Assembly (NCBI GenBank): GCA_027449965.1
Contig: DAIDKP010000026.1
Coordinates: 248,001 to 312,000 of the forward strand
Reading direction: 5' to 3'
From: Acidobacteriaceae bacterium
GTDB taxonomy: Bacteria > Acidobacteriota > Terriglobia > Terriglobales > Acidobacteriaceae
DNA length: 64,000 nt
The notes below the pieces were generated by a model that had not been told where the DNA came from, did not search any database, and saw nothing but the letters and a program-made list of their open reading frames with translations. Both the position numbers and the translations under genes were made by a program. Shown piece by piece: positions 1 through 64,000 of the stretch (positions are counted from its first letter, which is position 1; each line of letters starts with the position of its first letter).

Positions 1-129
1 TTTGCCGGGTGTGACGCCACCAACAACCTGGGTACCGTATTCGGCAGCGCCTTTGGCGTGGAAGGTGCCTTCCTTGCCGGTGATGCCCTGGACGATGAGA
101 CGGGTGTTTTTATCGACGAGTACAGACAT
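1..129 (-). CDS. sucD: succinyl-CoA synthetase alpha subunit, N-terminal part
   Basis: Alpha subunit of succinyl-CoA ligase, which with SucC interconverts succinyl-CoA and succinate with nucleotide phosphorylation in the TCA cycle. Only the first 43 codons are in the window; the gene runs off the left edge. The visible N-terminus begins [20 protein letters not shown], and the QGITGKEG stretch is the start of the CoA-binding Rossmann domain typical of SucD. The ATG lies 1 base after the TGA of sucC on the same strand, so the two subunits are almost certainly cotranscribed and translationally coupled, the usual sucCD order. Confidence 0.93.
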
Positions 130-130
130 T

Positions 131-1309
131 TCAGGCCCCCGCTTTCGCAGCCGCAACGACGAGATCGGCGGCTTCTTTCATGGTTGCTCCTACCTGGAAG
201 TTCAAGCCGGATTCCTGGAGAATCTTGCGGCCCTCTTCGACGTTGGTGCCTTCCAGTCGCAGGACGATGGGAATGGTGACGCTGAGCTTGCGCGCGGCGG
301 CGACGACGCCGGTAGCGAGGCGATCGACGCGCAGGATGCCGCCGAAGATGTTGATGAAGATGGCCTTGACGTTCTTGTCGGAGAGCAGGATTTCAAAGGC
401 GTGCTCGATCTGCTCCTGGGTGGCTCCGCCGCCCACGTCGAGGAAGTTGGCCGGGCTGCCGCCTGCGTACTGGATGATGTCCATGGTGGCCATGGCCAGG
501 CCGGCACCGTTGACCATGCAGGCAATCGAACCGTCGAGCTTGATGTAGTTGAGCGAGTACTTGCTGGCTTCCACTTCAAGCGGATCTTCCTCGGCCACGT
601 CACGCAGTGCCTTCACCTCCGGATGGCGGAAAAGCGCGTTGTCATCGAAGGTCATCTTGGCGTCGAGGGCGAAGAGCTTGTCGTCCTTTGTGGTGATGAA
701 GGGGTTGATCTCGACCAGCGAAGCGTCGGACTCGACAAAAGCTTTGTAGAGGCTTTGGAAGAAGGCGACGGCCTGGTTGACCTGAGTCGGCTTGAGTCCC
801 AGCGCGAAGGCCAGCTTGCGGCCCTGATAGGCTCCAAGACCGATGGCCGGGTCGATGACTTCCTTGATGATGGCATTGGGATCTTTTGCTGCGACCTCCT
901 CGATCTCCATCCCGCCTGCCTGGGAGGCCATGAAGACGAACTTGCCGATGGCACGGTCAAGCACGATGCCCAGATACAGTTCGCGATCAATCGCCGCAGT
1001 CTCTTCAATGAGCAGTCGCTGCACCTTCTGCCCGGCGGGGCCGGTTTGATGCGTGACAAGCTGCATGCCGAGAATATTCTTGGCGTAGATCTCGGCGTCG
1101 GCGAGAGTGCGGGCGACCTTGACGCCGCCGCCTTTGCCACGGCCTCCGGCGTGAATCTGCGCTTTGACGACGATGCCCGTGGCTCCGTTGGCCAGCAGGG
1201 TTCTTGCAGCTTCCACTGCTTCCGGCAGCGTATTCGCCACCTCGCCTCGCGGAACGGGAACCCCGTACTTGGCGAGGATTGCCTTTGCCTGATACTCGTG
1301 TATCTTCAT
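131..1309 (-). CDS. sucC: succinyl-CoA synthetase beta subunit
   Basis: ADP/GDP-forming succinyl-CoA ligase beta subunit, cytoplasmic TCA-cycle enzyme. The product is 392 residues, normal for the family. It starts [20 protein letters not shown], the classic ATP-grasp start of SucC, and later has the glycine-rich KGGGVK segment of the ATP-grasp fold and the C-terminal ligase domain with the [12 protein letters not shown] and NIFGGI signatures. The open frame extends upstream to 1423, but the family N-terminus fixes the ATG at 1307-1309. It is followed directly by sucD. Confidence 0.96.
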
Positions 1310-1546
1310 AAATGCTGAGATGCGCTCTCTTGCGGCAGGGAAGATTCCGCTGTTCGAGAAGGTTTCGGAGTATGGTACGGAGTTCCGAGGCTTCGGAGCG
1401 GTGCGCGCCTGTCGCGACTTCATCGTATCGGACGAGGCGAGCGCGGAGCAAACGCGCGTCCCGCGCGGGTTGATGTTGTGAGTCCAGGCTGGAGCAGGCG
1501 GTTGTCAACGCAGCGGGATGCTGCAAAGGGGATAACGATTGTGTCG

Positions 1547-2602
1547 ATGGTGAAGGATTTGCTGAAGCCGGTGGCCGAGGATGGCGCGGCGCTGACGCGA
1601 GAGCAGGCGCGAGCTGCGCTGGTGGAGATGCTGGAGGGTCGCGCTTCAGAACTGGAAGCAGGCGCGCTGCTGACCTCGCTGGCCACACGCGGCGAACTGG
1701 CTCCCGAGCTGGCCGGATTTGTCGAGGAGATGCGTGCGCGCGCGACCGAGATTCCGCTCACCGAAGATGAGCGTCAGCAACTGGTGGATACCTGCGGCAC
1801 GGGCGGGGGTGGTCCGCAGACATTCAACATTTCGACGGGCGCGGCGCTGGTGGCTGCGGCTGCCGGGGCGCGCGTGGCCAAGCACGGCAATCGCGCTGTG
1901 ACCTCGCGCTGTGGCTCGGCAGATGTGCTGGAGGCGTTGGGCGTTCCGATTACGCTGGAGCCGAAGCTGGCCGCGGAGTGCCTGCGCGAGACGGGATTTG
2001 TCTTTCTTCATGCGCCGATGCTGCATCCGGCGATGAAGGCTGTTTCCGGATTGCGCGGGGCACTTGGATTTCGGACGATTTTCAATCTCTGCGGTCCGCT
2101 CACCAATCCCGCCGGAGCGCGGACGCAGGTGATCGGCGTGCTCGCTCCGAGCCGGGCGCTGCTGGTGGCGAGGACGCTGTTGGAACTGAAGACCACGCGC
2201 CATGCCTTCGTGGTGCACGGCACAGACGGGCTGGATGAGCTGACGACGACCGGCGAGTCGGTGACGGTGCGCGTGGAGCCGGGTGCGGATCCGGCGATGA
2301 AAGCGGCAAAGGTGACGCCGGAGATGGCTGGCCTTCATCGCGCGAGCCTGGAGGATTTGTCCGGCGGCGACGCTGGGGCAAATGCAGCGATTCTCTACGA
2401 TATTCTGACTGGAATCGGCGGTCCGCGGCGGGATATCGTCCTTCTGAACGCGGCTGCGGCATTGGTTGCCTGTGGAGTTGCCGGCAGCCTTCGCGAGGGC
2501 GTGGAGCGCGGCGCGGAGGCGATTGAGTCAGGGCAGGCGGCGGCGACGCTGGCGCGACTGAGACACTTTGGCCAGCAATGGGCCAACCGCGGGCAGGCAT
2601 AG
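1547..2602 (+). CDS. trpD: anthranilate phosphoribosyltransferase
   Basis: Transfers phosphoribose from PRPP to anthranilate, the second step of tryptophan synthesis. The 351-residue product has the N-terminal helical domain (about residues 1-75) and the phosphoribosyltransferase domain with the DTCGTGGGG and KHGNR motifs that bind PRPP and the SCGSAD-like loop (here SRCGSAD). Start is uncertain: GTG at 1541 lies 9 bases after an AGGGG Shine-Dalgarno, ATG at 1547 lies 15 bases after it, and a GTG at 1478 is also open. The next gene is trpS, so two tryptophan-related genes are adjacent, but no other trp biosynthesis gene is present here. Confidence 0.94.
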   Translation: MVKDLLKPVAEDGAALTREQARAALVEMLEGRASELEAGALLTSLATRGELAPELAGFVEEMRARATEIPLTEDERQQLVDTCGTGGGGPQTFNISTGAALVAAAAGARVAKHGNRAVTSRCGSADVLEALGVPITLEPKLAAECLRETGFVFLHAPMLHPAMKAVSGLRGALGFRTIFNLCGPLTNPAGARTQVIGVLAPSRALLVARTLLELKTTRHAFVVHGTDGLDELTTTGESVTVRVEPGADPAMKAAKVTPEMAGLHRASLEDLSGGDAGANAAILYDILTGIGGPRRDIVLLNAAAALVACGVAGSLREGVERGAEAIESGQAAATLARLRHFGQQWANRGQA

Positions 2603-2668
2603 ACGCGGAGCCAATCGCGGATAAAATAGCCATAAGGATCAGAATTGACGACCAAGAGTGAAGGAACG

Positions 2669-3721
2669 ATGACGGGATTGAACCGCCCTCGCGTGTTGAG
2701 TGGCATGCGCCCAACCGGCAGACTGCACCTGGGCAACTTTATGGGTGCTCTGGCCAACTGGGTTAAGCTTCAGGATGGCTACGAGTGCTATTTCTTCATC
2801 GCCGACTATCACGCGCTGACCACCGACTACGCCAATACCGAGAATCTGGTTCGCAACACCGAAGAGGTTGCGCTCGATTGGCTTGGTGCGGGACTTGATC
2901 CGGAGCGGTGTGTGCTTTTTCTGCAGAGTGCGGTGCCGCAGCACGCGGACCTGCATCTGCGCTTCAGCATGATTACTCCGGTGAGCTGGCTGGAGCGCGT
3001 GCCAACCTATAAAGAACAACAGGAAAACCTGACCGAGAAAGACCTGAGCACATACGGATTTCTGGGCTATCCGTTGCTGCAGGCAGCAGACATTCTGCTC
3101 TATCAGCCGAAGTTTGTGCCCGTGGGGCAGGACCAGGTGGTGCATGTCGAGCTGACACGCGAGATTGCCAGGAGATTCAACCAGTTTTACAAGCTTGGCG
3201 AGCGCGAGGTGTTGCCGGAGCCGCAGGTGCTGCTGACGCCGTCTCCCAAGCTGCCGGGCACCGACGGACGGAAGATGTCGAAAAGCTACGGAAACACGAT
3301 CGAGTTGACCGACACGGAAGCGACCGTGCGGCAGAAGCTGAAGACCATGGTCACCGACCCTGCGCGTGTGCGCAGGACGGACGCCGGCGATCCGGACCTT
3401 TGCCCGGTGGGCGATCTGCACAAGGTCTTCTCCGCACCCGAGCGGATGCAGCAGGTCTATGCGGGCTGCCGCTCGGCGGGTATTGGCTGCATCGAGTGCA
3501 AGGGATGGGCTGCGGACTCGCTGGTGCAGATTCTGGCGCCTATTCAGGAGCGGCGAGCATCCTTCACGGCTTCACAGGCGATGGAGGTGCTGCGCGCAGG
3601 CTCTGTGCGCGCGCGGCAGCGTGCTGAGGCTACGATGAGCGAAGTGGACGAGGCGATGCGCATGCCGAAGCTCGCTGAGCAGAGCGTGCCGCAAACGGTG
3701 GCTGCGGGAGTGGCGCAGTGA
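2669..3721 (+). CDS. trpS: tryptophanyl-tRNA synthetase
   Basis: Class I aminoacyl-tRNA synthetase charging tRNA-Trp. The 350-residue product carries the HIGH-type motif as PTGRLHLGN near residue 17 and the KMSKS loop as GRKMSKSYGN in the second half, both intact. The ATG at 2669 is preceded by GAAGGA; a TTG at 2645 in the same frame is also preceded by AAGGA, so the product could be eight residues longer. The TGA overlaps the GTG start of scpA by four bases (GTGA at 3718-3721), indicating translational coupling in a trpS-scpA operon. Confidence 0.96.
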   Translation: MTGLNRPRVLSGMRPTGRLHLGNFMGALANWVKLQDGYECYFFIADYHALTTDYANTENLVRNTEEVALDWLGAGLDPERCVLFLQSAVPQHADLHLRFSMITPVSWLERVPTYKEQQENLTEKDLSTYGFLGYPLLQAADILLYQPKFVPVGQDQVVHVELTREIARRFNQFYKLGEREVLPEPQVLLTPSPKLPGTDGRKMSKSYGNTIELTDTEATVRQKLKTMVTDPARVRRTDAGDPDLCPVGDLHKVFSAPERMQQVYAGCRSAGIGCIECKGWAADSLVQILAPIQERRASFTASQAMEVLRAGSVRARQRAEATMSEVDEAMRMPKLAEQSVPQTVAAGVAQ

Positions 3722-4608
3722 GCGGCGATCCGGTGCTGGCTTTTCCAGAGCCGCCGGGCGGCCACGCCGGTGCTCAGGCCGAACAGGCAAAGAAGCCGGA
3801 GTCCGGTGCGCGCTCGAAGCCGTCGGCCAATGAGTTTCCGTTTTCGGTCACCGTGGGCAGGGTCTATGACGGACCGATGGACCTGCTGCTGGATTTGATT
3901 CGCAAGCAGGATATCGATATCTACGACATTCCCATTGCGCGGATTACCGAGCAGTTCCTCGGCTATGTGGAGCACCTGCGCGCAACCGATGTGGACGTTG
4001 CGGGCGAGTTTATTTATATGGCGTCGCTCCTGATTCACATTAAAAGCCGGATGCTGCTGCCGCGGATGGCCGCCGGAGCCGACGATACATCCGGAGAAGA
4101 TCCTCGGCGCGAGCTGGTGGAGCGGCTGCTGGAGCACGAGCGTTTCAAGAACGCCGCACAGATGTTGCAACAGAAGCAGATGCTGGAGGCAGCAACCTGG
4201 ACAAATCCGGGGATGCGCGAGTTCCGCGAAGTGGCCGAAGAAGATCGCGAGATTGCCGCAGACACGGTAGACCTGGTGCGGGTCTTTCGCGATGTGCTGG
4301 ATCGTCTGAAGCAGCGCCCCGTGCTGAATATTGAAGAAGACAGCGTCACCGTGCGGCAGATGATGGAGTTTCTGGGGCGGCGGCTGAGTCTGGAAGACCG
4401 GCCGGTTTCGTTGCGACGTTTGCTGGCGCAGACCCGCTCGGAACGCGCGTTGATTGCCACCTTTCTGGCGCTGCTGGAGATGGTGCGGATGCAGGCGGTC
4501 CTGCTGCTGCAGAAACAGGTTTTTGGCGACATTCTGATTAAAAAACACACAGGGTTTGAGGCAGCAATGAACGAAGCGGCCAGGAGCGGCTCCGACGACT
4601 GGCGCTGA
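3718..4608 (+). CDS. scpA: segregation and condensation protein A
   Basis: Kleisin subunit of the SMC-ScpAB condensin that compacts and segregates the chromosome. The product is 296 residues. After about 40 variable residues, the conserved N-terminal kleisin region begins (FPFSVTVGRVYDGPMDLLLD, then IRKQDIDIYDIPIARITEQF), and the winged-helix C-terminal domain lies at about residues 200-290. A GTG start overlaps the trpS stop. scpB, its usual partner, is not in the window. The family match is unambiguous. Confidence 0.95.
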   Translation: MSGDPVLAFPEPPGGHAGAQAEQAKKPESGARSKPSANEFPFSVTVGRVYDGPMDLLLDLIRKQDIDIYDIPIARITEQFLGYVEHLRATDVDVAGEFIYMASLLIHIKSRMLLPRMAAGADDTSGEDPRRELVERLLEHERFKNAAQMLQQKQMLEAATWTNPGMREFREVAEEDREIAADTVDLVRVFRDVLDRLKQRPVLNIEEDSVTVRQMMEFLGRRLSLEDRPVSLRRLLAQTRSERALIATFLALLEMVRMQAVLLLQKQVFGDILIKKHTGFEAAMNEAARSGSDDWR

Positions 4609-4659
4609 GCTTCGCCGCCCGCTATGCGCGTCAGCCGACTGGTCGGCTATTCTGTCCTC

Positions 4660-5856
4660 ATGAAGATCGAAGAAATCCAGGCGGCTATCCGCGAACAGGA
4701 ACTGGATGGCTGGCTGTTCTATGACCATCATCACCGTGACCCGATTGCCGGGCGCGTGCTTGGACTGGACCCCCATGCGCACGTGACGCGCCGCTGGTAC
4801 TACTTTGTGCCGGCCAACGGTGAGCCAGAAAAACTGGTGCATCGGATTGAATCCTTTCGGCTCGACACACTGCCGGGAGTGAAGCGCGCCTACTCGTCCT
4901 GGCAGGAGCTTGAGGCGGAGCTGCAAGCGATGCTGGTTGGAGCAGAGAAGATTGCCATGCAGTATTCTCCTCGCAACGCGATTCTCTATCTCTCGATGGT
5001 GGATGCCGGAACGGTGGAGTTTCTGCGCGCACTGGGTAAGCAAATCGTCAGCTCGGCCGATCTGGTAAGTCGTTTTGAAGCGGTGCTCAGCGAGGATCAG
5101 ATGGCCTCGCACGCTGTGGCGCAGCGGGCGATTGACGAAATTCTGAAAGCTGCGTGGCAGGAGATTGGCGTGCGTGTGCGAGCGGCGGATCGCAGCGGCG
5201 GATTTACCGAATATACGATGATGCAGTGGCTGGCTGAGGCTCTGCGGCGTGAAGGGCTTGTCTGGGAAAACGGTCCCAATGTCAGCGTCGGTCCAAACAG
5301 TGCCGATTCGCACTATGAACCCACTGCGGAGCGTTCGCGAGCCATCTGCCATGGCGATTTTTTGCTGATCGATATTTGGGGGCGGCAACAGAAGCCGCTG
5401 GCCGACGGCAAACCTGCGATTCATTATGATGTCACGTGGACGGGCGTGATCGGGCGCCAGCCAACGGAACGCGAGCAGGCGGTTTTTGCCGCAGTCAGGA
5501 CAGCCCGCGATGCGGCGATCTCCGCGGTCCAGAATGCATTTTCTGCGGGTCGTGAAATTCGCGGATTTGAGGCGGATCAGGCTGCGCGCCGGGTGATTGC
5601 AGCGGCTGGTTTCGGTGAGTACTTCACCCATCGCACCGGGCATAACATCGCCGCCGAATTGCACGGAACAGGCGCTCATCTCGATGACCTTGAGACGCAC
5701 GACGAACGCCAGATTCTTCCTCGAACCTGCTTCAGCGTGGAGCCGGGCATTTATCTGCCGGACGAGTTTGGCGTACGCAGCGAGATCAATATGTTGACCG
5801 ATGCAGGCCGCGCCTGGGTGACCGGGGCGCGACAGACGGAACTGGTGCGGATTTGA
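4660..5856 (+). CDS. M24 family metallopeptidase (Xaa-Pro aminopeptidase-like)
   Basis: Predicted cytoplasmic metallo-aminopeptidase of the pita-bread fold. The 398-residue product has an N-terminal creatinase/prolidase-like domain (residues 1-150) and a C-terminal M24 catalytic domain. All five expected metal ligands can be seen: Asp in LLIDIWG, Asp in YDVTWTG, His in GHNIAAE, Glu in FSVEPGIY and Glu in VRSEIN. I placed the start at the ATG at 4660 because the family N-terminus begins MKIEEIQAAI; an in-frame ATG at 4624 is possible. The stop overlaps the TTG start of the next gene, so the pair is probably an operon. Confidence 0.9.
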   Translation: MKIEEIQAAIREQELDGWLFYDHHHRDPIAGRVLGLDPHAHVTRRWYYFVPANGEPEKLVHRIESFRLDTLPGVKRAYSSWQELEAELQAMLVGAEKIAMQYSPRNAILYLSMVDAGTVEFLRALGKQIVSSADLVSRFEAVLSEDQMASHAVAQRAIDEILKAAWQEIGVRVRAADRSGGFTEYTMMQWLAEALRREGLVWENGPNVSVGPNSADSHYEPTAERSRAICHGDFLLIDIWGRQQKPLADGKPAIHYDVTWTGVIGRQPTEREQAVFAAVRTARDAAISAVQNAFSAGREIRGFEADQAARRVIAAAGFGEYFTHRTGHNIAAELHGTGAHLDDLETHDERQILPRTCFSVEPGIYLPDEFGVRSEINMLTDAGRAWVTGARQTELVRI

Positions 5857-6275
5857 GCGCTTTCCAGAAAGAGAATATATCGCGTTCCCGGCGCAATCTT
5901 TGGGTGCTGGCGGTGGTCCTGTGCGTCTTTCCAGCTCTGATTCTTGGCGCGTTGCAATGGTTCATGAGCAGTGCGCGGAAACAGGCCGCGGCTGATCCGG
6001 CGATCTTTGCCGCGCAGAGTTCCACTGTCGTGGTGGCGCGGCTGGGTACGCCGATTGTTCCCGCCTGGCCGATTCAAGGCTGGGCGCACTCGCAAAAAGG
6101 GAACGGTGCAGCGCGACTGACCATCGGGCTGAGTGGGCCAAAAGAACGAGGTACGCTGACCGAGGTTGCCCGGCAGCAGGCCAGCCAATGGCGCGTCTGC
6201 CAGCTTGAATTTTCTGACGAGAGTGGCTCGCCGATCCAACTGATCTCCGATCGCAGCCGCCATTGCACACCGTAA
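5853..6275 (+). CDS. Coa1-like single-pass membrane protein
   Basis: A 140-residue protein with a basic N-terminus, one transmembrane helix (about residues 16-38) and a C-terminal domain of about 90 residues. The pattern of that domain (LGTPIVPAWPIQGW, then RLTIGLSGPKERGTLTEVA and a terminal SQWRVCQLEF) resembles the Coa1/Tim21 family, known in mitochondria as a cytochrome oxidase assembly factor. The role of bacterial homologues is not established, and no oxidase gene is nearby. The TTG start overlaps the preceding TGA (TTGA), implying coupling to the M24 peptidase. Family call is by pattern recognition. Confidence 0.65.
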   Translation: MSAFQKENISRSRRNLWVLAVVLCVFPALILGALQWFMSSARKQAAADPAIFAAQSSTVVVARLGTPIVPAWPIQGWAHSQKGNGAARLTIGLSGPKERGTLTEVARQQASQWRVCQLEFSDESGSPIQLISDRSRHCTP

Positions 6276-6647
6276 GCGCGCACAGCAGGCCAGAGCAGCT
6301 TCGCTCTCGCTGAATCGCCGCGTATCGTGGTATGCTCCAGCCATACCCCACAATGGGCGGATCCCACAATGGGCTGATACGAGGTGCGGCTTGATCCAGA
6401 GATTTGTCATGAGGAGCGAAGATACCGCAGCCGAAGCGCTGTTGCCGCGCCCATGCCAGAGCCGCCCCAATCTCTTCTCCGGTGATTAACCTGCTCCTGT
6501 TTAGCTGATTCCAGCGCGGGCCGTCAGTCGCTCGTGTCGCGTTTGCCCGCGTCTCGATTGAGCAAAGTTCTTGTGATGCATCCGAAAAGGACGCGTCGCA
6601 AGGCTGGGCAAAGCCACAACCAGACACACCAGGATACGGAGAGGGAT
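6276..6647. other. intergenic region, no supported gene
   Basis: A 372-base gap between the Coa1-like gene and the aminotransferase. I see no convincing reading frame or RNA gene. The only structure is a pair of adjacent 16-base direct repeats at 6347-6378. The promoter of the aminotransferase presumably lies here, but I cannot pick out convincing hexamers. Confidence 0.5.
6347..6378. repeat. 16-bp tandem direct repeat, two copies
   Basis: Two adjacent copies of CCCACAATGGGCKGAT (6347-6362 and 6363-6378) with a single G/T difference. It lies in the gap upstream of the aminotransferase. Function is unknown; it resembles in size the other 14-16 bp tandem repeats in the gaps of this window. Confidence 0.8.
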
Positions 6648-8018
6648 ATGGATCGCCAGGCATTGCATGTGGCCTATGGGCCAAAGTTGAAGGGAAATCT
6701 GCCGGGACCGAAGGCAGCAGCCGTCGTCGCGCGGGACGAGGCGCTGATGTCGCCCAGCTACACGCGCGGGTATCCGCTGGTGGCCAGGCGCGGTCGCGGG
6801 CTGCGCATTGAGGATGTGGACGGAAATGAATTTCTGGACTTCGCTGCCGGAATTGCAGTGACTTCGACCGGACACTGCCATCCCGAGGTGGTGGCGGCGA
6901 TTCAAAAGCAGGCCGGTGAGCTGCTTCATCTGTCGGGCACGGATTTTTATTACGAACTGATGCCGCAGTTTGCCGAGCGGCTTTCGGCGATTGCTCCCAT
7001 GAAGGGGCCGCATCGGTTCTATTTTGGCAACTCCGGCGCAGAGGCGCTGGAGTGCGCGCTGAAGCTTGCACGGTACCACACCAAACGACAGCAGGTCATC
7101 GCGTTTTACGGAGCGTTTCATGGGCGAACGATGGGCGCGCTCAGCCTGACGGCCTCCAAGCCGCAGCAGAAGCGGCGGTTTGCGCCTCTGGTGCCGGGCG
7201 TGACGCATGTGCGGTATCCGTATACGTATCGCGGCTGCTCAGGTGGTCCGCAGGCCGAAGAAGCCTTCGCACTGGGCTGCGCGCGCTTCATCGAAGAGAA
7301 GCTCTTCAAGACCGTGCTCGCACCGGAAGAGGTAGCAGCGATCTTTGTCGAGCCGATTCAGGGCGAAGGCGGTTATGTAGTTGCACCGACCGTCTTCATG
7401 CAGGAACTGCGAGCCATCTGCGATCGGCACGGAATTCTGCTGGTGGCCGACGAGGTGCAGTCCGGCGCGGGACGCACGGGGAAGTGGTGGGCCATCCAGC
7501 ATACTGGCGTAGAGCCGGATATCGTCTGCTCCGCGAAGGGAATTGCCTCGGGAATGCCGCTCAGCGTCTGCATGGCCAAGGCTGAGGTCATGGACTGGGT
7601 ACCCGGTTCCCACGCCTCCACCTTTGGAGGCAACCCGGTGGCCATAGCAGCCGCTTTAGCGACGATGGATATTCTTGAGCGCGAAGCGATTCCCAACGCC
7701 GCCAAGGTTGGCGAGGAGATTCTCGCACGGCTTGAAGGCTGGAAGCAGACGCATCGCAGCGTCGGCGATGTGCGTGGACGCGGGCTGATGATCGGGCTGG
7801 AACTGGTGGCCGACAAGCAGACGCGCGAAGCCGCGCCCAAGCTGCGCAATCGCGTGGAAGAGCTGTGCTTTGAAAAAGGACTGCTCATCCTGGGCTGCGG
7901 CGAAACCTCGATCCGGCTTTGTCCTCCGCTGATTGTCAGCAGTGAAGAGGCCATTGTTGCGCTGGACATTCTGGAAGAGGCGCTCAGCGAAGCCGAGGCA
8001 GAGATACTCGGGCGATAG
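6648..8018 (+). CDS. class III pyridoxal-phosphate aminotransferase (4-aminobutyrate/acetylornithine type)
   Basis: Cytoplasmic PLP-dependent omega-aminotransferase of 456 residues. The family signature LLVADEVQSGAGRTGKWW is followed by the segment carrying the Schiff-base lysine (SAKGIASGMP); the phosphate-binding GNSGAEALE and the FYGAFHGRT segment that stacks on the cofactor are also intact. Length and the LVARGRG-like N-terminal domain favour a GabT-like enzyme over ArgD, but the true amino donor cannot be read from sequence. The ATG at 6648 has a GGAG six bases upstream; upstream in-frame starts give a low-complexity leader. It is the last gene before the flagellar cluster. Confidence 0.9.
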   Translation: MDRQALHVAYGPKLKGNLPGPKAAAVVARDEALMSPSYTRGYPLVARRGRGLRIEDVDGNEFLDFAAGIAVTSTGHCHPEVVAAIQKQAGELLHLSGTDFYYELMPQFAERLSAIAPMKGPHRFYFGNSGAEALECALKLARYHTKRQQVIAFYGAFHGRTMGALSLTASKPQQKRRFAPLVPGVTHVRYPYTYRGCSGGPQAEEAFALGCARFIEEKLFKTVLAPEEVAAIFVEPIQGEGGYVVAPTVFMQELRAICDRHGILLVADEVQSGAGRTGKWWAIQHTGVEPDIVCSAKGIASGMPLSVCMAKAEVMDWVPGSHASTFGGNPVAIAAALATMDILEREAIPNAAKVGEEILARLEGWKQTHRSVGDVRGRGLMIGLELVADKQTREAAPKLRNRVEELCFEKGLLILGCGETSIRLCPPLIVSSEEAIVALDILEEALSEAEAEILGR

Positions 8019-8083
8019 CATCAGCGTCGCTTTCCTGCGTGGGAAGTTTTCAATGAATCTTCCCTTAATGGTTCCCCGTGCAG

Positions 8084-10375
8084 ATGGCATTCAAGCTGCA
8101 CGGGTGGCCAGGCATGGCGCTAGTGACCAACATGGCCGGAGCGGCGGGAACGACGAGTGGAGTCTCGGGCGCACCGGCGGACTCCGGTGGCATCGCAGGC
8201 CTGATGGCGGCGTTGACGGCGATTCCTGGCAGTGTGATCTCTTCACAACCCGCCCTGGCAGCCCACTCGACCAGCGGCTCGCCGGTGATTGTCACGTCGG
8301 GCGGAGCCGGCAGCGCTGGTGTCGAGTCACAGAAGGCTCAATGGGCCAAGGTCTTTGATTTTTTTCAACATGCATCCGTGGATGCAGAAACGGCACCCGG
8401 TTCCGGGCAAACGCTGACCACAGCGTCCACTCCGGATACGGCCCAGCGTTCCGGTACTGCGCTAGCGGCTACGACGCAAACGACTGCGGCGCAGGGTGCT
8501 CTGACCGGGGCAAGGGCGTCCGGGATGGAGACTGGCAGCCTGGCCACGACCGAGAGCATGCTCGCCGCTTCTCAGGGTTTGCCGACCACTTCCCCGGCGA
8601 TGGCCGCACCGGCAAAGGTGATCTCGATTCAAGCCGGGCTTGCGGCCGATGGGTCGAAGACTTCCTCTGCCAGGACGCACTCGGCAACCCAAAAACAGGC
8701 CAGCGCAGCACAGAAGAGCATGGCGTCTCCGGCTTCGCCGAACGGAGTGCATATCGCTGCTCCGGTGCCTCCAATGCCGACCCCGATTCCAGCGCTGCTT
8801 CCCGCAGCATCTCGCTCAGCCCTGCCCAGCCCAGCCCTGCTCAGCCCAGCCCTGCTCAGTTCGGCCCAGTCCGGCCCAGCCCAGTCCAGCTCTCTGCTGT
8901 CAGGCGGATTGGCCTTCGGCGCCAGCGTGGCCGATGCAGGTTTGGCCCGTGGGCTGGAAGCTGTCTCGACGGCTCTGCCGCAGCCGGTCGAATCGGGTGT
9001 GGTGCAATCGGGATCCAATCATCCGGGCCAGTCAGGCCAGATGGGCCAGTTCAGCTCTCTGCCCGGGAGCGGCGTCAATTTTTCCGCAGTCATGGGGCAG
9101 ACGACTCCTCTGGGTGTGGATGGGGCGGCAACGCCGGAGAAGTGGGTCCAGCCCATTCAGCCCACTGTCGGAGCCATGCGATTGCCCGAGTTGGCGGCGG
9201 GTGAACGGTCACTTTCCTCGGCTTCGACGCGGTTCTCGGCAGCTTCCAGCGCTTCTCCGTCGATTGCCGACGTCATCAGCAAGCCCGTCTCCTCGACGAT
9301 TCCATCGCCTTCTGTCTCCACTCAAGTGAGCCAGATCGGCTCAGGCTCAGCCAATCTGGCCGCTTCGGGCGCGACAACGTCCAGTTTGTCTGCGTCGTCG
9401 GGTGTGCCGAAGACGCAAGGCCCGGATTTGAGTTCGGCGGCTGTACCGGCCATGGGGTCAGCATCCGGGCATCCTTCCACTGCCGATCCTTCTGTGGCTT
9501 CAAAGTCCGGCACGTCGATGCATGGCGCGGCGCAACCCTCAGTTGGCGCACCGCAGGCTGGAACCTGGGCTGCAACGATGGCAGGCCATCCCGGGGAGAA
9601 TCCGGCATCGGTCACAGGCGCAACGGTATCCGGTGCGACTTCTGGCGCGACTTTCGGCGCTCAGTCGGTGACGGCGACCTCCGCCAATGGGCACGCGGCG
9701 CCGGCGCAGCATCCCGGGCAGGTCTTTGAGGCGCTGGATGCGGCCAGTGGAGCCTGGAATCCGGCCCAGCAAGCGCGGACGATATCGGGAGGAGCCAGTC
9801 TTTCCGTGGGCTATCAGGATGCCCGGCTGGGATATGTGGAGTTGCAGGCGCGTCAGGTTGCGGGAGGGGTTCAGGCCACGCTGGTGCCCAGTTCCGAGGC
9901 CGCGCGTCGGGCGTTGGAGGGGCAGCTTGGATCACTTGGAGGCTGGCTGGCGCAACGGGCAACGCCGGTTGATCGACTGGCTGTCGGGATGCCGTCGAGT
10001 ATGGCGGCGATGACGACGGACCACGGCGGTGCCATGAATCCGGGTGGAGCGATGAACTCCGGCGGAGCCATGGATCAGGGGCGGACGCCGAATCCAAGCC
10101 TCATGCAAAGCATGGCACAGGCCGCGCAGCAGGGGTTGGCGGGTGGTGCTTCCGAGCGCGGTTCCCGAGGGAGTTCAGGCGAGAGTACAGGCGGAAATCA
10201 CTCCAGTCCCAATGCCGTCGGAGCAGTTGGCGGAGTGGAGTCAAGTTCCTTCACTCCGGCAGGATTTGCCCCGGCCACACTGGACCGTGGAAGCACCGGG
10301 CACGCCATGCAAAACGAGATGCGCATGGAGGCGGCTCGCATCGGGGTGGGTCAGACAATTTCGGTTCGCGCATGA
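8084..10375 (+). CDS. fliK: flagellar hook-length control protein FliK-like
   Basis: Probable secreted molecular ruler that sets hook length and switches export specificity by contacting FlhB. The roughly 760-residue product is overwhelmingly Ala, Ser, Gly, Pro and Thr, as expected for FliK, with an internal SPALL repeat encoded at about 8815-8889. The C-terminal part (about residues 570-650) has the FliK_C pattern: a stretch LGYVELQARQVAGG, then RRALEGQLGSLGGWLAQ. Its position directly before flgD and flgE supports the call. The start is poorly defined: neither GTG 8078, ATG 8084 nor ATG 8114 has a good ribosome-binding site, whereas an out-of-frame ATG at 8053 does (see findings). Confidence 0.78.
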   Translation: MAFKLHGWPGMALVTNMAGAAGTTSGVSGAPADSGGIAGLMAALTAIPGSVISSQPALAAHSTSGSPVIVTSGGAGSAGVESQKAQWAKVFDFFQHASVDAETAPGSGQTLTTASTPDTAQRSGTALAATTQTTAAQGALTGARASGMETGSLATTESMLAASQGLPTTSPAMAAPAKVISIQAGLAADGSKTSSARTHSATQKQASAAQKSMASPASPNGVHIAAPVPPMPTPIPALLPAASRSALPSPALLSPALLSSAQSGPAQSSSLLSGGLAFGASVADAGLARGLEAVSTALPQPVESGVVQSGSNHPGQSGQMGQFSSLPGSGVNFSAVMGQTTPLGVDGAATPEKWVQPIQPTVGAMRLPELAAGERSLSSASTRFSAASSASPSIADVISKPVSSTIPSPSVSTQVSQIGSGSANLAASGATTSSLSASSGVPKTQGPDLSSAAVPAMGSASGHPSTADPSVASKSGTSMHGAAQPSVGAPQAGTWAATMAGHPGENPASVTGATVSGATSGATFGAQSVTATSANGHAAPAQHPGQVFEALDAASGAWNPAQQARTISGGASLSVGYQDARLGYVELQARQVAGGVQATLVPSSEAARRALEGQLGSLGGWLAQRATPVDRLAVGMPSSMAAMTTDHGGAMNPGGAMNSGGAMDQGRTPNPSLMQSMAQAAQQGLAGGASERGSRGSSGESTGGNHSSPNAVGAVGGVESSSFTPAGFAPATLDRGSTGHAMQNEMRMEAARIGVGQTISVRA
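8815..8889 (+). repeat. 15-bp coding tandem repeat in fliK
   Basis: A run of near-identical units (CCCAGCCCTGCTCAG and variants) encodes a repeated SPALL peptide and then SAQSGPAQSS. It is a slippage-prone low-complexity stretch; because units are 15 bases, copy-number change would keep the frame. Confidence 0.75.
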
Positions 10376-10483
10376 CCGGATGTGACCGGGTTCGTGACCT
10401 AATTCGTCAACCGGTGCATGAAAGAACTCTGAGCGCAGGGCAAGCCTTCCAATGAGAGTTTCTCCATCGCTCGGGGTTGTCTT

Positions 10484-10499
10484 TGGCACGGCAGGCGCA
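10484..10499 (+). promoter_or_regulatory. weak sigma-54-like promoter candidate before flgD
   Basis: TGGCACG, four bases, then GCGCA: the GG and GC pairs have the -24/-12 spacing of sigma-54 promoters, but the -12 element is GCGCA rather than TTGCA. It lies 52 bases before the flgD ATG. No sigma-54 activator gene is in the window, so this is only a candidate. Confidence 0.22.
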
Positions 10500-10550
10500 A
10501 CAGTGTAAGCGTCGAAAAGCAAAAGCTCAGAGACGCAAAAGGAGTCATCG

Positions 10551-11225
10551 ATGGGTCAGTCAGCGATCATGGGCATGCTTTCGGCATGGAATCCCGAGAC
10601 AAAGCCGCAGGCAGCGGTGAGCAGTTTGGCGAGTCCGGCGACGGCCAGTTCGACGCAATCCGGCAACTCGGCAAGCGACGCTACAACCGGTATTACGGCG
10701 AACGATTTTCTCACCCTGCTCGTGACCGAGATGCAGAATCAGGATCCGACAGCCGACGTTGATCCGAACGCGTACATCAATCAACTGGTGCAGATCAACA
10801 GCCTGGAGCAGCTCATATCGATCAACCAGAACATCTCTGCGATCGGCTCCGGCAGCAGCACGGGTGCAGGCAGCGGAACGGGCACAGGTACGGGCTCCGG
10901 TTCAGGTTCCGGCTCTGGCACGGGTGCGGTGACCCTGCCGACCGGCGTGACGGGCAGCGCGATGACTGCCGGGCCGGGCATCTTGCCGAGCCATTCGGCG
11001 GCGTCTTCCAGCACAGCTCAGGCACAAAACCTCGATGCGGCAGCGGTTCGGGCATCCGCCAGGGTGGTACATGGAAATATGAGTGTGCCGCCTGTCTCCG
11101 CAGCGGCTGAAAGCGTAGCCAGCGCTCTGGCGCATCCGGCAGCGAACCATTCGGCTCGGCCCACCGGTTTCGGGCACGCAATTCGGGATATTCCGCTGGC
11201 CAGGTTTACAGGGAGTTCTCGCTGA
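10551..11225 (+). CDS. flgD: flagellar hook-capping/assembly protein FlgD
   Basis: Scaffold that caps the growing hook so FlgE can polymerise. The 224-residue product has the conserved N-terminal FlgD region at residues 45-95 (FLTLLVTEMQNQDP, then INQLVQINSLEQL). This is followed by a Gly/Ser/Thr-only linker (about residues 101-123) and an unrelated tail rich in Ala and Ser. The FlgD tudor/Ig-like domains that normally follow are not recognisable, so this is a short, divergent FlgD. The ATG is preceded by AAGGAG. flgE follows after 92 bases. Confidence 0.88.
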   Translation: MGQSAIMGMLSAWNPETKPQAAVSSLASPATASSTQSGNSASDATTGITANDFLTLLVTEMQNQDPTADVDPNAYINQLVQINSLEQLISINQNISAIGSGSSTGAGSGTGTGTGSGSGSGSGTGAVTLPTGVTGSAMTAGPGILPSHSAASSSTAQAQNLDAAAVRASARVVHGNMSVPPVSAAAESVASALAHPAANHSARPTGFGHAIRDIPLARFTGSSR

Positions 11226-11317
11226 GTCAAGCAGGGTCGGGTGTCGGCGACGTCGGATTTTGACGCGCCCTCGCGCAAGGCAGTCAACAGCAGGACAACA
11301 ATTCAGGAGGAGAGACT

Positions 11318-12556
11318 GTGGCAAGTTTTTATATTCCGCTTACGGGGTTGAATTCCGATGCAACGGCGCTGAACACCATCGCCAACAACCTGTCCAACAT
11401 GAACACGACGGGCTACAAGGATCAGACCGTCAACTTTTCGGACTTCTTCTACCAGCAGATCGGTCAGACCGGATCAGGCAATCCGATTCAGCAGGGTTCC
11501 GGCGTACAGACGGCCGACATCGCCTCAAACTTTACCCAGGGCAACGTGAATGCGACCGGAACAGCCAGCAACATGGCTATCGATGGCAATGGATTCTTTG
11601 TGCTCAGCGCAGGGAATGGAGCGAATCTGTATACGCGCAATGGCAACTTTACGATGACGGCAAGCGGTGGGCTGGTCTCGCAGGATGGCCATGCGGTGAT
11701 GGGCTATCCGGCGACCAATGGTGTGGTGAATACCAACGCGCCTTTGACCGCGCTCAACATCCCGGTTGGTCAGGTCGAGCCGCCCGCGGCGACAACGTCG
11801 ATGAGTATGACGGCCAACCTCAGCTCGGCAGCGGCCGTTGGGACATCGGTGCCCAGCCAGATCACGCTCTACGATTCGCTGGGGCAGAGCCATGTGGCGA
11901 CCATCAACTACACCAAGACCGGCACCAACACCTGGAGCTACTCGATCTCGTTGCCGCCCGGTGACCAGACAGCCTCTGGAACCTCGACCAACACCACGGG
12001 CACGCTGACCTTCAATAGCAGCGGCAACCTGGTGACTCCGGCGAGCAATGTGACCGGTATCAGCTTCACCGGACTTGCCGATGGAGCCTCCAATCTGACC
12101 TTTGGATGGAATCTGTATAACACGGCAGGGAATTCGACGCTGACTCAGGTGGATGCTGCTTCGGCGGTTTCGGCTACCAACCAGAATGGCTATGCCAGCG
12201 GCGAGTACCAGAGTTTTGCCGTCAACTCCGACGGCACGGTCGTGGCCACCTTCTCAAATGGTGAACAGCAGGCTGTCGGTCAGGTGGCGCTGGCCACGGT
12301 CGTCAATCCGCAGGGGCTACGTATGCTGGGTAACGGCGAGTATGCCACGACGCTGGCTAGCGGATCAGCGGTTTCGGGTGTCTCTGGAACAGCAGGTCTT
12401 GGAACGATTCAGGGTGGTTCGCTCGAGCAATCGAATGTGAATATCTCGACCGAGTTCTCCAACCTGATCATCGCGCAACGAGCCTTTGAAGCCAATTCGA
12501 AGGCGGTCACCACCTTCGATACGGTGGCTCAGGACACGATCGACATGGTTCGCTGA
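11318..12556 (+). CDS. flgE: flagellar hook protein FlgE
   Basis: Structural subunit of the extracellular hook. The 412-residue product begins with the rod/hook signature (LTGLNSDATALNTIANNLSN, MNTTGYKD) that forms the N-terminal coiled coil. It has the FlgE/F/G central segment (MAIDGNGFFVL), variable middle domains, and the C-terminal helix (LEQSNVNISTEFSNLIIAQR, then AFEANSKAV). The start is GTG at 11318, preceded by a strong AGGAGGAG. Length suits a small FlgE rather than FlgG (about 260). No signal peptide, as expected for type III export. Confidence 0.94.
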   Translation: MASFYIPLTGLNSDATALNTIANNLSNMNTTGYKDQTVNFSDFFYQQIGQTGSGNPIQQGSGVQTADIASNFTQGNVNATGTASNMAIDGNGFFVLSAGNGANLYTRNGNFTMTASGGLVSQDGHAVMGYPATNGVVNTNAPLTALNIPVGQVEPPAATTSMSMTANLSSAAAVGTSVPSQITLYDSLGQSHVATINYTKTGTNTWSYSISLPPGDQTASGTSTNTTGTLTFNSSGNLVTPASNVTGISFTGLADGASNLTFGWNLYNTAGNSTLTQVDAASAVSATNQNGYASGEYQSFAVNSDGTVVATFSNGEQQAVGQVALATVVNPQGLRMLGNGEYATTLASGSAVSGVSGTAGLGTIQGGSLEQSNVNISTEFSNLIIAQRAFEANSKAVTTFDTVAQDTIDMVR

Positions 12557-12834
12557 CGGGTGATTCGCGGAAGGCAGGCGCACCTAGCTAAAGCGCGCCG
12601 AAGACGGAAAACAGCAGAAAAAACGCGACATCGGGTTGGGCCGAGACAGAAACTCTTGGCCCCGCTCGCCACTCAACCCGCTGAACCGACTCCGCCACTC
12701 TCCGGGATCGCATCGTTCCCGCCGTCTGCTCTTCTGGCGATCGGCTGCAATTCTGAGAATTTTCTTATAAGCATCTCCCCATTCCGGTCCGTCGATTGCT
12801 CCTCGGAGTTGTGAACTTCACTTCCGGACGGCTT

Positions 12835-13263
12835 ATGGCATCGGTCTCACCCATCTCTTCCTCGGAAAGCACGCTTCGTCCGATTCCTCCGGCGCTTGCC
12901 GCGGAGTCGGCTCCATCTGCGGCATCGAGTGACGCACACGGGTTGGTTCCGGCTGAGGCTTCCGGGCGTAGCACGGGCGGAAATCTTTCCGAAGCAAATT
13001 CTGTGCATTCCCTGAACACCGATCAGGATATGGATCCTGTGCCGACGATCTTTCTGCCCTTGCCGGTTGCGGTTTCAGTCGCCATCCCGTTGCGGAACTT
13101 TCGTGTGCGCAACCTGCTGGCGATGTCGGCGGGCACGGTGCTTGAGTCGCAGTGGGCACATGGCGAAGATATGCCTCTGGCCTCCGGAGACGTGCAGCTT
13201 GCCTGGACGGAATTTGAAGTGATCGAAACCCAGCTTGCGGTCCGCGTGACGAGGCTGGCATGA
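12835..13263 (+). CDS. small SpoA-domain (FliN-like) flagellar switch protein
   Basis: A 142-residue protein whose last 75 residues (from LPLPVAVSVAIPLRNFRVRN to LAVRVTRLA) have the SpoA fold pattern shared by FliM/FliN C-termini and type III secretion C-ring proteins. The first 65 residues are a Ser/Ala-rich, probably disordered leader. It overlaps fliO by ATGA at 13260-13263, which is the slot fliN occupies in many fliMNOPQR operons, yet a canonical fliN lies at 21783. It is therefore an additional, divergent SpoA protein. The ATG at 12835 has only a weak ribosome-binding site; GTG at 12811 after CGGAG is the alternative. Confidence 0.75.
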   Translation: MASVSPISSSESTLRPIPPALAAESAPSAASSDAHGLVPAEASGRSTGGNLSEANSVHSLNTDQDMDPVPTIFLPLPVAVSVAIPLRNFRVRNLLAMSAGTVLESQWAHGEDMPLASGDVQLAWTEFEVIETQLAVRVTRLA

Positions 13264-13970
13264 GCGGAGGCATCCAAGTGACACAACCCACCGGACGAGT
13301 GCGATCAAGCCAAATCACTGCCCAAACCCCGGGCAGACAAGCACCCCAGCCCCTGGCGGCGGCGTCCACGCCGTCGGGCAGCGTGAGGCGGCCCGCCCGT
13401 TCGCAGAGCGCTGCCTTGCCAGCCACCCCAATCCCCGCGGCTTCCGTCGTTCGGCGCGCGCGAGTGCAGGCTGCCGCGGAAGCGGTTTCGTCCACGCGCC
13501 CTCTGACCCGCTTGCAGACGACGATGACGCGGATGTTTCGGCGCTGTGCGCAGCTGGGTCGGCTTGGATGGACAGGCGGCCTGGCCATGGTTCAGAAGCG
13601 GATGAGGCAACGGATCCTGCGTGGACATCGAGGACCGGATGGCGCGCCTCGGCTGCGTGTATTGGATCAGTGTTCCGTCGCTCCGCGGACTCGTCTGCTC
13701 CTGGTTGAAGTGGATGGGCAGCGTCTGTTGCTGGCCACTGCGGGCGAGCAGACTCCAACGATGCTGTTCGTGCCACAGGCTTCCGGTGTGCGGAAGCAGC
13801 GCGGAAGCGTGGAGAAATCTGTTGCCGGCAAGACCAAGCCTTCCTCGCCCAAACCGCAGCCGGTGCGATCCCTGCGATCGCCGCAGCTGGGGCGGACAGC
13901 CCAGACAAACGCCTCGGTCGACGTGCCGCGATGGCCCGTACAACCGGCGCTGGGAAGTGAGATCCAGTGA
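13260..13970 (+). CDS. fliO: FliO-like flagellar export protein, no clear transmembrane helix
   Basis: FliO helps assemble the FliP ring of the flagellar export gate. The 236-residue product has the FliO core at about residues 128-168 (LRVLDQCSVAPRTRLLLVEV, then DGQRLLLATAGEQTPTML). It sits exactly between a SpoA gene and fliP, with four-base overlaps on both sides (ATGA, GTGA), which strongly supports the call. The N-terminal 120 residues are basic and rich in Ala, Arg, Ser and Pro, and I see no hydrophobic run long enough for the membrane helix that FliO normally has. Confidence 0.72.
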   Translation: MSGGIQVTQPTGRVRSSQITAQTPGRQAPQPLAAASTPSGSVRRPARSQSAALPATPIPAASVVRRARVQAAAEAVSSTRPLTRLQTTMTRMFRRCAQLGRLGWTGGLAMVQKRMRQRILRGHRGPDGAPRLRVLDQCSVAPRTRLLLVEVDGQRLLLATAGEQTPTMLFVPQASGVRKQRGSVEKSVAGKTKPSSPKPQPVRSLRSPQLGRTAQTNASVDVPRWPVQPALGSEIQ

Positions 13971-14674
13971 GCGCGCTTCTTTTGATGATGCGGGTGGCAG
14001 CGCCGCGCGCGGTACCCCTGCTACCCGATCTGAGCACACGTCTGCGGCCGGGTGATTCCACGCCGTGGACGATTCTCTTTGTGCTTACCGTGATCACCCT
14101 GCTGCCGGCGCTGATGATGGCGGTCACGCCGATGGTGCGGCTGATGGTGGTCTTCCACTTTCTGCGTCAGGCGCTGGGCACACAGACGGCTCCCTCAAAC
14201 AGCACACTCCTGGGTCTGGGCATGGTGATGACCTGGTTTCTGATGCAGCCGGTGCTGGTGCAGGTGGAGCAGCAGGCGGTGACGCCCTATCGCGAGGGCA
14301 GGGTGACGGGCTGGCAGGCAATGGATCAGGGAGTAACGCCGATCAAAGCGTATCTGCTGCGCTATGCGCGCGAAAAGGACCTTGCCTTGTTTACCGCTGC
14401 CGGGCAGATTCCACGTCCCAATCAGCCGATGGATCTGCCCATGCGCGTCGTGATGCCCGCCTACATGCTTTCGGAACTGAAGTCGGGATTTGCCATTGGA
14501 GCTGTGCTGTATCTGCCCTTTTTGTTGATCGACATGGTGACGGCTGCGGTGACGACTTCGATTGGCATGTTCCAGTTGCCACCCGTGGTGATCTCGACCC
14601 CGCTCAAGATTTTGCTGTTTGTGATTGTGGATGGATGGAATCTGGTGGCCGGTTCTCTGCTGAAGAGTTTTTGA
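13967..14674 (+). CDS. fliP: flagellar export gate protein FliP
   Basis: Core polytopic subunit of the FliPQR export gate. The 235-residue product has the FliP signature TPMVRLMVVFHFLRQALG near residue 55, the long amphipathic region around LRYAREKDLALFT, and the C-terminal pair of helices with IDMVTAAVTTSIGM and LPPVVISTPLKILLFV. The start is GTG at 13967 overlapping the fliO stop. A short hydrophobic N-terminus may act as signal peptide, as in other FliP proteins. Confidence 0.95.
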   Translation: MSALLLMMRVAAPRAVPLLPDLSTRLRPGDSTPWTILFVLTVITLLPALMMAVTPMVRLMVVFHFLRQALGTQTAPSNSTLLGLGMVMTWFLMQPVLVQVEQQAVTPYREGRVTGWQAMDQGVTPIKAYLLRYAREKDLALFTAAGQIPRPNQPMDLPMRVVMPAYMLSELKSGFAIGAVLYLPFLLIDMVTAAVTTSIGMFQLPPVVISTPLKILLFVIVDGWNLVAGSLLKSF

Positions 14675-14760
14675 TTGCGCTCGCCGGATAAGGCATCTGG
14701 ATAAGGCGGGAGTATCTCCCCCAAAGATGTGTTTTGAAAATCTCTGCATGGAGGAAGTAC

Positions 14761-15030
14761 ATGACGCCCGATATGGCTGCGGAAATGATTCGGCAACTGC
14801 TGAAGGAATCGATGATCGTGGCGACGCCGGTGCTGGCGGCGACTGTGCTGATCAGCTTTGTCCTGAGCCTGTTGCAGACCCTGACCTCATTGCAGGACCA
14901 GTCGCTGACCTCGGTGCCGCGGCTGTTTGTGGTCGTCGGTCTGCTGGCTGTGGCGATGCCGTGGTTCATCCATCGCCTTACCGGGTACACGCATGTGTTG
15001 TATGACAACCTGGGCCGCTACACCCACTGA
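14761..15030 (+). CDS. fliQ: flagellar export gate protein FliQ
   Basis: Two-helix membrane subunit of the export gate, 89 residues, the exact usual length. The first helix covers roughly residues 15-38 (MIVATPVLAATVLISFVLSL) and the second residues 50-72. The LLQTLTSLQDQSLTSVPRL loop matches the FliQ signature. The ATG at 14761 is chosen because GGAGGAAG lies a few bases upstream; a frame-open ATG at 14734 would add nine residues without support. Confidence 0.95.
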   Translation: MTPDMAAEMIRQLLKESMIVATPVLAATVLISFVLSLLQTLTSLQDQSLTSVPRLFVVVGLLAVAMPWFIHRLTGYTHVLYDNLGRYTH

Positions 15031-15076
15031 GCGCAGACATGGCAAACCGGGATGTCAGGGAATGGGAGTGGCAGCG

Positions 15077-15871
15077 ATGGAGACGGCACAGATTCAAGAG
15101 GTGGCCCGCAACTGGAGTGCGGTAGCTTCGACGCTGGTGCTGATCCTGATCCGCGTGAGCGTCGTGCTGGCGATTGGGCCGCTGTTTTCTTCCCGTGTCT
15201 TTGCAGCGCGCACCAAGATCGTTCTGGCCGTACTGATGACCTGGCTGCTGGTCCCGGTGGCGATGGCGCAGTCGAAGCCGCCTGTGCTCGGTGTTTCAAG
15301 CGTGCTGGCCGAGTTGGCCGTGGGTGGAGTCTATGTGCTGACCCTGGGCCTGCTGAGCGAGATTCTGCTGCTGGCCGGGCAGGTGGCCGGAGTGCAGTTC
15401 AGCTTCTCGCTCGTCAATTTGCTGGATCCCAGTTCGGAGATTCAGACGCCGCTGCTGGCGGATCTTTTCCAGCTTTTTGGACTGTGGATACTCTTTACGG
15501 CGGGGCTGGACAGGGTGTTTCTTGATTCGTTGATTCACAGCCTGCGCATTCTTCCGCCGGGCAGTTTCACTTTGCGCCCGGAGACGCTGGCCCACGGTCT
15601 GATGCCGATGCTCTCGGGAGCGTTTTTCGCCGCCCTGCAACTGACAGCGCCACTGCTGGCGGTTACCGTCCTCGTCGATATTGCGGTCGCACTGGTCGGG
15701 CGTCTGGCGCCGCAGTTGCCGGTGATCTCGCTGACCATTCCTCTCAAGACGCTGCTCGGTCTGGCCGTGCTGGTGGGCACGCTGGCGTTGTGGCCTCGTT
15801 ATCTGGAGGCGCGCTTTGATGATCTGCTGATGGCCGCCGAACGCTTGCTGATGCAGGCGGTGCGAGGCTAA
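15077..15871 (+). CDS. fliR: flagellar export gate protein FliR
   Basis: Polytopic membrane protein that completes the FliPQR gate and contacts FlhB. The 264-residue product has about six hydrophobic helices, the FliR-like FSSRVFAARTKIVLAVL segment near the N-terminus and the conserved GQVAGVQFSFSLVNLLDPSS motif. The ATG at 15077 has GGGAG eight bases upstream; ATG 15062 is possible. It lies between fliQ and flhB, the usual order. Confidence 0.94.
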   Translation: METAQIQEVARNWSAVASTLVLILIRVSVVLAIGPLFSSRVFAARTKIVLAVLMTWLLVPVAMAQSKPPVLGVSSVLAELAVGGVYVLTLGLLSEILLLAGQVAGVQFSFSLVNLLDPSSEIQTPLLADLFQLFGLWILFTAGLDRVFLDSLIHSLRILPPGSFTLRPETLAHGLMPMLSGAFFAALQLTAPLLAVTVLVDIAVALVGRLAPQLPVISLTIPLKTLLGLAVLVGTLALWPRYLEARFDDLLMAAERLLMQAVRG

Positions 15872-15873
15872 CG

Positions 15874-17136
15874 GTGGCTGGAGATCGCACAGAGAAAGCC
15901 ACTCCCCAGCGACGCGACAAAGCGCGGCGCGAAGGAGATCTGGTTCACAGCAAGGAGCTGACCGCAGCGGCGGGAACGCTGGCCGGAGTGATGCTGATGC
16001 GCTTTGCCTGGACGGAGTTTCTGGCTCGCTGGGCGGGAGTCATCGAAGCCGCAATGGGATTGGGTGGTCCGTCGCACTGGGAGGATGCCACGTTGGCAAA
16101 CACTCTGACGCTGCTGCGTACCCAGATGGGCAGTGTCCTGGCGCCGTTTGCACTGGTGGGTGCCGCGGTGGTGGCGGGCACGCTGGGTGCCGGGATTTTG
16201 CAGACCGGTGGAGTGCAGTTTCATCCTCAGGTGCTGGGTTGGAAGCTGGATCGAGTGAGTCCGCTTGCGAACGGGAAGAATCTGTTTTCGCTGCGTGCGC
16301 TGGCGCGCCTGGGCAAGTCCATGGTGCCTACGGCCATTCTTGCGGTCCTCGTGATTGCGCGGATCCAGCATCAGTGGGAGGTCGCGCCGTTTTCCACCGA
16401 GCGGATGATCCAGCTGGGCGACGATGTGTGGACACTGCTGCTGGTGGCAGCGTGGGTGATGTTTGGCTGGGCGCTGGTGGACTACGTGGTGGAGTGGCGC
16501 AGCCGCGAGCAACGCCTGCGCATGAGCCGCGAGGAGATGCGCGAAGAGTTTCGTGATACGGAAGGCAATCCGCAGATTCGCGGCAGGATTCGCAACTTGC
16601 AACGCCAGGCGCGACGGCGTCGCGTGAAGCAGGATGTGAGCAAGGCCGCCGTGGTCATCACCAACCCGACCCATTATGCCGTGGCTTTGGGTTTTGACTT
16701 CGAGACGATGGAAGCGCCCAGGGTGCTGGCCAAAGGGCGCAATCTGATGGCCGAGGAGATCAAGCAGGAGGCACGCTGGGCGGGAGTTCCTGTGATCGAG
16801 AATCCGCCGCTGGCGCGCTCTCTCTTTCGGGTCGTCGAGCCTGGGCAATCGATTCCGGTCGAGTTGTATGCGGCAGTCGCTTCGATTCTGGCCTATCTCT
16901 ATCGCCAGCGCGTGATGGACAGTGCCAAACATCGACGCTCGCAGGGCGCTGCCACCAAAACGCCCCGAGCCTCTGCCGAACCGCCTCCTGCGGCGCGTAT
17001 CTCCGGCCTGACTCGCAGACGCGGAAGGCCAGGTGCAGCCGGTCCGTCGCCGCAGGCAGGAAATCGCACAAGGAAGCCGACCCGGTCGCAGACCGGCGGT
17101 GACAAGCAGACAACGAATCGTGGAGGCGAGCAATGA
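15874..17136 (+). CDS. flhB: flagellar export switch protein FlhB
   Basis: Membrane protein whose cytoplasmic domain autocleaves and switches export from rod/hook to filament substrates. The 420-residue product begins with the family start (DRTEKATPQRRDKARREGDL) and has four hydrophobic helices between about residues 30 and 212. The autocleavage motif NPTH lies at residues 264-267, so cleavage between N264 and P265 is expected. A basic, Pro/Arg-rich tail of about 60 residues extends beyond the usual end. The start is GTG at 15874, three bases after fliR; the stop overlaps flhA (ATGA). Confidence 0.96.
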   Translation: MAGDRTEKATPQRRDKARREGDLVHSKELTAAAGTLAGVMLMRFAWTEFLARWAGVIEAAMGLGGPSHWEDATLANTLTLLRTQMGSVLAPFALVGAAVVAGTLGAGILQTGGVQFHPQVLGWKLDRVSPLANGKNLFSLRALARLGKSMVPTAILAVLVIARIQHQWEVAPFSTERMIQLGDDVWTLLLVAAWVMFGWALVDYVVEWRSREQRLRMSREEMREEFRDTEGNPQIRGRIRNLQRQARRRRVKQDVSKAAVVITNPTHYAVALGFDFETMEAPRVLAKGRNLMAEEIKQEARWAGVPVIENPPLARSLFRVVEPGQSIPVELYAAVASILAYLYRQRVMDSAKHRRSQGAATKTPRASAEPPPAARISGLTRRRGRPGAAGPSPQAGNRTRKPTRSQTGGDKQTTNRGGEQ

Positions 17137-19262
17137 GCACGGTAGCCGTGGCACCGACGATGCAGGGAGTCCGATTTTCGTGGCTGGGAAGGCTGCGAGA
17201 GTATATGTTGCCGATCGGCGCCATCAGCGTCATCTTCGTCATGCTGGTGCCGCTGCCGGCGGCAGCGCTGGACCTTCTGCTGGCCATATCCATGGCGGCC
17301 TCGATGCTGGTCTTCCTGACGGCGGTTCAGGTGCGGCGAGCGGTCGAGCTGAGCGTCTTTCCCACGCTGCTGCTGTTGCTCACGCTCTTTCGACTGGCAC
17401 TGAATATCGCCTCCAGTCGTCGCATTCTGCTGCATGGCTCCGAGGGGACCGGGGCGGCAGGCAACGTGATCGAAGCCTTCGGGCAGTTTGTGGTTGGCGG
17501 CAACTATGTCGTCGGTTTTGTACTGTTCCTGGCTTTGATCGCGATTCAGTTTCTCGTCGTCTCCCATGGCGCAGTCCGTACCGCCGAGGTCACGGCGCGC
17601 TTCACGCTGGATGCGCTGCCGGGCAAGCAGATGGCCATCGACGCGGATATGAATGCGGGCCTCATTAACGAGCAGGAGGCCCGCCGTCGCCGTCAGGCGA
17701 TTGCGCGCGAAGCCGAGTTCTATGGTGCGATGGATGGCGCAGCGCGCTTCAATCAGCGGGATTCGATGGCGACCATTCTGATTACCTCAATCAATATCAT
17801 CGCCGGACTTTTGATCGGGACGTTGCAACAGGGCGTTGCCTTGAGCGAGGCGGTGCGCACCTACACGGTGCTGACCGTGGGTGACGGGCTGGTAACGATG
17901 ATTCCTTCGCTGCTGGTTTCCGTCGCCGGCGGCATCACGCTGACGCGCACCAGCGGCGCAAACACGCTCTCCGGGGAACTGCGCTCGCAGCTTTTTGAGC
18001 GGCCAGCCACTTTGTATATTGCAGCCGGAGTCTGCGCCGCGTTGACCCTCATTCCCGGGTTGCCCAAGCTGACCTTTCTCCTGGTGGCGCTGGGGCTGGT
18101 GGCAATCGCCCGGCTGATGCGAAGCCCGGAAAGCTCGGCTGCCGCACCGGGTGAAGGCGCTGTGGCCAGTGCGCCGGGAGCGGCGGCGCAGCCTGCGGCC
18201 ATGCAGGAGATGACGGCGTTGCTTCGTATGGAAGAGCTGACGCTCGAGATCGGCTTCCAGTTGATTCCGCTGGTCGACGAGAAGCAGGGTGGACAACTGT
18301 TGAATCGAGTACGCACCCTGCGACGGCAAATGACGCAGGAGCTGGGATTCCTGATTCCTCCAGTGCATATCTCGGACAATCTGCGTCTGCGTCCGCGCGA
18401 GTATCTCTTCTCGCTTCGCGGCATGGAGATTGGCCGTTGGCAGACAGAAGGATCCCAACTGCTGGCCGTGACCACCGATACCACGCGTGGCACCTTGCCC
18501 GGCCGTGAGACGCGCGAGCCGGCCTTTGGCGTACCTGCATTGTGGATTGCTCCGGGACTGGAGGATCAGGCGATTGCTGCTGGATATGCGGTCGTCGATC
18601 CGGTCACCGTGGTGACGACCCATCTGGGTGAGATGATGCGGCAACACGCCTTTGAACTGCTGAGTCGCGCCGAGACCAAACGACTGCTGGACAGCCTGAA
18701 CGACTCTCATCCCAAGCTGATGGAAGAGCTGGTGCCGAAGCTGCTCACGCTCGGCGAGGTGCAGAAGGTGCTGGAGCAGCTTCTGCGTGAGCGTGTCTCG
18801 ATCCGCGATCTGGGCACCATTCTGGAAGCGATTCTGGAATGCGCACCGCAAAACAAAAACGTGGTGGCGCTGGTGGAGGCGGCTCGGCACGCACTGGGAC
18901 GCCGCATGATCCAGCCACTGCTCGATGCCGATGGTCAGCTTGCCGTGATCCTGATGGATGCTTCGCTGGAAGAAGAGGTGCTGGGCACGGTGGCTCAGGA
19001 GGCCGGTCAGCGCCAGTTGATGACTCCGGGACTCATGAACTCCGGGCGCAGTGGCGTTCCCGTCATTCGTCGTCTGGGCGATTCTTTGAGGCAGCTTATC
19101 GGTTCCGCGCCTGCGACGGCACTCCCCGTGCTTCTGTGTCCGAGTCCGGCCCGCTATTACGTCAAGCGGTGGATGGAGCCATGGGCGCCACGCGTTGCAG
19201 TGGTAGCGGCAAGCGACATTCCACCGGAGATCCGTTTGCGCGCCGTGGGCACTCTTCGTTGA
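17133..19262 (+). CDS. flhA: flagellar export gate protein FlhA
   Basis: Largest export-gate protein: an eight-helix membrane domain that uses the proton-motive force, followed by a cytoplasmic domain forming a nonameric substrate-docking ring. The 709-residue product has the FHIPEP signature region (RLALNIASSRRILLHGSEGT), the cytoplasmic loop with KQMAIDADMNAGLI, and the full C-terminal domain. Length is standard. It is coupled to flhB by a four-base overlap. flhF and flhG, which often follow flhA, are absent; a 292-base gap leads to fliA instead. Confidence 0.97.
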   Translation: MSTVAVAPTMQGVRFSWLGRLREYMLPIGAISVIFVMLVPLPAAALDLLLAISMAASMLVFLTAVQVRRAVELSVFPTLLLLLTLFRLALNIASSRRILLHGSEGTGAAGNVIEAFGQFVVGGNYVVGFVLFLALIAIQFLVVSHGAVRTAEVTARFTLDALPGKQMAIDADMNAGLINEQEARRRRQAIAREAEFYGAMDGAARFNQRDSMATILITSINIIAGLLIGTLQQGVALSEAVRTYTVLTVGDGLVTMIPSLLVSVAGGITLTRTSGANTLSGELRSQLFERPATLYIAAGVCAALTLIPGLPKLTFLLVALGLVAIARLMRSPESSAAAPGEGAVASAPGAAAQPAAMQEMTALLRMEELTLEIGFQLIPLVDEKQGGQLLNRVRTLRRQMTQELGFLIPPVHISDNLRLRPREYLFSLRGMEIGRWQTEGSQLLAVTTDTTRGTLPGRETREPAFGVPALWIAPGLEDQAIAAGYAVVDPVTVVTTHLGEMMRQHAFELLSRAETKRLLDSLNDSHPKLMEELVPKLLTLGEVQKVLEQLLRERVSIRDLGTILEAILECAPQNKNVVALVEAARHALGRRMIQPLLDADGQLAVILMDASLEEEVLGTVAQEAGQRQLMTPGLMNSGRSGVPVIRRLGDSLRQLIGSAPATALPVLLCPSPARYYVKRWMEPWAPRVAVVAASDIPPEIRLRAVGTLR

Positions 19263-19361
19263 TGCGCGTTCGTGGTTTTAGACGACCGTATGTACGAGGA
19301 ATGACCAGGAATCACGATCGTTCACGGGTGGAGATGGGCAATCGTACGAGCTGAGAAAGAA

Positions 19362-19391
19362 CAGGCATTGAAGCAACAGGGATTGAAGCAA
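19362..19391. repeat. 15-bp tandem direct repeat between flhA and fliA
   Basis: Two adjacent copies of CAGGSATTGAAGCAA (19362-19376 and 19377-19391, one base different) followed by a partial third starting CAGGCATGAA. The rest of the 292-base flhA-fliA gap (19263-19554) shows no gene. Confidence 0.8.
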
Positions 19392-19554
19392 CAGGCATGA
19401 ATGAGCGGAGATTCATCCGGGCGAAATTTGTTCGGGGCGCAGGGGAGAGATGGATGGAAACCGGGCGCGAAGATGCTCGCAGAGATCGAAGCTGAATCGG
19501 CGCATGGGTGGAATGTCAAAAGCAGGAAAAACCGGGAATCACTGAGGGAGTGCG

Positions 19555-20679
19555 ATGTCCAGGATGAAAGAGAGCCAGACGCAGGGCAGGGAAGAGATTG
19601 AGATGGGCCATCAGCCTGTGGGTGAAGCAGCGAAGCGGATCCAGCGAGCGAGTGTGCGTGGAGCGAAGACGCAACGCGCAGCCACATGGGCAGCTTCCCC
19701 TGAAGGAGAACAGTTGCCGGAGTCGGGCTTGCCGGAAGAGGCGTTTGAAGCAGCGGAGCTTGCGGAAACAGAGACCGCAGGTTCAGAGAAGGTGGACTCA
19801 GAGCTGGAAGCGCTCGATCCAAAGACGCTGGGCACTGGCGTCGGTGGATATCGCGCTGGGGCGGGCGAGTTTACCTCGGAGCAGGAGCGGCTCCTGCTTG
19901 AGCATCTGCCCATGGTGCGCTTCCTGGCCCGCCGCATTCATGAGCGACTGCCACAACACGTCGAGATGGAAGACCTGGTCTCGGCCGGTGTCGTCGGGTT
20001 GATGGATGCTTTCTGCAAATTTGATCCCAACAAGAAAGTACAGTTTCGCAGTTATGCGCAGTTTCGTGTGCGCGGAGCGATTCTCGACAGCTTGCGCACA
20101 CTGGACTGGAGTCCACGCGAACTGCGGCGCAAGGGACGAGCTGTCGAAGAGGCGATTCGGACCTTGACGGCGAATCTGGGACGAGCGCCATCCGAGGCCG
20201 AGGTGGCGCGTGAATTGTGCGTGGAGCTGGATGCCTATCAGCAACTGCTGGGTGAGCTGAAGGGACTGGAGATTGGCACGCTGCACCTCGAACGGAACGA
20301 GGATTCAGGCGAAGAGGAACTGGCCTACATTCCTGGCCGCATCGATGACGACCCGCTCTTTCACTGCTTGCGAGGCGAGATGCAGGAGCGTTTGACGGAA
20401 GCGATCACGGAGCTTCCGGAGCGGGAGCGTCTGGTCATGACGCTCTACTACTACGAGGAGATGACGATGCGCGAGATTGGCCTGGCATTGGGCGTGGTGG
20501 AATCGCGCGTCTCGCAGATTCACGCCTCGGCCGTGCTGCATCTGCGGGCTGCGCTGGGAGATCTGACGCGTCGCGGCGAGAAAAGATCAGGCAAGGCTGC
20601 AACGGCTCCACGCCCGCCCTTGCCCAATACGCTGATCTCTCGCCCGATGACTCGACCGGGCGTCTCGATCCTGCGCTGA
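19555..20679 (+). CDS. fliA: flagellar sigma factor FliA (sigma-28)
   Basis: Sigma factor that directs RNA polymerase to late flagellar and chemotaxis promoters and is held inactive by FlgM until the hook is complete. Sigma region 2 begins near residue 110 (LLLEHLPMVRFLARRIHERL, MEDLVSAGVVGLMDAF) with the FRSYAQFRVRGAILDSLR helix, then region 3, and region 4 with LPERERLVMTLYYYEEMTMR and an HTH ending ESRVSQIHASA. The 374-residue protein is about 110 residues longer than usual because of an acidic, low-complexity N-terminal extension. The ATG at 19555 has GAGGGAG just upstream. Confidence 0.94.
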   Translation: MSRMKESQTQGREEIEMGHQPVGEAAKRIQRASVRGAKTQRAATWAASPEGEQLPESGLPEEAFEAAELAETETAGSEKVDSELEALDPKTLGTGVGGYRAGAGEFTSEQERLLLEHLPMVRFLARRIHERLPQHVEMEDLVSAGVVGLMDAFCKFDPNKKVQFRSYAQFRVRGAILDSLRTLDWSPRELRRKGRAVEEAIRTLTANLGRAPSEAEVARELCVELDAYQQLLGELKGLEIGTLHLERNEDSGEEELAYIPGRIDDDPLFHCLRGEMQERLTEAITELPERERLVMTLYYYEEMTMREIGLALGVVESRVSQIHASAVLHLRAALGDLTRRGEKRSGKAATAPRPPLPNTLISRPMTRPGVSILR

Positions 20680-20823
20680 GAGGGGTGCGGGGACGGAATA
20701 CGCAGAGATCACAAACGGGTCGGAGCGGGAAATTTTCGCTGAGTGTCCGAAAACAGGAAGATCAACGCGAGGAAATCCGGGCTTGACAGACGATTCCAAG
20801 CCGGCTGCGGAGAGAGTAGAAAG

Positions 20824-21786
20824 ATGGAAAAGGTTCTCAAGCAGGATGAGATCGATGCGCTGTTTCAAGCCGCCCGAGCGACCACGTCCGAGGGCGCCGG
20901 AGTGGTCAAGGCGCGCGTTTTGCCGTATAACTTTGCCGCAGCAGGGCAGATTTCAACCGAACAGCTCCGCGCGATCAGCATTCTCAACGATCTGTTCGCA
21001 CGCAACCTGACGCATAATCTCTCCGCCTGGTTGCGGACTCGTTTGCAGGTCAATCTGGTCTCCGCCGAGCAGATTCCATTCAATGAGTTTCTGCTGCGGA
21101 TTCCGGAGATATCCTACGTTGCTTCGGTGCGGCTGGAGCCACTCGGAGCGCTTTCAGTGTTGCAGTTGGATCTGGGCATGGCTCCGGCGATGGTGGATTT
21201 GCTGCTTGGAGGCGAGGGGCAGCCTGGAGAGTTGCGCGAGCTGACGGATATTGAAGAGGCGATTGTGGCCAGTGTGGTGGAGATTGTCTGCCGTGAGCTG
21301 ACCACGGCCTGGCAGACGGTCGGCTTGAGCTTCAACTTTGAACGGCGGCAGATGCAGACACAGACGGCGCGGATTATGCCGGTGACCGAAAAAACGCTTT
21401 GCCTGAGTTTCGAGATTCGTATGCAGGAGACCTCCGGATTGCTGAATCTTGCTTTTCCCGCAGTCGTGGCCAACACCATCCTGCGACGCTTGATCGGGGA
21501 GTGGAGCGGGCGCCGTCGCCATGCGACGGATGCGCGTCGCCGGATCGAGGAGATGGCGCGAAGACTGCAATTTGGCGCAGCTCTGCAGCTGCCTTCGGTG
21601 CGCCTGGAGGCGCGGGAGCTGGAAGATCTGGCGGTGGGCAAGGTGATCCGCCTCAACCTGCCTGTGAATCGGCTCTCCGAACTGCGCGTCGGTGGACAGA
21701 CATTGTTTGAAGCTCAGCCCATTCGTATGGGTGCGCATCGTGGCGCGCGCCTGGAGGCGATGTTGGAAAAAGGAGTCGCGCAATGA
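20824..21786 (+). CDS. fliM: flagellar motor switch protein FliM
   Basis: C-ring protein that binds phosphorylated CheY and controls rotation direction. The 320-residue product starts MEKVLKQDEIDALFQAA, a typical FliM N-terminal CheY-binding segment (LKQDEIDALF), followed by the CheC-like middle domain with the GGEG motif (VDLLLGGEGQPG) and a C-terminal SpoA domain. The ATG at 20824 matches this N-terminus. ATGA overlap with fliN indicates coupling. Confidence 0.95.
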   Translation: MEKVLKQDEIDALFQAARATTSEGAGVVKARVLPYNFAAAGQISTEQLRAISILNDLFARNLTHNLSAWLRTRLQVNLVSAEQIPFNEFLLRIPEISYVASVRLEPLGALSVLQLDLGMAPAMVDLLLGGEGQPGELRELTDIEEAIVASVVEIVCRELTTAWQTVGLSFNFERRQMQTQTARIMPVTEKTLCLSFEIRMQETSGLLNLAFPAVVANTILRRLIGEWSGRRRHATDARRRIEEMARRLQFGAALQLPSVRLEARELEDLAVGKVIRLNLPVNRLSELRVGGQTLFEAQPIRMGAHRGARLEAMLEKGVAQ

Positions 21787-22592
21787 GTCAGAAGCTTCAG
21801 TTTCTCGACTGCTGGATGCAGGTGGCGACCAGCCTGCTGAGTCAGGCGCTGGTGGGCGAGCCAGTGCTGAGCGAGGCATTGCCCAGACCGTTGCCGGAGG
21901 GGTCGTTTGGGTTTGTGGCGACTGTGGATGGCGAGGAGCAGGGGCGGTTTGTCATCCTGCTCGATGGCGGACTTGCCGAAGGGTCGCTGCTCGGCGACGT
22001 GCCGGATGTCCATGCTGCCTGGGGGGAACTGATCCGGGAGACAGTGGAAGCTGCCGCCGGGGATCTGCTGGCGCGGAGCGGCGCCAAATGTCAGGTTACA
22101 GCGTTTGGCCCGGCCAATGCGGAGAACAAGATTACGCGGGCCTTTCAATTGAGCGCCGGAGAGCGAAGCTGGGTGGTGCTGGTGGAGAGCGATCTGAAGC
22201 CGACCCGGATCGAGGATGCGAAGAAGGTGGAAGCGCCTGCAAAAGCGGGACAGCCAGAGCAGGCAGCGGCCCGAGCGGAAGTTCAATCGTCCGAAGACGA
22301 GCCAACCGATACCAGTATGCTCTCCGAAGGGTTGCAACTGCTGCTCGATGTGGAGCTGGAGGCGTCCCTGCGCTTCGGTTCGCGCGAGATGCCTCTGGGA
22401 GAGATTCTCGATCTTGGACCAGGTGATGTGGTGCAGCTCGATCGACACATCACCGACCCGGTCGATCTGGTGGTGGGAGACAAAATTGTGGCGCGCGGCG
22501 AGGTGGTTCTGGTCAATGGCAACTTTGGGTTGCGAGTGACCCAGGTCGCTGAGCCGCAGCGCAGACTGGAGAGTATCCGATGCCTCTTTTAG
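21783..22592 (+). CDS. fliN: flagellar motor switch protein FliN with CheC-like N-terminal domain
   Basis: C-ring protein. The last 85 residues are a canonical FliN SpoA domain (LLLDVELEASLRFGSREMPL, then GDKIVARGEVVLVNGNFGLR). Upstream, residues 1-140 form a separate alpha/beta domain resembling the CheC-like middle domain of FliM or FliY (AAWGELIRETVEAAAGDLLA), and residues 140-180 are a charged linker. At 269 residues it is twice the length of a classical FliN and closer to FliY architecture. It overlaps fliM by four bases, and the next gene starts inside its last 13 bases. Confidence 0.92.
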   Translation: MSQKLQFLDCWMQVATSLLSQALVGEPVLSEALPRPLPEGSFGFVATVDGEEQGRFVILLDGGLAEGSLLGDVPDVHAAWGELIRETVEAAAGDLLARSGAKCQVTAFGPANAENKITRAFQLSAGERSWVVLVESDLKPTRIEDAKKVEAPAKAGQPEQAAARAEVQSSEDEPTDTSMLSEGLQLLLDVELEASLRFGSREMPLGEILDLGPGDVVQLDRHITDPVDLVVGDKIVARGEVVLVNGNFGLRVTQVAEPQRRLESIRCLF

Positions 22593-23539
22593 GATCGCTG
22601 AGCGGGAAGATCAGCCAGAATGAAAGTCAGCCCGTGGGTCAGGATGCATTCACGGCGGGCGACGAAGAGCACACGCTGCGCGCGCCGGATGTTGTCTCCT
22701 CCGATGAGGTGCGCGCCGGATTCTTCTCTCGATGCAGCAACCCGAACTGCGCCACCGGATGGATCCACTTGCTGCGTCGCAGGACGGTGCCAATTTTTGA
22801 AGACGGCTGGACGTGTTCGCAAAACTGTACGCAAAAACGCATGGAGCAGGCCGTACGTCGAGAGATGGAGGGTCGCAACCGGGAGACGCGTCTGTATCAG
22901 CACAGAATTCCGCTGGGGCTGGTGATGCTGGAGCAGCAATGGATTGATGCCGGACAACTGCGGCGGGCCATCGAGGCACAGCGACGGGCCGGGGAAGGCA
23001 GAATCGGTCGCTGGCTGGTGCAGCAGGAGGGCGTCTCGGAGGCGTTGGTGGCTCGTGCGCTGGGTTTGCAGTGGAGCTGTCCGGTGGTCTCTCTGCCCTT
23101 TCATGACGGAGTTGCGATGGCTCCCGCGTTGCCGCGGCTTTTTGTGGATGCGTTTGGTGCGCTGCCGCTGCGTGTCTCGTCGGAGCGATTGCTCTATCTC
23201 GGCTTTGAGGACCGTCCTGATCCGGTGGTGGCTTTTGCCATGGAGCGCATTCTGAAGATGCGAGTCGAAGCGGTACTTGTTCCGGACAGCGAATTTCGGC
23301 AGGCGCATACGCGCATTCTGACGGTGCCATTTCCACGCGTGGAGTTGCTTGAGGTTTCCAGTGAAGCGCAACTGGGACGCGCGCTGAGCCGTGTCGTGGA
23401 AAAGGTAAAACCGGTGCAATCCCGACTGGTTCGTCTGCACGATTTTCTGTGGCTGCGCATGTGGCGCAAACCTGTTTCCACACTGCTGCACGATGCGGAG
23501 AGTATGGAAGACGTGATCTGCGCGCTGAATCAGGAGTGA
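22580..23539 (+). CDS. zinc-ribbon and MshEN/GspE-N-like protein of the flagellar operon
   Basis: A 319-residue soluble protein of undefined role. Residues 52-83 hold four cysteines spaced C-x4-C ... C-x3-C (C52, C57, C79, C83), a likely zinc ribbon. Residues 109-170 match the GspE/MshE N-terminal domain pattern: two helical motifs (LGLVMLEQQWIDAGQL from 112; RIGRWLVQQEGVSEALVARA from 141) each ending in Gln (Q134, Q164), separated by six residues. In MshE-type proteins this arrangement binds c-di-GMP, but here one motif Arg is Pro and both central Gly are replaced, so binding is a guess. The start overlaps fliN by 13 bases, so it is tightly coupled to the motor switch genes. Confidence 0.7.
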   Translation: MPLLGSLSGKISQNESQPVGQDAFTAGDEEHTLRAPDVVSSDEVRAGFFSRCSNPNCATGWIHLLRRRTVPIFEDGWTCSQNCTQKRMEQAVRREMEGRNRETRLYQHRIPLGLVMLEQQWIDAGQLRRAIEAQRRAGEGRIGRWLVQQEGVSEALVARALGLQWSCPVVSLPFHDGVAMAPALPRLFVDAFGALPLRVSSERLLYLGFEDRPDPVVAFAMERILKMRVEAVLVPDSEFRQAHTRILTVPFPRVELLEVSSEAQLGRALSRVVEKVKPVQSRLVRLHDFLWLRMWRKPVSTLLHDAESMEDVICALNQE

Positions 23540-23643
23540 GATCCAGAAACGACGCTGCGGCGAGAGCCGGTGAGTAATTCAGACGTCAGGCCCGGAAGTG
23601 TGAGGAAGGCTCGCGACAGAGGCAGGATGCGCAAACGCGAGGC

Positions 23644-23670
23644 TCATGTTTTTCCTCCTCCAGCCGATAG
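23644..23670 (+). promoter_or_regulatory. sigma-28 (FliA) promoter of cheY
   Basis: TCATGTTT, 11 bases, GCCGATAG: 6 of 8 and 7 of 8 matches to the FliA consensus TAAAGTTT-N11-GCCGATAA with the exact spacing. Transcription would start near 23677, about 75 bases before the cheY ATG. An inverted repeat (CGATAGA, three bases, TCTATCG; 23665-23681) overlaps the -10 box and start. Confidence 0.72.
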
Positions 23671-23752
23671 AGAGTCTATCGAGACGCTGGGCAAGCAATG
23701 AACCCATGCCCTGCAAAACCTGAGCGGATATTGGAGATAGAGGAGCAGCTGG

Positions 23753-24133
23753 ATGAGCGAGATTCGGGTGTTGATTGTGGATGATTCGTCGGTGATGCGC
23801 AAGATTGTCGAGCGTGCCTTGCGCCAGGCTGGATTGGATCCGCTGGTGGTGCTGGAGGCTGGCAGTGGCGTGGAGGGTCTCGATGCTTTGCGCAACAATG
23901 CTGTGCAATTGATTCTCTCCGACATCAACATGCCATCGATGGATGGATTGGAGTTCCTGCGTCAGTTGCGAGCGCAGAAGCTTGCCGATGGCGTCCCGGT
24001 GGTCATGATTACGACCGAATCCAGCGAGGAGCATGTGCGGCAGGCGATTCAGTCCGGAGCGCAGGGGTATATCCGAAAACCATTCACCGCTGAACAGGTC
24101 AAGGAGCGTGTGCTGCCGCTGATTGCAGCCTGA
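23753..24133 (+). CDS. cheY: chemotaxis response regulator CheY
   Basis: Single-domain receiver that, when phosphorylated by CheA, binds FliM and changes motor rotation. The 126-residue product has all receiver residues: acidic pair D10-D11, phospho-acceptor D57 (LILSDINMPSMDG), T87 (MITTES) and K109 (IRKPF). No output domain. Its place after the motor-switch genes and before cheX, with its own FliA promoter, supports CheY rather than another stand-alone receiver. ATG 23753 has GAGGAG upstream. No cheA or cheW is in the window. Confidence 0.92.
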   Translation: MSEIRVLIVDDSSVMRKIVERALRQAGLDPLVVLEAGSGVEGLDALRNNAVQLILSDINMPSMDGLEFLRQLRAQKLADGVPVVMITTESSEEHVRQAIQSGAQGYIRKPFTAEQVKERVLPLIAA

Positions 24134-24350
24134 TCCAAGCAGGCACAGAGCTTCCGAGGTCTGTGCGCGTAGTGTCGGTCTCTTGAGTTCTATTTTCTTC
24201 GGGCCGTGGCAGGGCGAGAGAGTCGGCAAGGCCTGTCGCGGCCCGGCTGGAAGCAGAAGATTCGAGGCTGAGAGTTCACAGCGGCAACTTTGAAGTCATT
24301 CAGGCAAGGAATTCAGACAAGCAAGCTGGAGTCGGGAGGAAGGATCGGTT

Positions 24351-24836
24351 ATGGCGCAGTCACTGCGAGAGAATCTTCAAACGGTTGCGGATCCTGTGCA
24401 TCTGCAATCCACGGTCGAAGAAGTGTTTGGAACGATGCTGGGAGCACAATGCGAGATGGTTCCCTGCACAGGCGCTGTTGCCTCAGAGACGATCACTTCC
24501 GTAGTCGGGTTTGGCGGCATCCTCACCGGGGCCTGCGTCTTTCGCTGTAACAGTGACACGGCCCTGGTGATTGCCGCGCGGCTGACGGGGATGAGCTTCA
24601 CCGATCTGGACGATACGGTCAAGGATGCGATCGGGGAGATCTGCAATATGCTTGCAGGCGCCTGGAAGGGCAAGGTGCCTGATCTTTCGGCACAATGCGG
24701 GCTATCCATTCCAGCCGTCATTACCGGAAGCAACTACAACATCCATGTGCAGGCACCCGAGTTTCGCCTGCATCACTGTTATCGTTTCGAAAGCTCTCAC
24801 TTCGAGGTCACGATCATCTGCGACGGATTGCAGTAG
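24351..24836 (+). CDS. cheX: CheX-like CheY-P phosphatase
   Basis: A 161-residue protein of the CheC/CheX/FliY phosphatase superfamily. The diagnostic helix appears as DAIGEICNMLAGAWKGKV (about residues 89-106), where the E-x-x-N pair supplies the acidic and Asn residues used to dephosphorylate CheY-P. Only one such motif is present, as in CheX, and the fold length fits. Directly downstream of cheY, it is the natural signal-termination partner. The start at 24351 is preceded by GGAGGAAGGATCGGTT. Confidence 0.88.
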   Translation: MAQSLRENLQTVADPVHLQSTVEEVFGTMLGAQCEMVPCTGAVASETITSVVGFGGILTGACVFRCNSDTALVIAARLTGMSFTDLDDTVKDAIGEICNMLAGAWKGKVPDLSAQCGLSIPAVITGSNYNIHVQAPEFRLHHCYRFESSHFEVTIICDGLQ

Positions 24837-25311
24837 TCCATCGCCGCGGCTGATGTTTCGGCCCGGCAGCTTTTACCTGGAAGCACGAACACTCAGCTTC
24901 CCGCCGGGTTCGTTTCATTCGCTGTTGCTGGAGCAGAATTTCGAGCCGAAACATTGAGATCAGAGCTTTCCAAGACATAGAAGGATCGTTCCCGACAGAT
25001 CGTCCTCAAGGGATCGTCCTCTTCTGGATCATGCCGGAAAGATCACTCCGGAAGGATCACGCCGGAAAGATCATCTCTGGTGCTGCTCCACTCTCCGTCT
25101 CCTCAGGCTCCGAGATGCCGGTCCTTGTCGGAGCCGATCCCTGGCGGCAGGCTCGGCAGGATTTCCCAGACTGCTGTTCTGCGGCTGGACTCTGCTGCGA
25201 TCCTGCCCGGCAGAGAATTCATCTCGCCATCTCTCACCTTTGAAAGCCCTCTAATCCATCGCTTCCATCTTTGGTTCTCCTGCTGCAACAGTCACGGCGC
25301 AGGAGGATGCA
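24837..25311. other. intergenic region with repeats, no supported gene
   Basis: A 475-base gap between cheX and flgF, the longest inside the flagellar cluster. No reading frame here looks coding. It contains GATCGTCCTC twice (about 24999-25020) and three 14-base repeat units at 25034-25073. I found no good FliA-type promoter, so the promoter of flgF onward remains unidentified. Confidence 0.5.
25034..25073. repeat. 14-bp tandem repeat, three copies, upstream of flgF
   Basis: CCGGAARGATCA repeated three times (25034-25045, 25048-25059, 25062-25073) with two-base spacers, giving a 14-base period. It lies 238 bases before flgF. A regulatory role is possible but not shown by anything else in the sequence. 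Confidence 0.8.
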
Positions 25312-26049
25312 ATGGATAGTGGATATTACGCTGCCTACGCCGGATATATCGCTCGAACGCAGGCTCTGGATGCGGCGGCAGACAACCTGGCCAACGCGCA
25401 GACGGTGGGATACAGGGCCGAGCGCGAGAACTTTCGCTCGGTGCTGCTCGACCCGCTGCAAGGCAACTCCCAGCTTGGTTCGACGGTCAACAATTATGGT
25501 GTTGTCCACGGTGACCAGCTGGATATGGGTCAGGGCGCGCTGACGGCGACGGGAAATCCTCTCGATCTTGCCATTCAGGGCGAAGGATTCTTTGCCACCC
25601 AGACGCCGGACGGAGTTCGCTACACGCGCAACGGCGGCTTTCATCGCAGCAACACCGGAGTGCTGATCAACGGCAGCGGTGACCCGGTGCTCTCCGCGCA
25701 ATCCAGGCCGATTGTCATTCCTCCGGGCGAGATCGCCGTCGGCGACGACGGCGTGATCTCCGTCGATGGTGGAGCGGTTGCTGTCGTGGGAGTCTTTGCG
25801 TTTCCCAAAGGTACGCAATTGACCCCGGAAGGAACCAATCGCTATCGAGCGCCGGACAAGGTGAAGACAGCGCTGGCGGCCTCGCCGGTTCATTCGCACG
25901 CGCTTGAGTCTTCCAATCAGGACACGATCACAGGAAGCATGAAGCTGATCGTCATGCAGCGCCAGGCAGAGACGATGCAGAAGGCGCTCACGATCTTTCA
26001 TCTGGACTTCAACAAGACAGCCGCCGAGGATCTGCCACGCGTCGTCTGA
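25312..26049 (+). CDS. flgF: flagellar proximal rod protein FlgF
   Basis: Rod subunit inside the periplasm. The 245-residue product has the rod N-terminal motif (QALDAAADNLANAQTVGYRA), the central segment AIQGEGFFATQTPDGVRYTRNG shared by FlgE/F/G, and a C-terminal helix ending near QAETMQKALTIF. FlgF rather than FlgG is chosen because the true FlgG follows and because the C-terminus lacks the FlgG ending. ATG 25312 is preceded by AGGAGG. Confidence 0.9.
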   Translation: MDSGYYAAYAGYIARTQALDAAADNLANAQTVGYRAERENFRSVLLDPLQGNSQLGSTVNNYGVVHGDQLDMGQGALTATGNPLDLAIQGEGFFATQTPDGVRYTRNGGFHRSNTGVLINGSGDPVLSAQSRPIVIPPGEIAVGDDGVISVDGGAVAVVGVFAFPKGTQLTPEGTNRYRAPDKVKTALAASPVHSHALESSNQDTITGSMKLIVMQRQAETMQKALTIFHLDFNKTAAEDLPRVV

Positions 26050-26054
26050 TAGGA

Positions 26055-26071
26055 GAGCCGACGATCGGCTC
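26055..26071. repeat. inverted repeat in the flgF-flgG gap
   Basis: GAGCCGA, three bases, TCGGCTC: a perfect 7-bp stem six bases after the flgF stop. There is no following T run, so it is not a clear terminator; it could stabilise the flgF mRNA end. Confidence 0.5.
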
Positions 26072-26200
26072 CTTGCCGACAGATTCGCGGATCGGCAGTT
26101 CCGCTGACCAGCAGGACCCCGGATGCAGCCGGCAGGCAGGCCGCGAAGGCAAACTGCATGGAAACAATCAGGACGCGCAGGCGAATAAGGAGAAACAAAG

Positions 26201-26989
26201 ATGATTCGAGCACTCTACACGGCAGCCAGCGGCATGATGGCCCAGCAGATGAATCTGGACACCATTGCCAACAATCTGGCCAACTCCTCCACGACCGGTT
26301 TCCACCAGCTTCGTCTGCAGTTCCAGGACATGCTTTACCAGAATCTGATCACTCCCGGCGCAGCGCAGACGCAATCGACGATCTCTGCCGGCTTGCAGAT
26401 TGGCCTGGGCACGCTGCCGGCTGCAACCGAGGTCATCATGACGCAGGGAGAGCTGAACCAGACCAACAACCCGCTGGATGTGGCCATTGAAGGAGCGGGA
26501 TTCTTTCAGGTGCAGCAGTTGAATGGCCAGATCGCCTACACCCGTGCCGGGCAGTTCCAGCTCAACAATCAGGGAACCCTCGTGACCACCAACGGTGACA
26601 TCGTGATTCCCACCATCACCGTGCCGCCCAATGCAACCTCGGTGACCATCACTCCCTACGGCGTGGTCAATGCCACGCTGCCGGGGCAGACCAATCCTTC
26701 GCAGCTCGGGCAGTTGCAACTGGCCACCTTTGCCAATCCCGGCGGGCTGCAAAGCATGGGCGGCAATCTGCTGACGCAGACTCTGGCCTCGGGCGATCCG
26801 ATTGTCGGCAATCCGGGCGGCGTGGAAGGGCTTGGCATGTTGCAGCAGGGATATCTGGAGAACTCGAACGTCGATGTGGTCACGGAGTTTGTGCAGATGG
26901 TGCTGGCGCAGCGCGCGTATGAATCGAACTCCAAGGTGATCAAGGCCGCGGATCAGATGTATTCGCAAGTCAACAACATGACGCAGTGA
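26201..26989 (+). CDS. flgG: flagellar distal rod protein FlgG
   Basis: Distal rod subunit linking rod to hook. The 262-residue product is the standard FlgG length, starting MIRALYTAASGMMAQQMNLD with IANNLANSSTTGF. It has the central AIEGAGFFQVQQLNGQ segment and the conserved end (GYLENSNVDVVTEFVQMVLA, QRAYESNSKVIKAADQMYSQ). ATG 26201 follows AAGGAGAAAC. flgA begins eight bases after the stop. Confidence 0.97.
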   Translation: MIRALYTAASGMMAQQMNLDTIANNLANSSTTGFHQLRLQFQDMLYQNLITPGAAQTQSTISAGLQIGLGTLPAATEVIMTQGELNQTNNPLDVAIEGAGFFQVQQLNGQIAYTRAGQFQLNNQGTLVTTNGDIVIPTITVPPNATSVTITPYGVVNATLPGQTNPSQLGQLQLATFANPGGLQSMGGNLLTQTLASGDPIVGNPGGVEGLGMLQQGYLENSNVDVVTEFVQMVLAQRAYESNSKVIKAADQMYSQVNNMTQ

Positions 26990-26996
26990 GGGCGCG

Positions 26997-27620
26997 GTGA
27001 GCCAGGCAAGCACGCTTCGGGAAAGGTTGTATCGGTGGGCCGTCGTAGGCGGCGGGTTGCTGCTGCTGATCTTCGCGCCGTCGGCATGGGGCGCAGCCGG
27101 AAACAACGCGAATGCGGGAAGCTCCGTCACGGCGGGTGACCATACTCAGCCGGATTGCAGCCGCATTCTGGAGGATCGAGCACTGGGACTTCGTTGGCGA
27201 TGGGTGAAGCAAAGTGGTGGACGGCCGGGCCGATGGCTTCCGATCGCCGATTCCGCTCGTCCAGTCGAGATAGCCAAGCCATCCGGATGTGCCGAGTCAC
27301 GAGGGAAAGCGGCATCCGTAGTTGCAGCCGGCACGAAACCCGGGTCGGTGACGACAGCACAGGCGAGGGTGGTTGCCATGAAGCCGGTGATCCAGGTGGG
27401 CGATCCCGTGGTGGTGATGCAAAGTCAGGGCAGTGTGTTGGCTCGACTCCCGGGCGTGGCGCTGGCTGCGGCAGCCGCGGGCACACCTCTTCTGGTTCGC
27501 CTGAGAGTCGGGAATGGTGGATTTGGGAAAGCGGCAGGTCGCATCGTCCACACGCACGCCGTGGCGCACGGGCTGGTGCAGTGGGATAGCGCGATCGAAT
27601 GGAGTGGTGCGAGCTGGTGA
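26997..27620 (+). CDS. flgA: flagellar P-ring assembly chaperone FlgA
   Basis: Periplasmic chaperone for FlgI during P-ring assembly. The 207-residue product has an N-terminal signal peptide (hydrophobic segment about residues 14-32 ending SAWGA) and a C-terminal SAF-like domain with the FlgA pattern: VVAMKPVIQVGDPVVVMQSQ, then GVALAAAAAGTPLLVRLRVG and a final AGRIVHTHAVAHG. Sequence identity is visibly low, so position between flgG and flgH carries weight. The start is GTG at 26997. Confidence 0.8.
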   Translation: MSQASTLRERLYRWAVVGGGLLLLIFAPSAWGAAGNNANAGSSVTAGDHTQPDCSRILEDRALGLRWRWVKQSGGRPGRWLPIADSARPVEIAKPSGCAESRGKAASVVAAGTKPGSVTTAQARVVAMKPVIQVGDPVVVMQSQGSVLARLPGVALAAAAAGTPLLVRLRVGNGGFGKAAGRIVHTHAVAHGLVQWDSAIEWSGASW

Positions 27621-27754
27621 GCGCCGTTCTATGTAAGGATGCGGGTGCGGAGAAACGGTTCATAGGTCCGGGTGCAAGTTGGCACATTCGGCCACGCCCG
27701 TGCGGGTACACGCCGAATCGACAGGCAAGTGTCGGCAGAGGAGAAGGAACAGAG

Positions 27755-28531
27755 ATGAGTCAGCGAATCCAATTCGGCATACTGCGCACGTTCGGAAGGC
27801 TCCGCGTGGCATCCGTGTGGACGCTCGCCTTTGTGCTGTTCGCGGCAGCAGCGCCGTCCCCGTCCTTCGCCCTGGGACACAAGAAAAAACCGGGAACTTC
27901 GGCAAAGAAGCAGACGCCGCCGGAAGAAGCGCTTTCGACCTACATCCAGCGCGTGCGAGCTGAGCATGATGCCGAGGTGCTGAATGCCGGTTCGATCTGG
28001 AGCGATCAGGGGAGTCTGGTGCGGCTGTCCAACGATGCCAAGGCCACCAAGCTCCATGACGTGATCTCGATTGTGGTCACGGAGAGTCTGGCTGCATCGA
28101 CGGACGGACAGGTGAAGAATGCGCGTGCCTCGACGTCCAACAGCGGCATCACCGGCTTGTTCGGAGCTCCCAAGCCCACCAGCACCCTGGCCAATCTGCT
28201 GGCGCAAAGTTCCTCGTCCAGCCTGGCTGCGCAAGGTCAAAGCATTACCAACTCAAGTCTGGTCACAACCTTTGGCGGCGAGGTTGTTGATCTGTTGCCC
28301 AACGGCATGATGGTGGTGCAGGCCACCCGGCAGTTGACTTTTTCGCAGCAGACGCAGGTGATTCGACTGCGCGGGCTGGTGCGACCAGAGGATGTGAACT
28401 TTCTCAATCAGGTGGACTCCTCGGCGATGACGGATCTTGAGATTGAGGTCGTGGGCAAGGGAATTGTGAATGACTCAACCTATCGCCAGAACCCCGTCTG
28501 GCGATTCCTGCAACGGATCCTGGTGTTCTGA
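27755..28531 (+). CDS. flgH: flagellar L-ring protein FlgH
   Basis: Outer-membrane ring subunit. The 258-residue product has a signal peptide (hydrophobic residues about 18-38, cleavage after SFA likely), a lysine-rich linker, and the FlgH core starting at GSIWSDQGSLVRLSNDAKAT and HDVISIVVTESLAAS, ending with GKGIVNDSTYRQNPVWRFLQ. There is no lipobox cysteine after the hydrophobic segment, whereas FlgH is normally a lipoprotein. ATG 27755 is preceded by GGAGAAGGAA. The stop overlaps flgI (TGATG). Confidence 0.92.
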   Translation: MSQRIQFGILRTFGRLRVASVWTLAFVLFAAAAPSPSFALGHKKKPGTSAKKQTPPEEALSTYIQRVRAEHDAEVLNAGSIWSDQGSLVRLSNDAKATKLHDVISIVVTESLAASTDGQVKNARASTSNSGITGLFGAPKPTSTLANLLAQSSSSSLAAQGQSITNSSLVTTFGGEVVDLLPNGMMVVQATRQLTFSQQTQVIRLRGLVRPEDVNFLNQVDSSAMTDLEIEVVGKGIVNDSTYRQNPVWRFLQRILVF

Positions 28532-30012
28532 TGACCATACGAGAGAAGATGCGAAGCGGGAGTTTGTTCGGCGCGTGGCCTGGTTTCCGGATCGTAGCCC
28601 TGCTGCTGTGCGGGCTGCTTCCGATGACGATGACGGCGCAGGCTCTGCCACAGGCTGGAGCCTTGCCACGGGCTGGAGCCTTGCCACAAACCCGAGCCTT
28701 GCCCCAGCCGCAGGCCCGAGCCTTGCCGCAGGCCCCAGGCTTGCCGCAAGCCGGAGCCGGGCCGCTGACCGGCATCAGTCAACCGCCGGCAACCGTCCTC
28801 CTTGCTGCTCCCGGCCTTGTGCCGCAGCCTGGAATCGCGCCTCAGGGCGCGCAGTACCCTCCGGCAGGTGTTGGAACCATGAGCCTGCCGCCGAATGCTC
28901 CGCCTTCAAATGTCCCGGGCAGCGCAGGCGGTGTTTCGGTGAGTTCCGATCCTCGACCAGAGCGTCGCGCTCTGGTCAAGGATGTGGCTTCGATCGAAGG
29001 GATTCGGGATAACCAGTTGATCGGCTACGGTGTGGTCGTCGGATTGCGCGGAACTGGCGATACGCAGCAGACGATCTTTCCCATGCAGACCCTGCTTTCC
29101 ATTCTTCTGCGCATGGGCGTGAATGTGCCACAGACCGGCACGTTGAGCGCTCAGAATATGCAGGTCAAAAATATGGCTGCGGTGTTCATTGAAGCGACGC
29201 TGCCGCCGTTTATCCGCTCTGGACAAAAGATTGATGTCACGGTCTCCTCTGCCGGGGATGCCCGCTCGCTGGAGGGGGGTGTGTTGCTGCTTTCCCCGCT
29301 CTATGGTCCGGACGGGCAGATTTACGCGCAGGCGGAAGGGCCTCTGGTTATCGGCGGCTATCGCATCTCTGCCGGCTTCAACACAACGCAGGTGAACTAT
29401 CCGACGACCGCACGCATACCTGGCGGCGCATTGGTGGAGCGAACCGTTCCATTTGAGTTGAAGCAGATGCGCACCGTCGATGTGGAGCTGCGGGACGCCG
29501 ACTTCCACACCGCCGAGCGCATGGCTCAGGCCATTGATGTCAGTCTGGGTGGTCCGCGCGCCCAGGTGGTCGATAGCCGCACGGTCGAACTGATTCCGCA
29601 ACCGGGCGAGAGCCTGCCGGAGTTGCTGGATCGTGTGGAATCCACCGAGATCAATGTCTATCCAAGGGCGAAAGTCGTTGTCAATGAGCGCACGGGAACG
29701 GTGGTGATCGGCGGCAAGGTGCGTCTCCAGCCGGTGCAGATTCTGCATGGCGGACTTTCGGTCAATGTGGTCACCGAGTTCCAGGTCTCGCAGCCCAACG
29801 CTTTTGGCCAGGGTACGACCGAGGTGGTGCCGCAAACCTCGGTCCAGGCCAACGACAAGCCCGTCAATCGCATCGAGCTGAAGCAGGGAGCAACTGTAGA
29901 GGATCTGGTCGACGAGTTGCAGAAGATCGGCGCAACGGCGCGGGATGTGATCTCGATTCTGCAGGCGATGAAGGCAGCCGGAGCGCTCGAAGCCGATCTG
30001 GAGGTGCTGTGA
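28531..30012 (+). CDS. flgI: flagellar P-ring protein FlgI with repeat-rich N-terminal insert
   Basis: Periplasmic P-ring subunit. The 493-residue product has a signal peptide (residues about 16-36), then an unusual insert of about 100 residues with a repeated ALPQAG-type hexapeptide, and then the standard FlgI domain from about residue 140 (ALVKDVASIEGIRDNQLIGY, GVVVGLRGTGD) to the end (VEDLVDELQKIGATARDVIS). Typical FlgI is about 365 residues, so the excess is the insert. The ATG overlaps the flgH stop and the stop overlaps flgJ, so flgHIJ are coupled. Confidence 0.95.
   Translation: MTIREKMRSGSLFGAWPGFRIVALLLCGLLPMTMTAQALPQAGALPRAGALPQTRALPQPQARALPQAPGLPQAGAGPLTGISQPPATVLLAAPGLVPQPGIAPQGAQYPPAGVGTMSLPPNAPPSNVPGSAGGVSVSSDPRPERRALVKDVASIEGIRDNQLIGYGVVVGLRGTGDTQQTIFPMQTLLSILLRMGVNVPQTGTLSAQNMQVKNMAAVFIEATLPPFIRSGQKIDVTVSSAGDARSLEGGVLLLSPLYGPDGQIYAQAEGPLVIGGYRISAGFNTTQVNYPTTARIPGGALVERTVPFELKQMRTVDVELRDADFHTAERMAQAIDVSLGGPRAQVVDSRTVELIPQPGESLPELLDRVESTEINVYPRAKVVVNERTGTVVIGGKVRLQPVQILHGGLSVNVVTEFQVSQPNAFGQGTTEVVPQTSVQANDKPVNRIELKQGATVEDLVDELQKIGATARDVISILQAMKAAGALEADLEVL
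28651..28764 (+). repeat. coding tandem repeat in flgI
   Basis: Imperfect 18-base units (GGCTGGAGCCTTGCCACR and variants) encode a repeated AGALPQ-like hexapeptide just after the signal peptide of FlgI. Units are multiples of three, so slippage would change linker length without a frameshift. Confidence 0.8.
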
Positions 30013-30533
30013 TGGGAAGTATTGCTTTTGTGCCGGGACAACAGGTTCATCCTGTTCCGGCGGGCATGGCTGCAGCCGATCCTGCATCGGTGAGCATGGC
30101 CTCTGCCCGCCTCGCATCGGGCGGCATCGGGTCGTTGCAGACGGACGCAGCCTCGGCCGTCACAAACCCGCGTCTGGTCACAGCCGCGCATCAGTTTGAG
30201 GCGGCGATGATGCAGGAGTTGCTTGGCCCATTGACTCGCGAGATGCAGGGCATGGGTGGACTGAGCAGCGATGCCGAAGATGGTGTCACCGATGAGGGGG
30301 ATGGCGGACCCAATCAGGCGCTGACCTCCTTTGCGTCCGAGGCGCTGGGCGAGGCATTGTCGGAGCGAGGCGGCTTTGGCATTGCCAGCAGTGTTCTGAA
30401 AAAGCTCAGTCATGTTGCGGCCAAATCCGCAGATGCAGTCCGGAATCCCACGACTTCCGTCCTGTCTTCGGCCCCCCTGCGCCCGACTCAATCCGGGAAA
30501 ATTGAAAAAGCGGGAAGGCAATCCGGGAACTGA
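30012..30533 (+). CDS. flgJ: FlgJ-type rod-binding protein (no hydrolase domain)
   Basis: Rod cap/scaffold protein. The 173-residue product has the rod-binding domain at about residues 55-125: TAAHQFEAAMMQELLGPLTR, then a DGG-containing loop and SFASEALGEALSERGGFGIA. The C-terminal glucosaminidase domain found in enterobacterial FlgJ is missing, as in many other phyla, so a separate enzyme must open the cell wall. The ATG overlaps the flgI stop (TGATG); a GTG three bases earlier is also possible. Confidence 0.87.
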   Translation: MGSIAFVPGQQVHPVPAGMAAADPASVSMASARLASGGIGSLQTDAASAVTNPRLVTAAHQFEAAMMQELLGPLTREMQGMGGLSSDAEDGVTDEGDGGPNQALTSFASEALGEALSERGGFGIASSVLKKLSHVAAKSADAVRNPTTSVLSSAPLRPTQSGKIEKAGRQSGN

Positions 30534-30555
30534 GGAAAACTCAGACATTAATGAC

Positions 30556-30582
30556 TGAAGTGATTAGAAAAATCGCCGATAC
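30556..30582 (+). promoter_or_regulatory. sigma-28 (FliA) promoter of flgM
   Basis: TGAAGTGA, 11 bases, GCCGATAC: 5 of 8 and 7 of 8 matches to TAAAGTTT-N11-GCCGATAA with exact spacing. Transcription would start near 30589 at the GGGAG ribosome-binding site region of flgM, giving a very short leader. It would drive flgM-flgN-flgK-flgL. Confidence 0.75.
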
Positions 30583-30605
30583 TGCTCAGTGGGAGAAAGA
30601 GATCG

Positions 30606-30923
30606 ATGAATATTCGGAATGGAATTGAAAACTCGAATCTGACGCGGGGAGCCACCAGTCTTCCGGAGGCCAACCCAACGGTCCGCAACTCGACCGGTGC
30701 CTCGTCTGCCTTGTCGAGCGCCGTGGGAGCGGGCAACGACCAGGCGCATCTCAGTGCAGCGGCTGCGCATTTATCGCAGGCTCTGCCTTCAAGCGGAGTC
30801 AGCAGCGATGTGCGCACCGCGCTGGTGCAGCGGGTGCAAGGTGCGCTTGCGGATGGCACCTATCTGGTACCTGCATCCGCAGTGGCGGACAGGGTGATGC
30901 AAAGCATGTTCACACAGGAGTAA
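30606..30923 (+). CDS. flgM: anti-sigma-28 factor FlgM
   Basis: Small protein that binds FliA and is exported through the finished hook, releasing the sigma factor. The 105-residue product has the FlgM C-terminal pattern: HLSAAAAHLSQAL, then RTALVQRVQGALADGTYLVP and ASAVADRVMQSMF. The N-terminal half is Ser/Asn-rich and probably unstructured, as expected. The FliA-type promoter just upstream would give the classic autoregulatory loop. Followed by flgN. Confidence 0.88.
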   Translation: MNIRNGIENSNLTRGATSLPEANPTVRNSTGASSALSSAVGAGNDQAHLSAAAAHLSQALPSSGVSSDVRTALVQRVQGALADGTYLVPASAVADRVMQSMFTQE

Positions 30924-30952
30924 GGATTGGGTCAGGATGTCACAGCGTGTCT

Positions 30953-30994
30953 GAATCTGAGACATGGTATCAGGGACACAGTATCTGGGACACG
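30953..30994. repeat. 14-bp tandem repeat, three imperfect copies, between flgM and flgN
   Basis: Units GAATCTGAGACATG, GTATCAGGGACACA and GTATCTGGGACACG follow one another at 30953-30994. The last two differ at two positions. They fill part of the 105-base flgM-flgN gap. Confidence 0.72.
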
Positions 30995-31028
30995 GTGCGG
31001 CACTTAGCCCGAGGGAAGCGGCAGAGGG

Positions 31029-31442
31029 ATGGAGCAGAAGACGATGACGCGCGGAGAAGATTCGGTGCAGGTCTGGCAGGGTCTGCTGCAGGAGGCCACC
31101 GATGCGCTGGTTCGCATGGATGCGGATCGGCTGGAGGAGTTGGCGCGTTGCTGCGCTGATTTGAACCGCCAGATGCAGAGCGTCACGGCCGGGTCGGGGA
31201 CCGCCTTGTCCAGCAGACGTGTCGCGTCCTCGGATCGCGCTGCGTTTTCGATGAAGGGGCTGGAGCAGCAGCTCTCCGCGCAGCGTGCATCCATGGCGGT
31301 GATGGCACGTCTCCTGGCAGAAACGCGAGCCAATCTGCGCGTCTTGACGCGTCTGCACATGCAACGGCTCAAGGCAGCGGAATCATTGCATCCTGACGTG
31401 TGGCATTCGCGTCCGGCGGGGGTCGATTATGGGGACAATTAG
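31029..31442 (+). CDS. flgN: FlgN-like export chaperone
   Basis: Predicted cytoplasmic chaperone for the hook-filament junction proteins FlgK and FlgL. The 137-residue product is almost entirely helical, with heptad-like stretches at about residues 14-50 and 75-120, the length and composition usual for FlgN, and it overlaps flgK by 14 bases in the conserved flgM-flgN-flgK-flgL order. Sequence similarity to FlgN is weak, so the call is mainly positional. ATG 31044, nine bases after GGAG, is an alternative start. Confidence 0.7.
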   Translation: MEQKTMTRGEDSVQVWQGLLQEATDALVRMDADRLEELARCCADLNRQMQSVTAGSGTALSSRRVASSDRAAFSMKGLEQQLSAQRASMAVMARLLAETRANLRVLTRLHMQRLKAAESLHPDVWHSRPAGVDYGDN

Positions 31443-32835
31443 CTCGGCGTTAAGCCTGATTACGGGTGCATTGAATGCGGATCAGGCAGCACTGGATGTG
31501 GTTTCCAACAATGTGGCGAATGCTTCCAACACCTCCTACACGCGCCAGGTGCCCAACTGGCAGGAGAACGCGCCCATCGTTGTCAACGGAGTGAGCTATG
31601 GCTCCGGAGTCACCATGACGGGTGGAGTCTCTCAGCGCGACCGCGTTCTCAATCAGCGGCTGTTGCAGCAGCAACAGTCCAGTGCCTCGGCGAGTGCGCT
31701 TGAGTCTGCCCTGACCACGCTGCAAACCAATTTCACAGTGGCCAGCAGCACGACCAGCTCCGGCAATATCGGCACAGACATCACCAATTTCTTTAACTCC
31801 ATGACGCAGCTTGAGACAAGCCCGACCAGCAATCCGTTGCGTCAGCAGCTTTTGTCCTCAGCCACCACACTGGCCAGCGATATCTCCGGCACGGCGGCCA
31901 GCCTGAATGCGCAGCAGTCGTCGCTGGACCAGTCGATCACCACTGCCGTCTCCCAGGTGAATACGCTCACAGCTTCCCTGGGGCAGGTCAGCCAGCAGAT
32001 TCAATCCAGCTCTCCCAATCAGGATGCCGGTGTCCTCGAGGATCAGCGTCAAAGCGATCTGACGCAACTGGCAAAGTTGATCGGCATCAATTTGGTGACG
32101 ACAGAAAACAACGGCCTCAGCGTGACCACGACCAGCGGACAACTGCTGGCGACCAATGGTCAATCCTTTCAGCTCAGCACGGGAATGGTCAGCGGCGTCA
32201 GCCACATCTACCTCAACGGAACCGACATCACCAGCCAGCTTGCCTCCGGCGGGGGACAGATTGGCGGGCAACTGACGGCGCGCGATCAGGTGATTCCCAA
32301 CACCATGGCTACGCTCGATCAGCTTGCCTACAGCATCTCGACCAATGTCAACACGGTGAACAACGCAGGCACGGATTTAGCCGGGGATAACGGCGGGGCG
32401 GGCAACATCTTCGCGCCGCCCGCGGCGGTTGCTGGCAGCGCCCTATCCATGAGCGTAGTGATGACGGACCCCAATCACATTGCAGCTGCCGGGCTGGGCA
32501 ACGGCACCGGCGACAACTCGAATATCGTGTCCATGGCGAATCTGGCCAACCAATCCATCGTGAGTGGTCAAACCCCGTCCAACTACTACTCGAACATCGT
32601 AAGCACGGTCGGCAATGCAGTCTCTTCGGCCACCACGGAGAGCACAGCGCTCAGTGCCTCTGTCACGCAGTTGCAGAACCAGGTCAGTGCGCTGTCTTCG
32701 GTCAATCTGAATGACGAGGCCAGCGCGATGCAGGAGTTTGAGCGATCGTATCAGGCAGCTTCCCAGGTCTTCACCATCCTCAACACGGTCATGGCATCGG
32801 CGTTGAATATCGGCGTGGAGACGGCGGTTGCATAA
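31429..32835 (+). CDS. flgK: flagellar hook-filament junction protein FlgK
   Basis: First hook-associated protein, joining hook to filament. The 468-residue product starts MGTISSALSLITGALNADQA with VVSNNVANASNTSYTRQ, the FlgK N-terminal coil, and ends with EASAMQEFERSYQAASQVFT and VMASALNIG, the family C-terminal helix. The middle is Ser/Thr-rich. Secreted by the type III path without signal peptide. Begins inside the end of flgN. Confidence 0.95.
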   Translation: MGTISSALSLITGALNADQAALDVVSNNVANASNTSYTRQVPNWQENAPIVVNGVSYGSGVTMTGGVSQRDRVLNQRLLQQQQSSASASALESALTTLQTNFTVASSTTSSGNIGTDITNFFNSMTQLETSPTSNPLRQQLLSSATTLASDISGTAASLNAQQSSLDQSITTAVSQVNTLTASLGQVSQQIQSSSPNQDAGVLEDQRQSDLTQLAKLIGINLVTTENNGLSVTTTSGQLLATNGQSFQLSTGMVSGVSHIYLNGTDITSQLASGGGQIGGQLTARDQVIPNTMATLDQLAYSISTNVNTVNNAGTDLAGDNGGAGNIFAPPAAVAGSALSMSVVMTDPNHIAAAGLGNGTGDNSNIVSMANLANQSIVSGQTPSNYYSNIVSTVGNAVSSATTESTALSASVTQLQNQVSALSSVNLNDEASAMQEFERSYQAASQVFTILNTVMASALNIGVETAVA

Positions 32836-32901
32836 AGCAAACACGAAGTGAACTGGCCCGCGTCAGCGAGGAGAGCGGCGGGCAGGAGGCAAGCAATCCC
32901 C

Positions 32902-33795
32902 ATGCGTGTGAATCCGTTTTTTGTCACGAATCTGAGCAGTGCGCTGGACCAGACCCAGGCGACCCAGCAGCAACTCTCCACGGAGCTGTCCAGTGGTCTG
33001 GGCGTGACCAGCATCGGACAAAACCCAGTGGTAGCGGCTCAGAACTCCCAGTTGCTGAATCAGATTGGCATTGAAGACTCGTTCACGCAATCCTCCAATC
33101 TGGCGCAGGGGATGTTGAATGTGACGGACTCCGCACTGGGCAGCGTCGTCACTCAACTCAACGAGGCCATCTCGCTTGGCTCGCAGGGCAGCAACGGCAC
33201 GTTGAACGCCTCGCAGTTGCAAGCTGTCTCCAACCAACTGTCGGGCATTCGCGATGAGGTGCTTTCGCTGGCCAATACCAGCTATCAGGGGCAATACGTT
33301 TTTGGTGGCAGTCAGACCAACTCTCCGCCCTTCACGCTGAACACCAGCACTTCGCCGGCCACCGTCACCTACAACGGTGACAGCATCGTCAATCAGTTGC
33401 AGACACCCGACGGCCAGCCGATTGCCCTCAACATTCCCGGCAATCAGATCTTCACCTCGTCCTCAGCCAACGTCATCGGCGCGCTGAACACGATCATCGC
33501 AGACTTTGCCAACGGCAACTCCGCCGCGGGAAGTGCCGATACGGCTGCGCTGAACTCGGCGCTCAACTTTGTCAGTCAACAGCGCGTCACGCTGGATAAC
33601 TCGATCTCGCGGTTAACCACGGCGACCTCCGCGGCTACGTCTCAAAGCGCGCAGTTGACCACTGTTCAGACGAATCTGATTCAGGCGGACATTCCCGGAG
33701 TCTCCACGCAGCTATCACTGGTCAAGTCGCAGCAGACGGCGCTCATCAACGTGATTGCCGCGCTCGGTTCCGGCAGCCTCTTCGATAAACTCTGA
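32902..33795 (+). CDS. flgL: flagellar hook-filament junction protein FlgL
   Basis: Second junction protein (HAP3), flagellin-like. The 297-residue product starts MRVNPFFVTNLSSALDQTQA with QLSTELSSGLGVTS. It has the FlgL hallmark GQYVFGGSQTNSPPF at about residue 130, and the C-terminal helix near QADIPGVSTQLSLVKSQQTA. The ATG at 32902 fits the family N-terminus although the upstream AGGAGG is 12 bases away. It is the last gene of the flagellar cluster. Confidence 0.94.
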   Translation: MRVNPFFVTNLSSALDQTQATQQQLSTELSSGLGVTSIGQNPVVAAQNSQLLNQIGIEDSFTQSSNLAQGMLNVTDSALGSVVTQLNEAISLGSQGSNGTLNASQLQAVSNQLSGIRDEVLSLANTSYQGQYVFGGSQTNSPPFTLNTSTSPATVTYNGDSIVNQLQTPDGQPIALNIPGNQIFTSSSANVIGALNTIIADFANGNSAAGSADTAALNSALNFVSQQRVTLDNSISRLTTATSAATSQSAQLTTVQTNLIQADIPGVSTQLSLVKSQQTALINVIAALGSGSLFDKL

Positions 33796-33967
33796 GCCTG
33801 CTGCTCTTTGAGCCAGAACCTGCCGTGGCTTTCTCTGTGCGGATTCCTGCCCTGAAACGCAGCGTTGCTTGCCTGTCCGGTCGGCTAGCTGCTGCCGTGC
33901 ACTCACATCTCCCTGCCCATGCGCCCTATACTGAATGGCATCGATATGGATCGGCAAAGGGTGAGTC

Positions 33968-34234
33968 TTGTTTGAGGCAATTCGATTTCTCTGGAACGCG
34001 ACGCGGGGGCACCGGCTTGCTCCCTGGCGCAGTGACTATGTCAAATGGCGGATCGAAACTTTCTCCGGGCAGAAGGCTGAGACCATTCGTGCTGCTGACG
34101 TCTGGCGTTTTACCTGGACAACGCGCGGAGAACTCATGCAGTTTCTCCTTTGGACAGGCAAAATGGAAAAGCTGGCACGGGAGCGTCAGAAGCAGCGTTC
34201 AAATCTGACGGTAAAAACCGGCTTCAAGCTGTGA
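33968..34234 (+). CDS. small conserved-looking hypothetical protein
   Basis: An 88-residue basic protein that I cannot assign. It is rich in Trp, Arg and aromatic residues (FLWNATRGHRLAPWRSDYVK, WRIETFSG), with no membrane segment, no signal peptide and no known catalytic motif. The TTG start at 33968 is preceded by AAAGGGTGAG with good spacing, and codon positions look GC-rich at the third base, which supports coding. It stands between the flagellar cluster and the xylanase gene. Confidence 0.65.
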   Translation: MFEAIRFLWNATRGHRLAPWRSDYVKWRIETFSGQKAETIRAADVWRFTWTTRGELMQFLLWTGKMEKLARERQKQRSNLTVKTGFKL

Positions 34235-34280
34235 AGAAGCTCAATCTTGAAGGCGAGAAAACCTTGAAAGCGAGGCACGG

Positions 34281-35570
34281 ATGAATCGACGGAGTTTTGC
34301 GAAGTACGCGACTGCCTGCCTGCTGGCCACCGGAGCGGCTCCGCTTGCGTGGTCGTTCTTTCGCAAAAAAAAGAAGAAGCAGGCGCTTGCTCCAGCGTCC
34401 GTCGCTCCTGTCGTCAACTCTGTCGCGGGGACTGCCTCATTGCAGGCTCATGGCGCGCTGGCTTCGCTTGCCATTGGCTGCGCCGTCATTCCGGAGATTC
34501 TCGATCTGCAAGGCGCGCGCGCGGGCCAAAGCTCCGATCCGTACACGCAGACAGTGCTCGATCAGGCGGGAATTCTGGTTGCGGAGAACGCGATGAAGTG
34601 GTCTTCGCTGCGGCCTTCTCCAGCGGGCTTCGACTTTGCTGCCAGCGATCGTCTTTTTGAGTTTGCCCGCATCAGCGGAAAACAGGTGCGCGGACACAAT
34701 CTTTGCTGGCACCAGCAGTTGCCGTCGTGGTTTGCCTCTGTCGCCACGCGAGACAATGCAGCTTCGTTGCTGACGCAGCACATTCAGCGCGTGGCCGGTC
34801 GCTACGCCGGTCGCGTTCAAAGTTGGGATGTGGTCAACGAAGCCGTCAACCCTCTCGATGGACGTCCCGATGGACTGCGCGATTCGCCATGGCTCAGGTT
34901 CATTGGGCCGGAATACATCGAGCTTGCCTTTCGCACAGCGGCGCAGGCCGATCCGCAGGCTCGACTTACCTACAACGACTACGACATTGAGCTGGATACG
35001 CCGGATCAGGAGGTCAAGCGAGGTCAGGTATTGTTACTCCTTCGCCGTCTTCATGCGCGAGGTGTTCCCGTCAACGCCGTCGGCATTCAAAGTCATTTGC
35101 AGGCAACGGGTCCTTTGCCTGGAATGGGCCTTGTCGAGTTCATCCGTCAGGTGGCCTCGATGGGCATGGAGGTTTATATCACTGAGATGGATATCAACAC
35201 TCATGCTGTGCCGGGCGACAATGCCGCACAGGATGACGCTGTTGCCGATGTCTATCGCCACTACCTGCGGCTGGTGCTGCCAGAGCCAAATGTGAAGGCC
35301 GCTTTGACCTGGGGCATCACCGATGCGCATACCTGGCTGAACCAGACGCGCAAGGCCAGTTTCGAGCGTCCCGATGGAGCCCCGCAGCGTCCGCTTCCTT
35401 TTGACGATCACTATCAGCCCGTCAAGGCGTTCTATGCCATGCGGGATGCCATCGACTCGGCTCATGCTGCCACCCCGCGAAGCGCTCCTGCCAGCCCGAA
35501 CCCCACACCGTCGCAGCCCTTTGTGCCGTTTGCCGTGCCCGGCAGTCCCACGTCCACACCGCCCCGTTAG
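34281..35570 (+). CDS. GH10 endo-1,4-beta-xylanase
   Basis: Secreted hydrolase of xylan backbones. The N-terminus has a twin-arginine-type motif (NRRSFAKY) and a hydrophobic core, but it is followed by a run of lysines (residues 29-33) encoded across an A8 tract. The GH10 domain covers about residues 60-395: ENAMKW, RGHNLCWHQQLPSW, acid/base E187 in SWDVVNEAVN, and nucleophile E302 in VYITEMDIN. The C-terminal 35 residues are Pro/Ser/Thr-rich. It looks like a stand-alone catalytic domain without a carbohydrate-binding module. Confidence 0.93.
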   Translation: MNRRSFAKYATACLLATGAAPLAWSFFRKKKKKQALAPASVAPVVNSVAGTASLQAHGALASLAIGCAVIPEILDLQGARAGQSSDPYTQTVLDQAGILVAENAMKWSSLRPSPAGFDFAASDRLFEFARISGKQVRGHNLCWHQQLPSWFASVATRDNAASLLTQHIQRVAGRYAGRVQSWDVVNEAVNPLDGRPDGLRDSPWLRFIGPEYIELAFRTAAQADPQARLTYNDYDIELDTPDQEVKRGQVLLLLRRLHARGVPVNAVGIQSHLQATGPLPGMGLVEFIRQVASMGMEVYITEMDINTHAVPGDNAAQDDAVADVYRHYLRLVLPEPNVKAALTWGITDAHTWLNQTRKASFERPDGAPQRPLPFDDHYQPVKAFYAMRDAIDSAHAATPRSAPASPNPTPSQPFVPFAVPGSPTSTPPR

Positions 35571-35616
35571 AGCTACATCCAGGCAAATTCCCAGGAAGGC
35601 TGTGAGTCGATCTGTC

Positions 35617-36696
35617 ATGCCGAGTTCAACAGAAAATCCATGTCATCGTCCCTCATCTTTCGCTGCCGTGGCTGGCATCGGATGTCGACGACTCATCCTC
35701 ACGCTGGTCTGGGGAACTCTGGCTTGCGGATATGCCATCGCCCAGCAGCTTCCACCCGCTGAGCCACCGCTTCCTTTGCCCAGTCAAACTCAGCCCGTCG
35801 AGACCCTGCACGTTACCACCAACGAAGTGCTCGTTCCCACCCTGGTCGAGGGCGACGACAAAGTTGTCTACGGGCTGAAGCCGAGCGACTTTGAGCTGAC
35901 CGACAACGGAGTGCCGCAGCGTCTGCACGTCGATGAGGAGATGGATAGCGCTCCCGTCGCGCTGGTGATGGTGGTGCAACAGGGGCGCAGTGCGGCTCTT
36001 GAGATGGACAAGGTAGCCAAACTTGGTCCGTTGCTCTCGCTTTTTCTGGGCAATGGCAACGGAGAGATGGCTCTGGTGGGTTTTGACAGCACACCGCAAC
36101 TGCTCCACGACTTCACCGGTTCGCTCGATGTCATTGAGAGCAGCCTGCACCAGCTGCAGCCCGGTGATGGCGGAGCGGCGATCCTCGATACCGTCTCGTA
36201 CGCCGTCGATCTGCTCCAGACGCAGCCGGAGCGCTATCGTCGCGTCCTGCTGCTCATCAGCGAGCGGCGCGACCACGGCAGCAAGCACATCAAACCCACA
36301 GCACTGGTGCAGCGAATCGGTGCCAGCAATATTCTCGTTCTCAGCATCAGTTTTTCTCCCTCTGCGGCGGAGTTCCTCCACGATCTGACCGATAGCGGCG
36401 ACAACCGAACCATGAGCATGATCGGAACGCTGCTGATGGCCGGGCAGGCGATGAAAAAGAACGCAGCCAAGGAGCTTGCCCGCCTCAGCGGCGGCGAATA
36501 CGCAACCTTTACCAGGGACAAAGCGCTGGAAGAGCATCTTTCGCAACTGGCTCAGCGCGTGCATAATCGCTATCTCCTCAGCTTCCGTCCCAGTGACCCT
36601 GTGCCGGGCCTGCACACCCTGCGCGTTCGACTCACCCAGGATTACGGCGCAAAGGTGGTTGCGCGCACCAGTTACTGGGCCGCACCAAACCCATAG
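35617..36696 (+). CDS. VWFA-related acidobacterial-type protein, degenerate MIDAS
   Basis: A 359-residue secreted protein: signal peptide (hydrophobic residues about 27-43, ending AIAQ), then the short beta domain typical of acidobacterial VWFA-related proteins (VLVPTLVEGDDKVVYGLKPS, DFELTDNGVPQ) and a von Willebrand A domain. Where the metal-binding DxSxS motif should stand, after strand ALVMVV, the sequence reads QQGRSA, so the ligand set is lost. The role of this family is unknown. GTG 35602, two bases after AGGAAGG, could add five residues. Confidence 0.8.
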   Translation: MPSSTENPCHRPSSFAAVAGIGCRRLILTLVWGTLACGYAIAQQLPPAEPPLPLPSQTQPVETLHVTTNEVLVPTLVEGDDKVVYGLKPSDFELTDNGVPQRLHVDEEMDSAPVALVMVVQQGRSAALEMDKVAKLGPLLSLFLGNGNGEMALVGFDSTPQLLHDFTGSLDVIESSLHQLQPGDGGAAILDTVSYAVDLLQTQPERYRRVLLLISERRDHGSKHIKPTALVQRIGASNILVLSISFSPSAAEFLHDLTDSGDNRTMSMIGTLLMAGQAMKKNAAKELARLSGGEYATFTRDKALEEHLSQLAQRVHNRYLLSFRPSDPVPGLHTLRVRLTQDYGAKVVARTSYWAAPNP

Positions 36697-36835
36697 GCGG
36701 ACCATCTCCGGCGTGAGCGCTCAATCCCGTGCCAGGTAGGGGCACAGCATCGCCCACGGTGCATTTCACTCTGGTTCGTGGTAAGCTGAAACAGATATAA
36801 CATCGATTTTCTGATTCTGAGGAGCAACTGAAGCT

Positions 36836-37102
36836 GTGCTGGCAACCGCAACGAAAACAGAACTGATTGAACGCTTCCGTACCCATGACACCGACACCGG
36901 ATCTCCCGAGGTTCAGATTGCAATTCTGAGCACTCGCATCCGTGAGTTGAACGAGCATTTCAACACGCACAAGAAGGATCACGCTTCGCGTCGTGGCCTG
37001 CTGATGCTCGTCAGCAAGCGCCGTCGTCTGCTGGACTATCTCAAGGCAAACGATGCGGATCGCTATCGCGATGTCATCGCCAAACTGGGCATCCGCAAGT
37101 AA
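36836..37102 (+). CDS. rpsO: 30S ribosomal protein S15
   Basis: Primary 16S rRNA-binding protein of the small subunit. The 88-residue product has the family core ([40 protein letters not shown]). The GTG start at 36836 gives [21 protein letters not shown] -10 box at 36796-36801 is visible, but I cannot find a good -35. As in most bacteria, pnp follows, 316 bases downstream. Confidence 0.97.
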
Positions 37103-37418
37103 GCGCGAAGCATTGAAACGATTCAGTCGAGACCGGGAAGTGGTCCAGACTGCTGCAAAGATGGATACAGCAGTCCGGACCTACCTGTCGAATCTTTCTG
37201 AAGGCGAACAGCGACACGCATCGACCAGCATCAACGGGTCACAAGCCTTGAAAGGCAATCGGCCTTTAAGTGCAACAAGCCTGGATCAGTCCAAGAACCG
37301 ACTGTCCGGGCTTACTGTGCAGGTTTTTGCGGGTGGTTTCCGCTCCTCCTGCCGCGTGGCCAGTCTCCCTGTGCCTTCCCACAAGTTTCCCAAGTGAAAA
37401 AATGAAAAGAGGACGTGT
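37103..37418. other. rpsO-pnp intergenic region
   Basis: A 316-base gap with no supported gene. It contains a small hairpin (AAAGGC, five bases, GCCTTT; 37251-37267), weak as a terminator. By analogy with other bacteria, RNase processing between rpsO and pnp may occur here, but no specific site can be read. Confidence 0.4.
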
Positions 37419-39842
37419 ATGAAGCATGAAGTTACCGTTGAACTGACCGGAGGCAAGCGCATGGTCTTTGAGACCGGGCGCATCGCCAAGCAAGCTTCCG
37501 GAGCCGCGTTTGTGACCTTCGGCGAGAGTGTCGTACTGGCTACGGCTGTCGCCTCGCCTGACCCCAAAGAGGGAATTGATTTCTTCCCTCTCACCGTGGA
37601 TTACCGCGAATACGCCTACGCCGGCGGGCGCATCCCGGGTGGGTTCATCAAGCGTGAAGGACGCCCCAGCGAAAAGGAGATTCTTACCTGCCGCCAGATC
37701 GACCGGCCCATCCGTCCGCTTTTCCCGGATGGTTTCCGCAACGAAACTCAGGTCATCGTCCTGGTCATGTCCGCCGACAAGGACAACGATCCCGATGTCG
37801 TCGGCATCAATGCCGCTGGTTGCGCGCTCGCTCTCTCTGACATTCCCTTCGGTGCCACCATTGGTGCCGTGCGTATCGGTCGCGTTCATGGCGAATTTGT
37901 TGTCAATCCCACCTATGAAGAGCGCAAGATCAGCACCATGAACATCATCGTCGTCGGCCACAAAGACGGCATCACCATGATCGAAAGCGGCGCCAAAGAA
38001 GAATCGGAAGAGAATATTCTCGCCGCCATTGAATTTGCTCACGAAGAGATCAAGAAGATCGCTGCTGCGATCGATCAACTGGTTGTGCTTGCCGGCAAGC
38101 CCAAGCGTGCATTCGTCGCCCCCGTCGAGGACACCGAGTACTACAACGAACTTTTTGCCAAGGCTGGAGATCGTCTCAAGGATGCGCTGGACACCAAAGT
38201 TCACTCCAAGACCGAAAGCTACAGCCTGATCAAGGAGATCAAGGCGGAGCTGGCCAAGGATCTTCCCGCCGACGATCCGGCAGCCAAGAAGAAGCTCGGA
38301 ACCTACTACGAGCTGATGCGCGAGCGAATTTTCCGCGAGCAGGTCACCCGCGATCGCATTCGTCCCGACCGTCGCGCCTTCGACGAAATTCGCCAGATCA
38401 CCATCGAAACTGGCGTCCTGCCTCGCACGCATGGTTCTGCCCTCTTTACCCGCGGCGAAACCCAGGCGCTGGTCACCGCCACGCTTGGCACCACCGACGA
38501 CGGACAGCGGTTGGAGAGCTTTGAAGGCGAGCAGAAAAAGCCCTTCATGCTCCACTACAACTTCCCGCCCTTTTCCGTCGGTGAAGTGGGCCGCATGACG
38601 GGCGTTGGCCGTCGCGAAGTGGGCCATGGCGCGCTTGCCGAACGGGCCATCGCCGCCGTCCTGCCCAGCCCGGAAGAGTCGCCATACACCATTCGCATTG
38701 TCTCGGACATTCTGGAGTCCAATGGCTCGTCCTCCATGGCATCCGTCTGCGGTGCAAGCCTTGCCCTCTATGACTCCGGCATTGCGCTCAAAGGCGCGGT
38801 TGCTGGCGTGGCGATGGGCCTGGTCAAGGAAGGCGACGACTACGCCATCCTCACCGACATTGCCGGCGCGGAAGATCATTACGGTGACATGGACTTCAAG
38901 GTTGCCGGAACCCGCAAAGGCATCACCGCTCTCCAGATGGACATCAAGATCGGAGGCCTGACGCGACAGATTCTTCAGGAAGCAATGGAGCAGGCGCGTC
39001 GCGGACGTCTCTTCCTGCTCGACAAGATGGACGCTGTGCTGGATGGACCCCGCACCGAGCGTTCTCGTTATGCGCCCCAGATTCGTACCGTCCAGATTCC
39101 CACGGACAAGATTCGCGATCTCATCGGACCGGGCGGCAAAACGATTCGCGGCATCATCGAGCAGACCGGCGTCAAGATCGATGTGGACGATACAGGCCGT
39201 GTCAACGTAGCTTCTTCTGACGCCGATGGTCTGGCGCAGGCTCTGGCCATCATCAGCAATCTGACCGCTGTACCGGAGGTGGGGAAAACCTACCTTGGTA
39301 AAGTGGTTCGTCTGGCCGAGTTCGGCGCATTTGTTGAGCTGTTCCCCGGCACCGACGGCCTCCTCCACATCTCTGAGATCGCTGAGCATCGTGTCAAAGA
39401 GGTCAAGGATGAGCTGCGCGAGGGCGATCAGGTCATGGTCAAGGTTCTGGCCATTGAAGGCAATCGCATCAAGCTGAGCCGCAAAGCCCTCATCAAGGAG
39501 CAGAAGGCCAAGCTTGGAATCGTCGATGCGCCGGAGGCTCACGGCAGTCACGATGCGCCGGTCGAGCGCGCTCCGCGTCACGAATTTGACCAGCATCAGC
39601 CATCCTCCAACGCCAGCACCATCCTGATCGAAGGTGGTGACGACTTCGAGGAGACGGAAGAGTTCGATGAAGAGAACGAACCGAACTTCAATGTCGCCGA
39701 TGGTGCCGCTGCTCCTGCCGGAAACGGTGCAGGTCGCGCCCCTGCCGGTCCGGGAGCCAACAACCGTCGCCGCCGTCGTCGCGGTGGTCGTCCGGGTGAT
39801 CGCGGTCCGGGTGGTTCGCGCGGTCCCGCTGGTTCAAACTAA
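37419..39842 (+). CDS. pnp: polyribonucleotide nucleotidyltransferase
   Basis: Trimeric 3'-5' phosphorolytic exoribonuclease (PNPase) of mRNA decay. The 807-residue product has two RNase PH cores ([20 protein letters not shown] near residue 48 and TNFP-type [13 protein letters not shown] near residue 378), then KH ([12 protein letters not shown]-like [18 protein letters not shown]) and S1 ([20 protein letters not shown]) domains. A 110-residue tail ends in an Arg-run and RG/RGG-like repeats that could add RNA or partner binding. ATG 37419 follows GAGGA. Confidence 0.97.
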
Positions 39843-39864
39843 CTGAATCCGAACCATGGCATAA

Positions 39865-39902
39865 ACGACAACAGCCTGCTCTCATGAGCAGGCTGTTGTC
39901 GT
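39865..39902. terminator. hairpin terminator between convergent pnp and GGDEF genes
   Basis: A perfect 17-bp stem (39865-39881 with 39886-39902) around a four-base TCAT loop, 22 bases after the pnp stop. Convergent genes flank it, so it probably ends both transcripts, although no long T run follows on either strand. Confidence 0.8.
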
Positions 39903-39934
39903 TGGCGCGTGAAAACGAAACAGTCAGATCATCT

Positions 39935-41053
39935 TCAAGCTGAGATTCCTCGACGCAGTTCTTTTTCCTGATACATGCGCAGGTCGGCGGCGATGTACAA
40001 ATGTGAGGCGTCGCCGGCGTCGTCCGGATAGATCGCTGAGCCGATACTCGCGCCGATCTTCAGTTTCAGGTGATCCAGAATAAAGGGCTCTCGGAGCAGT
40101 TCCAGCAAAGAATCCGCGACAGCCATCACATCCTCGGCTCGTTTCAGGTCGGCAAGGATCACGGAGAATTCGTCACCACCTGTTCGCGCTATCAGGTCGC
40201 CATGACGAATCCGCGAGCGCATCCGATCGGCCGCTTGCTGCAGCAGCATATCGCCCACATGATGGCCATGAGCGTCGTTCACCTGCTTGAAGTGATCCAG
40301 GTCGATCTGCAGAAGCGCAATCTTTTCCCCCGTTTCCGCGCAGCGTCTAATGCAATCGCTCAGGTGACTCTGAAACCTTCGGCGATTGGCCAGTGTCGTC
40401 AGATCATCATGCAGAGCAAGATACTGCGACCGCTCAATCTGATTCTCCAGCAACAGCAGCAACATTCCCACTGCCACCACATACTTCGGCAGATTCCAGA
40501 CTTCGTTTTCAATGTGTATCGCGGGAAATTTCGTCTGGAAGACTGGACCTGCGACAAAGACCAAAGCCCATGCCAGGAATCCTCCCACCGTGATGACCGA
40601 TCCAGCGCTGATTCGGCCTTTGTAGTTGTGCCAGAAGATCAGGCAGCAGCAGAAATAAACCGTAAACAGGATTGCGTTCAATGCAAAGGTTGCATCCTCC
40701 GTGCGGGGCGGACCAAAGATCAGCAGCGATATGCCCAGCAGCAGATACAGGGTCATCACCACATACCGTGGAATACCCAGCAAGTGGCGAGGCGAAAGCA
40801 GACCGACCGTAAGCGGACCCAAGCCAATCACCACGGAAGTAGCCACAAACAGCCAATTCGGTGCATTGGGCAGCACCAGCAGAACGATATAAAACGAGAG
40901 TGGAACTCCCAGCGCAGCGGTCATCCAAAGAGAAGAGATATGACTTCGATAACGCACCGAAGCACGCATAAACTCTACCGCTGCCGCCACCAGTGAAATC
41001 AGCGTGACAGCCAAGACCGCGCTGCCCCAAAGATTGTTCTGGATCACAATCAT
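39935..41053 (-). CDS. membrane diguanylate cyclase (GGDEF), apparently missing its start because of an in-frame TAA
   Basis: Predicted synthase of cyclic di-GMP. From the ATG at 41053 the product is 372 residues: about six to seven transmembrane helices (residues 8-205), then a GGDEF domain with D250 region LLQIDLDHFKQVND, an RxxD inhibitory site (R283-D286) and the intact GGDEF at 292-296. This ATG has no ribosome-binding site and cuts a hydrophobic helix; the frame stays open upstream to a TAA at 41150-41152, beyond which the same frame continues as a 25-codon ORF with good start signals and a FliA promoter. The real gene probably spans 39935-41227, interrupted at codon 26. Confidence 0.85.
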   Translation of the reverse strand: MIVIQNNLWGSAVLAVTLISLVAAAVEFMRASVRYRSHISSLWMTAALGVPLSFYIVLLVLPNAPNWLFVATSVVIGLGPLTVGLLSPRHLLGIPRYVVMTLYLLLGISLLIFGPPRTEDATFALNAILFTVYFCCCLIFWHNYKGRISAGSVITVGGFLAWALVFVAGPVFQTKFPAIHIENEVWNLPKYVVAVGMLLLLLENQIERSQYLALHDDLTTLANRRRFQSHLSDCIRRCAETGEKIALLQIDLDHFKQVNDAHGHHVGDMLLQQAADRMRSRIRHGDLIARTGGDEFSVILADLKRAEDVMAVADSLLELLREPFILDHLKLKIGASIGSAIYPDDAGDASHLYIAADLRMYQEKELRRGISA

Positions 41054-41149
41054 GCTTGCCAGAAAGTGGATGAGGATCAGGATCCACGAAAAGAGCCACT
41101 GTCTGGAATCAGCAAACGGAGTCCCCGGAAGTTCATCGTTGTGCTGTGG

Positions 41150-41227
41150 TTAGCGACGAAGAATGGAGTAGAACGCGACGACCAAAGCCGCCATCGCCAG
41201 AACATCCGGCATTTTCGTCCACTCCAT
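41150..41227 (-). CDS. 25-codon ORF, probable detached N-terminus of the GGDEF protein
   Basis: Encodes MEWTKMPDVLAMAALVVAFY plus five residues ending in RR: one hydrophobic helix with a basic C-terminal flank. GGAG lies six bases before the ATG, and the FliA-type promoter start would be about 43 bases upstream. After the TAA the same frame continues without further stops into the GGDEF gene, encoding a hydrophilic loop (PQHNDELPGTPFADSR) and a second helix (QWLFSWILILIHFLAS). It is either the severed N-terminus of that protein or a real small membrane protein. Confidence 0.5.
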   Translation of the reverse strand: MEWTKMPDVLAMAALVVAFYSILRR

Positions 41228-41276
41228 ACCCAGCTCCAGTTTCAGCCCACCCGCGACCGCGCAGACTATCCTGTAT

Positions 41277-41303
41277 TTATCGGCTCCTCTTGATTTTTAC
41301 TTA
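41277..41303 (-). promoter_or_regulatory. sigma-28 (FliA) promoter of the GGDEF gene
   Basis: Read on the minus strand: TAAGTAAA, 11 bases, GCCGATAA. The -10 box matches the FliA consensus at 8 of 8 positions; the -35 box keeps TAA. Start of transcription would be near 41270, about 43 bases before the ATG at 41227. Confidence 0.75.
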
Positions 41304-41439
41304 CTTTTGGGAAAATGAAATAACTCTTTGGTGCGTACTTAGGTAATACCTCTGCGTGTTTTTTGAATCTGCCGCTTTGAATGACAAATGCGTAATCTAT
41401 GGCAGCTTCCAGTTTCTTACGCTTCGCACTTCGGATGCC

Positions 41440-42738
41440 TTATTCACTCACCGCTGGCTTGCCTCCAAATACATTACCCATCCGTCGAATCTGTGCGCCG
41501 ACGCCCCGTAGCTTTTCTTCAATCCGTTCATAGCCGCGATCCATGTGGTACACGCGATCCAGAATGGATTCCCCCTCTGCCACGAGCGCAGCCAGCACCA
41601 GCGACGCCGATGCCCGCAGGTCGCTGCACATCACCGCTGCGGCAGAGAGCCGAGACGATCCTTGAACGGTCGCCGTCCGCCCATCCACAGCAATATTTGC
41701 CCCCATGCGCACCAGCTCCTGCACATGCATGAAGCGGTTTTCAAAGATATTTTCCGTGATGCGCGAAACGCCCTCGGCCTGTGTGGAGAATGCCATAAAC
41801 TGCGCCTGCATATCGGTGGGAAAGCCCGGATATTCGCGCGTGGAGATATCCACGGCATGGAGTTTTTCCTCGGCGCGAACTCGAACCGAGTCTTCACTCA
41901 GAACATCGACTCGTGCGCCCGATTCTCGCAGCTTTTCGATCACTGCGCCCAGATGCGCTGGGTTGCAGTGGGTCACAATCAAGTCACCGCGGGTAATCGC
42001 GCCGGCAATCAGAAACGTCCCGGCTTCGATGCGATCCGGGTTGATCCGATGGCGCGCTCCGCGCAGCTTGTTCACCCCTTGCACTCGGATCGTCGGTGTT
42101 CCTGCACCCTCAATCTGCGCACCCATTGCGGTCAGCAGGGAAGCGAGGTCTGTGACTTCCGGCTCCTGCGCGCAGTTCTCCATCACGGTCTCTCCGTTGG
42201 CCAGCACGGCTGCCATCAGCAGGTCTTCAGTTCCCGTCACCGTGATCTTGTCAAAGAAGAGATGCGTACCTTGCAGTCGCTCCGCGCGCGCTTCCAGGTA
42301 GCCATGCTCCTGGGTAATCGTTGCGCCCATCTTTTCCAGACCCTTCAGGTGCAGGTCGATCGGACGTCCGCCAATTGCGCATCCGCCCGGCATGGCCACA
42401 CGCGCCATGCCACAGCGCGCCACCAGCGGACCCAGCACCAGCGAGCTGGCGCGCATTGTTTTCACAATCTCATATCGCGCCACCGGATCCGATAGGTGAC
42501 GGCAACTGATGCTCGTCCGATGCTGCGCGCGACCGTAGCCAAGCTCCACCTGCGCTCCCATCGACATCAGCAGTTTCTGCTCCGTCTCAATGTCGCGCAC
42601 CTGCGGAATGTTTTCCAGAATCACCTCGTCTTCCGTCAAAATGGCTGCTGCCATACACGGTAACGCCGAATTCTTTGCGCCAGATACACGAATGCTGCCT
42701 ACCAGCGGATTGCCACCGCGGACGACAAATTTATCCAT
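41440..42738 (-). CDS. murA: UDP-N-acetylglucosamine 1-carboxyvinyltransferase
   Basis: First committed enzyme of peptidoglycan synthesis, adding enolpyruvate from PEP to UDP-GlcNAc. The 432-residue product starts MDKFVVRGGNPLVGSIRVSG with the substrate-binding AKNSALP segment. The catalytic cysteine is C120 in MPGGCAIGGRP, so it should be fosfomycin-sensitive in principle. The two EPSP-like domains are full length. The ATG at 42738 matches family N-termini; an upstream in-frame start at 42783 is unlikely. Confidence 0.97.
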   Translation of the reverse strand: MDKFVVRGGNPLVGSIRVSGAKNSALPCMAAAILTEDEVILENIPQVRDIETEQKLLMSMGAQVELGYGRAQHRTSISCRHLSDPVARYEIVKTMRASSLVLGPLVARCGMARVAMPGGCAIGGRPIDLHLKGLEKMGATITQEHGYLEARAERLQGTHLFFDKITVTGTEDLLMAAVLANGETVMENCAQEPEVTDLASLLTAMGAQIEGAGTPTIRVQGVNKLRGARHRINPDRIEAGTFLIAGAITRGDLIVTHCNPAHLGAVIEKLRESGARVDVLSEDSVRVRAEEKLHAVDISTREYPGFPTDMQAQFMAFSTQAEGVSRITENIFENRFMHVQELVRMGANIAVDGRTATVQGSSRLSAAAVMCSDLRASASLVLAALVAEGESILDRVYHMDRGYERIEEKLRGVGAQIRRMGNVFGGKPAVSE

Positions 42739-42904
42739 GGGAATCGTTTTCTCCTGAACCCTCAGTGTAAATGGGCCATGCACTCAAGCCACACTGTGGG
42801 AATCGCGCAAGTCAATGCGCGTACCAGCCTTGCATGGAATGCCGAAAAGAGCACCGTCTGCGATGCCGAAAAAAGGTATCGTCCATTCCGATCGCAGCTT
42901 GGAT

Positions 42905-43891
42905 TTACAGCTCCAGCACCGTGTCTTCAATGGCGCGACGAACGTTGCCGTCGGAGCGAGCCAGGCGGCGAACCGCCTCTGGTTTGTCCACCTTCGCCTT
43001 CAGCATCACCAGCGCAATCGGCACACTTCGCCCTGCGCTTTTGATCGTATTCACGGCAGTCTCGCGATCAATCCGGCAGGCCTGCATCAGGATACGAATT
43101 CCGCGCTCCACCAGCTTGGAGTTCTGCATATGCACGTTCACCATCAGATTTTCGTACACATACCCACGCCGCGTCATGGCGCCGGTGGTAATCATGTTCA
43201 GCACCATCTTCTGCGCCGTACCGGCTTTCATGCGTGTCGAGCCGGAGACGACCTCAGGGCCGACCTCGGCCACAATCGCGATGTCCGCAGCCGCTGCCAG
43301 CGGAGTCCCATGGTTGCATGTTACCGCCGCCGTCTTCGCGCCACGCGCTCGAGCATACGCCACTGCCGCCACCACATACGGTGTGCGTCCCGATGCGGAC
43401 AGACCCACCACGACATCCTTGCGTGTCGGTCGCCGCCGCGCAATATCACGCTGACCCAGCTCTTCGGAGTCTTCATTCACCTCGACCGCCGATGCCAGCG
43501 CCTTCGGTCCACCCGCCATGATGTACTGCACCTGCCCAGGCGGCGTCGAATACGTCGGCGGGCACTCCGAAGCATCCAGTGCCGCGATGCGACCGCTCGA
43601 GCCAGCTCCCACATAAATCAGTCGCCCACCGTCGCGCAGACTCCGCGCCACCTGGTCGATCACCTGTGCAATCTCCGGCAAAGCCTTCTTCACCGCGACC
43701 GCAATCTTGGCGTCTTCCTGATTGATAATCCGCGCAATCTCGATCGCCGACTTGGTGTCGAGTCCCTGCGAAGCCTCGTTCTGGCTTTCCGTGGTGAGTT
43801 GCTGAAGAAGCGCCGCCTGATCCCGGCTGGTGGCGGCTTCGGATTTGGAACCTGTCTGCGTGGGTTCGATCATAAAAGAGTTGCTGAGCAT
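42905..43891 (-). CDS. murQ: N-acetylmuramic acid 6-phosphate etherase
   Basis: Cytoplasmic lyase that cleaves D-lactate from MurNAc-6-P during cell-wall recycling. The 328-residue product has the SIS domain with GAGSSGRIAALDASECPPTY, the catalytic ECPPTY region, and the HGTPLAAAADI-type second half, plus a small C-terminal UBA-like domain. ATG 43873 is an alternative start. It lies 67 bases downstream of the serine hydrolase on the same strand. No murP or anmK gene is visible, so the source of MurNAc-6-P is not explained here. Confidence 0.95.
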   Translation of the reverse strand: MLSNSFMIEPTQTGSKSEAATSRDQAALLQQLTTESQNEASQGLDTKSAIEIARIINQEDAKIAVAVKKALPEIAQVIDQVARSLRDGGRLIYVGAGSSGRIAALDASECPPTYSTPPGQVQYIMAGGPKALASAVEVNEDSEELGQRDIARRRPTRKDVVVGLSASGRTPYVVAAVAYARARGAKTAAVTCNHGTPLAAAADIAIVAEVGPEVVSGSTRMKAGTAQKMVLNMITTGAMTRRGYVYENLMVNVHMQNSKLVERGIRILMQACRIDRETAVNTIKSAGRSVPIALVMLKAKVDKPEAVRRLARSDGNVRRAIEDTVLEL

Positions 43892-43958
43892 AGGAGTTCA
43901 GTCCCGCATTTTTGATTGTAGTCCTTTGGCGTCCATTTCGGCCTCCGATTCTTCGTCT

Positions 43959-45104
43959 TCAAGCCATTTCTTCGCTGTTCCGGAAAACAGCTTGCGATCC
44001 ACACGCCGGCAATCCCAAAGCCTGTCGAATCGCGTCATGAAACTTCGGGCGAAAACTGCGAATCGCGTCGTTGCTTCGATCCGGCCACGTCCGGTTGGTC
44101 AGCAAAACCACCGCCAGTCGCGAATCCAGATCGATCCACAGCGAACATCCCGAATATCCCAGATGTCCAATCGAATTTCTGCTGAAGAAACTCCCACTTG
44201 AGGACGGCACCGACGGAGTATCCCAGCCCAGCGCTCGAGAACTTCCTTCCGGCGCCTGCCGTTCACAGAAAACCCTCATCGTCGCATCGCTCACCAGCAT
44301 CCTGCCCCCGGTTTGCAGCATGGCTGCACAGAACCGCAGCAGGTCCGGAACGTTGGAAAACAATCCCGCATGTCCCGCCACTCCACCCAGCACAAAGGCG
44401 TGTTCATCCTGCACCTCACCCTGGATCACGCGATTCCGAAACCACCGGTCTTCCTCGGTGGGTGGAATCAGTGCTCGCCGTCGTTCCTCCGGGCAAAAAC
44501 ACGTCGAATTCATGCCCAGCGGTGCAAAGATCTCCCGTCTCGTCCAATCCGCCAGCGACGTGCCCGTCAACACCTCCAGAGCCTTGCCCAGCAGAATGAA
44601 ACCATGGTCGGAATATTCCGCGCGAGTGCCCGGTGCTGCTTCCAGCGGCATCGTCAGGCAAGCTCGCAGCAACTCGGTCGAAGTGGAATTTCTACGAAAA
44701 AGCGGCTGGTATCCCGGCAGTCCGGAGTTATGCGCGAGCAGGTGGCGAAGCGTAATCCTCCGCGCCCACGCGCTGTCTGGCCTGCCCACCACAAAGCCAG
44801 GCAACAGCTCACCCACCAGCCGGTCCAGCTTCAACATGTCGCGTTCAAACAGCATCATAGCCATCGCCGTGGTCGCCACCACCTTGGTCAGGCTTGCAAT
44901 GTCATAGACCGTCTCAGGCTGCACGCGTGGCGCATCGTCTTCATAGGTCAATCCGCCAAGCCCTTCGCAGGCCACGACCGCGCCTTGCGACAGCACGCCG
45001 AACGCGCAGCCCGGAAAGACGTGATCCTGAATGGCCTTGGTCAGCAGTGCGCGCACTTCGGTCAGCGCAGGTAGATGGGCCGGCTTATCTTCATTGGATG
45101 GCAT
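43959..45104 (-). CDS. beta-lactamase-family serine hydrolase
   Basis: Predicted serine hydrolase of the class C beta-lactamase/EstB/DD-peptidase fold, 381 residues. The nucleophile motif is S-x-x-K as DIASLTKVV near residue 85, the second motif Y-S-D appears in AEYSDHGFILLG, and the third as HLGYSGCSLWIDLDS. No signal peptide is apparent with the ATG at 45104, which is preceded by GAGG; a longer frame to 45209 adds nothing convincing. Next to murQ, a role in muropeptide turnover is reasonable but inferred. Confidence 0.85.
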   Translation of the reverse strand: MPSNEDKPAHLPALTEVRALLTKAIQDHVFPGCAFGVLSQGAVVACEGLGGLTYEDDAPRVQPETVYDIASLTKVVATTAMAMMLFERDMLKLDRLVGELLPGFVVGRPDSAWARRITLRHLLAHNSGLPGYQPLFRRNSTSTELLRACLTMPLEAAPGTRAEYSDHGFILLGKALEVLTGTSLADWTRREIFAPLGMNSTCFCPEERRRALIPPTEEDRWFRNRVIQGEVQDEHAFVLGGVAGHAGLFSNVPDLLRFCAAMLQTGGRMLVSDATMRVFCERQAPEGSSRALGWDTPSVPSSSGSFFSRNSIGHLGYSGCSLWIDLDSRLAVVLLTNRTWPDRSNDAIRSFRPKFHDAIRQALGLPACGSQAVFRNSEEMA

Positions 45105-45145
45105 GGTAACCTCGTTTCGGAAATCACCGCGGTCCCACTTCCAGT

Positions 45146-47575
45146 CTACGTCGGTGTGCGCAGCAGCAGATAGCCGCCCGCCAAACCAAACAAAATATCC
45201 GGTGACCACGCGGCCAGCGCTGCCGGCAGATAGTTCACGCTGCCCATCGCATCAAACAGGCCGGCAACCACCCAGTACCCCACGGCAATTCCAATCGCCG
45301 TCGCCACGCCGGTCAAGGATCCGCGCCGTCCCATCGACAGCGCGAAGGGAATGGCCAGCACCGCCATCACCAGCGTCACCAGCGGGTATGCAATCTTGTG
45401 ATACAGCTCCACCCGCAGGCGCATCGTGTCAAAGCCGCTTTGCTGCAGGTCGTTGATATACCGCCGCAGTTGAGTAAAGTTCATCTCCTGCGATTGCAGA
45501 TTTTCCTTCTTGAAATATCCCGGCTGCTCCGTGATCTCGGGAAAGGATGCCTTCAGAAACGCTCGATAGCTCGTCTGCGAGGCGCCGGAGAAACTGCGCG
45601 CCCATCCATTCTCAAAGAGCCATTGATGCGTATTCTCATCCCACAGAACGCGCTCGGCAAAGATGCGCCGTTCAATCGCAAACGTCCTGGCGTCAAACTC
45701 AAACAACGTCAGATTGGCAAATGCATTCTGGTCCGGATCAAAAAACTGATAGTAGAAAATGCTGGCTCGATTGTCCGCTCCTGGATCACCCACAATCCAC
45801 TTCTGGTCCGGGTGCAGAGTTGTCTGCGGCGGTCGTCCTTTGATCGTATTGCGCAGCGCCTCCTGCTCGCGATTGGCTTGCGGCAGATACGACTGGTCAA
45901 AGGCGAACAGGCTCACCGCCAGCGCCGCCGCAATCACAAACACCGGAACCACCAGCCGATACAAGCTCACGCCCGTCGCCTTCATCGCCGTCAGTTCGCT
46001 GTTGCGATGCAGAATCCCAAAGGTCACCAGCGCGGCAATCAGCACGCTCAGCGGAGTGATCTGGTAGATCATGCTCGGAGCCAGATGCAACAGATAATCA
46101 CCCACCACCGAAAGAGCCACATGATTCCGCAGAATATCTCCCACCAGTTCAAAGAACGTGAAGATCAGCATCATCAGCACAAATCCCAGCAGGATCGTCA
46201 CAAACATCTTCAGAAATTCACGCAGCACATACTGATCCAGAATCAGCGGAAATCCACGACGCTTCCAGTGTGGAAACGACTGCGGCAGATGATTCCGCAC
46301 CCGTCTTCGCCAGCTCTTGAATCGCATCCGGGCAAAGATCCGCGTCTTGCGACTCATGCTGTGCGTCGAGTGCCAGGGAGTATTGCTTTCGGTCCCGTGC
46401 GTCTGCGGCCCAGCCTCGGCCACAGTGGCCATCAGACGTCCAAACCACCGGCGCACAGCCTGCATCACACGACCGCCGGACGCCATCTCGGACAGCAGAA
46501 AAAGCCCCGCCAGTGCAAATAGTCCATTGGCCAGCCACACTGCCGCAATCACCGGCAGCTTGCCCGCTCGACCCCAGGCAATCCCCAGGTTTGACAGCAA
46601 GTAGTAGGCAAGCACCAGCAACAGCGTATACACAAATCCCGTGCTCTTGCCGCCACGCCGCGAAGTCGCTCCCAGCGGCACCCCCACCAGCATCAACACC
46701 AGGCAAGCCATCGGGTACGCCAGTCTGCGTTGAAACTCAATCTGTACACGCCTGCGCTCCTGCCCGTTTTTTTTGCTGACGTCCATTAGCAACTGACGAT
46801 TTCCCTCTGCGTAGAGCGGTGTGTCCATGCGTCCCAGATGCACATCGCTTTGTGGACTGAAGCTGAGCGGGCGATCCGTCGTAGCAAACGTCGAGATCGT
46901 ATAGTCGTCCGGGTGACTCGCGTCCAGACGATGTTCCGAGGCGTTGCGGAGTCGAATCAGAAGTCCCTGTTCGCTGTCATCGGTAATTGTTGCTGATTCG
47001 GCAGTCGTAATCTCCGGCGTAATCGGATTCGTCACATCGGCAATGAATAACTGCTTCCAATCCGCAACGCCGCCGCGGGTTCGCGTCTGCTGCACATACA
47101 CCACGGTATTGCGGAAGTCCTCATAGAAGACGCGCGGCTGCACTTCAAACGACGCCTGCGTTCGCGCCAGGGAGTTTTGCAGCGTCAGAATCGCCCGATT
47201 CGCGTGTGGCGACAGATACAGCGAATTCAACAAGCCAAACGCTGTTCCCAATCCCGCCACAATCGCCGCCACGCGCACCAGATACCAGATGCCCATTCCC
47301 GTCGCGCGCATCGCAATAATTTCCGAGTCCACCGCAAGCCGGCTCAACCCCAGCAGAACACCCACCAGCACCGCCATGGGAATTGTCAGCAGAAATGTGT
47401 TAGGCAAAGTGAACAGAACAATCTCGCCCAACGCCGTCAGGCTGGAGCTGTTGCGCACGACCATGTCCAGAATCTGTTCCAGCGGGCGCATGAACAGAAT
47501 GAAGGTAAACAGAGCACAGCCCAGAATCGCATGTGTGGTAATCTCGCCGAGAATGTAACGGGTCAGGATGCGCAC
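45146..47575 (-). CDS. fused LptF-LptG lipopolysaccharide export permease
   Basis: Inner-membrane permease of the Lpt machine that extracts LPS for transport to the outer membrane. At 809 residues it is about twice the usual length, because two YjgP/YjgQ-type permeases are joined. Residues 1-355 form the first unit (TRYILGEITTHAILGCALFT, periplasmic domain about 110-270), a basic linker spans about 365-430, and the second unit (LDQYVLREFLKMFVTILLGF) runs to 800. Both halves have the six-helix/jellyroll layout. GTG start at 47575. lptB, C and A are not in the window. Confidence 0.9.
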   Translation of the reverse strand: MRILTRYILGEITTHAILGCALFTFILFMRPLEQILDMVVRNSSSLTALGEIVLFTLPNTFLLTIPMAVLVGVLLGLSRLAVDSEIIAMRATGMGIWYLVRVAAIVAGLGTAFGLLNSLYLSPHANRAILTLQNSLARTQASFEVQPRVFYEDFRNTVVYVQQTRTRGGVADWKQLFIADVTNPITPEITTAESATITDDSEQGLLIRLRNASEHRLDASHPDDYTISTFATTDRPLSFSPQSDVHLGRMDTPLYAEGNRQLLMDVSKKNGQERRRVQIEFQRRLAYPMACLVLMLVGVPLGATSRRGGKSTGFVYTLLLVLAYYLLSNLGIAWGRAGKLPVIAAVWLANGLFALAGLFLLSEMASGGRVMQAVRRWFGRLMATVAEAGPQTHGTESNTPWHSTHSMSRKTRIFARMRFKSWRRRVRNHLPQSFPHWKRRGFPLILDQYVLREFLKMFVTILLGFVLMMLIFTFFELVGDILRNHVALSVVGDYLLHLAPSMIYQITPLSVLIAALVTFGILHRNSELTAMKATGVSLYRLVVPVFVIAAALAVSLFAFDQSYLPQANREQEALRNTIKGRPPQTTLHPDQKWIVGDPGADNRASIFYYQFFDPDQNAFANLTLFEFDARTFAIERRIFAERVLWDENTHQWLFENGWARSFSGASQTSYRAFLKASFPEITEQPGYFKKENLQSQEMNFTQLRRYINDLQQSGFDTMRLRVELYHKIAYPLVTLVMAVLAIPFALSMGRRGSLTGVATAIGIAVGYWVVAGLFDAMGSVNYLPAALAAWSPDILFGLAGGYLLLRTPT

Positions 47576-47610
47576 AGGATTCAGCCTGCCATCAGTCTAT
47601 CGTGTGTGCC

Positions 47611-49914
47611 TCACGCAGCTTTCCAGCTTCGCAGCCGCAGGCTGTTCGCCAGCACGCTCACCGAACTGCACGCCATTGCTGCAGCGGCCATCCATGGCGC
47701 CAGCGTCAAGTGCAGCACCGGATACAGTACGCCTGCCGCCAGCGGAATGCCCAGCACGTTGTACGCCGCGGCCCACACCAGGTTCTGCCGCATCACCTTC
47801 ACCGTTGCGCGCGCCAGTGCAATCGCCGTCGCCACGCTGCCCGGATCGCTGTTCAGCAGCAGCACGTCACCAGCCTCCTGTGCCAGCGCCGCGCCCGCAC
47901 CCATGGCAAACCCGGCCTCTGCCTGTGCCAGCGCCGCGGCATCGTTGATCCCGTCGCCCACCATTCCCACGCGTCGGCCAGAGGCCTGCATCGCACGAAT
48001 CCGCTCCAGTTTGTCTGCCGGCAGCAGCCCTGCGGCCACCTCGTCCATCCCCAAAGCCTCGGCCACGGGTGCCGTGGCCGCCGCGCTGTCTCCGGTCAGC
48101 ATGGCCACGCGCAGCCCCATCCTTCGCAGCACTGCCATAGCCGACTTTGCCGTCGCCTTCAGCTCGTCGCGCATCTCCAGATAGCCCGCCGCGCGACCAT
48201 CCACCGCCAGCCAGACGCGCGTCACACCACCTTCCGCCGTCGTCTCTGCGCGCAAATCATCCGGCCACTTCACAAATTCTTCTTCCAGCAACGCGCGATT
48301 TCCCAGCAGCACGCGCCGTTCGCCCACCATGCCGCTCAGCCCGCGACCGCCCTGTGTCATCACATCGTCGGCCGTCGGCCAGCTTAGCCCGCGTTCGCGC
48401 GCCGCCTCCAGCACGGCATGAGCCAGCGGATGCGCCGATCGCTCTTCCATCGCCGCTGCCAGGCGTATCACCTCCGCTTCGCTCCACTCCGCCCCGGCCG
48501 TCACCTGCGTCATCGTCGGCTTGCCCACGGTCACTGTCCCGGTCTTGTCCAGCACCATCGTATCCAGCGTCGTCAGTCGCTCCAGAGCTTCGCCGCCCTT
48601 GATCAGCAGGCCAAACTGCGCGCCTCGACCAATCGCCACCGTCAACGCCGCAGGTACCGCCAGACCCATCGCGCAGGGGCAGGCAATCACCAGCACAGAG
48701 ACCATGCTCTCCAGCGCCAGCGCAGGACGATGCGTCAGCATCAGCCAGCCTGCAAAAGTCAGCGCCGCTACCACCAGCACCGCGGGCACAAACACCGCGC
48801 TCACTCGATCCGCCAGCCGTTGCATCGGCGCTCGCGAACCCTGCGCCTGCTCCACCAGACGAGCAATCTGCGCCAGCGTCGTCTCCGCACCCACCTGCTC
48901 GGCACGACACTCGATTGCACCCTCATAGTTCAGGCTTCCCGCCAGCACGCGCTCGCCCAAGCCACGCACCACGGGCAAGGATTCGCCCGTCAGCATCGAC
49001 TCATCGACCGTCGTCATGCCCTTCACGATGCTCGCGTCCACAGGAATCCGTTCCCCCGCCAGCACCACCACCAGATCTCCCGCATGTACCTCGTCCAGCG
49101 GAACCACCCGCTCTTCGCTGACTCCCTGCTTCTCCGTGCGCACACGAGCTACCTGCGGTTGCAGATGCGCCAGTGCATCCACGGCAGCCAGTGCCTTGCC
49201 TTTCGCGCGCGCCTCCAGCCACTTGCCCAGGATCAGAAAACCTACAATCAGAAGCACCGAATCAAAGTAGATCGCTCCGTGCCGCGCCGGATGCAGCACC
49301 TGCCAACCCGAATCCACAAAGGCCACGCTCGTGCCCAGCGCCACCAGGGTGTTCATATTCGTTTCACCGTGTCGCAGCGCCTTGGCCGCGCTCACATAGA
49401 TCGACGTGCCAGCCCACGCCGTCACCACTCCGGTCATTCCCAGCAACATCCACAGCATGGCTCCGGATGTTCCCTCGGGTTGTCCATGCATTCCAGCCCG
49501 GCCAGGCATCATCGGCGCGATCATGGCGATGGCTCCGGCCACAATCGTCACCCCTGCCTTCCACGCCAGCACGCGGCTCGCACTGGATTCTTCCATCGTC
49601 GCCGGTGCTTCCCCGGCTCCGCGCGGAGCCACAGCATCGTAGCCCGACGCCTTCACCGCATCTACCAGCGCAGCAACGCTTGTCCGCTCAACATCAAAGC
49701 GCACCTGCGCTCGATGTCGCATCAGATCCACATGCGCTTCGGCTACGCCATCCACCTCGCGCAGCGCACCTTCCACATGCCGTTGACACGCCGCGCAACT
49801 CATTCCCAGCACCGGCAGCGTGACCGCGTCCATCGTCTTTATCGAAGCGCGGTCCGCATCTTTTGCTGCTGTCGTATTGCCTTCTGTTGATCGCATGGCC
49901 ATATCAGGCCACAC
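47611..49914 (-). CDS. copA: copper-translocating P1B-type ATPase
   Basis: ATP-driven Cu(I) exporter. The 767-residue product has one N-terminal heavy-metal-binding domain (GMSCAACQRHVE, about residue 37), eight predicted helices, the TGES actuator loop (LTGESLPV), the CPC metal site in helix six (IACPCAMGLAVP), the phosphorylation motif DKTGTVTVGKP, the HP motif (SAHPLAHAV), GDGIND, and the late helix signature MACSSVSVLANSLRL. Start is unclear: GTG 49914, ATG 49902 or ATG 49896, all overlapping or adjoining the copZ stop. No copper regulator is adjacent. Confidence 0.94.
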   Translation of the reverse strand: MWPDMAMRSTEGNTTAAKDADRASIKTMDAVTLPVLGMSCAACQRHVEGALREVDGVAEAHVDLMRHRAQVRFDVERTSVAALVDAVKASGYDAVAPRGAGEAPATMEESSASRVLAWKAGVTIVAGAIAMIAPMMPGRAGMHGQPEGTSGAMLWMLLGMTGVVTAWAGTSIYVSAAKALRHGETNMNTLVALGTSVAFVDSGWQVLHPARHGAIYFDSVLLIVGFLILGKWLEARAKGKALAAVDALAHLQPQVARVRTEKQGVSEERVVPLDEVHAGDLVVVLAGERIPVDASIVKGMTTVDESMLTGESLPVVRGLGERVLAGSLNYEGAIECRAEQVGAETTLAQIARLVEQAQGSRAPMQRLADRVSAVFVPAVLVVAALTFAGWLMLTHRPALALESMVSVLVIACPCAMGLAVPAALTVAIGRGAQFGLLIKGGEALERLTTLDTMVLDKTGTVTVGKPTMTQVTAGAEWSEAEVIRLAAAMEERSAHPLAHAVLEAARERGLSWPTADDVMTQGGRGLSGMVGERRVLLGNRALLEEEFVKWPDDLRAETTAEGGVTRVWLAVDGRAAGYLEMRDELKATAKSAMAVLRRMGLRVAMLTGDSAAATAPVAEALGMDEVAAGLLPADKLERIRAMQASGRRVGMVGDGINDAAALAQAEAGFAMGAGAALAQEAGDVLLLNSDPGSVATAIALARATVKVMRQNLVWAAAYNVLGIPLAAGVLYPVLHLTLAPWMAAAAMACSSVSVLANSLRLRSWKAA

Positions 49915-50128
49915 TGTGCGCCGAATCCGTGTGCGCCGGGTATCCCGCCTTGGTCAGCGCCGCAATCACCTGTTCCGTGGCTGCCTGCGCGTCGTCGGCC
50001 ATAAATCGCGCTGCGCCCACGCGCACCTCTTCCACGCGAATCGCTCCCACACTGTGAATCGTCTGTGTCACCCGCTTCACGCAGGCGCCGCAGTGCATCC
50101 CTTCCACAATCAGGTTGACTTCCGCCAT
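49904..50128 (-). CDS. copZ: heavy-metal-binding (copper chaperone) protein
   Basis: A 74-residue single HMA domain protein with the metal-binding motif GMHCGACVKRV near residue 10 and the conserved ending region around AALTKAGYPA. It probably hands Cu(I) to CopA, encoded just downstream and overlapping by 11 bases. The ATG at 50128 has AGGAGG seven bases upstream, which decides against the GTG three bases earlier. Confidence 0.9.
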   Translation of the reverse strand: MAEVNLIVEGMHCGACVKRVTQTIHSVGAIRVEEVRVGAARFMADDAQAATEQVIAALTKAGYPAHTDSAHSVA

Positions 50129-50288
50129 CACGCATCCTCCTTCAGGCCGTCGGCTCTCGACTGTCGTCAGCAGGGAAGTTGCTTCGCTCGATGACGCGCC
50201 TGAGTGCCAAAGTAGCCTTCATGTAAGATACGCCGCGGCGGCATTCCGATTCATTCCGTTTCCCGCAGCACGGGACAGCACCCCAGAC

Positions 50289-50330
50289 ACACGCAGTCAG
50301 ATACACGCAGTCAGATACACGCCGTCAGCG
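50289..50330. repeat. 14-bp tandem repeat, two perfect and one degenerate copy
   Basis: ACACGCAGTCAGAT occurs at 50289-50302 and 50303-50316, followed by ACACGCCGTCAGCG at 50317-50330. It lies in the 241-base gap between copZ and the receiver-GGDEF gene, where I see no gene. Confidence 0.82.
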
Positions 50331-50369
50331 CCGTCTCCTCTTCAACCTCAGCGCAAGCGTCAAATAACT

Positions 50370-51392
50370 CTATCCATGCTGCGCCGCTTCCGCTGAGATC
50401 ATGCGCGTCGCGCTCACTGCCTCAGCATCCCATCCGCGTGTATTTCGATTCGCGCTTCGAATGTGGTCCGGCCCGCGCATCCGCGCATCCTGCAGCGTCT
50501 GCTCGGCCTCGCGCAGCACCACCACCGGTGAGCGCCCCTTGCTCTCGGCAATCGCAAAACACGCGCTCAATCGAATGCTGCGACCACTCACTTCAAACGG
50601 AAGATCGAAGATATCCGTGCGCAGCCGTTCGGCCAGCAGCACTGCATTCACATTGCTGCATCCCGGCAACGCAATCAGAAATTCATCGTCGCCCAACCGT
50701 CCCAGCATGTCATAGCTTCGCAGCAGCGACTGAATCCGCTGGGCAACCCGCCGCAGCAGATCATCACACGCCTCAATGCCCAGCTCCGAATTCCAATGGC
50801 CAAAATCGTCAATATCCATCAGGATCACGCACAGTCCATGATTCATTCTCTGCACTCGATCCGTCTCGCGAAACAGAATCGAAAGAATCGCATCGCGGTT
50901 CATCGTTCCCGTCAGCCGATCACGCTCCGCCTGCAACAGCGTGCTGTCGCGCAGATGCACCAGTTCGCTGCGCAGCAGATGGATGCGTCGCAGCGCGCTC
51001 AGCCGCAGCGGCCACTGTCGCAGAATCGTATCTCTCGGCAAAACGTCGTCAACCACGCCCTCGCGAAGCCGCCGACTCCACATCGCAGTCGCGCCCTCCG
51101 TCTCGTCTTCCTCGTCGGAAACAGGCGCTGCGATGACTCCCACCGCGCTACGCTGCGCGGCTCCTGCTTCCTGCAGCGCCGCCAGCAACTGGCCGCTTTC
51201 CACCGCGCGCACTCCGCCGTCCAGCAGGATCACCGATCCGGCACGAAGCCGAGGCAGCAGGCTCAAAACTTCCGTCGCGTCCTGGGCCATCTCCAGGCTG
51301 ATCTCCTGCGATCGCAACACGATCCGCATATATTCCCGCAGCGCTTCATCATCGCTCAACAACAGCACCTGATATCGTGGCTTCTCCGGCAT
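50370..51392 (-). CDS. receiver-GGDEF protein with a GDDEF active site
   Basis: A 340-residue cytoplasmic protein: an N-terminal receiver-like domain (acidic pair SDDE near residue 13, candidate phospho-site Asp in VILLDGG near residue 58) and a C-terminal GGDEF domain. The signature loop reads GDDEF (residues 234-238), so the second glycine is replaced by Asp; metal-binding Asp of LMDIDDF and the RxxD inhibitory site (RSYD, five residues before the loop) are retained. It may be a weak cyclase or a c-di-GMP receptor. ATG 51392 follows GGAGGA; GTG 51422 is excluded because a FliA-type -10 box overlaps it. Confidence 0.85.
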   Translation of the reverse strand: MPEKPRYQVLLLSDDEALREYMRIVLRSQEISLEMAQDATEVLSLLPRLRAGSVILLDGGVRAVESGQLLAALQEAGAAQRSAVGVIAAPVSDEEDETEGATAMWSRRLREGVVDDVLPRDTILRQWPLRLSALRRIHLLRSELVHLRDSTLLQAERDRLTGTMNRDAILSILFRETDRVQRMNHGLCVILMDIDDFGHWNSELGIEACDDLLRRVAQRIQSLLRSYDMLGRLGDDEFLIALPGCSNVNAVLLAERLRTDIFDLPFEVSGRSIRLSACFAIAESKGRSPVVVLREAEQTLQDARMRGPDHIRSANRNTRGWDAEAVSATRMISAEAAQHG

Positions 51393-51411
51393 ACTCTCCT
51401 CCGCACCACGC

Positions 51412-51438
51412 TTATCGGTCACTCTAAGAAATTCCTTA
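51412..51438 (-). promoter_or_regulatory. sigma-28 (FliA) promoter of the receiver-GGDEF gene
   Basis: Minus strand: TAAGGAAT, 11 bases, ACCGATAA. Matches are 5 of 8 and 7 of 8 to the FliA consensus with exact spacing. The start would fall near 51405, just before the GGAGGA ribosome-binding site of the ATG at 51392. Confidence 0.65.
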
Positions 51439-51484
51439 ATGCTTTCTTATCTTGCCGTGCTGCTTTCTTCGCTTTGTCGCATAA

Positions 51485-51519
51485 CGATACAGGGCAGCCC
51501 ATCGGGCTGCCCTGTATCG
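51485..51519. terminator. hairpin terminator downstream of the mqnD-like gene
   Basis: A perfect 16-bp stem (51485-51500 with 51504-51519) with a three-base loop, 33 bases after the stop of the minus-strand gene. There is no clear T run after it. It separates this gene from the promoter of the receiver-GGDEF gene downstream. Confidence 0.75.
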
Positions 51520-51552
51520 ATCCAGTTTTGCGTGTGTTTCCGTTCGCGCTTG

Positions 51553-52431
51553 TCAGTCGATGAAATCCACCTTCGGAGCCATCGGAATAATCCCACGCTC
51601 GTGACCCACTTCCAGCAGTTTGCGAATCGCCGCGCGCCCATCGTCACCATAGCTCAGCGTCCGCTCATTCACATACATGCTCACAAACCGATTCGCCAGA
51701 TTCGTATCCAGGTCACGTGCAAACTGCATGGCATACTCCAGCCCCTGCTCGCGATTATCCAGCCCATGCTGGATGCTGTCGCGCAGAGCCTGCGTCACCG
51801 TACGCATCACGTCTGCTCCCAGGTTGCGCCGGATCGCGTTGCCGCCCAGCGGCAGCACCAGCCCGGTCAACTCGCGCCACCAAACGCCCAGGTCGATGAT
51901 CTTCGTCAACCCGCTGCTGGCATAGGTCAGTTGACCTTCGTGAATGATCAGTCCGGCGTCAAATCGCCCCGCCTGGATCTCCGGGATAATCCGGTCAAAC
52001 GGCACTACTTCCGTCTCGATCTCCGGATTGAATATCTTCAGCGTCAGATACGCCGTCGTCAGCGTGCCCGGCACGGCCACCTTCACACGCTTCAGCTCAT
52101 CCAGGGCAATCTTGCGGCTGGCCACAATCATCGGCCCATAGCCTTCGCCCACACTGCCGCCGCAGCCCATCAGCGCATAGTTTTCCTGAATATACGGATA
52201 GGCGTGAAATGACACCGCGGTCACGTCAAAGAACGCCTCATCCATCGCTCGACGATTCAGCTTCTCAATGTCGCAAAGCGTGTGCTCAAACCGATATCCC
52301 GGCACTCGAACCTTGTTCGTAGCCAATCCATAAAACATGAACGCATCGTCGGAATCGGGACTGTGCGCAATTGTAATCGTTCGCTGCTTTTCCGCCACTT
52401 CCACCTCGGCACTCATTTCACTCAAAGTCAC
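51553..52431 (-). CDS. MqnD-like 1,4-dihydroxy-6-naphthoate synthase
   Basis: MqnA/MqnD-family enzyme of the futalosine route to menaquinone. The product is about 292 residues with a periplasmic-binding-protein fold but no signal peptide. Diagnostic parts are the N-terminal AHSPDSDDAFMFYGLA, the DVTAVSFHAYPYI segment, and GLTKIIDLGVWWRELTGLVL with PLGG, which fit MqnD better than MqnA. mqnC in this window supports the pathway. The start is ambiguous: GTG 52431 is six bases after GGAGG; ATG 52437 and 52416 are also open. Confidence 0.82.
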   Translation of the reverse strand: MTLSEMSAEVEVAEKQRTITIAHSPDSDDAFMFYGLATNKVRVPGYRFEHTLCDIEKLNRRAMDEAFFDVTAVSFHAYPYIQENYALMGCGGSVGEGYGPMIVASRKIALDELKRVKVAVPGTLTTAYLTLKIFNPEIETEVVPFDRIIPEIQAGRFDAGLIIHEGQLTYASSGLTKIIDLGVWWRELTGLVLPLGGNAIRRNLGADVMRTVTQALRDSIQHGLDNREQGLEYAMQFARDLDTNLANRFVSMYVNERTLSYGDDGRAAIRKLLEVGHERGIIPMAPKVDFID

Positions 52432-52491
52432 AACCATCCTCCCCGACCGCAAAACAGCCTCGGCCGTACCTCTACGTTCGATGCACGGAGA

Positions 52492-53073
52492 TCACTTCTG
52501 GTTCGTCCGAATACGCATCCACGACGTCGCCATCGCCGCCGCCACAACCACCTTGATCGCATCTCCCGGCAGAAACGGCGCCACAGCAGTACTCATCAGC
52601 AGGCGGAAACCGGTATGCGTCAAGAACCCGAGCCACATCGCTCCCATCGCCAGCGTCAACAGACTCCCGGCAGTCGTAATCACCAGTGTCCGCACAAATC
52701 TGCGCGATCCCTGACGCCACAGCCATGAAACCAGCGGAGCCACCACCGGATAGCTCATCAGATATCCGCCCGTCGGCCCCAGCAACTGCGCCATGCCGCC
52801 CAGTCCATGGGGCGTAAACACGGGCATCCCCAGTGCGCCCTCAGCCAGATACAGCGCCATCGTCGTCGCTGCCATCCCGGGCGTCATCAGCAGGCCCAGC
52901 AGCAGCACCGCAAACGGTTGCAGCGTCAACGGCACCGGCGTAAACCACAACGGAAACGCGACATGCGCACACACTGCAATCAGCAGCGTTGCCGCCAATA
53001 CGGTTGCCGTTTTGCGCACCCGCTCGTCCACCTCGATCATGGAACCAGCTACTGCCCTCATCGTTTGACGCAT
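52492..53073 (-). CDS. bioY: biotin transporter BioY
   Basis: Substrate-binding membrane component (S-component) of the biotin ECF transporter. The 193-residue product has about six helices and BioY signatures: FTPVPLTLQPFAVLLLGLLM in the first loop and GPTGGYLMSYPVVAPLVSWL in the middle. No bioM/bioN (EcfA/EcfT) genes are adjacent, so it may work alone or with a shared module. ATG 53073 has GGGGAG seven bases upstream. A tandem 16-bp repeat lies just upstream. Confidence 0.92.
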   Translation of the reverse strand: MRQTMRAVAGSMIEVDERVRKTATVLAATLLIAVCAHVAFPLWFTPVPLTLQPFAVLLLGLLMTPGMAATTMALYLAEGALGMPVFTPHGLGGMAQLLGPTGGYLMSYPVVAPLVSWLWRQGSRRFVRTLVITTAGSLLTLAMGAMWLGFLTHTGFRLLMSTAVAPFLPGDAIKVVVAAAMATSWMRIRTNQK

Positions 53074-53123
53074 CGTTCGCTCCCCGCTTCAATCATGGAA
53101 TGCCCGAAACTTTCGCAGACGCA

Positions 53124-53155
53124 CGCACAGGTCTGGATCCGCACAGGTCTGGATC
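53124..53155. repeat. 16-bp tandem direct repeat upstream of bioY
   Basis: CGCACAGGTCTGGATC occurs twice in perfect tandem (53124-53139, 53140-53155), 51 bases before the bioY start. It could be an operator for a dimeric regulator or a simple slippage duplication. Confidence 0.85.
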
Positions 53156-53224
53156 AATTTGAGAATACCAGAGCCTCACCGTAACTCTCCGTTCCGTCTG
53201 GCTCCAATTTGACCTCCCGGGTTT

Positions 53225-54289
53225 CTACAGGCGAACCGGACCGGTGGACTCCCGCACCACCAGTTCCGGCTGCATCACCACCGCCGCCGCGTAGTCACCT
53301 TTGGGATTCGCAATCCGATCCAGCAGTAAGCGCGCCCCACGTTTTCCCATCTCCTGCAACGGCTGCCGCACTGTCGTCAGGCTTGGCGTGAAAAATGCTG
53401 CCGACTGGATATCGTCAAATCCCACCACCGAAACATCCGTTGGAATCTTCAGGCCGGCTTCCGTAAGCGCTCGCGATGCACCAATCGCCGCAATATCGTT
53501 GAAGCAGAAGACCGCCGTAAAATCCTTGGTCTTCTCGAGCAGTTGATGCATCGGCTCATAGCCAATCTCTGGCGACATTGGATGCTGTCCTGCCTTCATC
53601 TTCCAACCCGTTGCATCAATGCGCGTCATCAACGCCGGGTCCAGCTTCAATCCAAGCGTCCGCGCAGCCTTTTGAATCCCTTCCCATCGATACTCCGAGT
53701 CCGGAATCGCCTTCGGACCGCGCATGAAAGCAATCCGCCGATGTCCCAGTGAATACAGGTGCTCCAGCGCCAGAAAAACCGCGCGCTCATGATCCAGCAG
53801 CACATTCGTCACATTGGGCTTTGACTGATGCGCGGAGATCGCCACAATCGGCAACGATACCTCAAACTCCACCGGCGTATTCAGCAGCAGGATGCCATCC
53901 ACGGCTCGCTCCAGAAACAGCTTCGGATACTCGGCTATCAGCTCAGGCCGCCAGTCATGGCAGGCTGTGAAATAGAAGTACTGCGCCGCAGTCAGCTCCG
54001 CCACCACGCCGTTCATCACCCGTGTAAAGTAGCCCTCGCTCAGGTCCGGCGCCAGCACGCCCACGCTCATGCTGCGATTCTGCCGCAGCGAACGCGCAAA
54101 ATAATTGGGCCGATAATTCAGCTTCTGCGCGGCATCCATCACGCGCTTGCGAGTCTCCGGCGGTATCGACTTCGCCGATGGCGAATCGTTCAGCACCAGC
54201 GAAACCGTCGTTTGCGACAGTTGCAGATGCTCGGCCAGCGTCTTCAGATTGACATGTCCGGATTTCGGATCGTTCTTGATTCTTGGCAT
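53225..54289 (-). CDS. LacI-family transcriptional regulator
   Basis: A 354-residue repressor-type protein. Residues 13-60 are the LacI HTH and hinge (VNLKTLAEHLQLSQTTVSLV, then RPNYFARSLR); residues 70-350 are the periplasmic-binding-protein-like sensor domain. Effector is unknown; LacI members usually sense sugars, and the xylanase gene is 18 kb away, too far to infer a link. The neighbouring glycosyltransferase does not suggest a target. Confidence 0.92.
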   Translation of the reverse strand: MPRIKNDPKSGHVNLKTLAEHLQLSQTTVSLVLNDSPSAKSIPPETRKRVMDAAQKLNYRPNYFARSLRQNRSMSVGVLAPDLSEGYFTRVMNGVVAELTAAQYFYFTACHDWRPELIAEYPKLFLERAVDGILLLNTPVEFEVSLPIVAISAHQSKPNVTNVLLDHERAVFLALEHLYSLGHRRIAFMRGPKAIPDSEYRWEGIQKAARTLGLKLDPALMTRIDATGWKMKAGQHPMSPEIGYEPMHQLLEKTKDFTAVFCFNDIAAIGASRALTEAGLKIPTDVSVVGFDDIQSAAFFTPSLTTVRQPLQEMGKRGARLLLDRIANPKGDYAAAVVMQPELVVRESTGPVRL

Positions 54290-54362
54290 TCCATTGGTTT
54301 AGCAGATTGCGCTATCAGCAGGATAGAGATTTTCCCGCTTTCCAGCATTTTCCTGCCCGGCC

Positions 54363-55139
54363 TCAGCATCCGAACGTTTGCCTCCGGCTTGCTTCCCAGG
54401 CTTTGGCATACTTCCAGCTCACATAGACGGAGTGATACAGGTGAAAGAGAAACCCTTCGCGACCATCCAGAAATCCCAGCCGAAACAGATAGTTCTTCAC
54501 AAACGTCAGCAGCGGATTCACGATCCCCATGGCCAGAAACGCCGCCGTGCTCCGGTAGCCGCGCCCCTTGCGCAGCACCAGCGGAACGCTCGCCGAGCTG
54601 TACCGGTTCATGTGTTCCAGATAGAGCGCCAGCGTCGGATACTGGTAGTGCAGCAGATCGCCTTTCAGCCTGCCCTTCGGTCCGCTCCACTTCGGAGTTG
54701 CATGGGGTTCGGTGTCCTCCCGCAGCCGCGCCGTGCCTCGACGAAACAGCCGCAACTTGTAATCCGGATACTGCCCGCCATGCCGCATCCATCGGCCAAA
54801 AATCTGATTCCGCCGCGGCACCCACCACGCATCCAGCTTTGGCTCACCCGCCAGCAGCGCACGAATCTCCGCACCCAGTTCCGGCGTCAGCTCTTCATCG
54901 GCGTCGAGCGAAAAAATCCACTCGCCCGTACACTTGTCGATCGCCGAGTTCATCTGCGGGCCATATCCCTTCCATGGCTCGCGATAGACCTTCACGCCAA
55001 ACTCTTCAGCAATCTCCAGCGTTCCATCTGTCGAGCCGGAGTCCACCAGCACAATCTCATCGGCCCAGCGCACACTCTCCAGCACCCGCCGCATCGTTGC
55101 GGCTTCGTTGCAGGCCAGCAGTGCAATCGAGAGTTTCAT
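54363..55139 (-). CDS. family 2 glycosyltransferase (LPS core WaaE/KdtX type)
   Basis: A 258-residue inverting GT-A glycosyltransferase: KLSIALLACNEAATMRRVLE at the N-terminus, DSGSTDGTLEIAEEFG for nucleotide binding, and the metal-binding DxD as SLDADEEL. The later segment GRWMRHGGQYPDYKLRLFRR is characteristic of WaaE/KdtX-like enzymes that modify the LPS inner core. The acceptor cannot be determined. It lies seven bases downstream of cyaY on the same strand. Confidence 0.85.
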   Translation of the reverse strand: MKLSIALLACNEAATMRRVLESVRWADEIVLVDSGSTDGTLEIAEEFGVKVYREPWKGYGPQMNSAIDKCTGEWIFSLDADEELTPELGAEIRALLAGEPKLDAWWVPRRNQIFGRWMRHGGQYPDYKLRLFRRGTARLREDTEPHATPKWSGPKGRLKGDLLHYQYPTLALYLEHMNRYSSASVPLVLRKGRGYRSTAAFLAMGIVNPLLTFVKNYLFRLGFLDGREGFLFHLYHSVYVSWKYAKAWEASRRQTFGC

Positions 55140-55146
55140 GGCGATA

Positions 55147-55473
55147 TCAGCGATAGTTCAGGTGGTCGTCGATCAGTCGTTTCACCAGCGGCGTCAGCGT
55201 CTCACCCGTCTTCGCCAGCACAAATCCTTCCGTCGCCAGGTCCAGTTTGAAGCTCGTATTCCGCGCCGAAATCCATATCTGCCGCACCGGCGTATTCGGC
55301 GTAATCACGAACTTGCCCGCGGGTTTTTCAAACACCACATACAGCGCTCCTGCCTGCTCTTCCACTTCAAACGCGCCGTCTTCCTCGGCTTCAATCAATT
55401 CCTGCTTCAGCTCTTCCATCGCTTCGTCGGCAGCGCGGCGAAACAAAACCTCGTCCATCATCGGCTCGCTCAT
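55147..55473 (-). CDS. cyaY: frataxin-like protein CyaY
   Basis: Iron-binding modulator of iron-sulfur cluster assembly. The 108-residue product has the frataxin fold order: an acidic first helix (FRRAADEAMEELKQELIEAE), beta strands with ALYVVFEKPAGKFVITPNTP and RQIWISA, and the last helix LTPLVKRLIDDHLNYR. Length is standard for bacterial CyaY. ATG 55473 is chosen because the upstream extension to 55533 has no resemblance to the family. No isc or suf genes are in the window. Confidence 0.85.
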   Translation of the reverse strand: MSEPMMDEVLFRRAADEAMEELKQELIEAEEDGAFEVEEQAGALYVVFEKPAGKFVITPNTPVRQIWISARNTSFKLDLATEGFVLAKTGETLTPLVKRLIDDHLNYR

Positions 55474-55545
55474 GCGCCTAGTGTAACAACTGCGCCCAAT
55501 CGCAAACACGGTTGAATCCCTCGACACCGTCACTCCCTATCTCTT

Positions 55546-55560
55546 ATCAGAATTTCTGAT
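55546..55560. promoter_or_regulatory. 15-bp palindrome, candidate operator of the DsrE/TsdA unit
   Basis: ATCAGAA-T-TTCTGAT is a perfect palindrome with seven-base arms in an AT-rich patch, 93 bases before the DsrE-like gene and 72 bases from the cyaY start on the other strand. It fits a dimeric regulator site, but I recognise no known regulator consensus. Confidence 0.45.
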
Positions 55561-55653
55561 TAGCCTTTCGCCCCATTCGCACGATAAGGTAACTGCAAGC
55601 TCAGGTCCTGCTTCTCCGGCCCTGCAACTCACAGCTTCCATGGAGTCCATCGA

Positions 55654-56367
55654 ATGAGTCAGTCATCCTCCACCACGCGCCGTGGTTTTCTCGGTCAGGC
55701 CGCCATCGGCGTCGCCGCAGCCCTTGTCGCCACATCGCCCGCAGAATCCCAGATCGTCTGGACCGAAAATCAGTGGAAGCTCCCTGACTTCGATCCCATC
55801 CTCCACAGCAAGCGCAAGGTCCGACTCGTCGTCGAGTGCAACGTCATCGCCGAAGGCGAGGTTCTCGGTGCAACCCGCAACGCCCTCAACGCCATGCACT
55901 ACGGCTTCGGCGTTCCCATGAACGAGATTCAGGTCGCCGCCGCTCTCCATGGTCCTGCCAATCTGCTCAACTATGACGACTTCATCTGGGAAAAATACAA
56001 GGTCGGCGAGTGGCTCAAGGTCGAAGATCCGGAGACCGGCAAGCCCGCTGTTCGCAACATCTACTTCCCCAGCAAATCCGGTCTTCACTACACCTCCACC
56101 GATCCCAACAACCCCGGCTCGGCGGAAATGGACGCCTCGGTTCAGGGGCTTCAGGCCCGTGGCGTCACCTTCCTCAGTTGCCACATGGCCACCGAAGCTC
56201 AGGCCCGCGTCCTCATCCATCGCTTCAACCTCACCGCGAAGCCGGAAGAGATCGTCCACGAGATGCTCGCGCACACCGTCCCCGGCGTCATCGTCGTCCC
56301 CGGCGTCGTCGGCACAGTCACCATGCTCCAGTCCGTCGGACACTTCAGCTACCTGAAGGTTATCTAA
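55654..56367 (+). CDS. Tat-exported DsrE-like protein
   Basis: A 237-residue protein with a twin-arginine signal (TTRRGFLGQAAIGVAAALVA) followed by a DsrE-type alpha/beta domain: KVRLVVECNVIAEGEVLGAT, ALHGPANLL in the middle, GLQARGVTFLSCHMATEAQA with a cysteine (C-H-M-A) in the expected position, and the DsrE-like ending GVIVVPGVVGTVTMLQSVGH. DsrE proteins transfer sulfur from persulfides or act in sulfur oxidation. Export by Tat suggests a folded, possibly cofactor-carrying periplasmic form. The following genes encode a binding protein and a TsdA-type cytochrome, pointing to sulfur-oxyanion metabolism. Confidence 0.75.
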   Translation: MSQSSSTTRRGFLGQAAIGVAAALVATSPAESQIVWTENQWKLPDFDPILHSKRKVRLVVECNVIAEGEVLGATRNALNAMHYGFGVPMNEIQVAAALHGPANLLNYDDFIWEKYKVGEWLKVEDPETGKPAVRNIYFPSKSGLHYTSTDPNNPGSAEMDASVQGLQARGVTFLSCHMATEAQARVLIHRFNLTAKPEEIVHEMLAHTVPGVIVVPGVVGTVTMLQSVGHFSYLKVI

Positions 56368-56403
56368 CCCCACGGACACTGAAACCCAAAAGGAAGCACG
56401 AAC

Positions 56404-57393
56404 ATGAAACACATACTCACTCTCGCGGCAGTCCTCCTGGCTGCCGCGCACGCCCTCACTGCGCAGCAACCGCTCCTGCCCGCCGCCGCAGCCAGCTCCC
56501 AGCCGCTGCCGCCCTGGTCCGCCGGACACAACGATCCCGCCAGCGATCATGGCTACGCCTTCCCGGTCGGCGACATCGACAACATCCCCGACCTCCACGG
56601 CAACCCCGCCGACGCGCAACTCGTCCTCTTCATCGGCGGCAACCAGTTCTTCGTCCTGCCCCAACTCATCGCCCGCTTCGAGCAGCTCCATCCCGAACTC
56701 CGCGGCCACATCTTCTACGAAACCCTGCCGCCCGGCATCCTCCGCCAGCAGATTGCGCACAACAACACCCTCACGCTCGGCAACTTCACCCTCCGCGTCA
56801 CCCCCGATGTCTACGAAGCTGGTGCGCGCGTCCTCGACGCCATGCAATCCGCCCATCAGGTCGATGCCGTCACCCGCTACGCCACCAACGATCTCGCCAT
56901 CATGATCCCCGCCGCCAACCCGAAGGGCATCCACTCGCTCGCCGATCTCGCACGCCCCGATCTGCGCCTCAGCATGCCCAATCCCGCCTGGGAGGGCGTC
57001 GCGCGACAGATCGCCGCCACCCTGCGTAACGCCGGCGGCGACCCGCTCTACCAGTCCGTCTACGTCGCCAAGGTCGCCAGCGGCCAGACGCGCCTCACCC
57101 AGATTCACCACCGCCAGACGCCCATGCGCATCCTCGCCGGTCAGGCCGACGCCGGCGTCACCTGGTCCTCTGAGGTCGCCTTCCAGCAGAAGATCGGCAA
57201 TCCCATCACCGCCGTCGCCATCCCCGCCGCGCAGAACGTCACCGCCATTTACGCCGCTGGAGTTCTGCGTAACGCGCCTCACCGCGCCGCCGCCGAGGCC
57301 TGGGTCCGCTTCCTGCAATCCCCCGACGCTCAGGCCGCCTATCGCAGCTTCGGCTTCCGTCCCTATGTTGCTGCAGCGGAGGTAGCGCATTGA
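56404..57393 (+). CDS. orphan periplasmic solute-binding protein (ModA-like)
   Basis: A 329-residue secreted protein: signal peptide (residues 1-20, ending ALTA), then a type II periplasmic-binding fold. The pattern VLFIGGNQFFVLPQLIARFE, PNPAWEGVARQ and GQADAGVTWSSEVAFQ matches molybdate/sulfate-type binding proteins (ModA/SBP_bac_11). No ABC permease or ATPase gene is adjacent, so it is not an ordinary importer component. It overlaps the TsdA-like gene (TTGA) and is 36 bases after the DsrE-like gene. It may bind an oxyanion for the cytochrome, an inference. Confidence 0.75.
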   Translation: MKHILTLAAVLLAAAHALTAQQPLLPAAAASSQPLPPWSAGHNDPASDHGYAFPVGDIDNIPDLHGNPADAQLVLFIGGNQFFVLPQLIARFEQLHPELRGHIFYETLPPGILRQQIAHNNTLTLGNFTLRVTPDVYEAGARVLDAMQSAHQVDAVTRYATNDLAIMIPAANPKGIHSLADLARPDLRLSMPNPAWEGVARQIAATLRNAGGDPLYQSVYVAKVASGQTRLTQIHHRQTPMRILAGQADAGVTWSSEVAFQQKIGNPITAVAIPAAQNVTAIYAAGVLRNAPHRAAAEAWVRFLQSPDAQAAYRSFGFRPYVAAAEVAH

Positions 57394-58226
57394 GCAGGGC
57401 TCGTCTCAGCCAAACTTCTCTCAGCCTGCTGCTTAGCCTCGGCATTGCTGCGCTCTACGCTGGTGCGCTCTGGTTTGGCTTCAGCCAACCGCACATCTCC
57501 ACCTGGTGGAGTTTGCCCGTTGAGCCGCGTGGCACCATGCCCTGGCACGCTCCGTCCATCGAATCCGTCTCCGCTGACTCTCAGGGCGAACTCATCCGCC
57601 AGGGCCGTCGCATCTTCATCGCCACGCCGGAGTTTGCCTCCGACCACGCCCGCGCGCTCGTCAGTTGTTCCAACTGCCACATGCAGGGCGGCATCCGTCC
57701 CTACGCCTCGCCCATGGTCGGCCTGCCCACCATCTTCCCCACCTACAACAAGCGCGCAGGCCGCGTCATCACCCTCGCCGAACGCATTCAGGAGTGCATG
57801 GTTCGCAGCGAAAACGGCACCCCGCTCAACCCGCAGGGCAGGGAAATGCGCGCTCTGCTCGCCTACATCGACTGGCTCTCGACGCCTCAGCCCACGCGCC
57901 GCAAATTCACCGGTCGCGGCCTCGTCCCGATGCCCGCGCTCACACCCGATCCCGCGCGCGGCCAGCAGCTTTACGTCGCTCAGTGCGCCGGCTGTCACGG
58001 TCCCACCGGCGCTGGCTACACCCCTCAGTTTCCGCCGCTCTGGGGGCCAGACGCCTACAACGACGGCGCCGGCATGAATCAGATTCCCAAGATGGCCGCC
58101 TTCGTCTACCACAACATGCCGCAGAATCGCCCCGGCACCATCACCGCGCAGCAGGCCTGGGACGTGGCCGCATATATTCACAACCAGCCCCACCCGGCCT
58201 TCAACCCCGCCTACAAACACTACTGA
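57390..58226 (+). CDS. TsdA-type dihaem cytochrome c (thiosulfate dehydrogenase-like)
   Basis: A 278-residue periplasmic dihaem protein with an N-terminal hydrophobic anchor or signal (residues 9-31). Haem sites are C93-S-N-C96-H97 and C199-A-G-C202-H203. The segment RIQECMVRSENG holds C136, matching the conserved cysteine that is the axial haem ligand in TsdA enzymes; several Met (229, 235, 243) could ligate the second haem. TsdA oxidises thiosulfate to tetrathionate or the reverse. The TTG start overlaps the previous stop and has GGAGGT six bases upstream. Confidence 0.85.
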   Translation: MSRARLSQTSLSLLLSLGIAALYAGALWFGFSQPHISTWWSLPVEPRGTMPWHAPSIESVSADSQGELIRQGRRIFIATPEFASDHARALVSCSNCHMQGGIRPYASPMVGLPTIFPTYNKRAGRVITLAERIQECMVRSENGTPLNPQGREMRALLAYIDWLSTPQPTRRKFTGRGLVPMPALTPDPARGQQLYVAQCAGCHGPTGAGYTPQFPPLWGPDAYNDGAGMNQIPKMAAFVYHNMPQNRPGTITAQQAWDVAAYIHNQPHPAFNPAYKHY

Positions 58227-58268
58227 AAACCGGCGCAGCCACGCGCAGCCAATCCCTTCGCGCAGCCC

Positions 58269-59315
58269 TCAATTCAAAAACAGCGTCGTATACAGCGTGT
58301 CCCGCTGCACCGGCCTGAATCCCGCGTCGCGAATAATCCGTCGCAGCTCTTCTTCCGTCGTGCAGTTGCTCGTCCCCGCTGCTTTCACCACATTCTCTTC
58401 CAGCATCACCGAACCCACATCGTTCCCGCCAAAGTGCAGTCCCAGTTCCAGCACCTTCAGCCCCTGCGTCACCCAGCTCGCCTGCACATTCAGAATGTTG
58501 TCCAGATACAGCCGCGAGATCGCCAGCACCTTCAGATACTCGACGGAAGTCGCCTCGTCCCACCCGCGTCCGCCCAGCGCCGTATAGTTCGGCTGAAAAC
58601 TCCACGGAATAAACGCTGTAAAACCGCCCGTCTCTTCCTGCAACTGCCGCACCACCTCAAAGTGGTTCACGCGCTGCTCCATCGTCTCGCCCACCCCAAA
58701 CATCATCGTCGCCGTCGTGCGCATCCCCAGTTCGTGCGCCGTCCTGTGTACGCTCACCCAGTCCTCGGTCCTGCATTTCAGCCGCGCAATCCGGTGCCTC
58801 ACCTCGTCGTCCAGAATCTCTGCGCCGCCGCCCGGAATCGAGTCCAGTCCCGCCTCGCGCAGTCGCGCAATCGTCTCCCGCAGGCTCAGCTCCGAGTACT
58901 CGGCAATCGCCAGAATCTCTGACGCCGACAGGCAGTGCAGCCATATCCGCGGAAACCGCTCTTTGATCCCGCGAAACAGCCGCTCAAACCAGTCAATCTT
59001 CAGCTCTGGATGAATTCCTCCCTGCATCAGCACGCCCGTCCCGCCCAGCGCCTCCGTCTCGGCAATCTTCTCGTAGATCGTCTCGAAGTCCAGGATGTAA
59101 CCCTCCTCCGAGCGCGCTCCCTTCAGCGGCCGATAAAACGCGCAGAACGTGCAATACTCCGTGCAGAAATTCGTATAGTTGATATTCCGGTCGATGATGT
59201 AGCTCACCACGTTCTCCGGATGCAGCCTGCGCCGCACCGCGTCCGCTTCCATGCCCACGCCAATCAGATCATCCGACCGAAAATACTCCAGTGCCTGTTC
59301 CCGTGTAATTCCCAT
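58269..59315 (-). CDS. mqnC: cyclic dehypoxanthine futalosine synthase (radical SAM)
   Basis: Radical SAM enzyme of the futalosine menaquinone pathway, cyclising dehypoxanthine futalosine. The 348-residue product has the C-x3-C-x2-C cluster motif as CTEYCTFC in the family context RNINYTNFC...CAFYRP, and LMQGGIHPELKIDWFERLFR and SIPGGGAEI typical of the MqnC/MqnE/CofH group. MqnC rather than MqnE is chosen from the NINYTN motif. It converges with the TsdA-like gene. Confidence 0.9.
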   Translation of the reverse strand: MGITREQALEYFRSDDLIGVGMEADAVRRRLHPENVVSYIIDRNINYTNFCTEYCTFCAFYRPLKGARSEEGYILDFETIYEKIAETEALGGTGVLMQGGIHPELKIDWFERLFRGIKERFPRIWLHCLSASEILAIAEYSELSLRETIARLREAGLDSIPGGGAEILDDEVRHRIARLKCRTEDWVSVHRTAHELGMRTTATMMFGVGETMEQRVNHFEVVRQLQEETGGFTAFIPWSFQPNYTALGGRGWDEATSVEYLKVLAISRLYLDNILNVQASWVTQGLKVLELGLHFGGNDVGSVMLEENVVKAAGTSNCTTEEELRRIIRDAGFRPVQRDTLYTTLFLN

Positions 59316-59350
59316 AGCCTCATTTTACGGGCAAATGCATCCTCGCTGCG

Positions 59351-60835
59351 CTACGCCCGTGCCTCCTCTCTCTCATTCATTGCTGCATCTGCACTCGCTC
59401 GACGTTCTTCCAGCCGCATCCACACCGCCCCATCTGGCCTCAGCGTGATCTTCGGCTGCAATCCGATCCGCTGCCCCGGCTCCAGCCGCAGACGCCAGCG
59501 CTGCGCCAGCGTCGCCACCACCAGCACCGCCTCCATCCACGCAAACGCCTCGCCAATGCACTGCCTGCCTCCGCCGCCAAACGGAAAATACGCAAACTTC
59601 GGTCGCCCCGCCTTTGCCTCCGCCTCAAACCGCTCCGGATTAAATCGCAGCGGCTCCGGAAAATACCGCGCATCGCGATGGACGATGTACTGACTGAAGA
59701 ACACAAAACAGCCCTTCGGCAGCCGATACGGCCCAATCTCCACCTCTTCGGTCGCCTGCCTGCCCATCGCCCACGCCGGCGGATACAGCCGCATCGCCTC
59801 GGCCACTACCATCTCGGCGTACTTCAACTGCGGCAGGTCCTCCAGAGTGGCTGCGCGTGTGCCCAGCACTGCTTCCACTTCTGCTGCCAGCCGCGCCTCC
59901 ACTTCCGGATGCTCGCTGACCAGCTTCCAGGCCCAGGTCAGCGCATTGGCTACCGTCTCGTACCCTGCCAGAAAGATCGTCAGTACCTCATCCCGCAGTT
60001 CACGACTGTTCAGCTTTGTTCCCTTGCTTGCCTCGGTACCATCGTCCCGCGCGGCCATCAGCATGGATAGCACATCGCCGCCAATCTCCTCGCCGCGCGC
60101 CTGCCGCGCTTCCATCTCCCGCTGCTTGTCGGCAATCATCCCATCCACCACCGCATCCAGCCTGCGCTTGGAGCGCCGGAAGCGCATCAGCGTTGGCAGT
60201 GGCAGATGCGCCGCCAGCATCCACTCCGCGCGTGGCAGCGCGATCAGCGTGTTGTAGATCTCCATCACCGCATTTGTCTCGTCGTTCACCGCCTGAATCT
60301 CCGGTGTCACCGCAGTATCAAACAGCGTTCGCGCCGTAATCTCCAGCGCCAGCCCCATCATCTCGGCGGCCACATCCACGCGCCCCCCATTCTGCCAGCC
60401 GGCGCAGCGTTTCCCGGCCAGCTCCACAATCGTTCCTGCATAGGCCTGGATGCGCTGCCTGTGAAACGCCGGTGCGGCAATCCTGCGGTGCCGCTTGTGG
60501 CTCTCCCCGTCAGCGGTAATCAGCCCTTCACCCAGCAGAATCTTCATCCGCCGCTGCGTCCGCTCCTTCACAAAGACGCTAGCCTTGTCCACCAGCACCT
60601 CGCGGATATCCTCCGGATCGTTCAGCAGCACAATGTCATTCCACAGCAGCCGATAATGCGCCGCCCGCCCAAACTGCCGCAAATGCTCAAACAGCAGAAT
60701 CGGATTCCCCGGCTTGAAAAACCGGCTGAAAAAATAAAACGGCAGATTCCACCGCAGCCCGTGCGGCAGCCGCAGCCGCCCGCGCCTCACCACCTCGACC
60801 GTATCCCCGCTGCTGAAACCTGCTCCCTCGTCCAT
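59351..60835 (-). CDS. cytochrome P450
   Basis: A 494-residue haem-thiolate monooxygenase. Visible motifs: I-helix AGYET (around residues 300-304), ExxR as E346-AM-R349, the PERF-type FNPERF, and the haem-binding FPFGGGGRQCIGEAFA with C426. No N-terminal membrane anchor and no fused reductase, so it needs separate ferredoxin partners, none of which is here. The sequence style resembles CYP4/CYP102-like fatty-acid or terpenoid hydroxylases, but substrate is unknown. It lies 37 bases downstream of tmk on the same strand. Confidence 0.92.
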   Translation of the reverse strand: MDEGAGFSSGDTVEVVRRGRLRLPHGLRWNLPFYFFSRFFKPGNPILLFEHLRQFGRAAHYRLLWNDIVLLNDPEDIREVLVDKASVFVKERTQRRMKILLGEGLITADGESHKRHRRIAAPAFHRQRIQAYAGTIVELAGKRCAGWQNGGRVDVAAEMMGLALEITARTLFDTAVTPEIQAVNDETNAVMEIYNTLIALPRAEWMLAAHLPLPTLMRFRRSKRRLDAVVDGMIADKQREMEARQARGEEIGGDVLSMLMAARDDGTEASKGTKLNSRELRDEVLTIFLAGYETVANALTWAWKLVSEHPEVEARLAAEVEAVLGTRAATLEDLPQLKYAEMVVAEAMRLYPPAWAMGRQATEEVEIGPYRLPKGCFVFFSQYIVHRDARYFPEPLRFNPERFEAEAKAGRPKFAYFPFGGGGRQCIGEAFAWMEAVLVVATLAQRWRLRLEPGQRIGLQPKITLRPDGAVWMRLEERRASADAAMNEREEARA

Positions 60836-60872
60836 CGCGCCGCGCCCGCCTCAACCCACGTGAAGCCGCCGC

Positions 60873-61541
60873 TCAGCCCAGAATCCCCGCCGCGCGCAGC
60901 CTCGCCTCTATCTTCGTTATAACCTCGCCATGCACCGCCTGCGCATCCCCGACAGATTCCATTACCACCACACGCAAAGGCTCCCGCTCGGCAATTGCCC
61001 GATACGCCTGATGCACGCGCTCGAAGAACGCATCCTGCTCCGCCTCGAATCGCGCTTCATCCGCACCCGTCTCGCTCTGCGCGCGCTCGTTGCGCCGTCG
61101 CGCCCGCCGCAGAGCCACCTTCAGCGGCGGCAGCAGCATCACCGTCAGGTCCGGCATCCGCTCGCCACACACCAGCCGATGCATCGCCTGTACGAGTTCC
61201 GCACCCAGCCCGCGACCACCCCCCTGATACGCCTCCGTCGAATCCGTAAACCTGTCGCACAGCACCACGCGCCCCGCCGCGAGCGCCGGCTCGATCACCT
61301 CGGCGAGGGACTGCGCACGATCCGCAAACATCATCGCCAGCTCCGCCCGCGCGTCCAGATTCCCCGTCCGGCTATCCAGCAGCAGCGCCCGTATCCGCTC
61401 GCCCACCGCCGTCCCGCCCGGCTGCCGCGTCACCACCGGCTCCACGCCGCGCTCCCGCAGCCACGCCTCCAGCAGCCGCATCTGCGTCGTCTTGCCCGAC
61501 CCATCCACACCCTCAAAGCTCAGGAAAAACCCGCTCGCCAT
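60873..61541 (-). CDS. tmk: thymidylate kinase
   Basis: Phosphorylates dTMP to dTDP. The 222-residue product has the P-loop FEGVDGSGKTTQ near the N-terminus, the DRF motif (VVLCDRFTDSTEAYQGGGRG) and the lid region RARRRNERAQSE. ATG 61541 is preceded by GGAAGGGA; the longer frame to 61652 does not match the family. Divergent from the outer-membrane-like gene. Confidence 0.95.
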   Translation of the reverse strand: MASGFFLSFEGVDGSGKTTQMRLLEAWLRERGVEPVVTRQPGGTAVGERIRALLLDSRTGNLDARAELAMMFADRAQSLAEVIEPALAAGRVVLCDRFTDSTEAYQGGGRGLGAELVQAMHRLVCGERMPDLTVMLLPPLKVALRRARRRNERAQSETGADEARFEAEQDAFFERVHQAYRAIAEREPLRVVVMESVGDAQAVHGEVITKIEARLRAAGILG

Positions 61542-61678
61542 TGCAATCCCTTCCGCCCACTCTCTTACGCCGGAGTCTACCATTCCGATTCCTTCCGCAA
61601 CGCCCATGGGAATACCAGTTGACAAACCATCCATCCCTCGCGCGACAATCATTCGTCATTACCGGAGGAGCAATCCCC

Positions 61679-62608
61679 ATGCCTCGTCCCAGCTTTCGCC
61701 TGCTTGCCGTTGTTTTCACTGCGCTTCTGCTTGCCGCTCACAGCCCGCTCCGCGCGCAGAACCTCACCCTTGAGGGCCAGACCGGCGGCTTCATCACGCC
61801 CACCGCCTACGTCGTCCCCGTCGCACCGCATAAGCTCTTTTCCATCCCGGAACTCGGCTACCACTTCGTCGCCGCCGGCTCGGTCATCGGCAACGTACAG
61901 ACCGTAAGCATCACCGAGGGCATCCATAACCTCGTCGAATTCGGTTACACCCGCAGCATCCACACCGACGGCTCCAACCCCGACTTCAGCACCCTCTGGA
62001 ACTACAGCGGCATGAACATCTTTCACGCCAAAACCATCCTCCTGCGCGAAAACGCCTTCCATCGCAAATGGATGCCCGGCCTCGGCTCCGGCTTCGTCTT
62101 CCGCCTCAACGATCCCTTCGTCTCCGGCGCCATCGCCAACACCACCTACAACAACGGAGACATCTACATCGCCGCCACCAAAACCGCCCTCGACCTCAAG
62201 GTTCCGCTGCTCGTCAACGTCGGCTTCAAAATGACCAACGCCTCCATCTACGGCCTCGGCGGCCAGGCCACACGCTTCGGCGGACGCTGGTTCGGCGGCG
62301 TCGGCTTCCCGCTGCCCGGTCCCTGGCACACCGCGCTCGTTCCCGCCGCCGGATTCACACAGGAACCCTACCACGTCAAAAACCTCAACCAGGAAATCCC
62401 CGGCGGCGGACGCATCCCCACCACCCTCGACTACGCCGTCCGCTGGACCCAGCGCCAGAACGCACGTTTCTCCATCGACTTCGGCATCGGCCAGGTCGCC
62501 GGAAACATCGGCTCCACCACCATCCCCACCACCTCCAGCCTCGCCGTCGTCCCCGTCAACCTCGACGCCCGCCACGTCATCGGCTTCGGCGGCACCTACC
62601 GCTTCTGA
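61679..62608 (+). CDS. secreted, probable outer-membrane beta-barrel protein
   Basis: A 309-residue protein with a signal peptide (residues 1-24, ending LRAQ) and no internal hydrophobic helix. The mature part alternates polar and hydrophobic residues with many Gly and aromatic positions and ends in YRF, a C-terminal aromatic typical of outer-membrane barrels. I cannot name a family; the opening LEGQTGGFITPTAY recalls YjbH-like proteins. ATG 61679 has CGGAGGAG eight bases upstream. Confidence 0.65.
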   Translation: MPRPSFRLLAVVFTALLLAAHSPLRAQNLTLEGQTGGFITPTAYVVPVAPHKLFSIPELGYHFVAAGSVIGNVQTVSITEGIHNLVEFGYTRSIHTDGSNPDFSTLWNYSGMNIFHAKTILLRENAFHRKWMPGLGSGFVFRLNDPFVSGAIANTTYNNGDIYIAATKTALDLKVPLLVNVGFKMTNASIYGLGGQATRFGGRWFGGVGFPLPGPWHTALVPAAGFTQEPYHVKNLNQEIPGGGRIPTTLDYAVRWTQRQNARFSIDFGIGQVAGNIGSTTIPTTSSLAVVPVNLDARHVIGFGGTYRF

Positions 62609-62798
62609 GGCCCCTGTCGGCGGACCCCTGACGACTGACCCCTGCCAACTCATCCCGTGGCAGGCAATTATTGGCATCTGTGCCATACTGCAATTCCATC
62701 CCCGGCCTGCGTCCGGATCGCAGCCATCGGGCAAGCGCAAAGGATTACTACTCAGTTATCCTTTCGTCATATTTTCGTTGGCAGGAAAATTAATACCA

Positions 62799-62817
62799 CC
62801 CCCCCTGGGGGGGGGGG
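62799..62817. repeat. C7-T-G11 homopolymer inverted pair
   Basis: Seven C, one T and eleven G. It sits in otherwise AT-rich intergenic DNA and is a length-unstable tract; the G run could join a G-quadruplex on the plus strand. Confidence 0.85.
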
Positions 62818-62933
62818 TAACCGGGTTAATAGCAAACCAGTAACCAGTCAAAAACCACGCAAACCGTTGAATCATCGATAGTTCATTCCAATTCTTCCAT
62901 CTCTTCGCTGCGCAGGCATCCAAACCCAGCCCG

Positions 62934-63035
62934 CGACCAGCGGGAGCGGCAAATGCGCGAACGCGCGTCTGCTGCATGCAATGCCGACCAACGGGAGCGG
63001 CAAATGCGCGAACGCGCGTCCGCTGCATGCAATGC
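62934..63035. repeat. 51-bp tandem duplication, two copies
   Basis: Units 62934-62984 and 62985-63035 differ at two positions. Each includes CGGGAGCGGC, a CG-rich ATGCGCGAACGCGCGT core and the palindrome GCATGC. It ends 123 bases before the ychF start. Confidence 0.9.
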
Positions 63036-63158
63036 AATGCTGAGCAGTTATGATGGAACAGGCTGGTCCGTGCATCTCTGCGCGCGCCCGTCCACATCCG
63101 GCCGCTCTTTGCACACGCTCTGCCCGGCCCATTTTTCTCAGCAGCTAAGGACGCATCC

Positions 63159-64000
63159 ATGGGTTTCAACTGCGGCATCGTGGGCCTGCCCAACGTCGGC
63201 AAGTCCACGCTCTTCAACGCGCTCACCGAAACAGCCGCCGCCGAAGCGGCCAACTATCCCTTCTGCACCATCGAGCCAAACGTCGGCCGCGTCGCCGTTC
63301 CCGACCCGCGCCTCGACGTGCTCGCTCGTCTCGCGCAATCGGAAAAAATCATCGCCACCCAGCTTGAATTCGTCGACATCGCCGGCCTCGTCCGCGGTGC
63401 TTCGCGCGGCGAAGGTCTCGGCAACAAATTCCTCGCCCACATTCGCGAGGTCGATGCCATCGCCCACGTCCTCCGCTGCTTCGAAGACGGCAACGTCACC
63501 CACGTCGACGGCTCCATCGACCCCGTCCGCGACGCCGAAACCGTCGAAACCGAACTCATGCTCGCCGATCTAGACAGTCTCGAGCGCCGCGTCACCGCAG
63601 CCCAGAAAAAGGCCAAATCCGGCGATGCGGAAACCCGCGCCCAGCTTGCCATCATGGAGCCTGTCCTCGACGCCCTGCGCGACGGCAAGCCCGCCCGCTC
63701 CGTCGCCTTTGACCCCGAGCAGCAGCGCATCCTGCGCACCCTCGGCCTCATCACCTCCAAGCCCGTCCTCTACGTCTGCAACGTCGAGGAATCCGCCGCC
63801 GGCACCGGCAATCCCTTCTCCGCAGCCGTCGCCGAATTCGCACGCGCCCAGAGCGCGGCCTCCGTCGTCATCTCCGCAGCCATCGAAGCCGAAGTCTCCC
63901 AGCTCGGCGACGAAGCCGAAAAGCGCGAATTTCTCGCCTCGCTCGGCCTTGCTGAAACCGGCCTCACCCGCGTCATCCGCGCCGGATACGACCTGCTCGG
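63159..64000 (+). CDS. ychF: redox-regulated ATPase YchF (OBG family), partial
   Basis: Obg-family P-loop NTPase that prefers ATP and associates with ribosomes. The first 280 residues are in the window; the gene continues past the right edge. The G1 motif GLPNVGKS (residues 8-15), the NYPFCTIEPNVG switch, the G3 motif DIAGLVRGAS and the family-specific HVLRCFED are visible. ATG 63159 is preceded by AAGGA. Confidence 0.95.
   Translation, partial: MGFNCGIVGLPNVGKSTLFNALTETAAAEAANYPFCTIEPNVGRVAVPDPRLDVLARLAQSEKIIATQLEFVDIAGLVRGASRGEGLGNKFLAHIREVDAIAHVLRCFEDGNVTHVDGSIDPVRDAETVETELMLADLDSLERRVTAAQKKAKSGDAETRAQLAIMEPVLDALRDGKPARSVAFDPEQQRILRTLGLITSKPVLYVCNVEESAAGTGNPFSAAVAEFARAQSAASVVISAAIEAEVSQLGDEAEKREFLASLGLAETGLTRVIRAGYDLL

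Follow-up and report, generated by a model that had tools for sequence, protein, structure and literature searches.

The locus described here raises a simple question: how is a diguanylate cyclase gene to be read when a stop codon interrupts it near its 5′ end? Translation of positions 39935-41227 on the reverse strand of the window (the whole stretch of DNA analysed, 64,000 nucleotides from an Acidobacteriaceae bacterium) gives one frame of 431 codons that reads MEWTKMPD...ILRR*PQHN... and contains a single internal stop in addition to the terminal stop. The internal stop is a TAA at codon 26 (41152-41150, reverse strand). Codons 1-25 (41153-41227, reverse strand) carry the N-terminus of the family with its first hydrophobic helix, as judged from translation, hydropathy and alignment, and the frame beyond the TAA (39935-41149, reverse strand), with the membrane part and the GGDEF domain, is open to the terminal stop. 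Walking the frame downstream from the TAA, 96 nt (32 sense codons) without ATG, GTG or TTG are crossed before the ATG at 41053 (41051-41053, reverse strand). A sequence-only reading had described this split after codon 25 and the stretch of 32 codons, both of which are borne out, and had offered a recent nonsense mutation, stop readthrough or a leader peptide as explanations. Its description of ATG 41053 as annotated does not stand, since this ATG is the start of a mechanical 372-aa ORF taken from a program-made ORF list rather than from annotation. The gene is single copy, and the other match in its own genome is one 51-base piece at 78%.

Judged from its domain and motifs, the gene is that of a conserved diguanylate cyclase with a predicted hydrophobic N-terminal part. 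The 372-aa ORF matches PF00990 with an E-value of 6.1e-43 and 146.8 bits against a curated cut-off of 23.8 (residues 213-367 of the ORF; window 39953-40417, reverse strand), and the GG(D/E)EF motif with an RxxD five residues before it is present in 19/19 aligned loci, in agreement with the earlier statement that the GGDEF domain and its RxxD site are intact. A simple hydropathy scan of three relatives found about nine hydrophobic segments in the protein. The product ended by the TAA retains only the first of these, and a start at Met59, which is the ATG at 41053, would remove the first and most of the second, so the remark that this start cuts off a hydrophobic helix was also correct. The gene thus shares the GGDEF domain, the GGDEF and RxxD motifs and several preceding hydrophobic segments with PF00990 diguanylate cyclases that have an N-terminal membrane part, but differs from them in its frame, broken at codon 26, and in the part of the 372-aa ORF before the GGDEF domain, which matched no Pfam family.

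The relatives show what an uninterrupted form of the gene looks like. We searched for the 372-aa ORF in 100 genomes, its own and 99 others, and followed the frame upstream in 23 loci (L003-L025). Of these, 19 were aligned: our locus (L003) and, for comparison, 18 more, of which 13 belong to the genus and 5 to the family. L017, which is cut by a contig end, and the more distant L023, L024 and L025 were omitted from the alignment. The frame is open in all 18 other loci, each with the opening motif MDWTKIPD or a variant of it at the position of ATG 41227 and with a start codon there or one codon away (GTG in two loci, and Met one codon earlier in two); these starts were assigned from the conserved motif and not from annotation. 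Comparison of orthologues at the position of the TAA had been set as a check beforehand, and 18/18 have a sense codon there: Glu in the seven nearest, and D (1), N (7), H (1), G (1) or R (1) in the remaining loci. Orthologues with a sense codon at the site and an upstream start are what a recent nonsense mutation should leave behind. Met stands at the position of 41053 in 11 of the 18, this position is internal in every one, and no orthologue starting at its equivalent, which the sequence-only reading had named as evidence against itself, was found among them. The nearest relative (L004, 92% identity) shares the length of 431 codons and has no interruption; a single base separates its codon at the stop position from TAA, and its residues are identical to those of our locus at 21/25 positions before the stop and 25/25 after it. 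The interrupted frame is therefore more than chance, in that the codons before the stop evidently encode the family's conserved N-terminus. A scan of genome_contigs kept at least 80 loci, nearly all matching the GGDEF part only and in other phyla, which were not used further; the best among the matches listed was an Acidobacteria MAG with 49% identity over residues 140-364.

Signals for translation initiation favour the same start. A GGAG lies at 41237-41234 (reverse strand), six bases 5′ of ATG 41227 as claimed earlier, and the anti-SD energy is -5.6 kcal/mol for this ATG versus -1.5 kcal/mol for ATG 41053; at the corresponding start in the seven nearest relatives it ranges from -5.6 to -7.3 kcal/mol. 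The earlier claim that 41053 has no ribosome-binding site is therefore upheld, and with the position internal in all relatives a start at 41053 is not supported. These data bear directly on the suggestion of a regulatory leader peptide, encoded by the 25-codon ORF, with the enzyme starting at 41053. The short ORF does have a ribosome-binding site and a promoter match. The same 25 codons, however, are fused to the enzyme in 18/18 other loci, where they form the family's own N-terminus and not a separate ORF, and the proposed enzyme start has no ribosome-binding site; we find the suggestion hardly credible. Some in-frame codons further 3′ have better anti-SD scores (for example TTG 40681, -9.5). 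Weak initiation may occur at such internal codons, and products begun there would lose much of the membrane part.

To ask how old the stop might be, changes in the codons after it were assigned to branches with L005 as outgroup, and 36 ambiguous differences were dropped. The branch to our locus carries 33 synonymous and 16 nonsynonymous changes and the sister branch 32 and 9 (Fisher p 0.35). Assuming a 3:1 site ratio, a two-rate mixture fit placed 0.08 of our branch in the unconstrained class (range 0-0.22). The codons downstream of the stop thus look as if they are still constrained on this branch. The gene has the same 431 codons as its nearest relative and no other internal stop, so further disruption is absent and constraint has at most been relaxed recently. 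The branch counts disfavour an old pseudogene, and together with the mixture fit they leave three options: the stop arose recently, it is not real, or it has no effect on a product that continues to be made.

The last of these possibilities includes programmed or regulated readthrough of the stop to produce the full enzyme. An open and apparently constrained frame after the stop is consistent with readthrough, and a study of nonsense-mutated Shigella cyclases raises it there as a possibility (PMC11327459). Here the TAA is found in 0/18 other loci, so the stop is not conserved in relatives, and no UAA-reading tRNA (anticodon UUA) is present among the 39 tRNA genes read by ARAGORN from 40 RF00005 candidates in an assembly that is 94.85% complete; the one remaining candidate, at a contig end, was not confirmed. 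The search for a readthrough signal in the RNA used Rfam only, and no match at gathering score was obtained within 37000-43000. Programmed readthrough is not supported by these results, and we consider it very improbable.

We conclude that a conserved diguanylate cyclase gene, which starts at ATG 41227 and is probably transcribed by FliA, most likely carries a recent single-base nonsense mutation at this locus. Directly observed are the frame and start of the relatives, the one codon that interrupts our frame, the open remainder of that frame and the conserved match to the promoter. From these we infer that translation would start at ATG 41227 on a transcript made probably by FliA, and that a single-base substitution at codon 26 would end it after the first hydrophobic helix. 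The substitution would be real in the organism and would remove most or all of the enzyme; small amounts of a shortened form may still arise by leaky initiation at an internal codon. Of the three explanations first offered, the nonsense mutation is the one that gains from the 18/18 sense codons and the downstream constraint, whereas readthrough and a leader peptide lose by the 0/18 stops and the family N-terminus. The gene model is also corrected: the family start is at 41227, and a call at 41053 conceals the nonsense codon as well as the loss of the helix.

Downstream constraint would be equally expected, however, if the gene were intact, and an error has to be weighed against a mutation. The TAA could have arisen as an artefact of sequencing, consensus calling or binning, or come from a minority strain, with the gene intact in the organism. 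Consistent with this, the codon of the nearest relative is a single base from TAA, the remaining frame is open and looks constrained, and the species is represented by one assembly of 30 contigs, in which a fixed mutation, a consensus error and a minority-strain variant look alike. We looked for other interrupted genes as a control, in sampled stretches that covered 713,597 bases of the same genome and 795,034 bases from the nearest relative, with coding-like pairs chosen by third-position changes. A first version, with stops in 10/42 and 12/44 pairs, was set aside because of shadow ORFs and over-long starts. After filtering, 171 of 712 hits were kept, 16 of them with a stop on our side, and in the reverse direction 171 of 728 were kept, 14 with a stop on the side of the relative. 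Sorted by eye, the cyclase is alone among the 16 in showing a clear conserved start and N-terminus ahead of the stop, and such breaks therefore do not seem frequent in the assembly; most of the other flagged cases, by the same sorting, resemble over-long starts, C-terminal tips or shadow ORFs. The control is loose, and six other flagged ORFs (81 to 536 aa), separated from the cyclase by eye only, have at least 18/25 residues identical on both sides of the stop. It mildly favours a real, isolated mutation, and we give an artefact an appreciable but minor share of the probability.

A real stop could also be tolerated, with low-level internal initiation or readthrough yielding a cyclase whose N-terminal membrane part is altered; this overlaps with the nonsense mutation described above, as the stop is real in both. 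A precedent exists in Shigella flexneri, where dgcE, dgcQ and dgcN carry nonsense mutations before the GGDEF domain and c-di-GMP is still produced, and where the authors considered internal starts as well as readthrough (PMC11327459). The likeness to our locus is the stop codon ahead of an intact GGDEF domain. For dgcQ, Table 1 of that paper gives a stop at residue 56 followed closely by a Met at 59, and c-di-GMP was measured there; here 32 codons lie between stop and Met. Because nonsense-mutated Shigella cyclase genes can still make c-di-GMP, residual activity is conceivable here. We nonetheless rate a tolerated stop as unlikely. If true, the mutation would adjust a c-di-GMP source linked to the flagellum and not abolish it. 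The locus adds one more example to a known class, and the nonsense codon most likely represents ordinary microevolution or error rather than a novel mode of decoding. Listings and abstract openings retrieved for Acidobacteria, FliA and diguanylate cyclase apparently contain nothing on this gene.

Transcription of the gene was considered from a match to the FliA (sigma-28) type promoter, TAAG-N15-GCCGATAA, at 41303-41277 (reverse strand), in line with the promoter that had been placed about 50 bases upstream; its last base is 49 nt before the A of ATG 41227. This is the sole exact match in the genome. With one mismatch allowed, the genome has 7 matches versus 11 for a reversed-pattern control, and only the exact match therefore stands out. 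A one-mismatch scan of 332 kb gave 5 sites, and three shuffles gave 4, 4 and 2; near matches are thus weak proof by themselves. The match is exact in 7/19 loci, those of the window and its six nearest relatives, with between two and five mismatches in each of the remaining 12; among the seven exact loci the spacer is 15 letters long (16 in L006) and variable in sequence. The locus thus has consensus boxes at a spacing of 15-16 nt that are kept in relatives, exactly so only in the six nearest, and a FliA gene in the genome. That gene is inside the window (match at 19894-20556, 244.6 bits against a cut-off of 189.6), clustered with FlhB, FlhA, FliM and FlgI, and a one-mismatch FliA-type site lies 181 nt before a flagellin match outside the window. 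These are features in common with FliA-dependent promoters, of which this match is a candidate. We suggest that the diguanylate cyclase gene is probably transcribed by FliA and thereby flagellum-linked, and the presence of the match at such a gene, kept in the nearest relatives, suggests that c-di-GMP and the flagellar regulon are connected in this group.

The flagellar genes FlhB, FlhA, FliA, FliM and FlgI occupy 15874-30012 of the window, and a Flagellin_N match lies at about 32929-33318. The seven loci to which the exact FliA-type match is confined come from genomes of about 2.9-3.4 Mb; it is lacking in L010, whose genome belongs to the same genus and measures 3.1 Mb, and in the other 11 loci. 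Recruitment of the gene to the flagellar regulon may have happened within this genus. The nearest loci share a conserved element, TTAC...ACCAAAGA (41325-41346, reverse strand), which lies 5′ of the promoter match. It has one match in the genome at up to one mismatch, and its ACCAAAG is present in 7/8 nearest loci, with one base different in L009. The element forms a weak dyad in some relatives and is possibly the site of a regulator. The window contains a second GGDEF-domain gene at 50370-51422 (reverse strand), whose motif is GDDEF. At its start is a FliA-like site, TAAG-N15-ACCGATAA (51438-51412), which is identical in the nearest relative and, one-mismatch sites being no rarer in controls, is only suggestive of the same kind of transcription.
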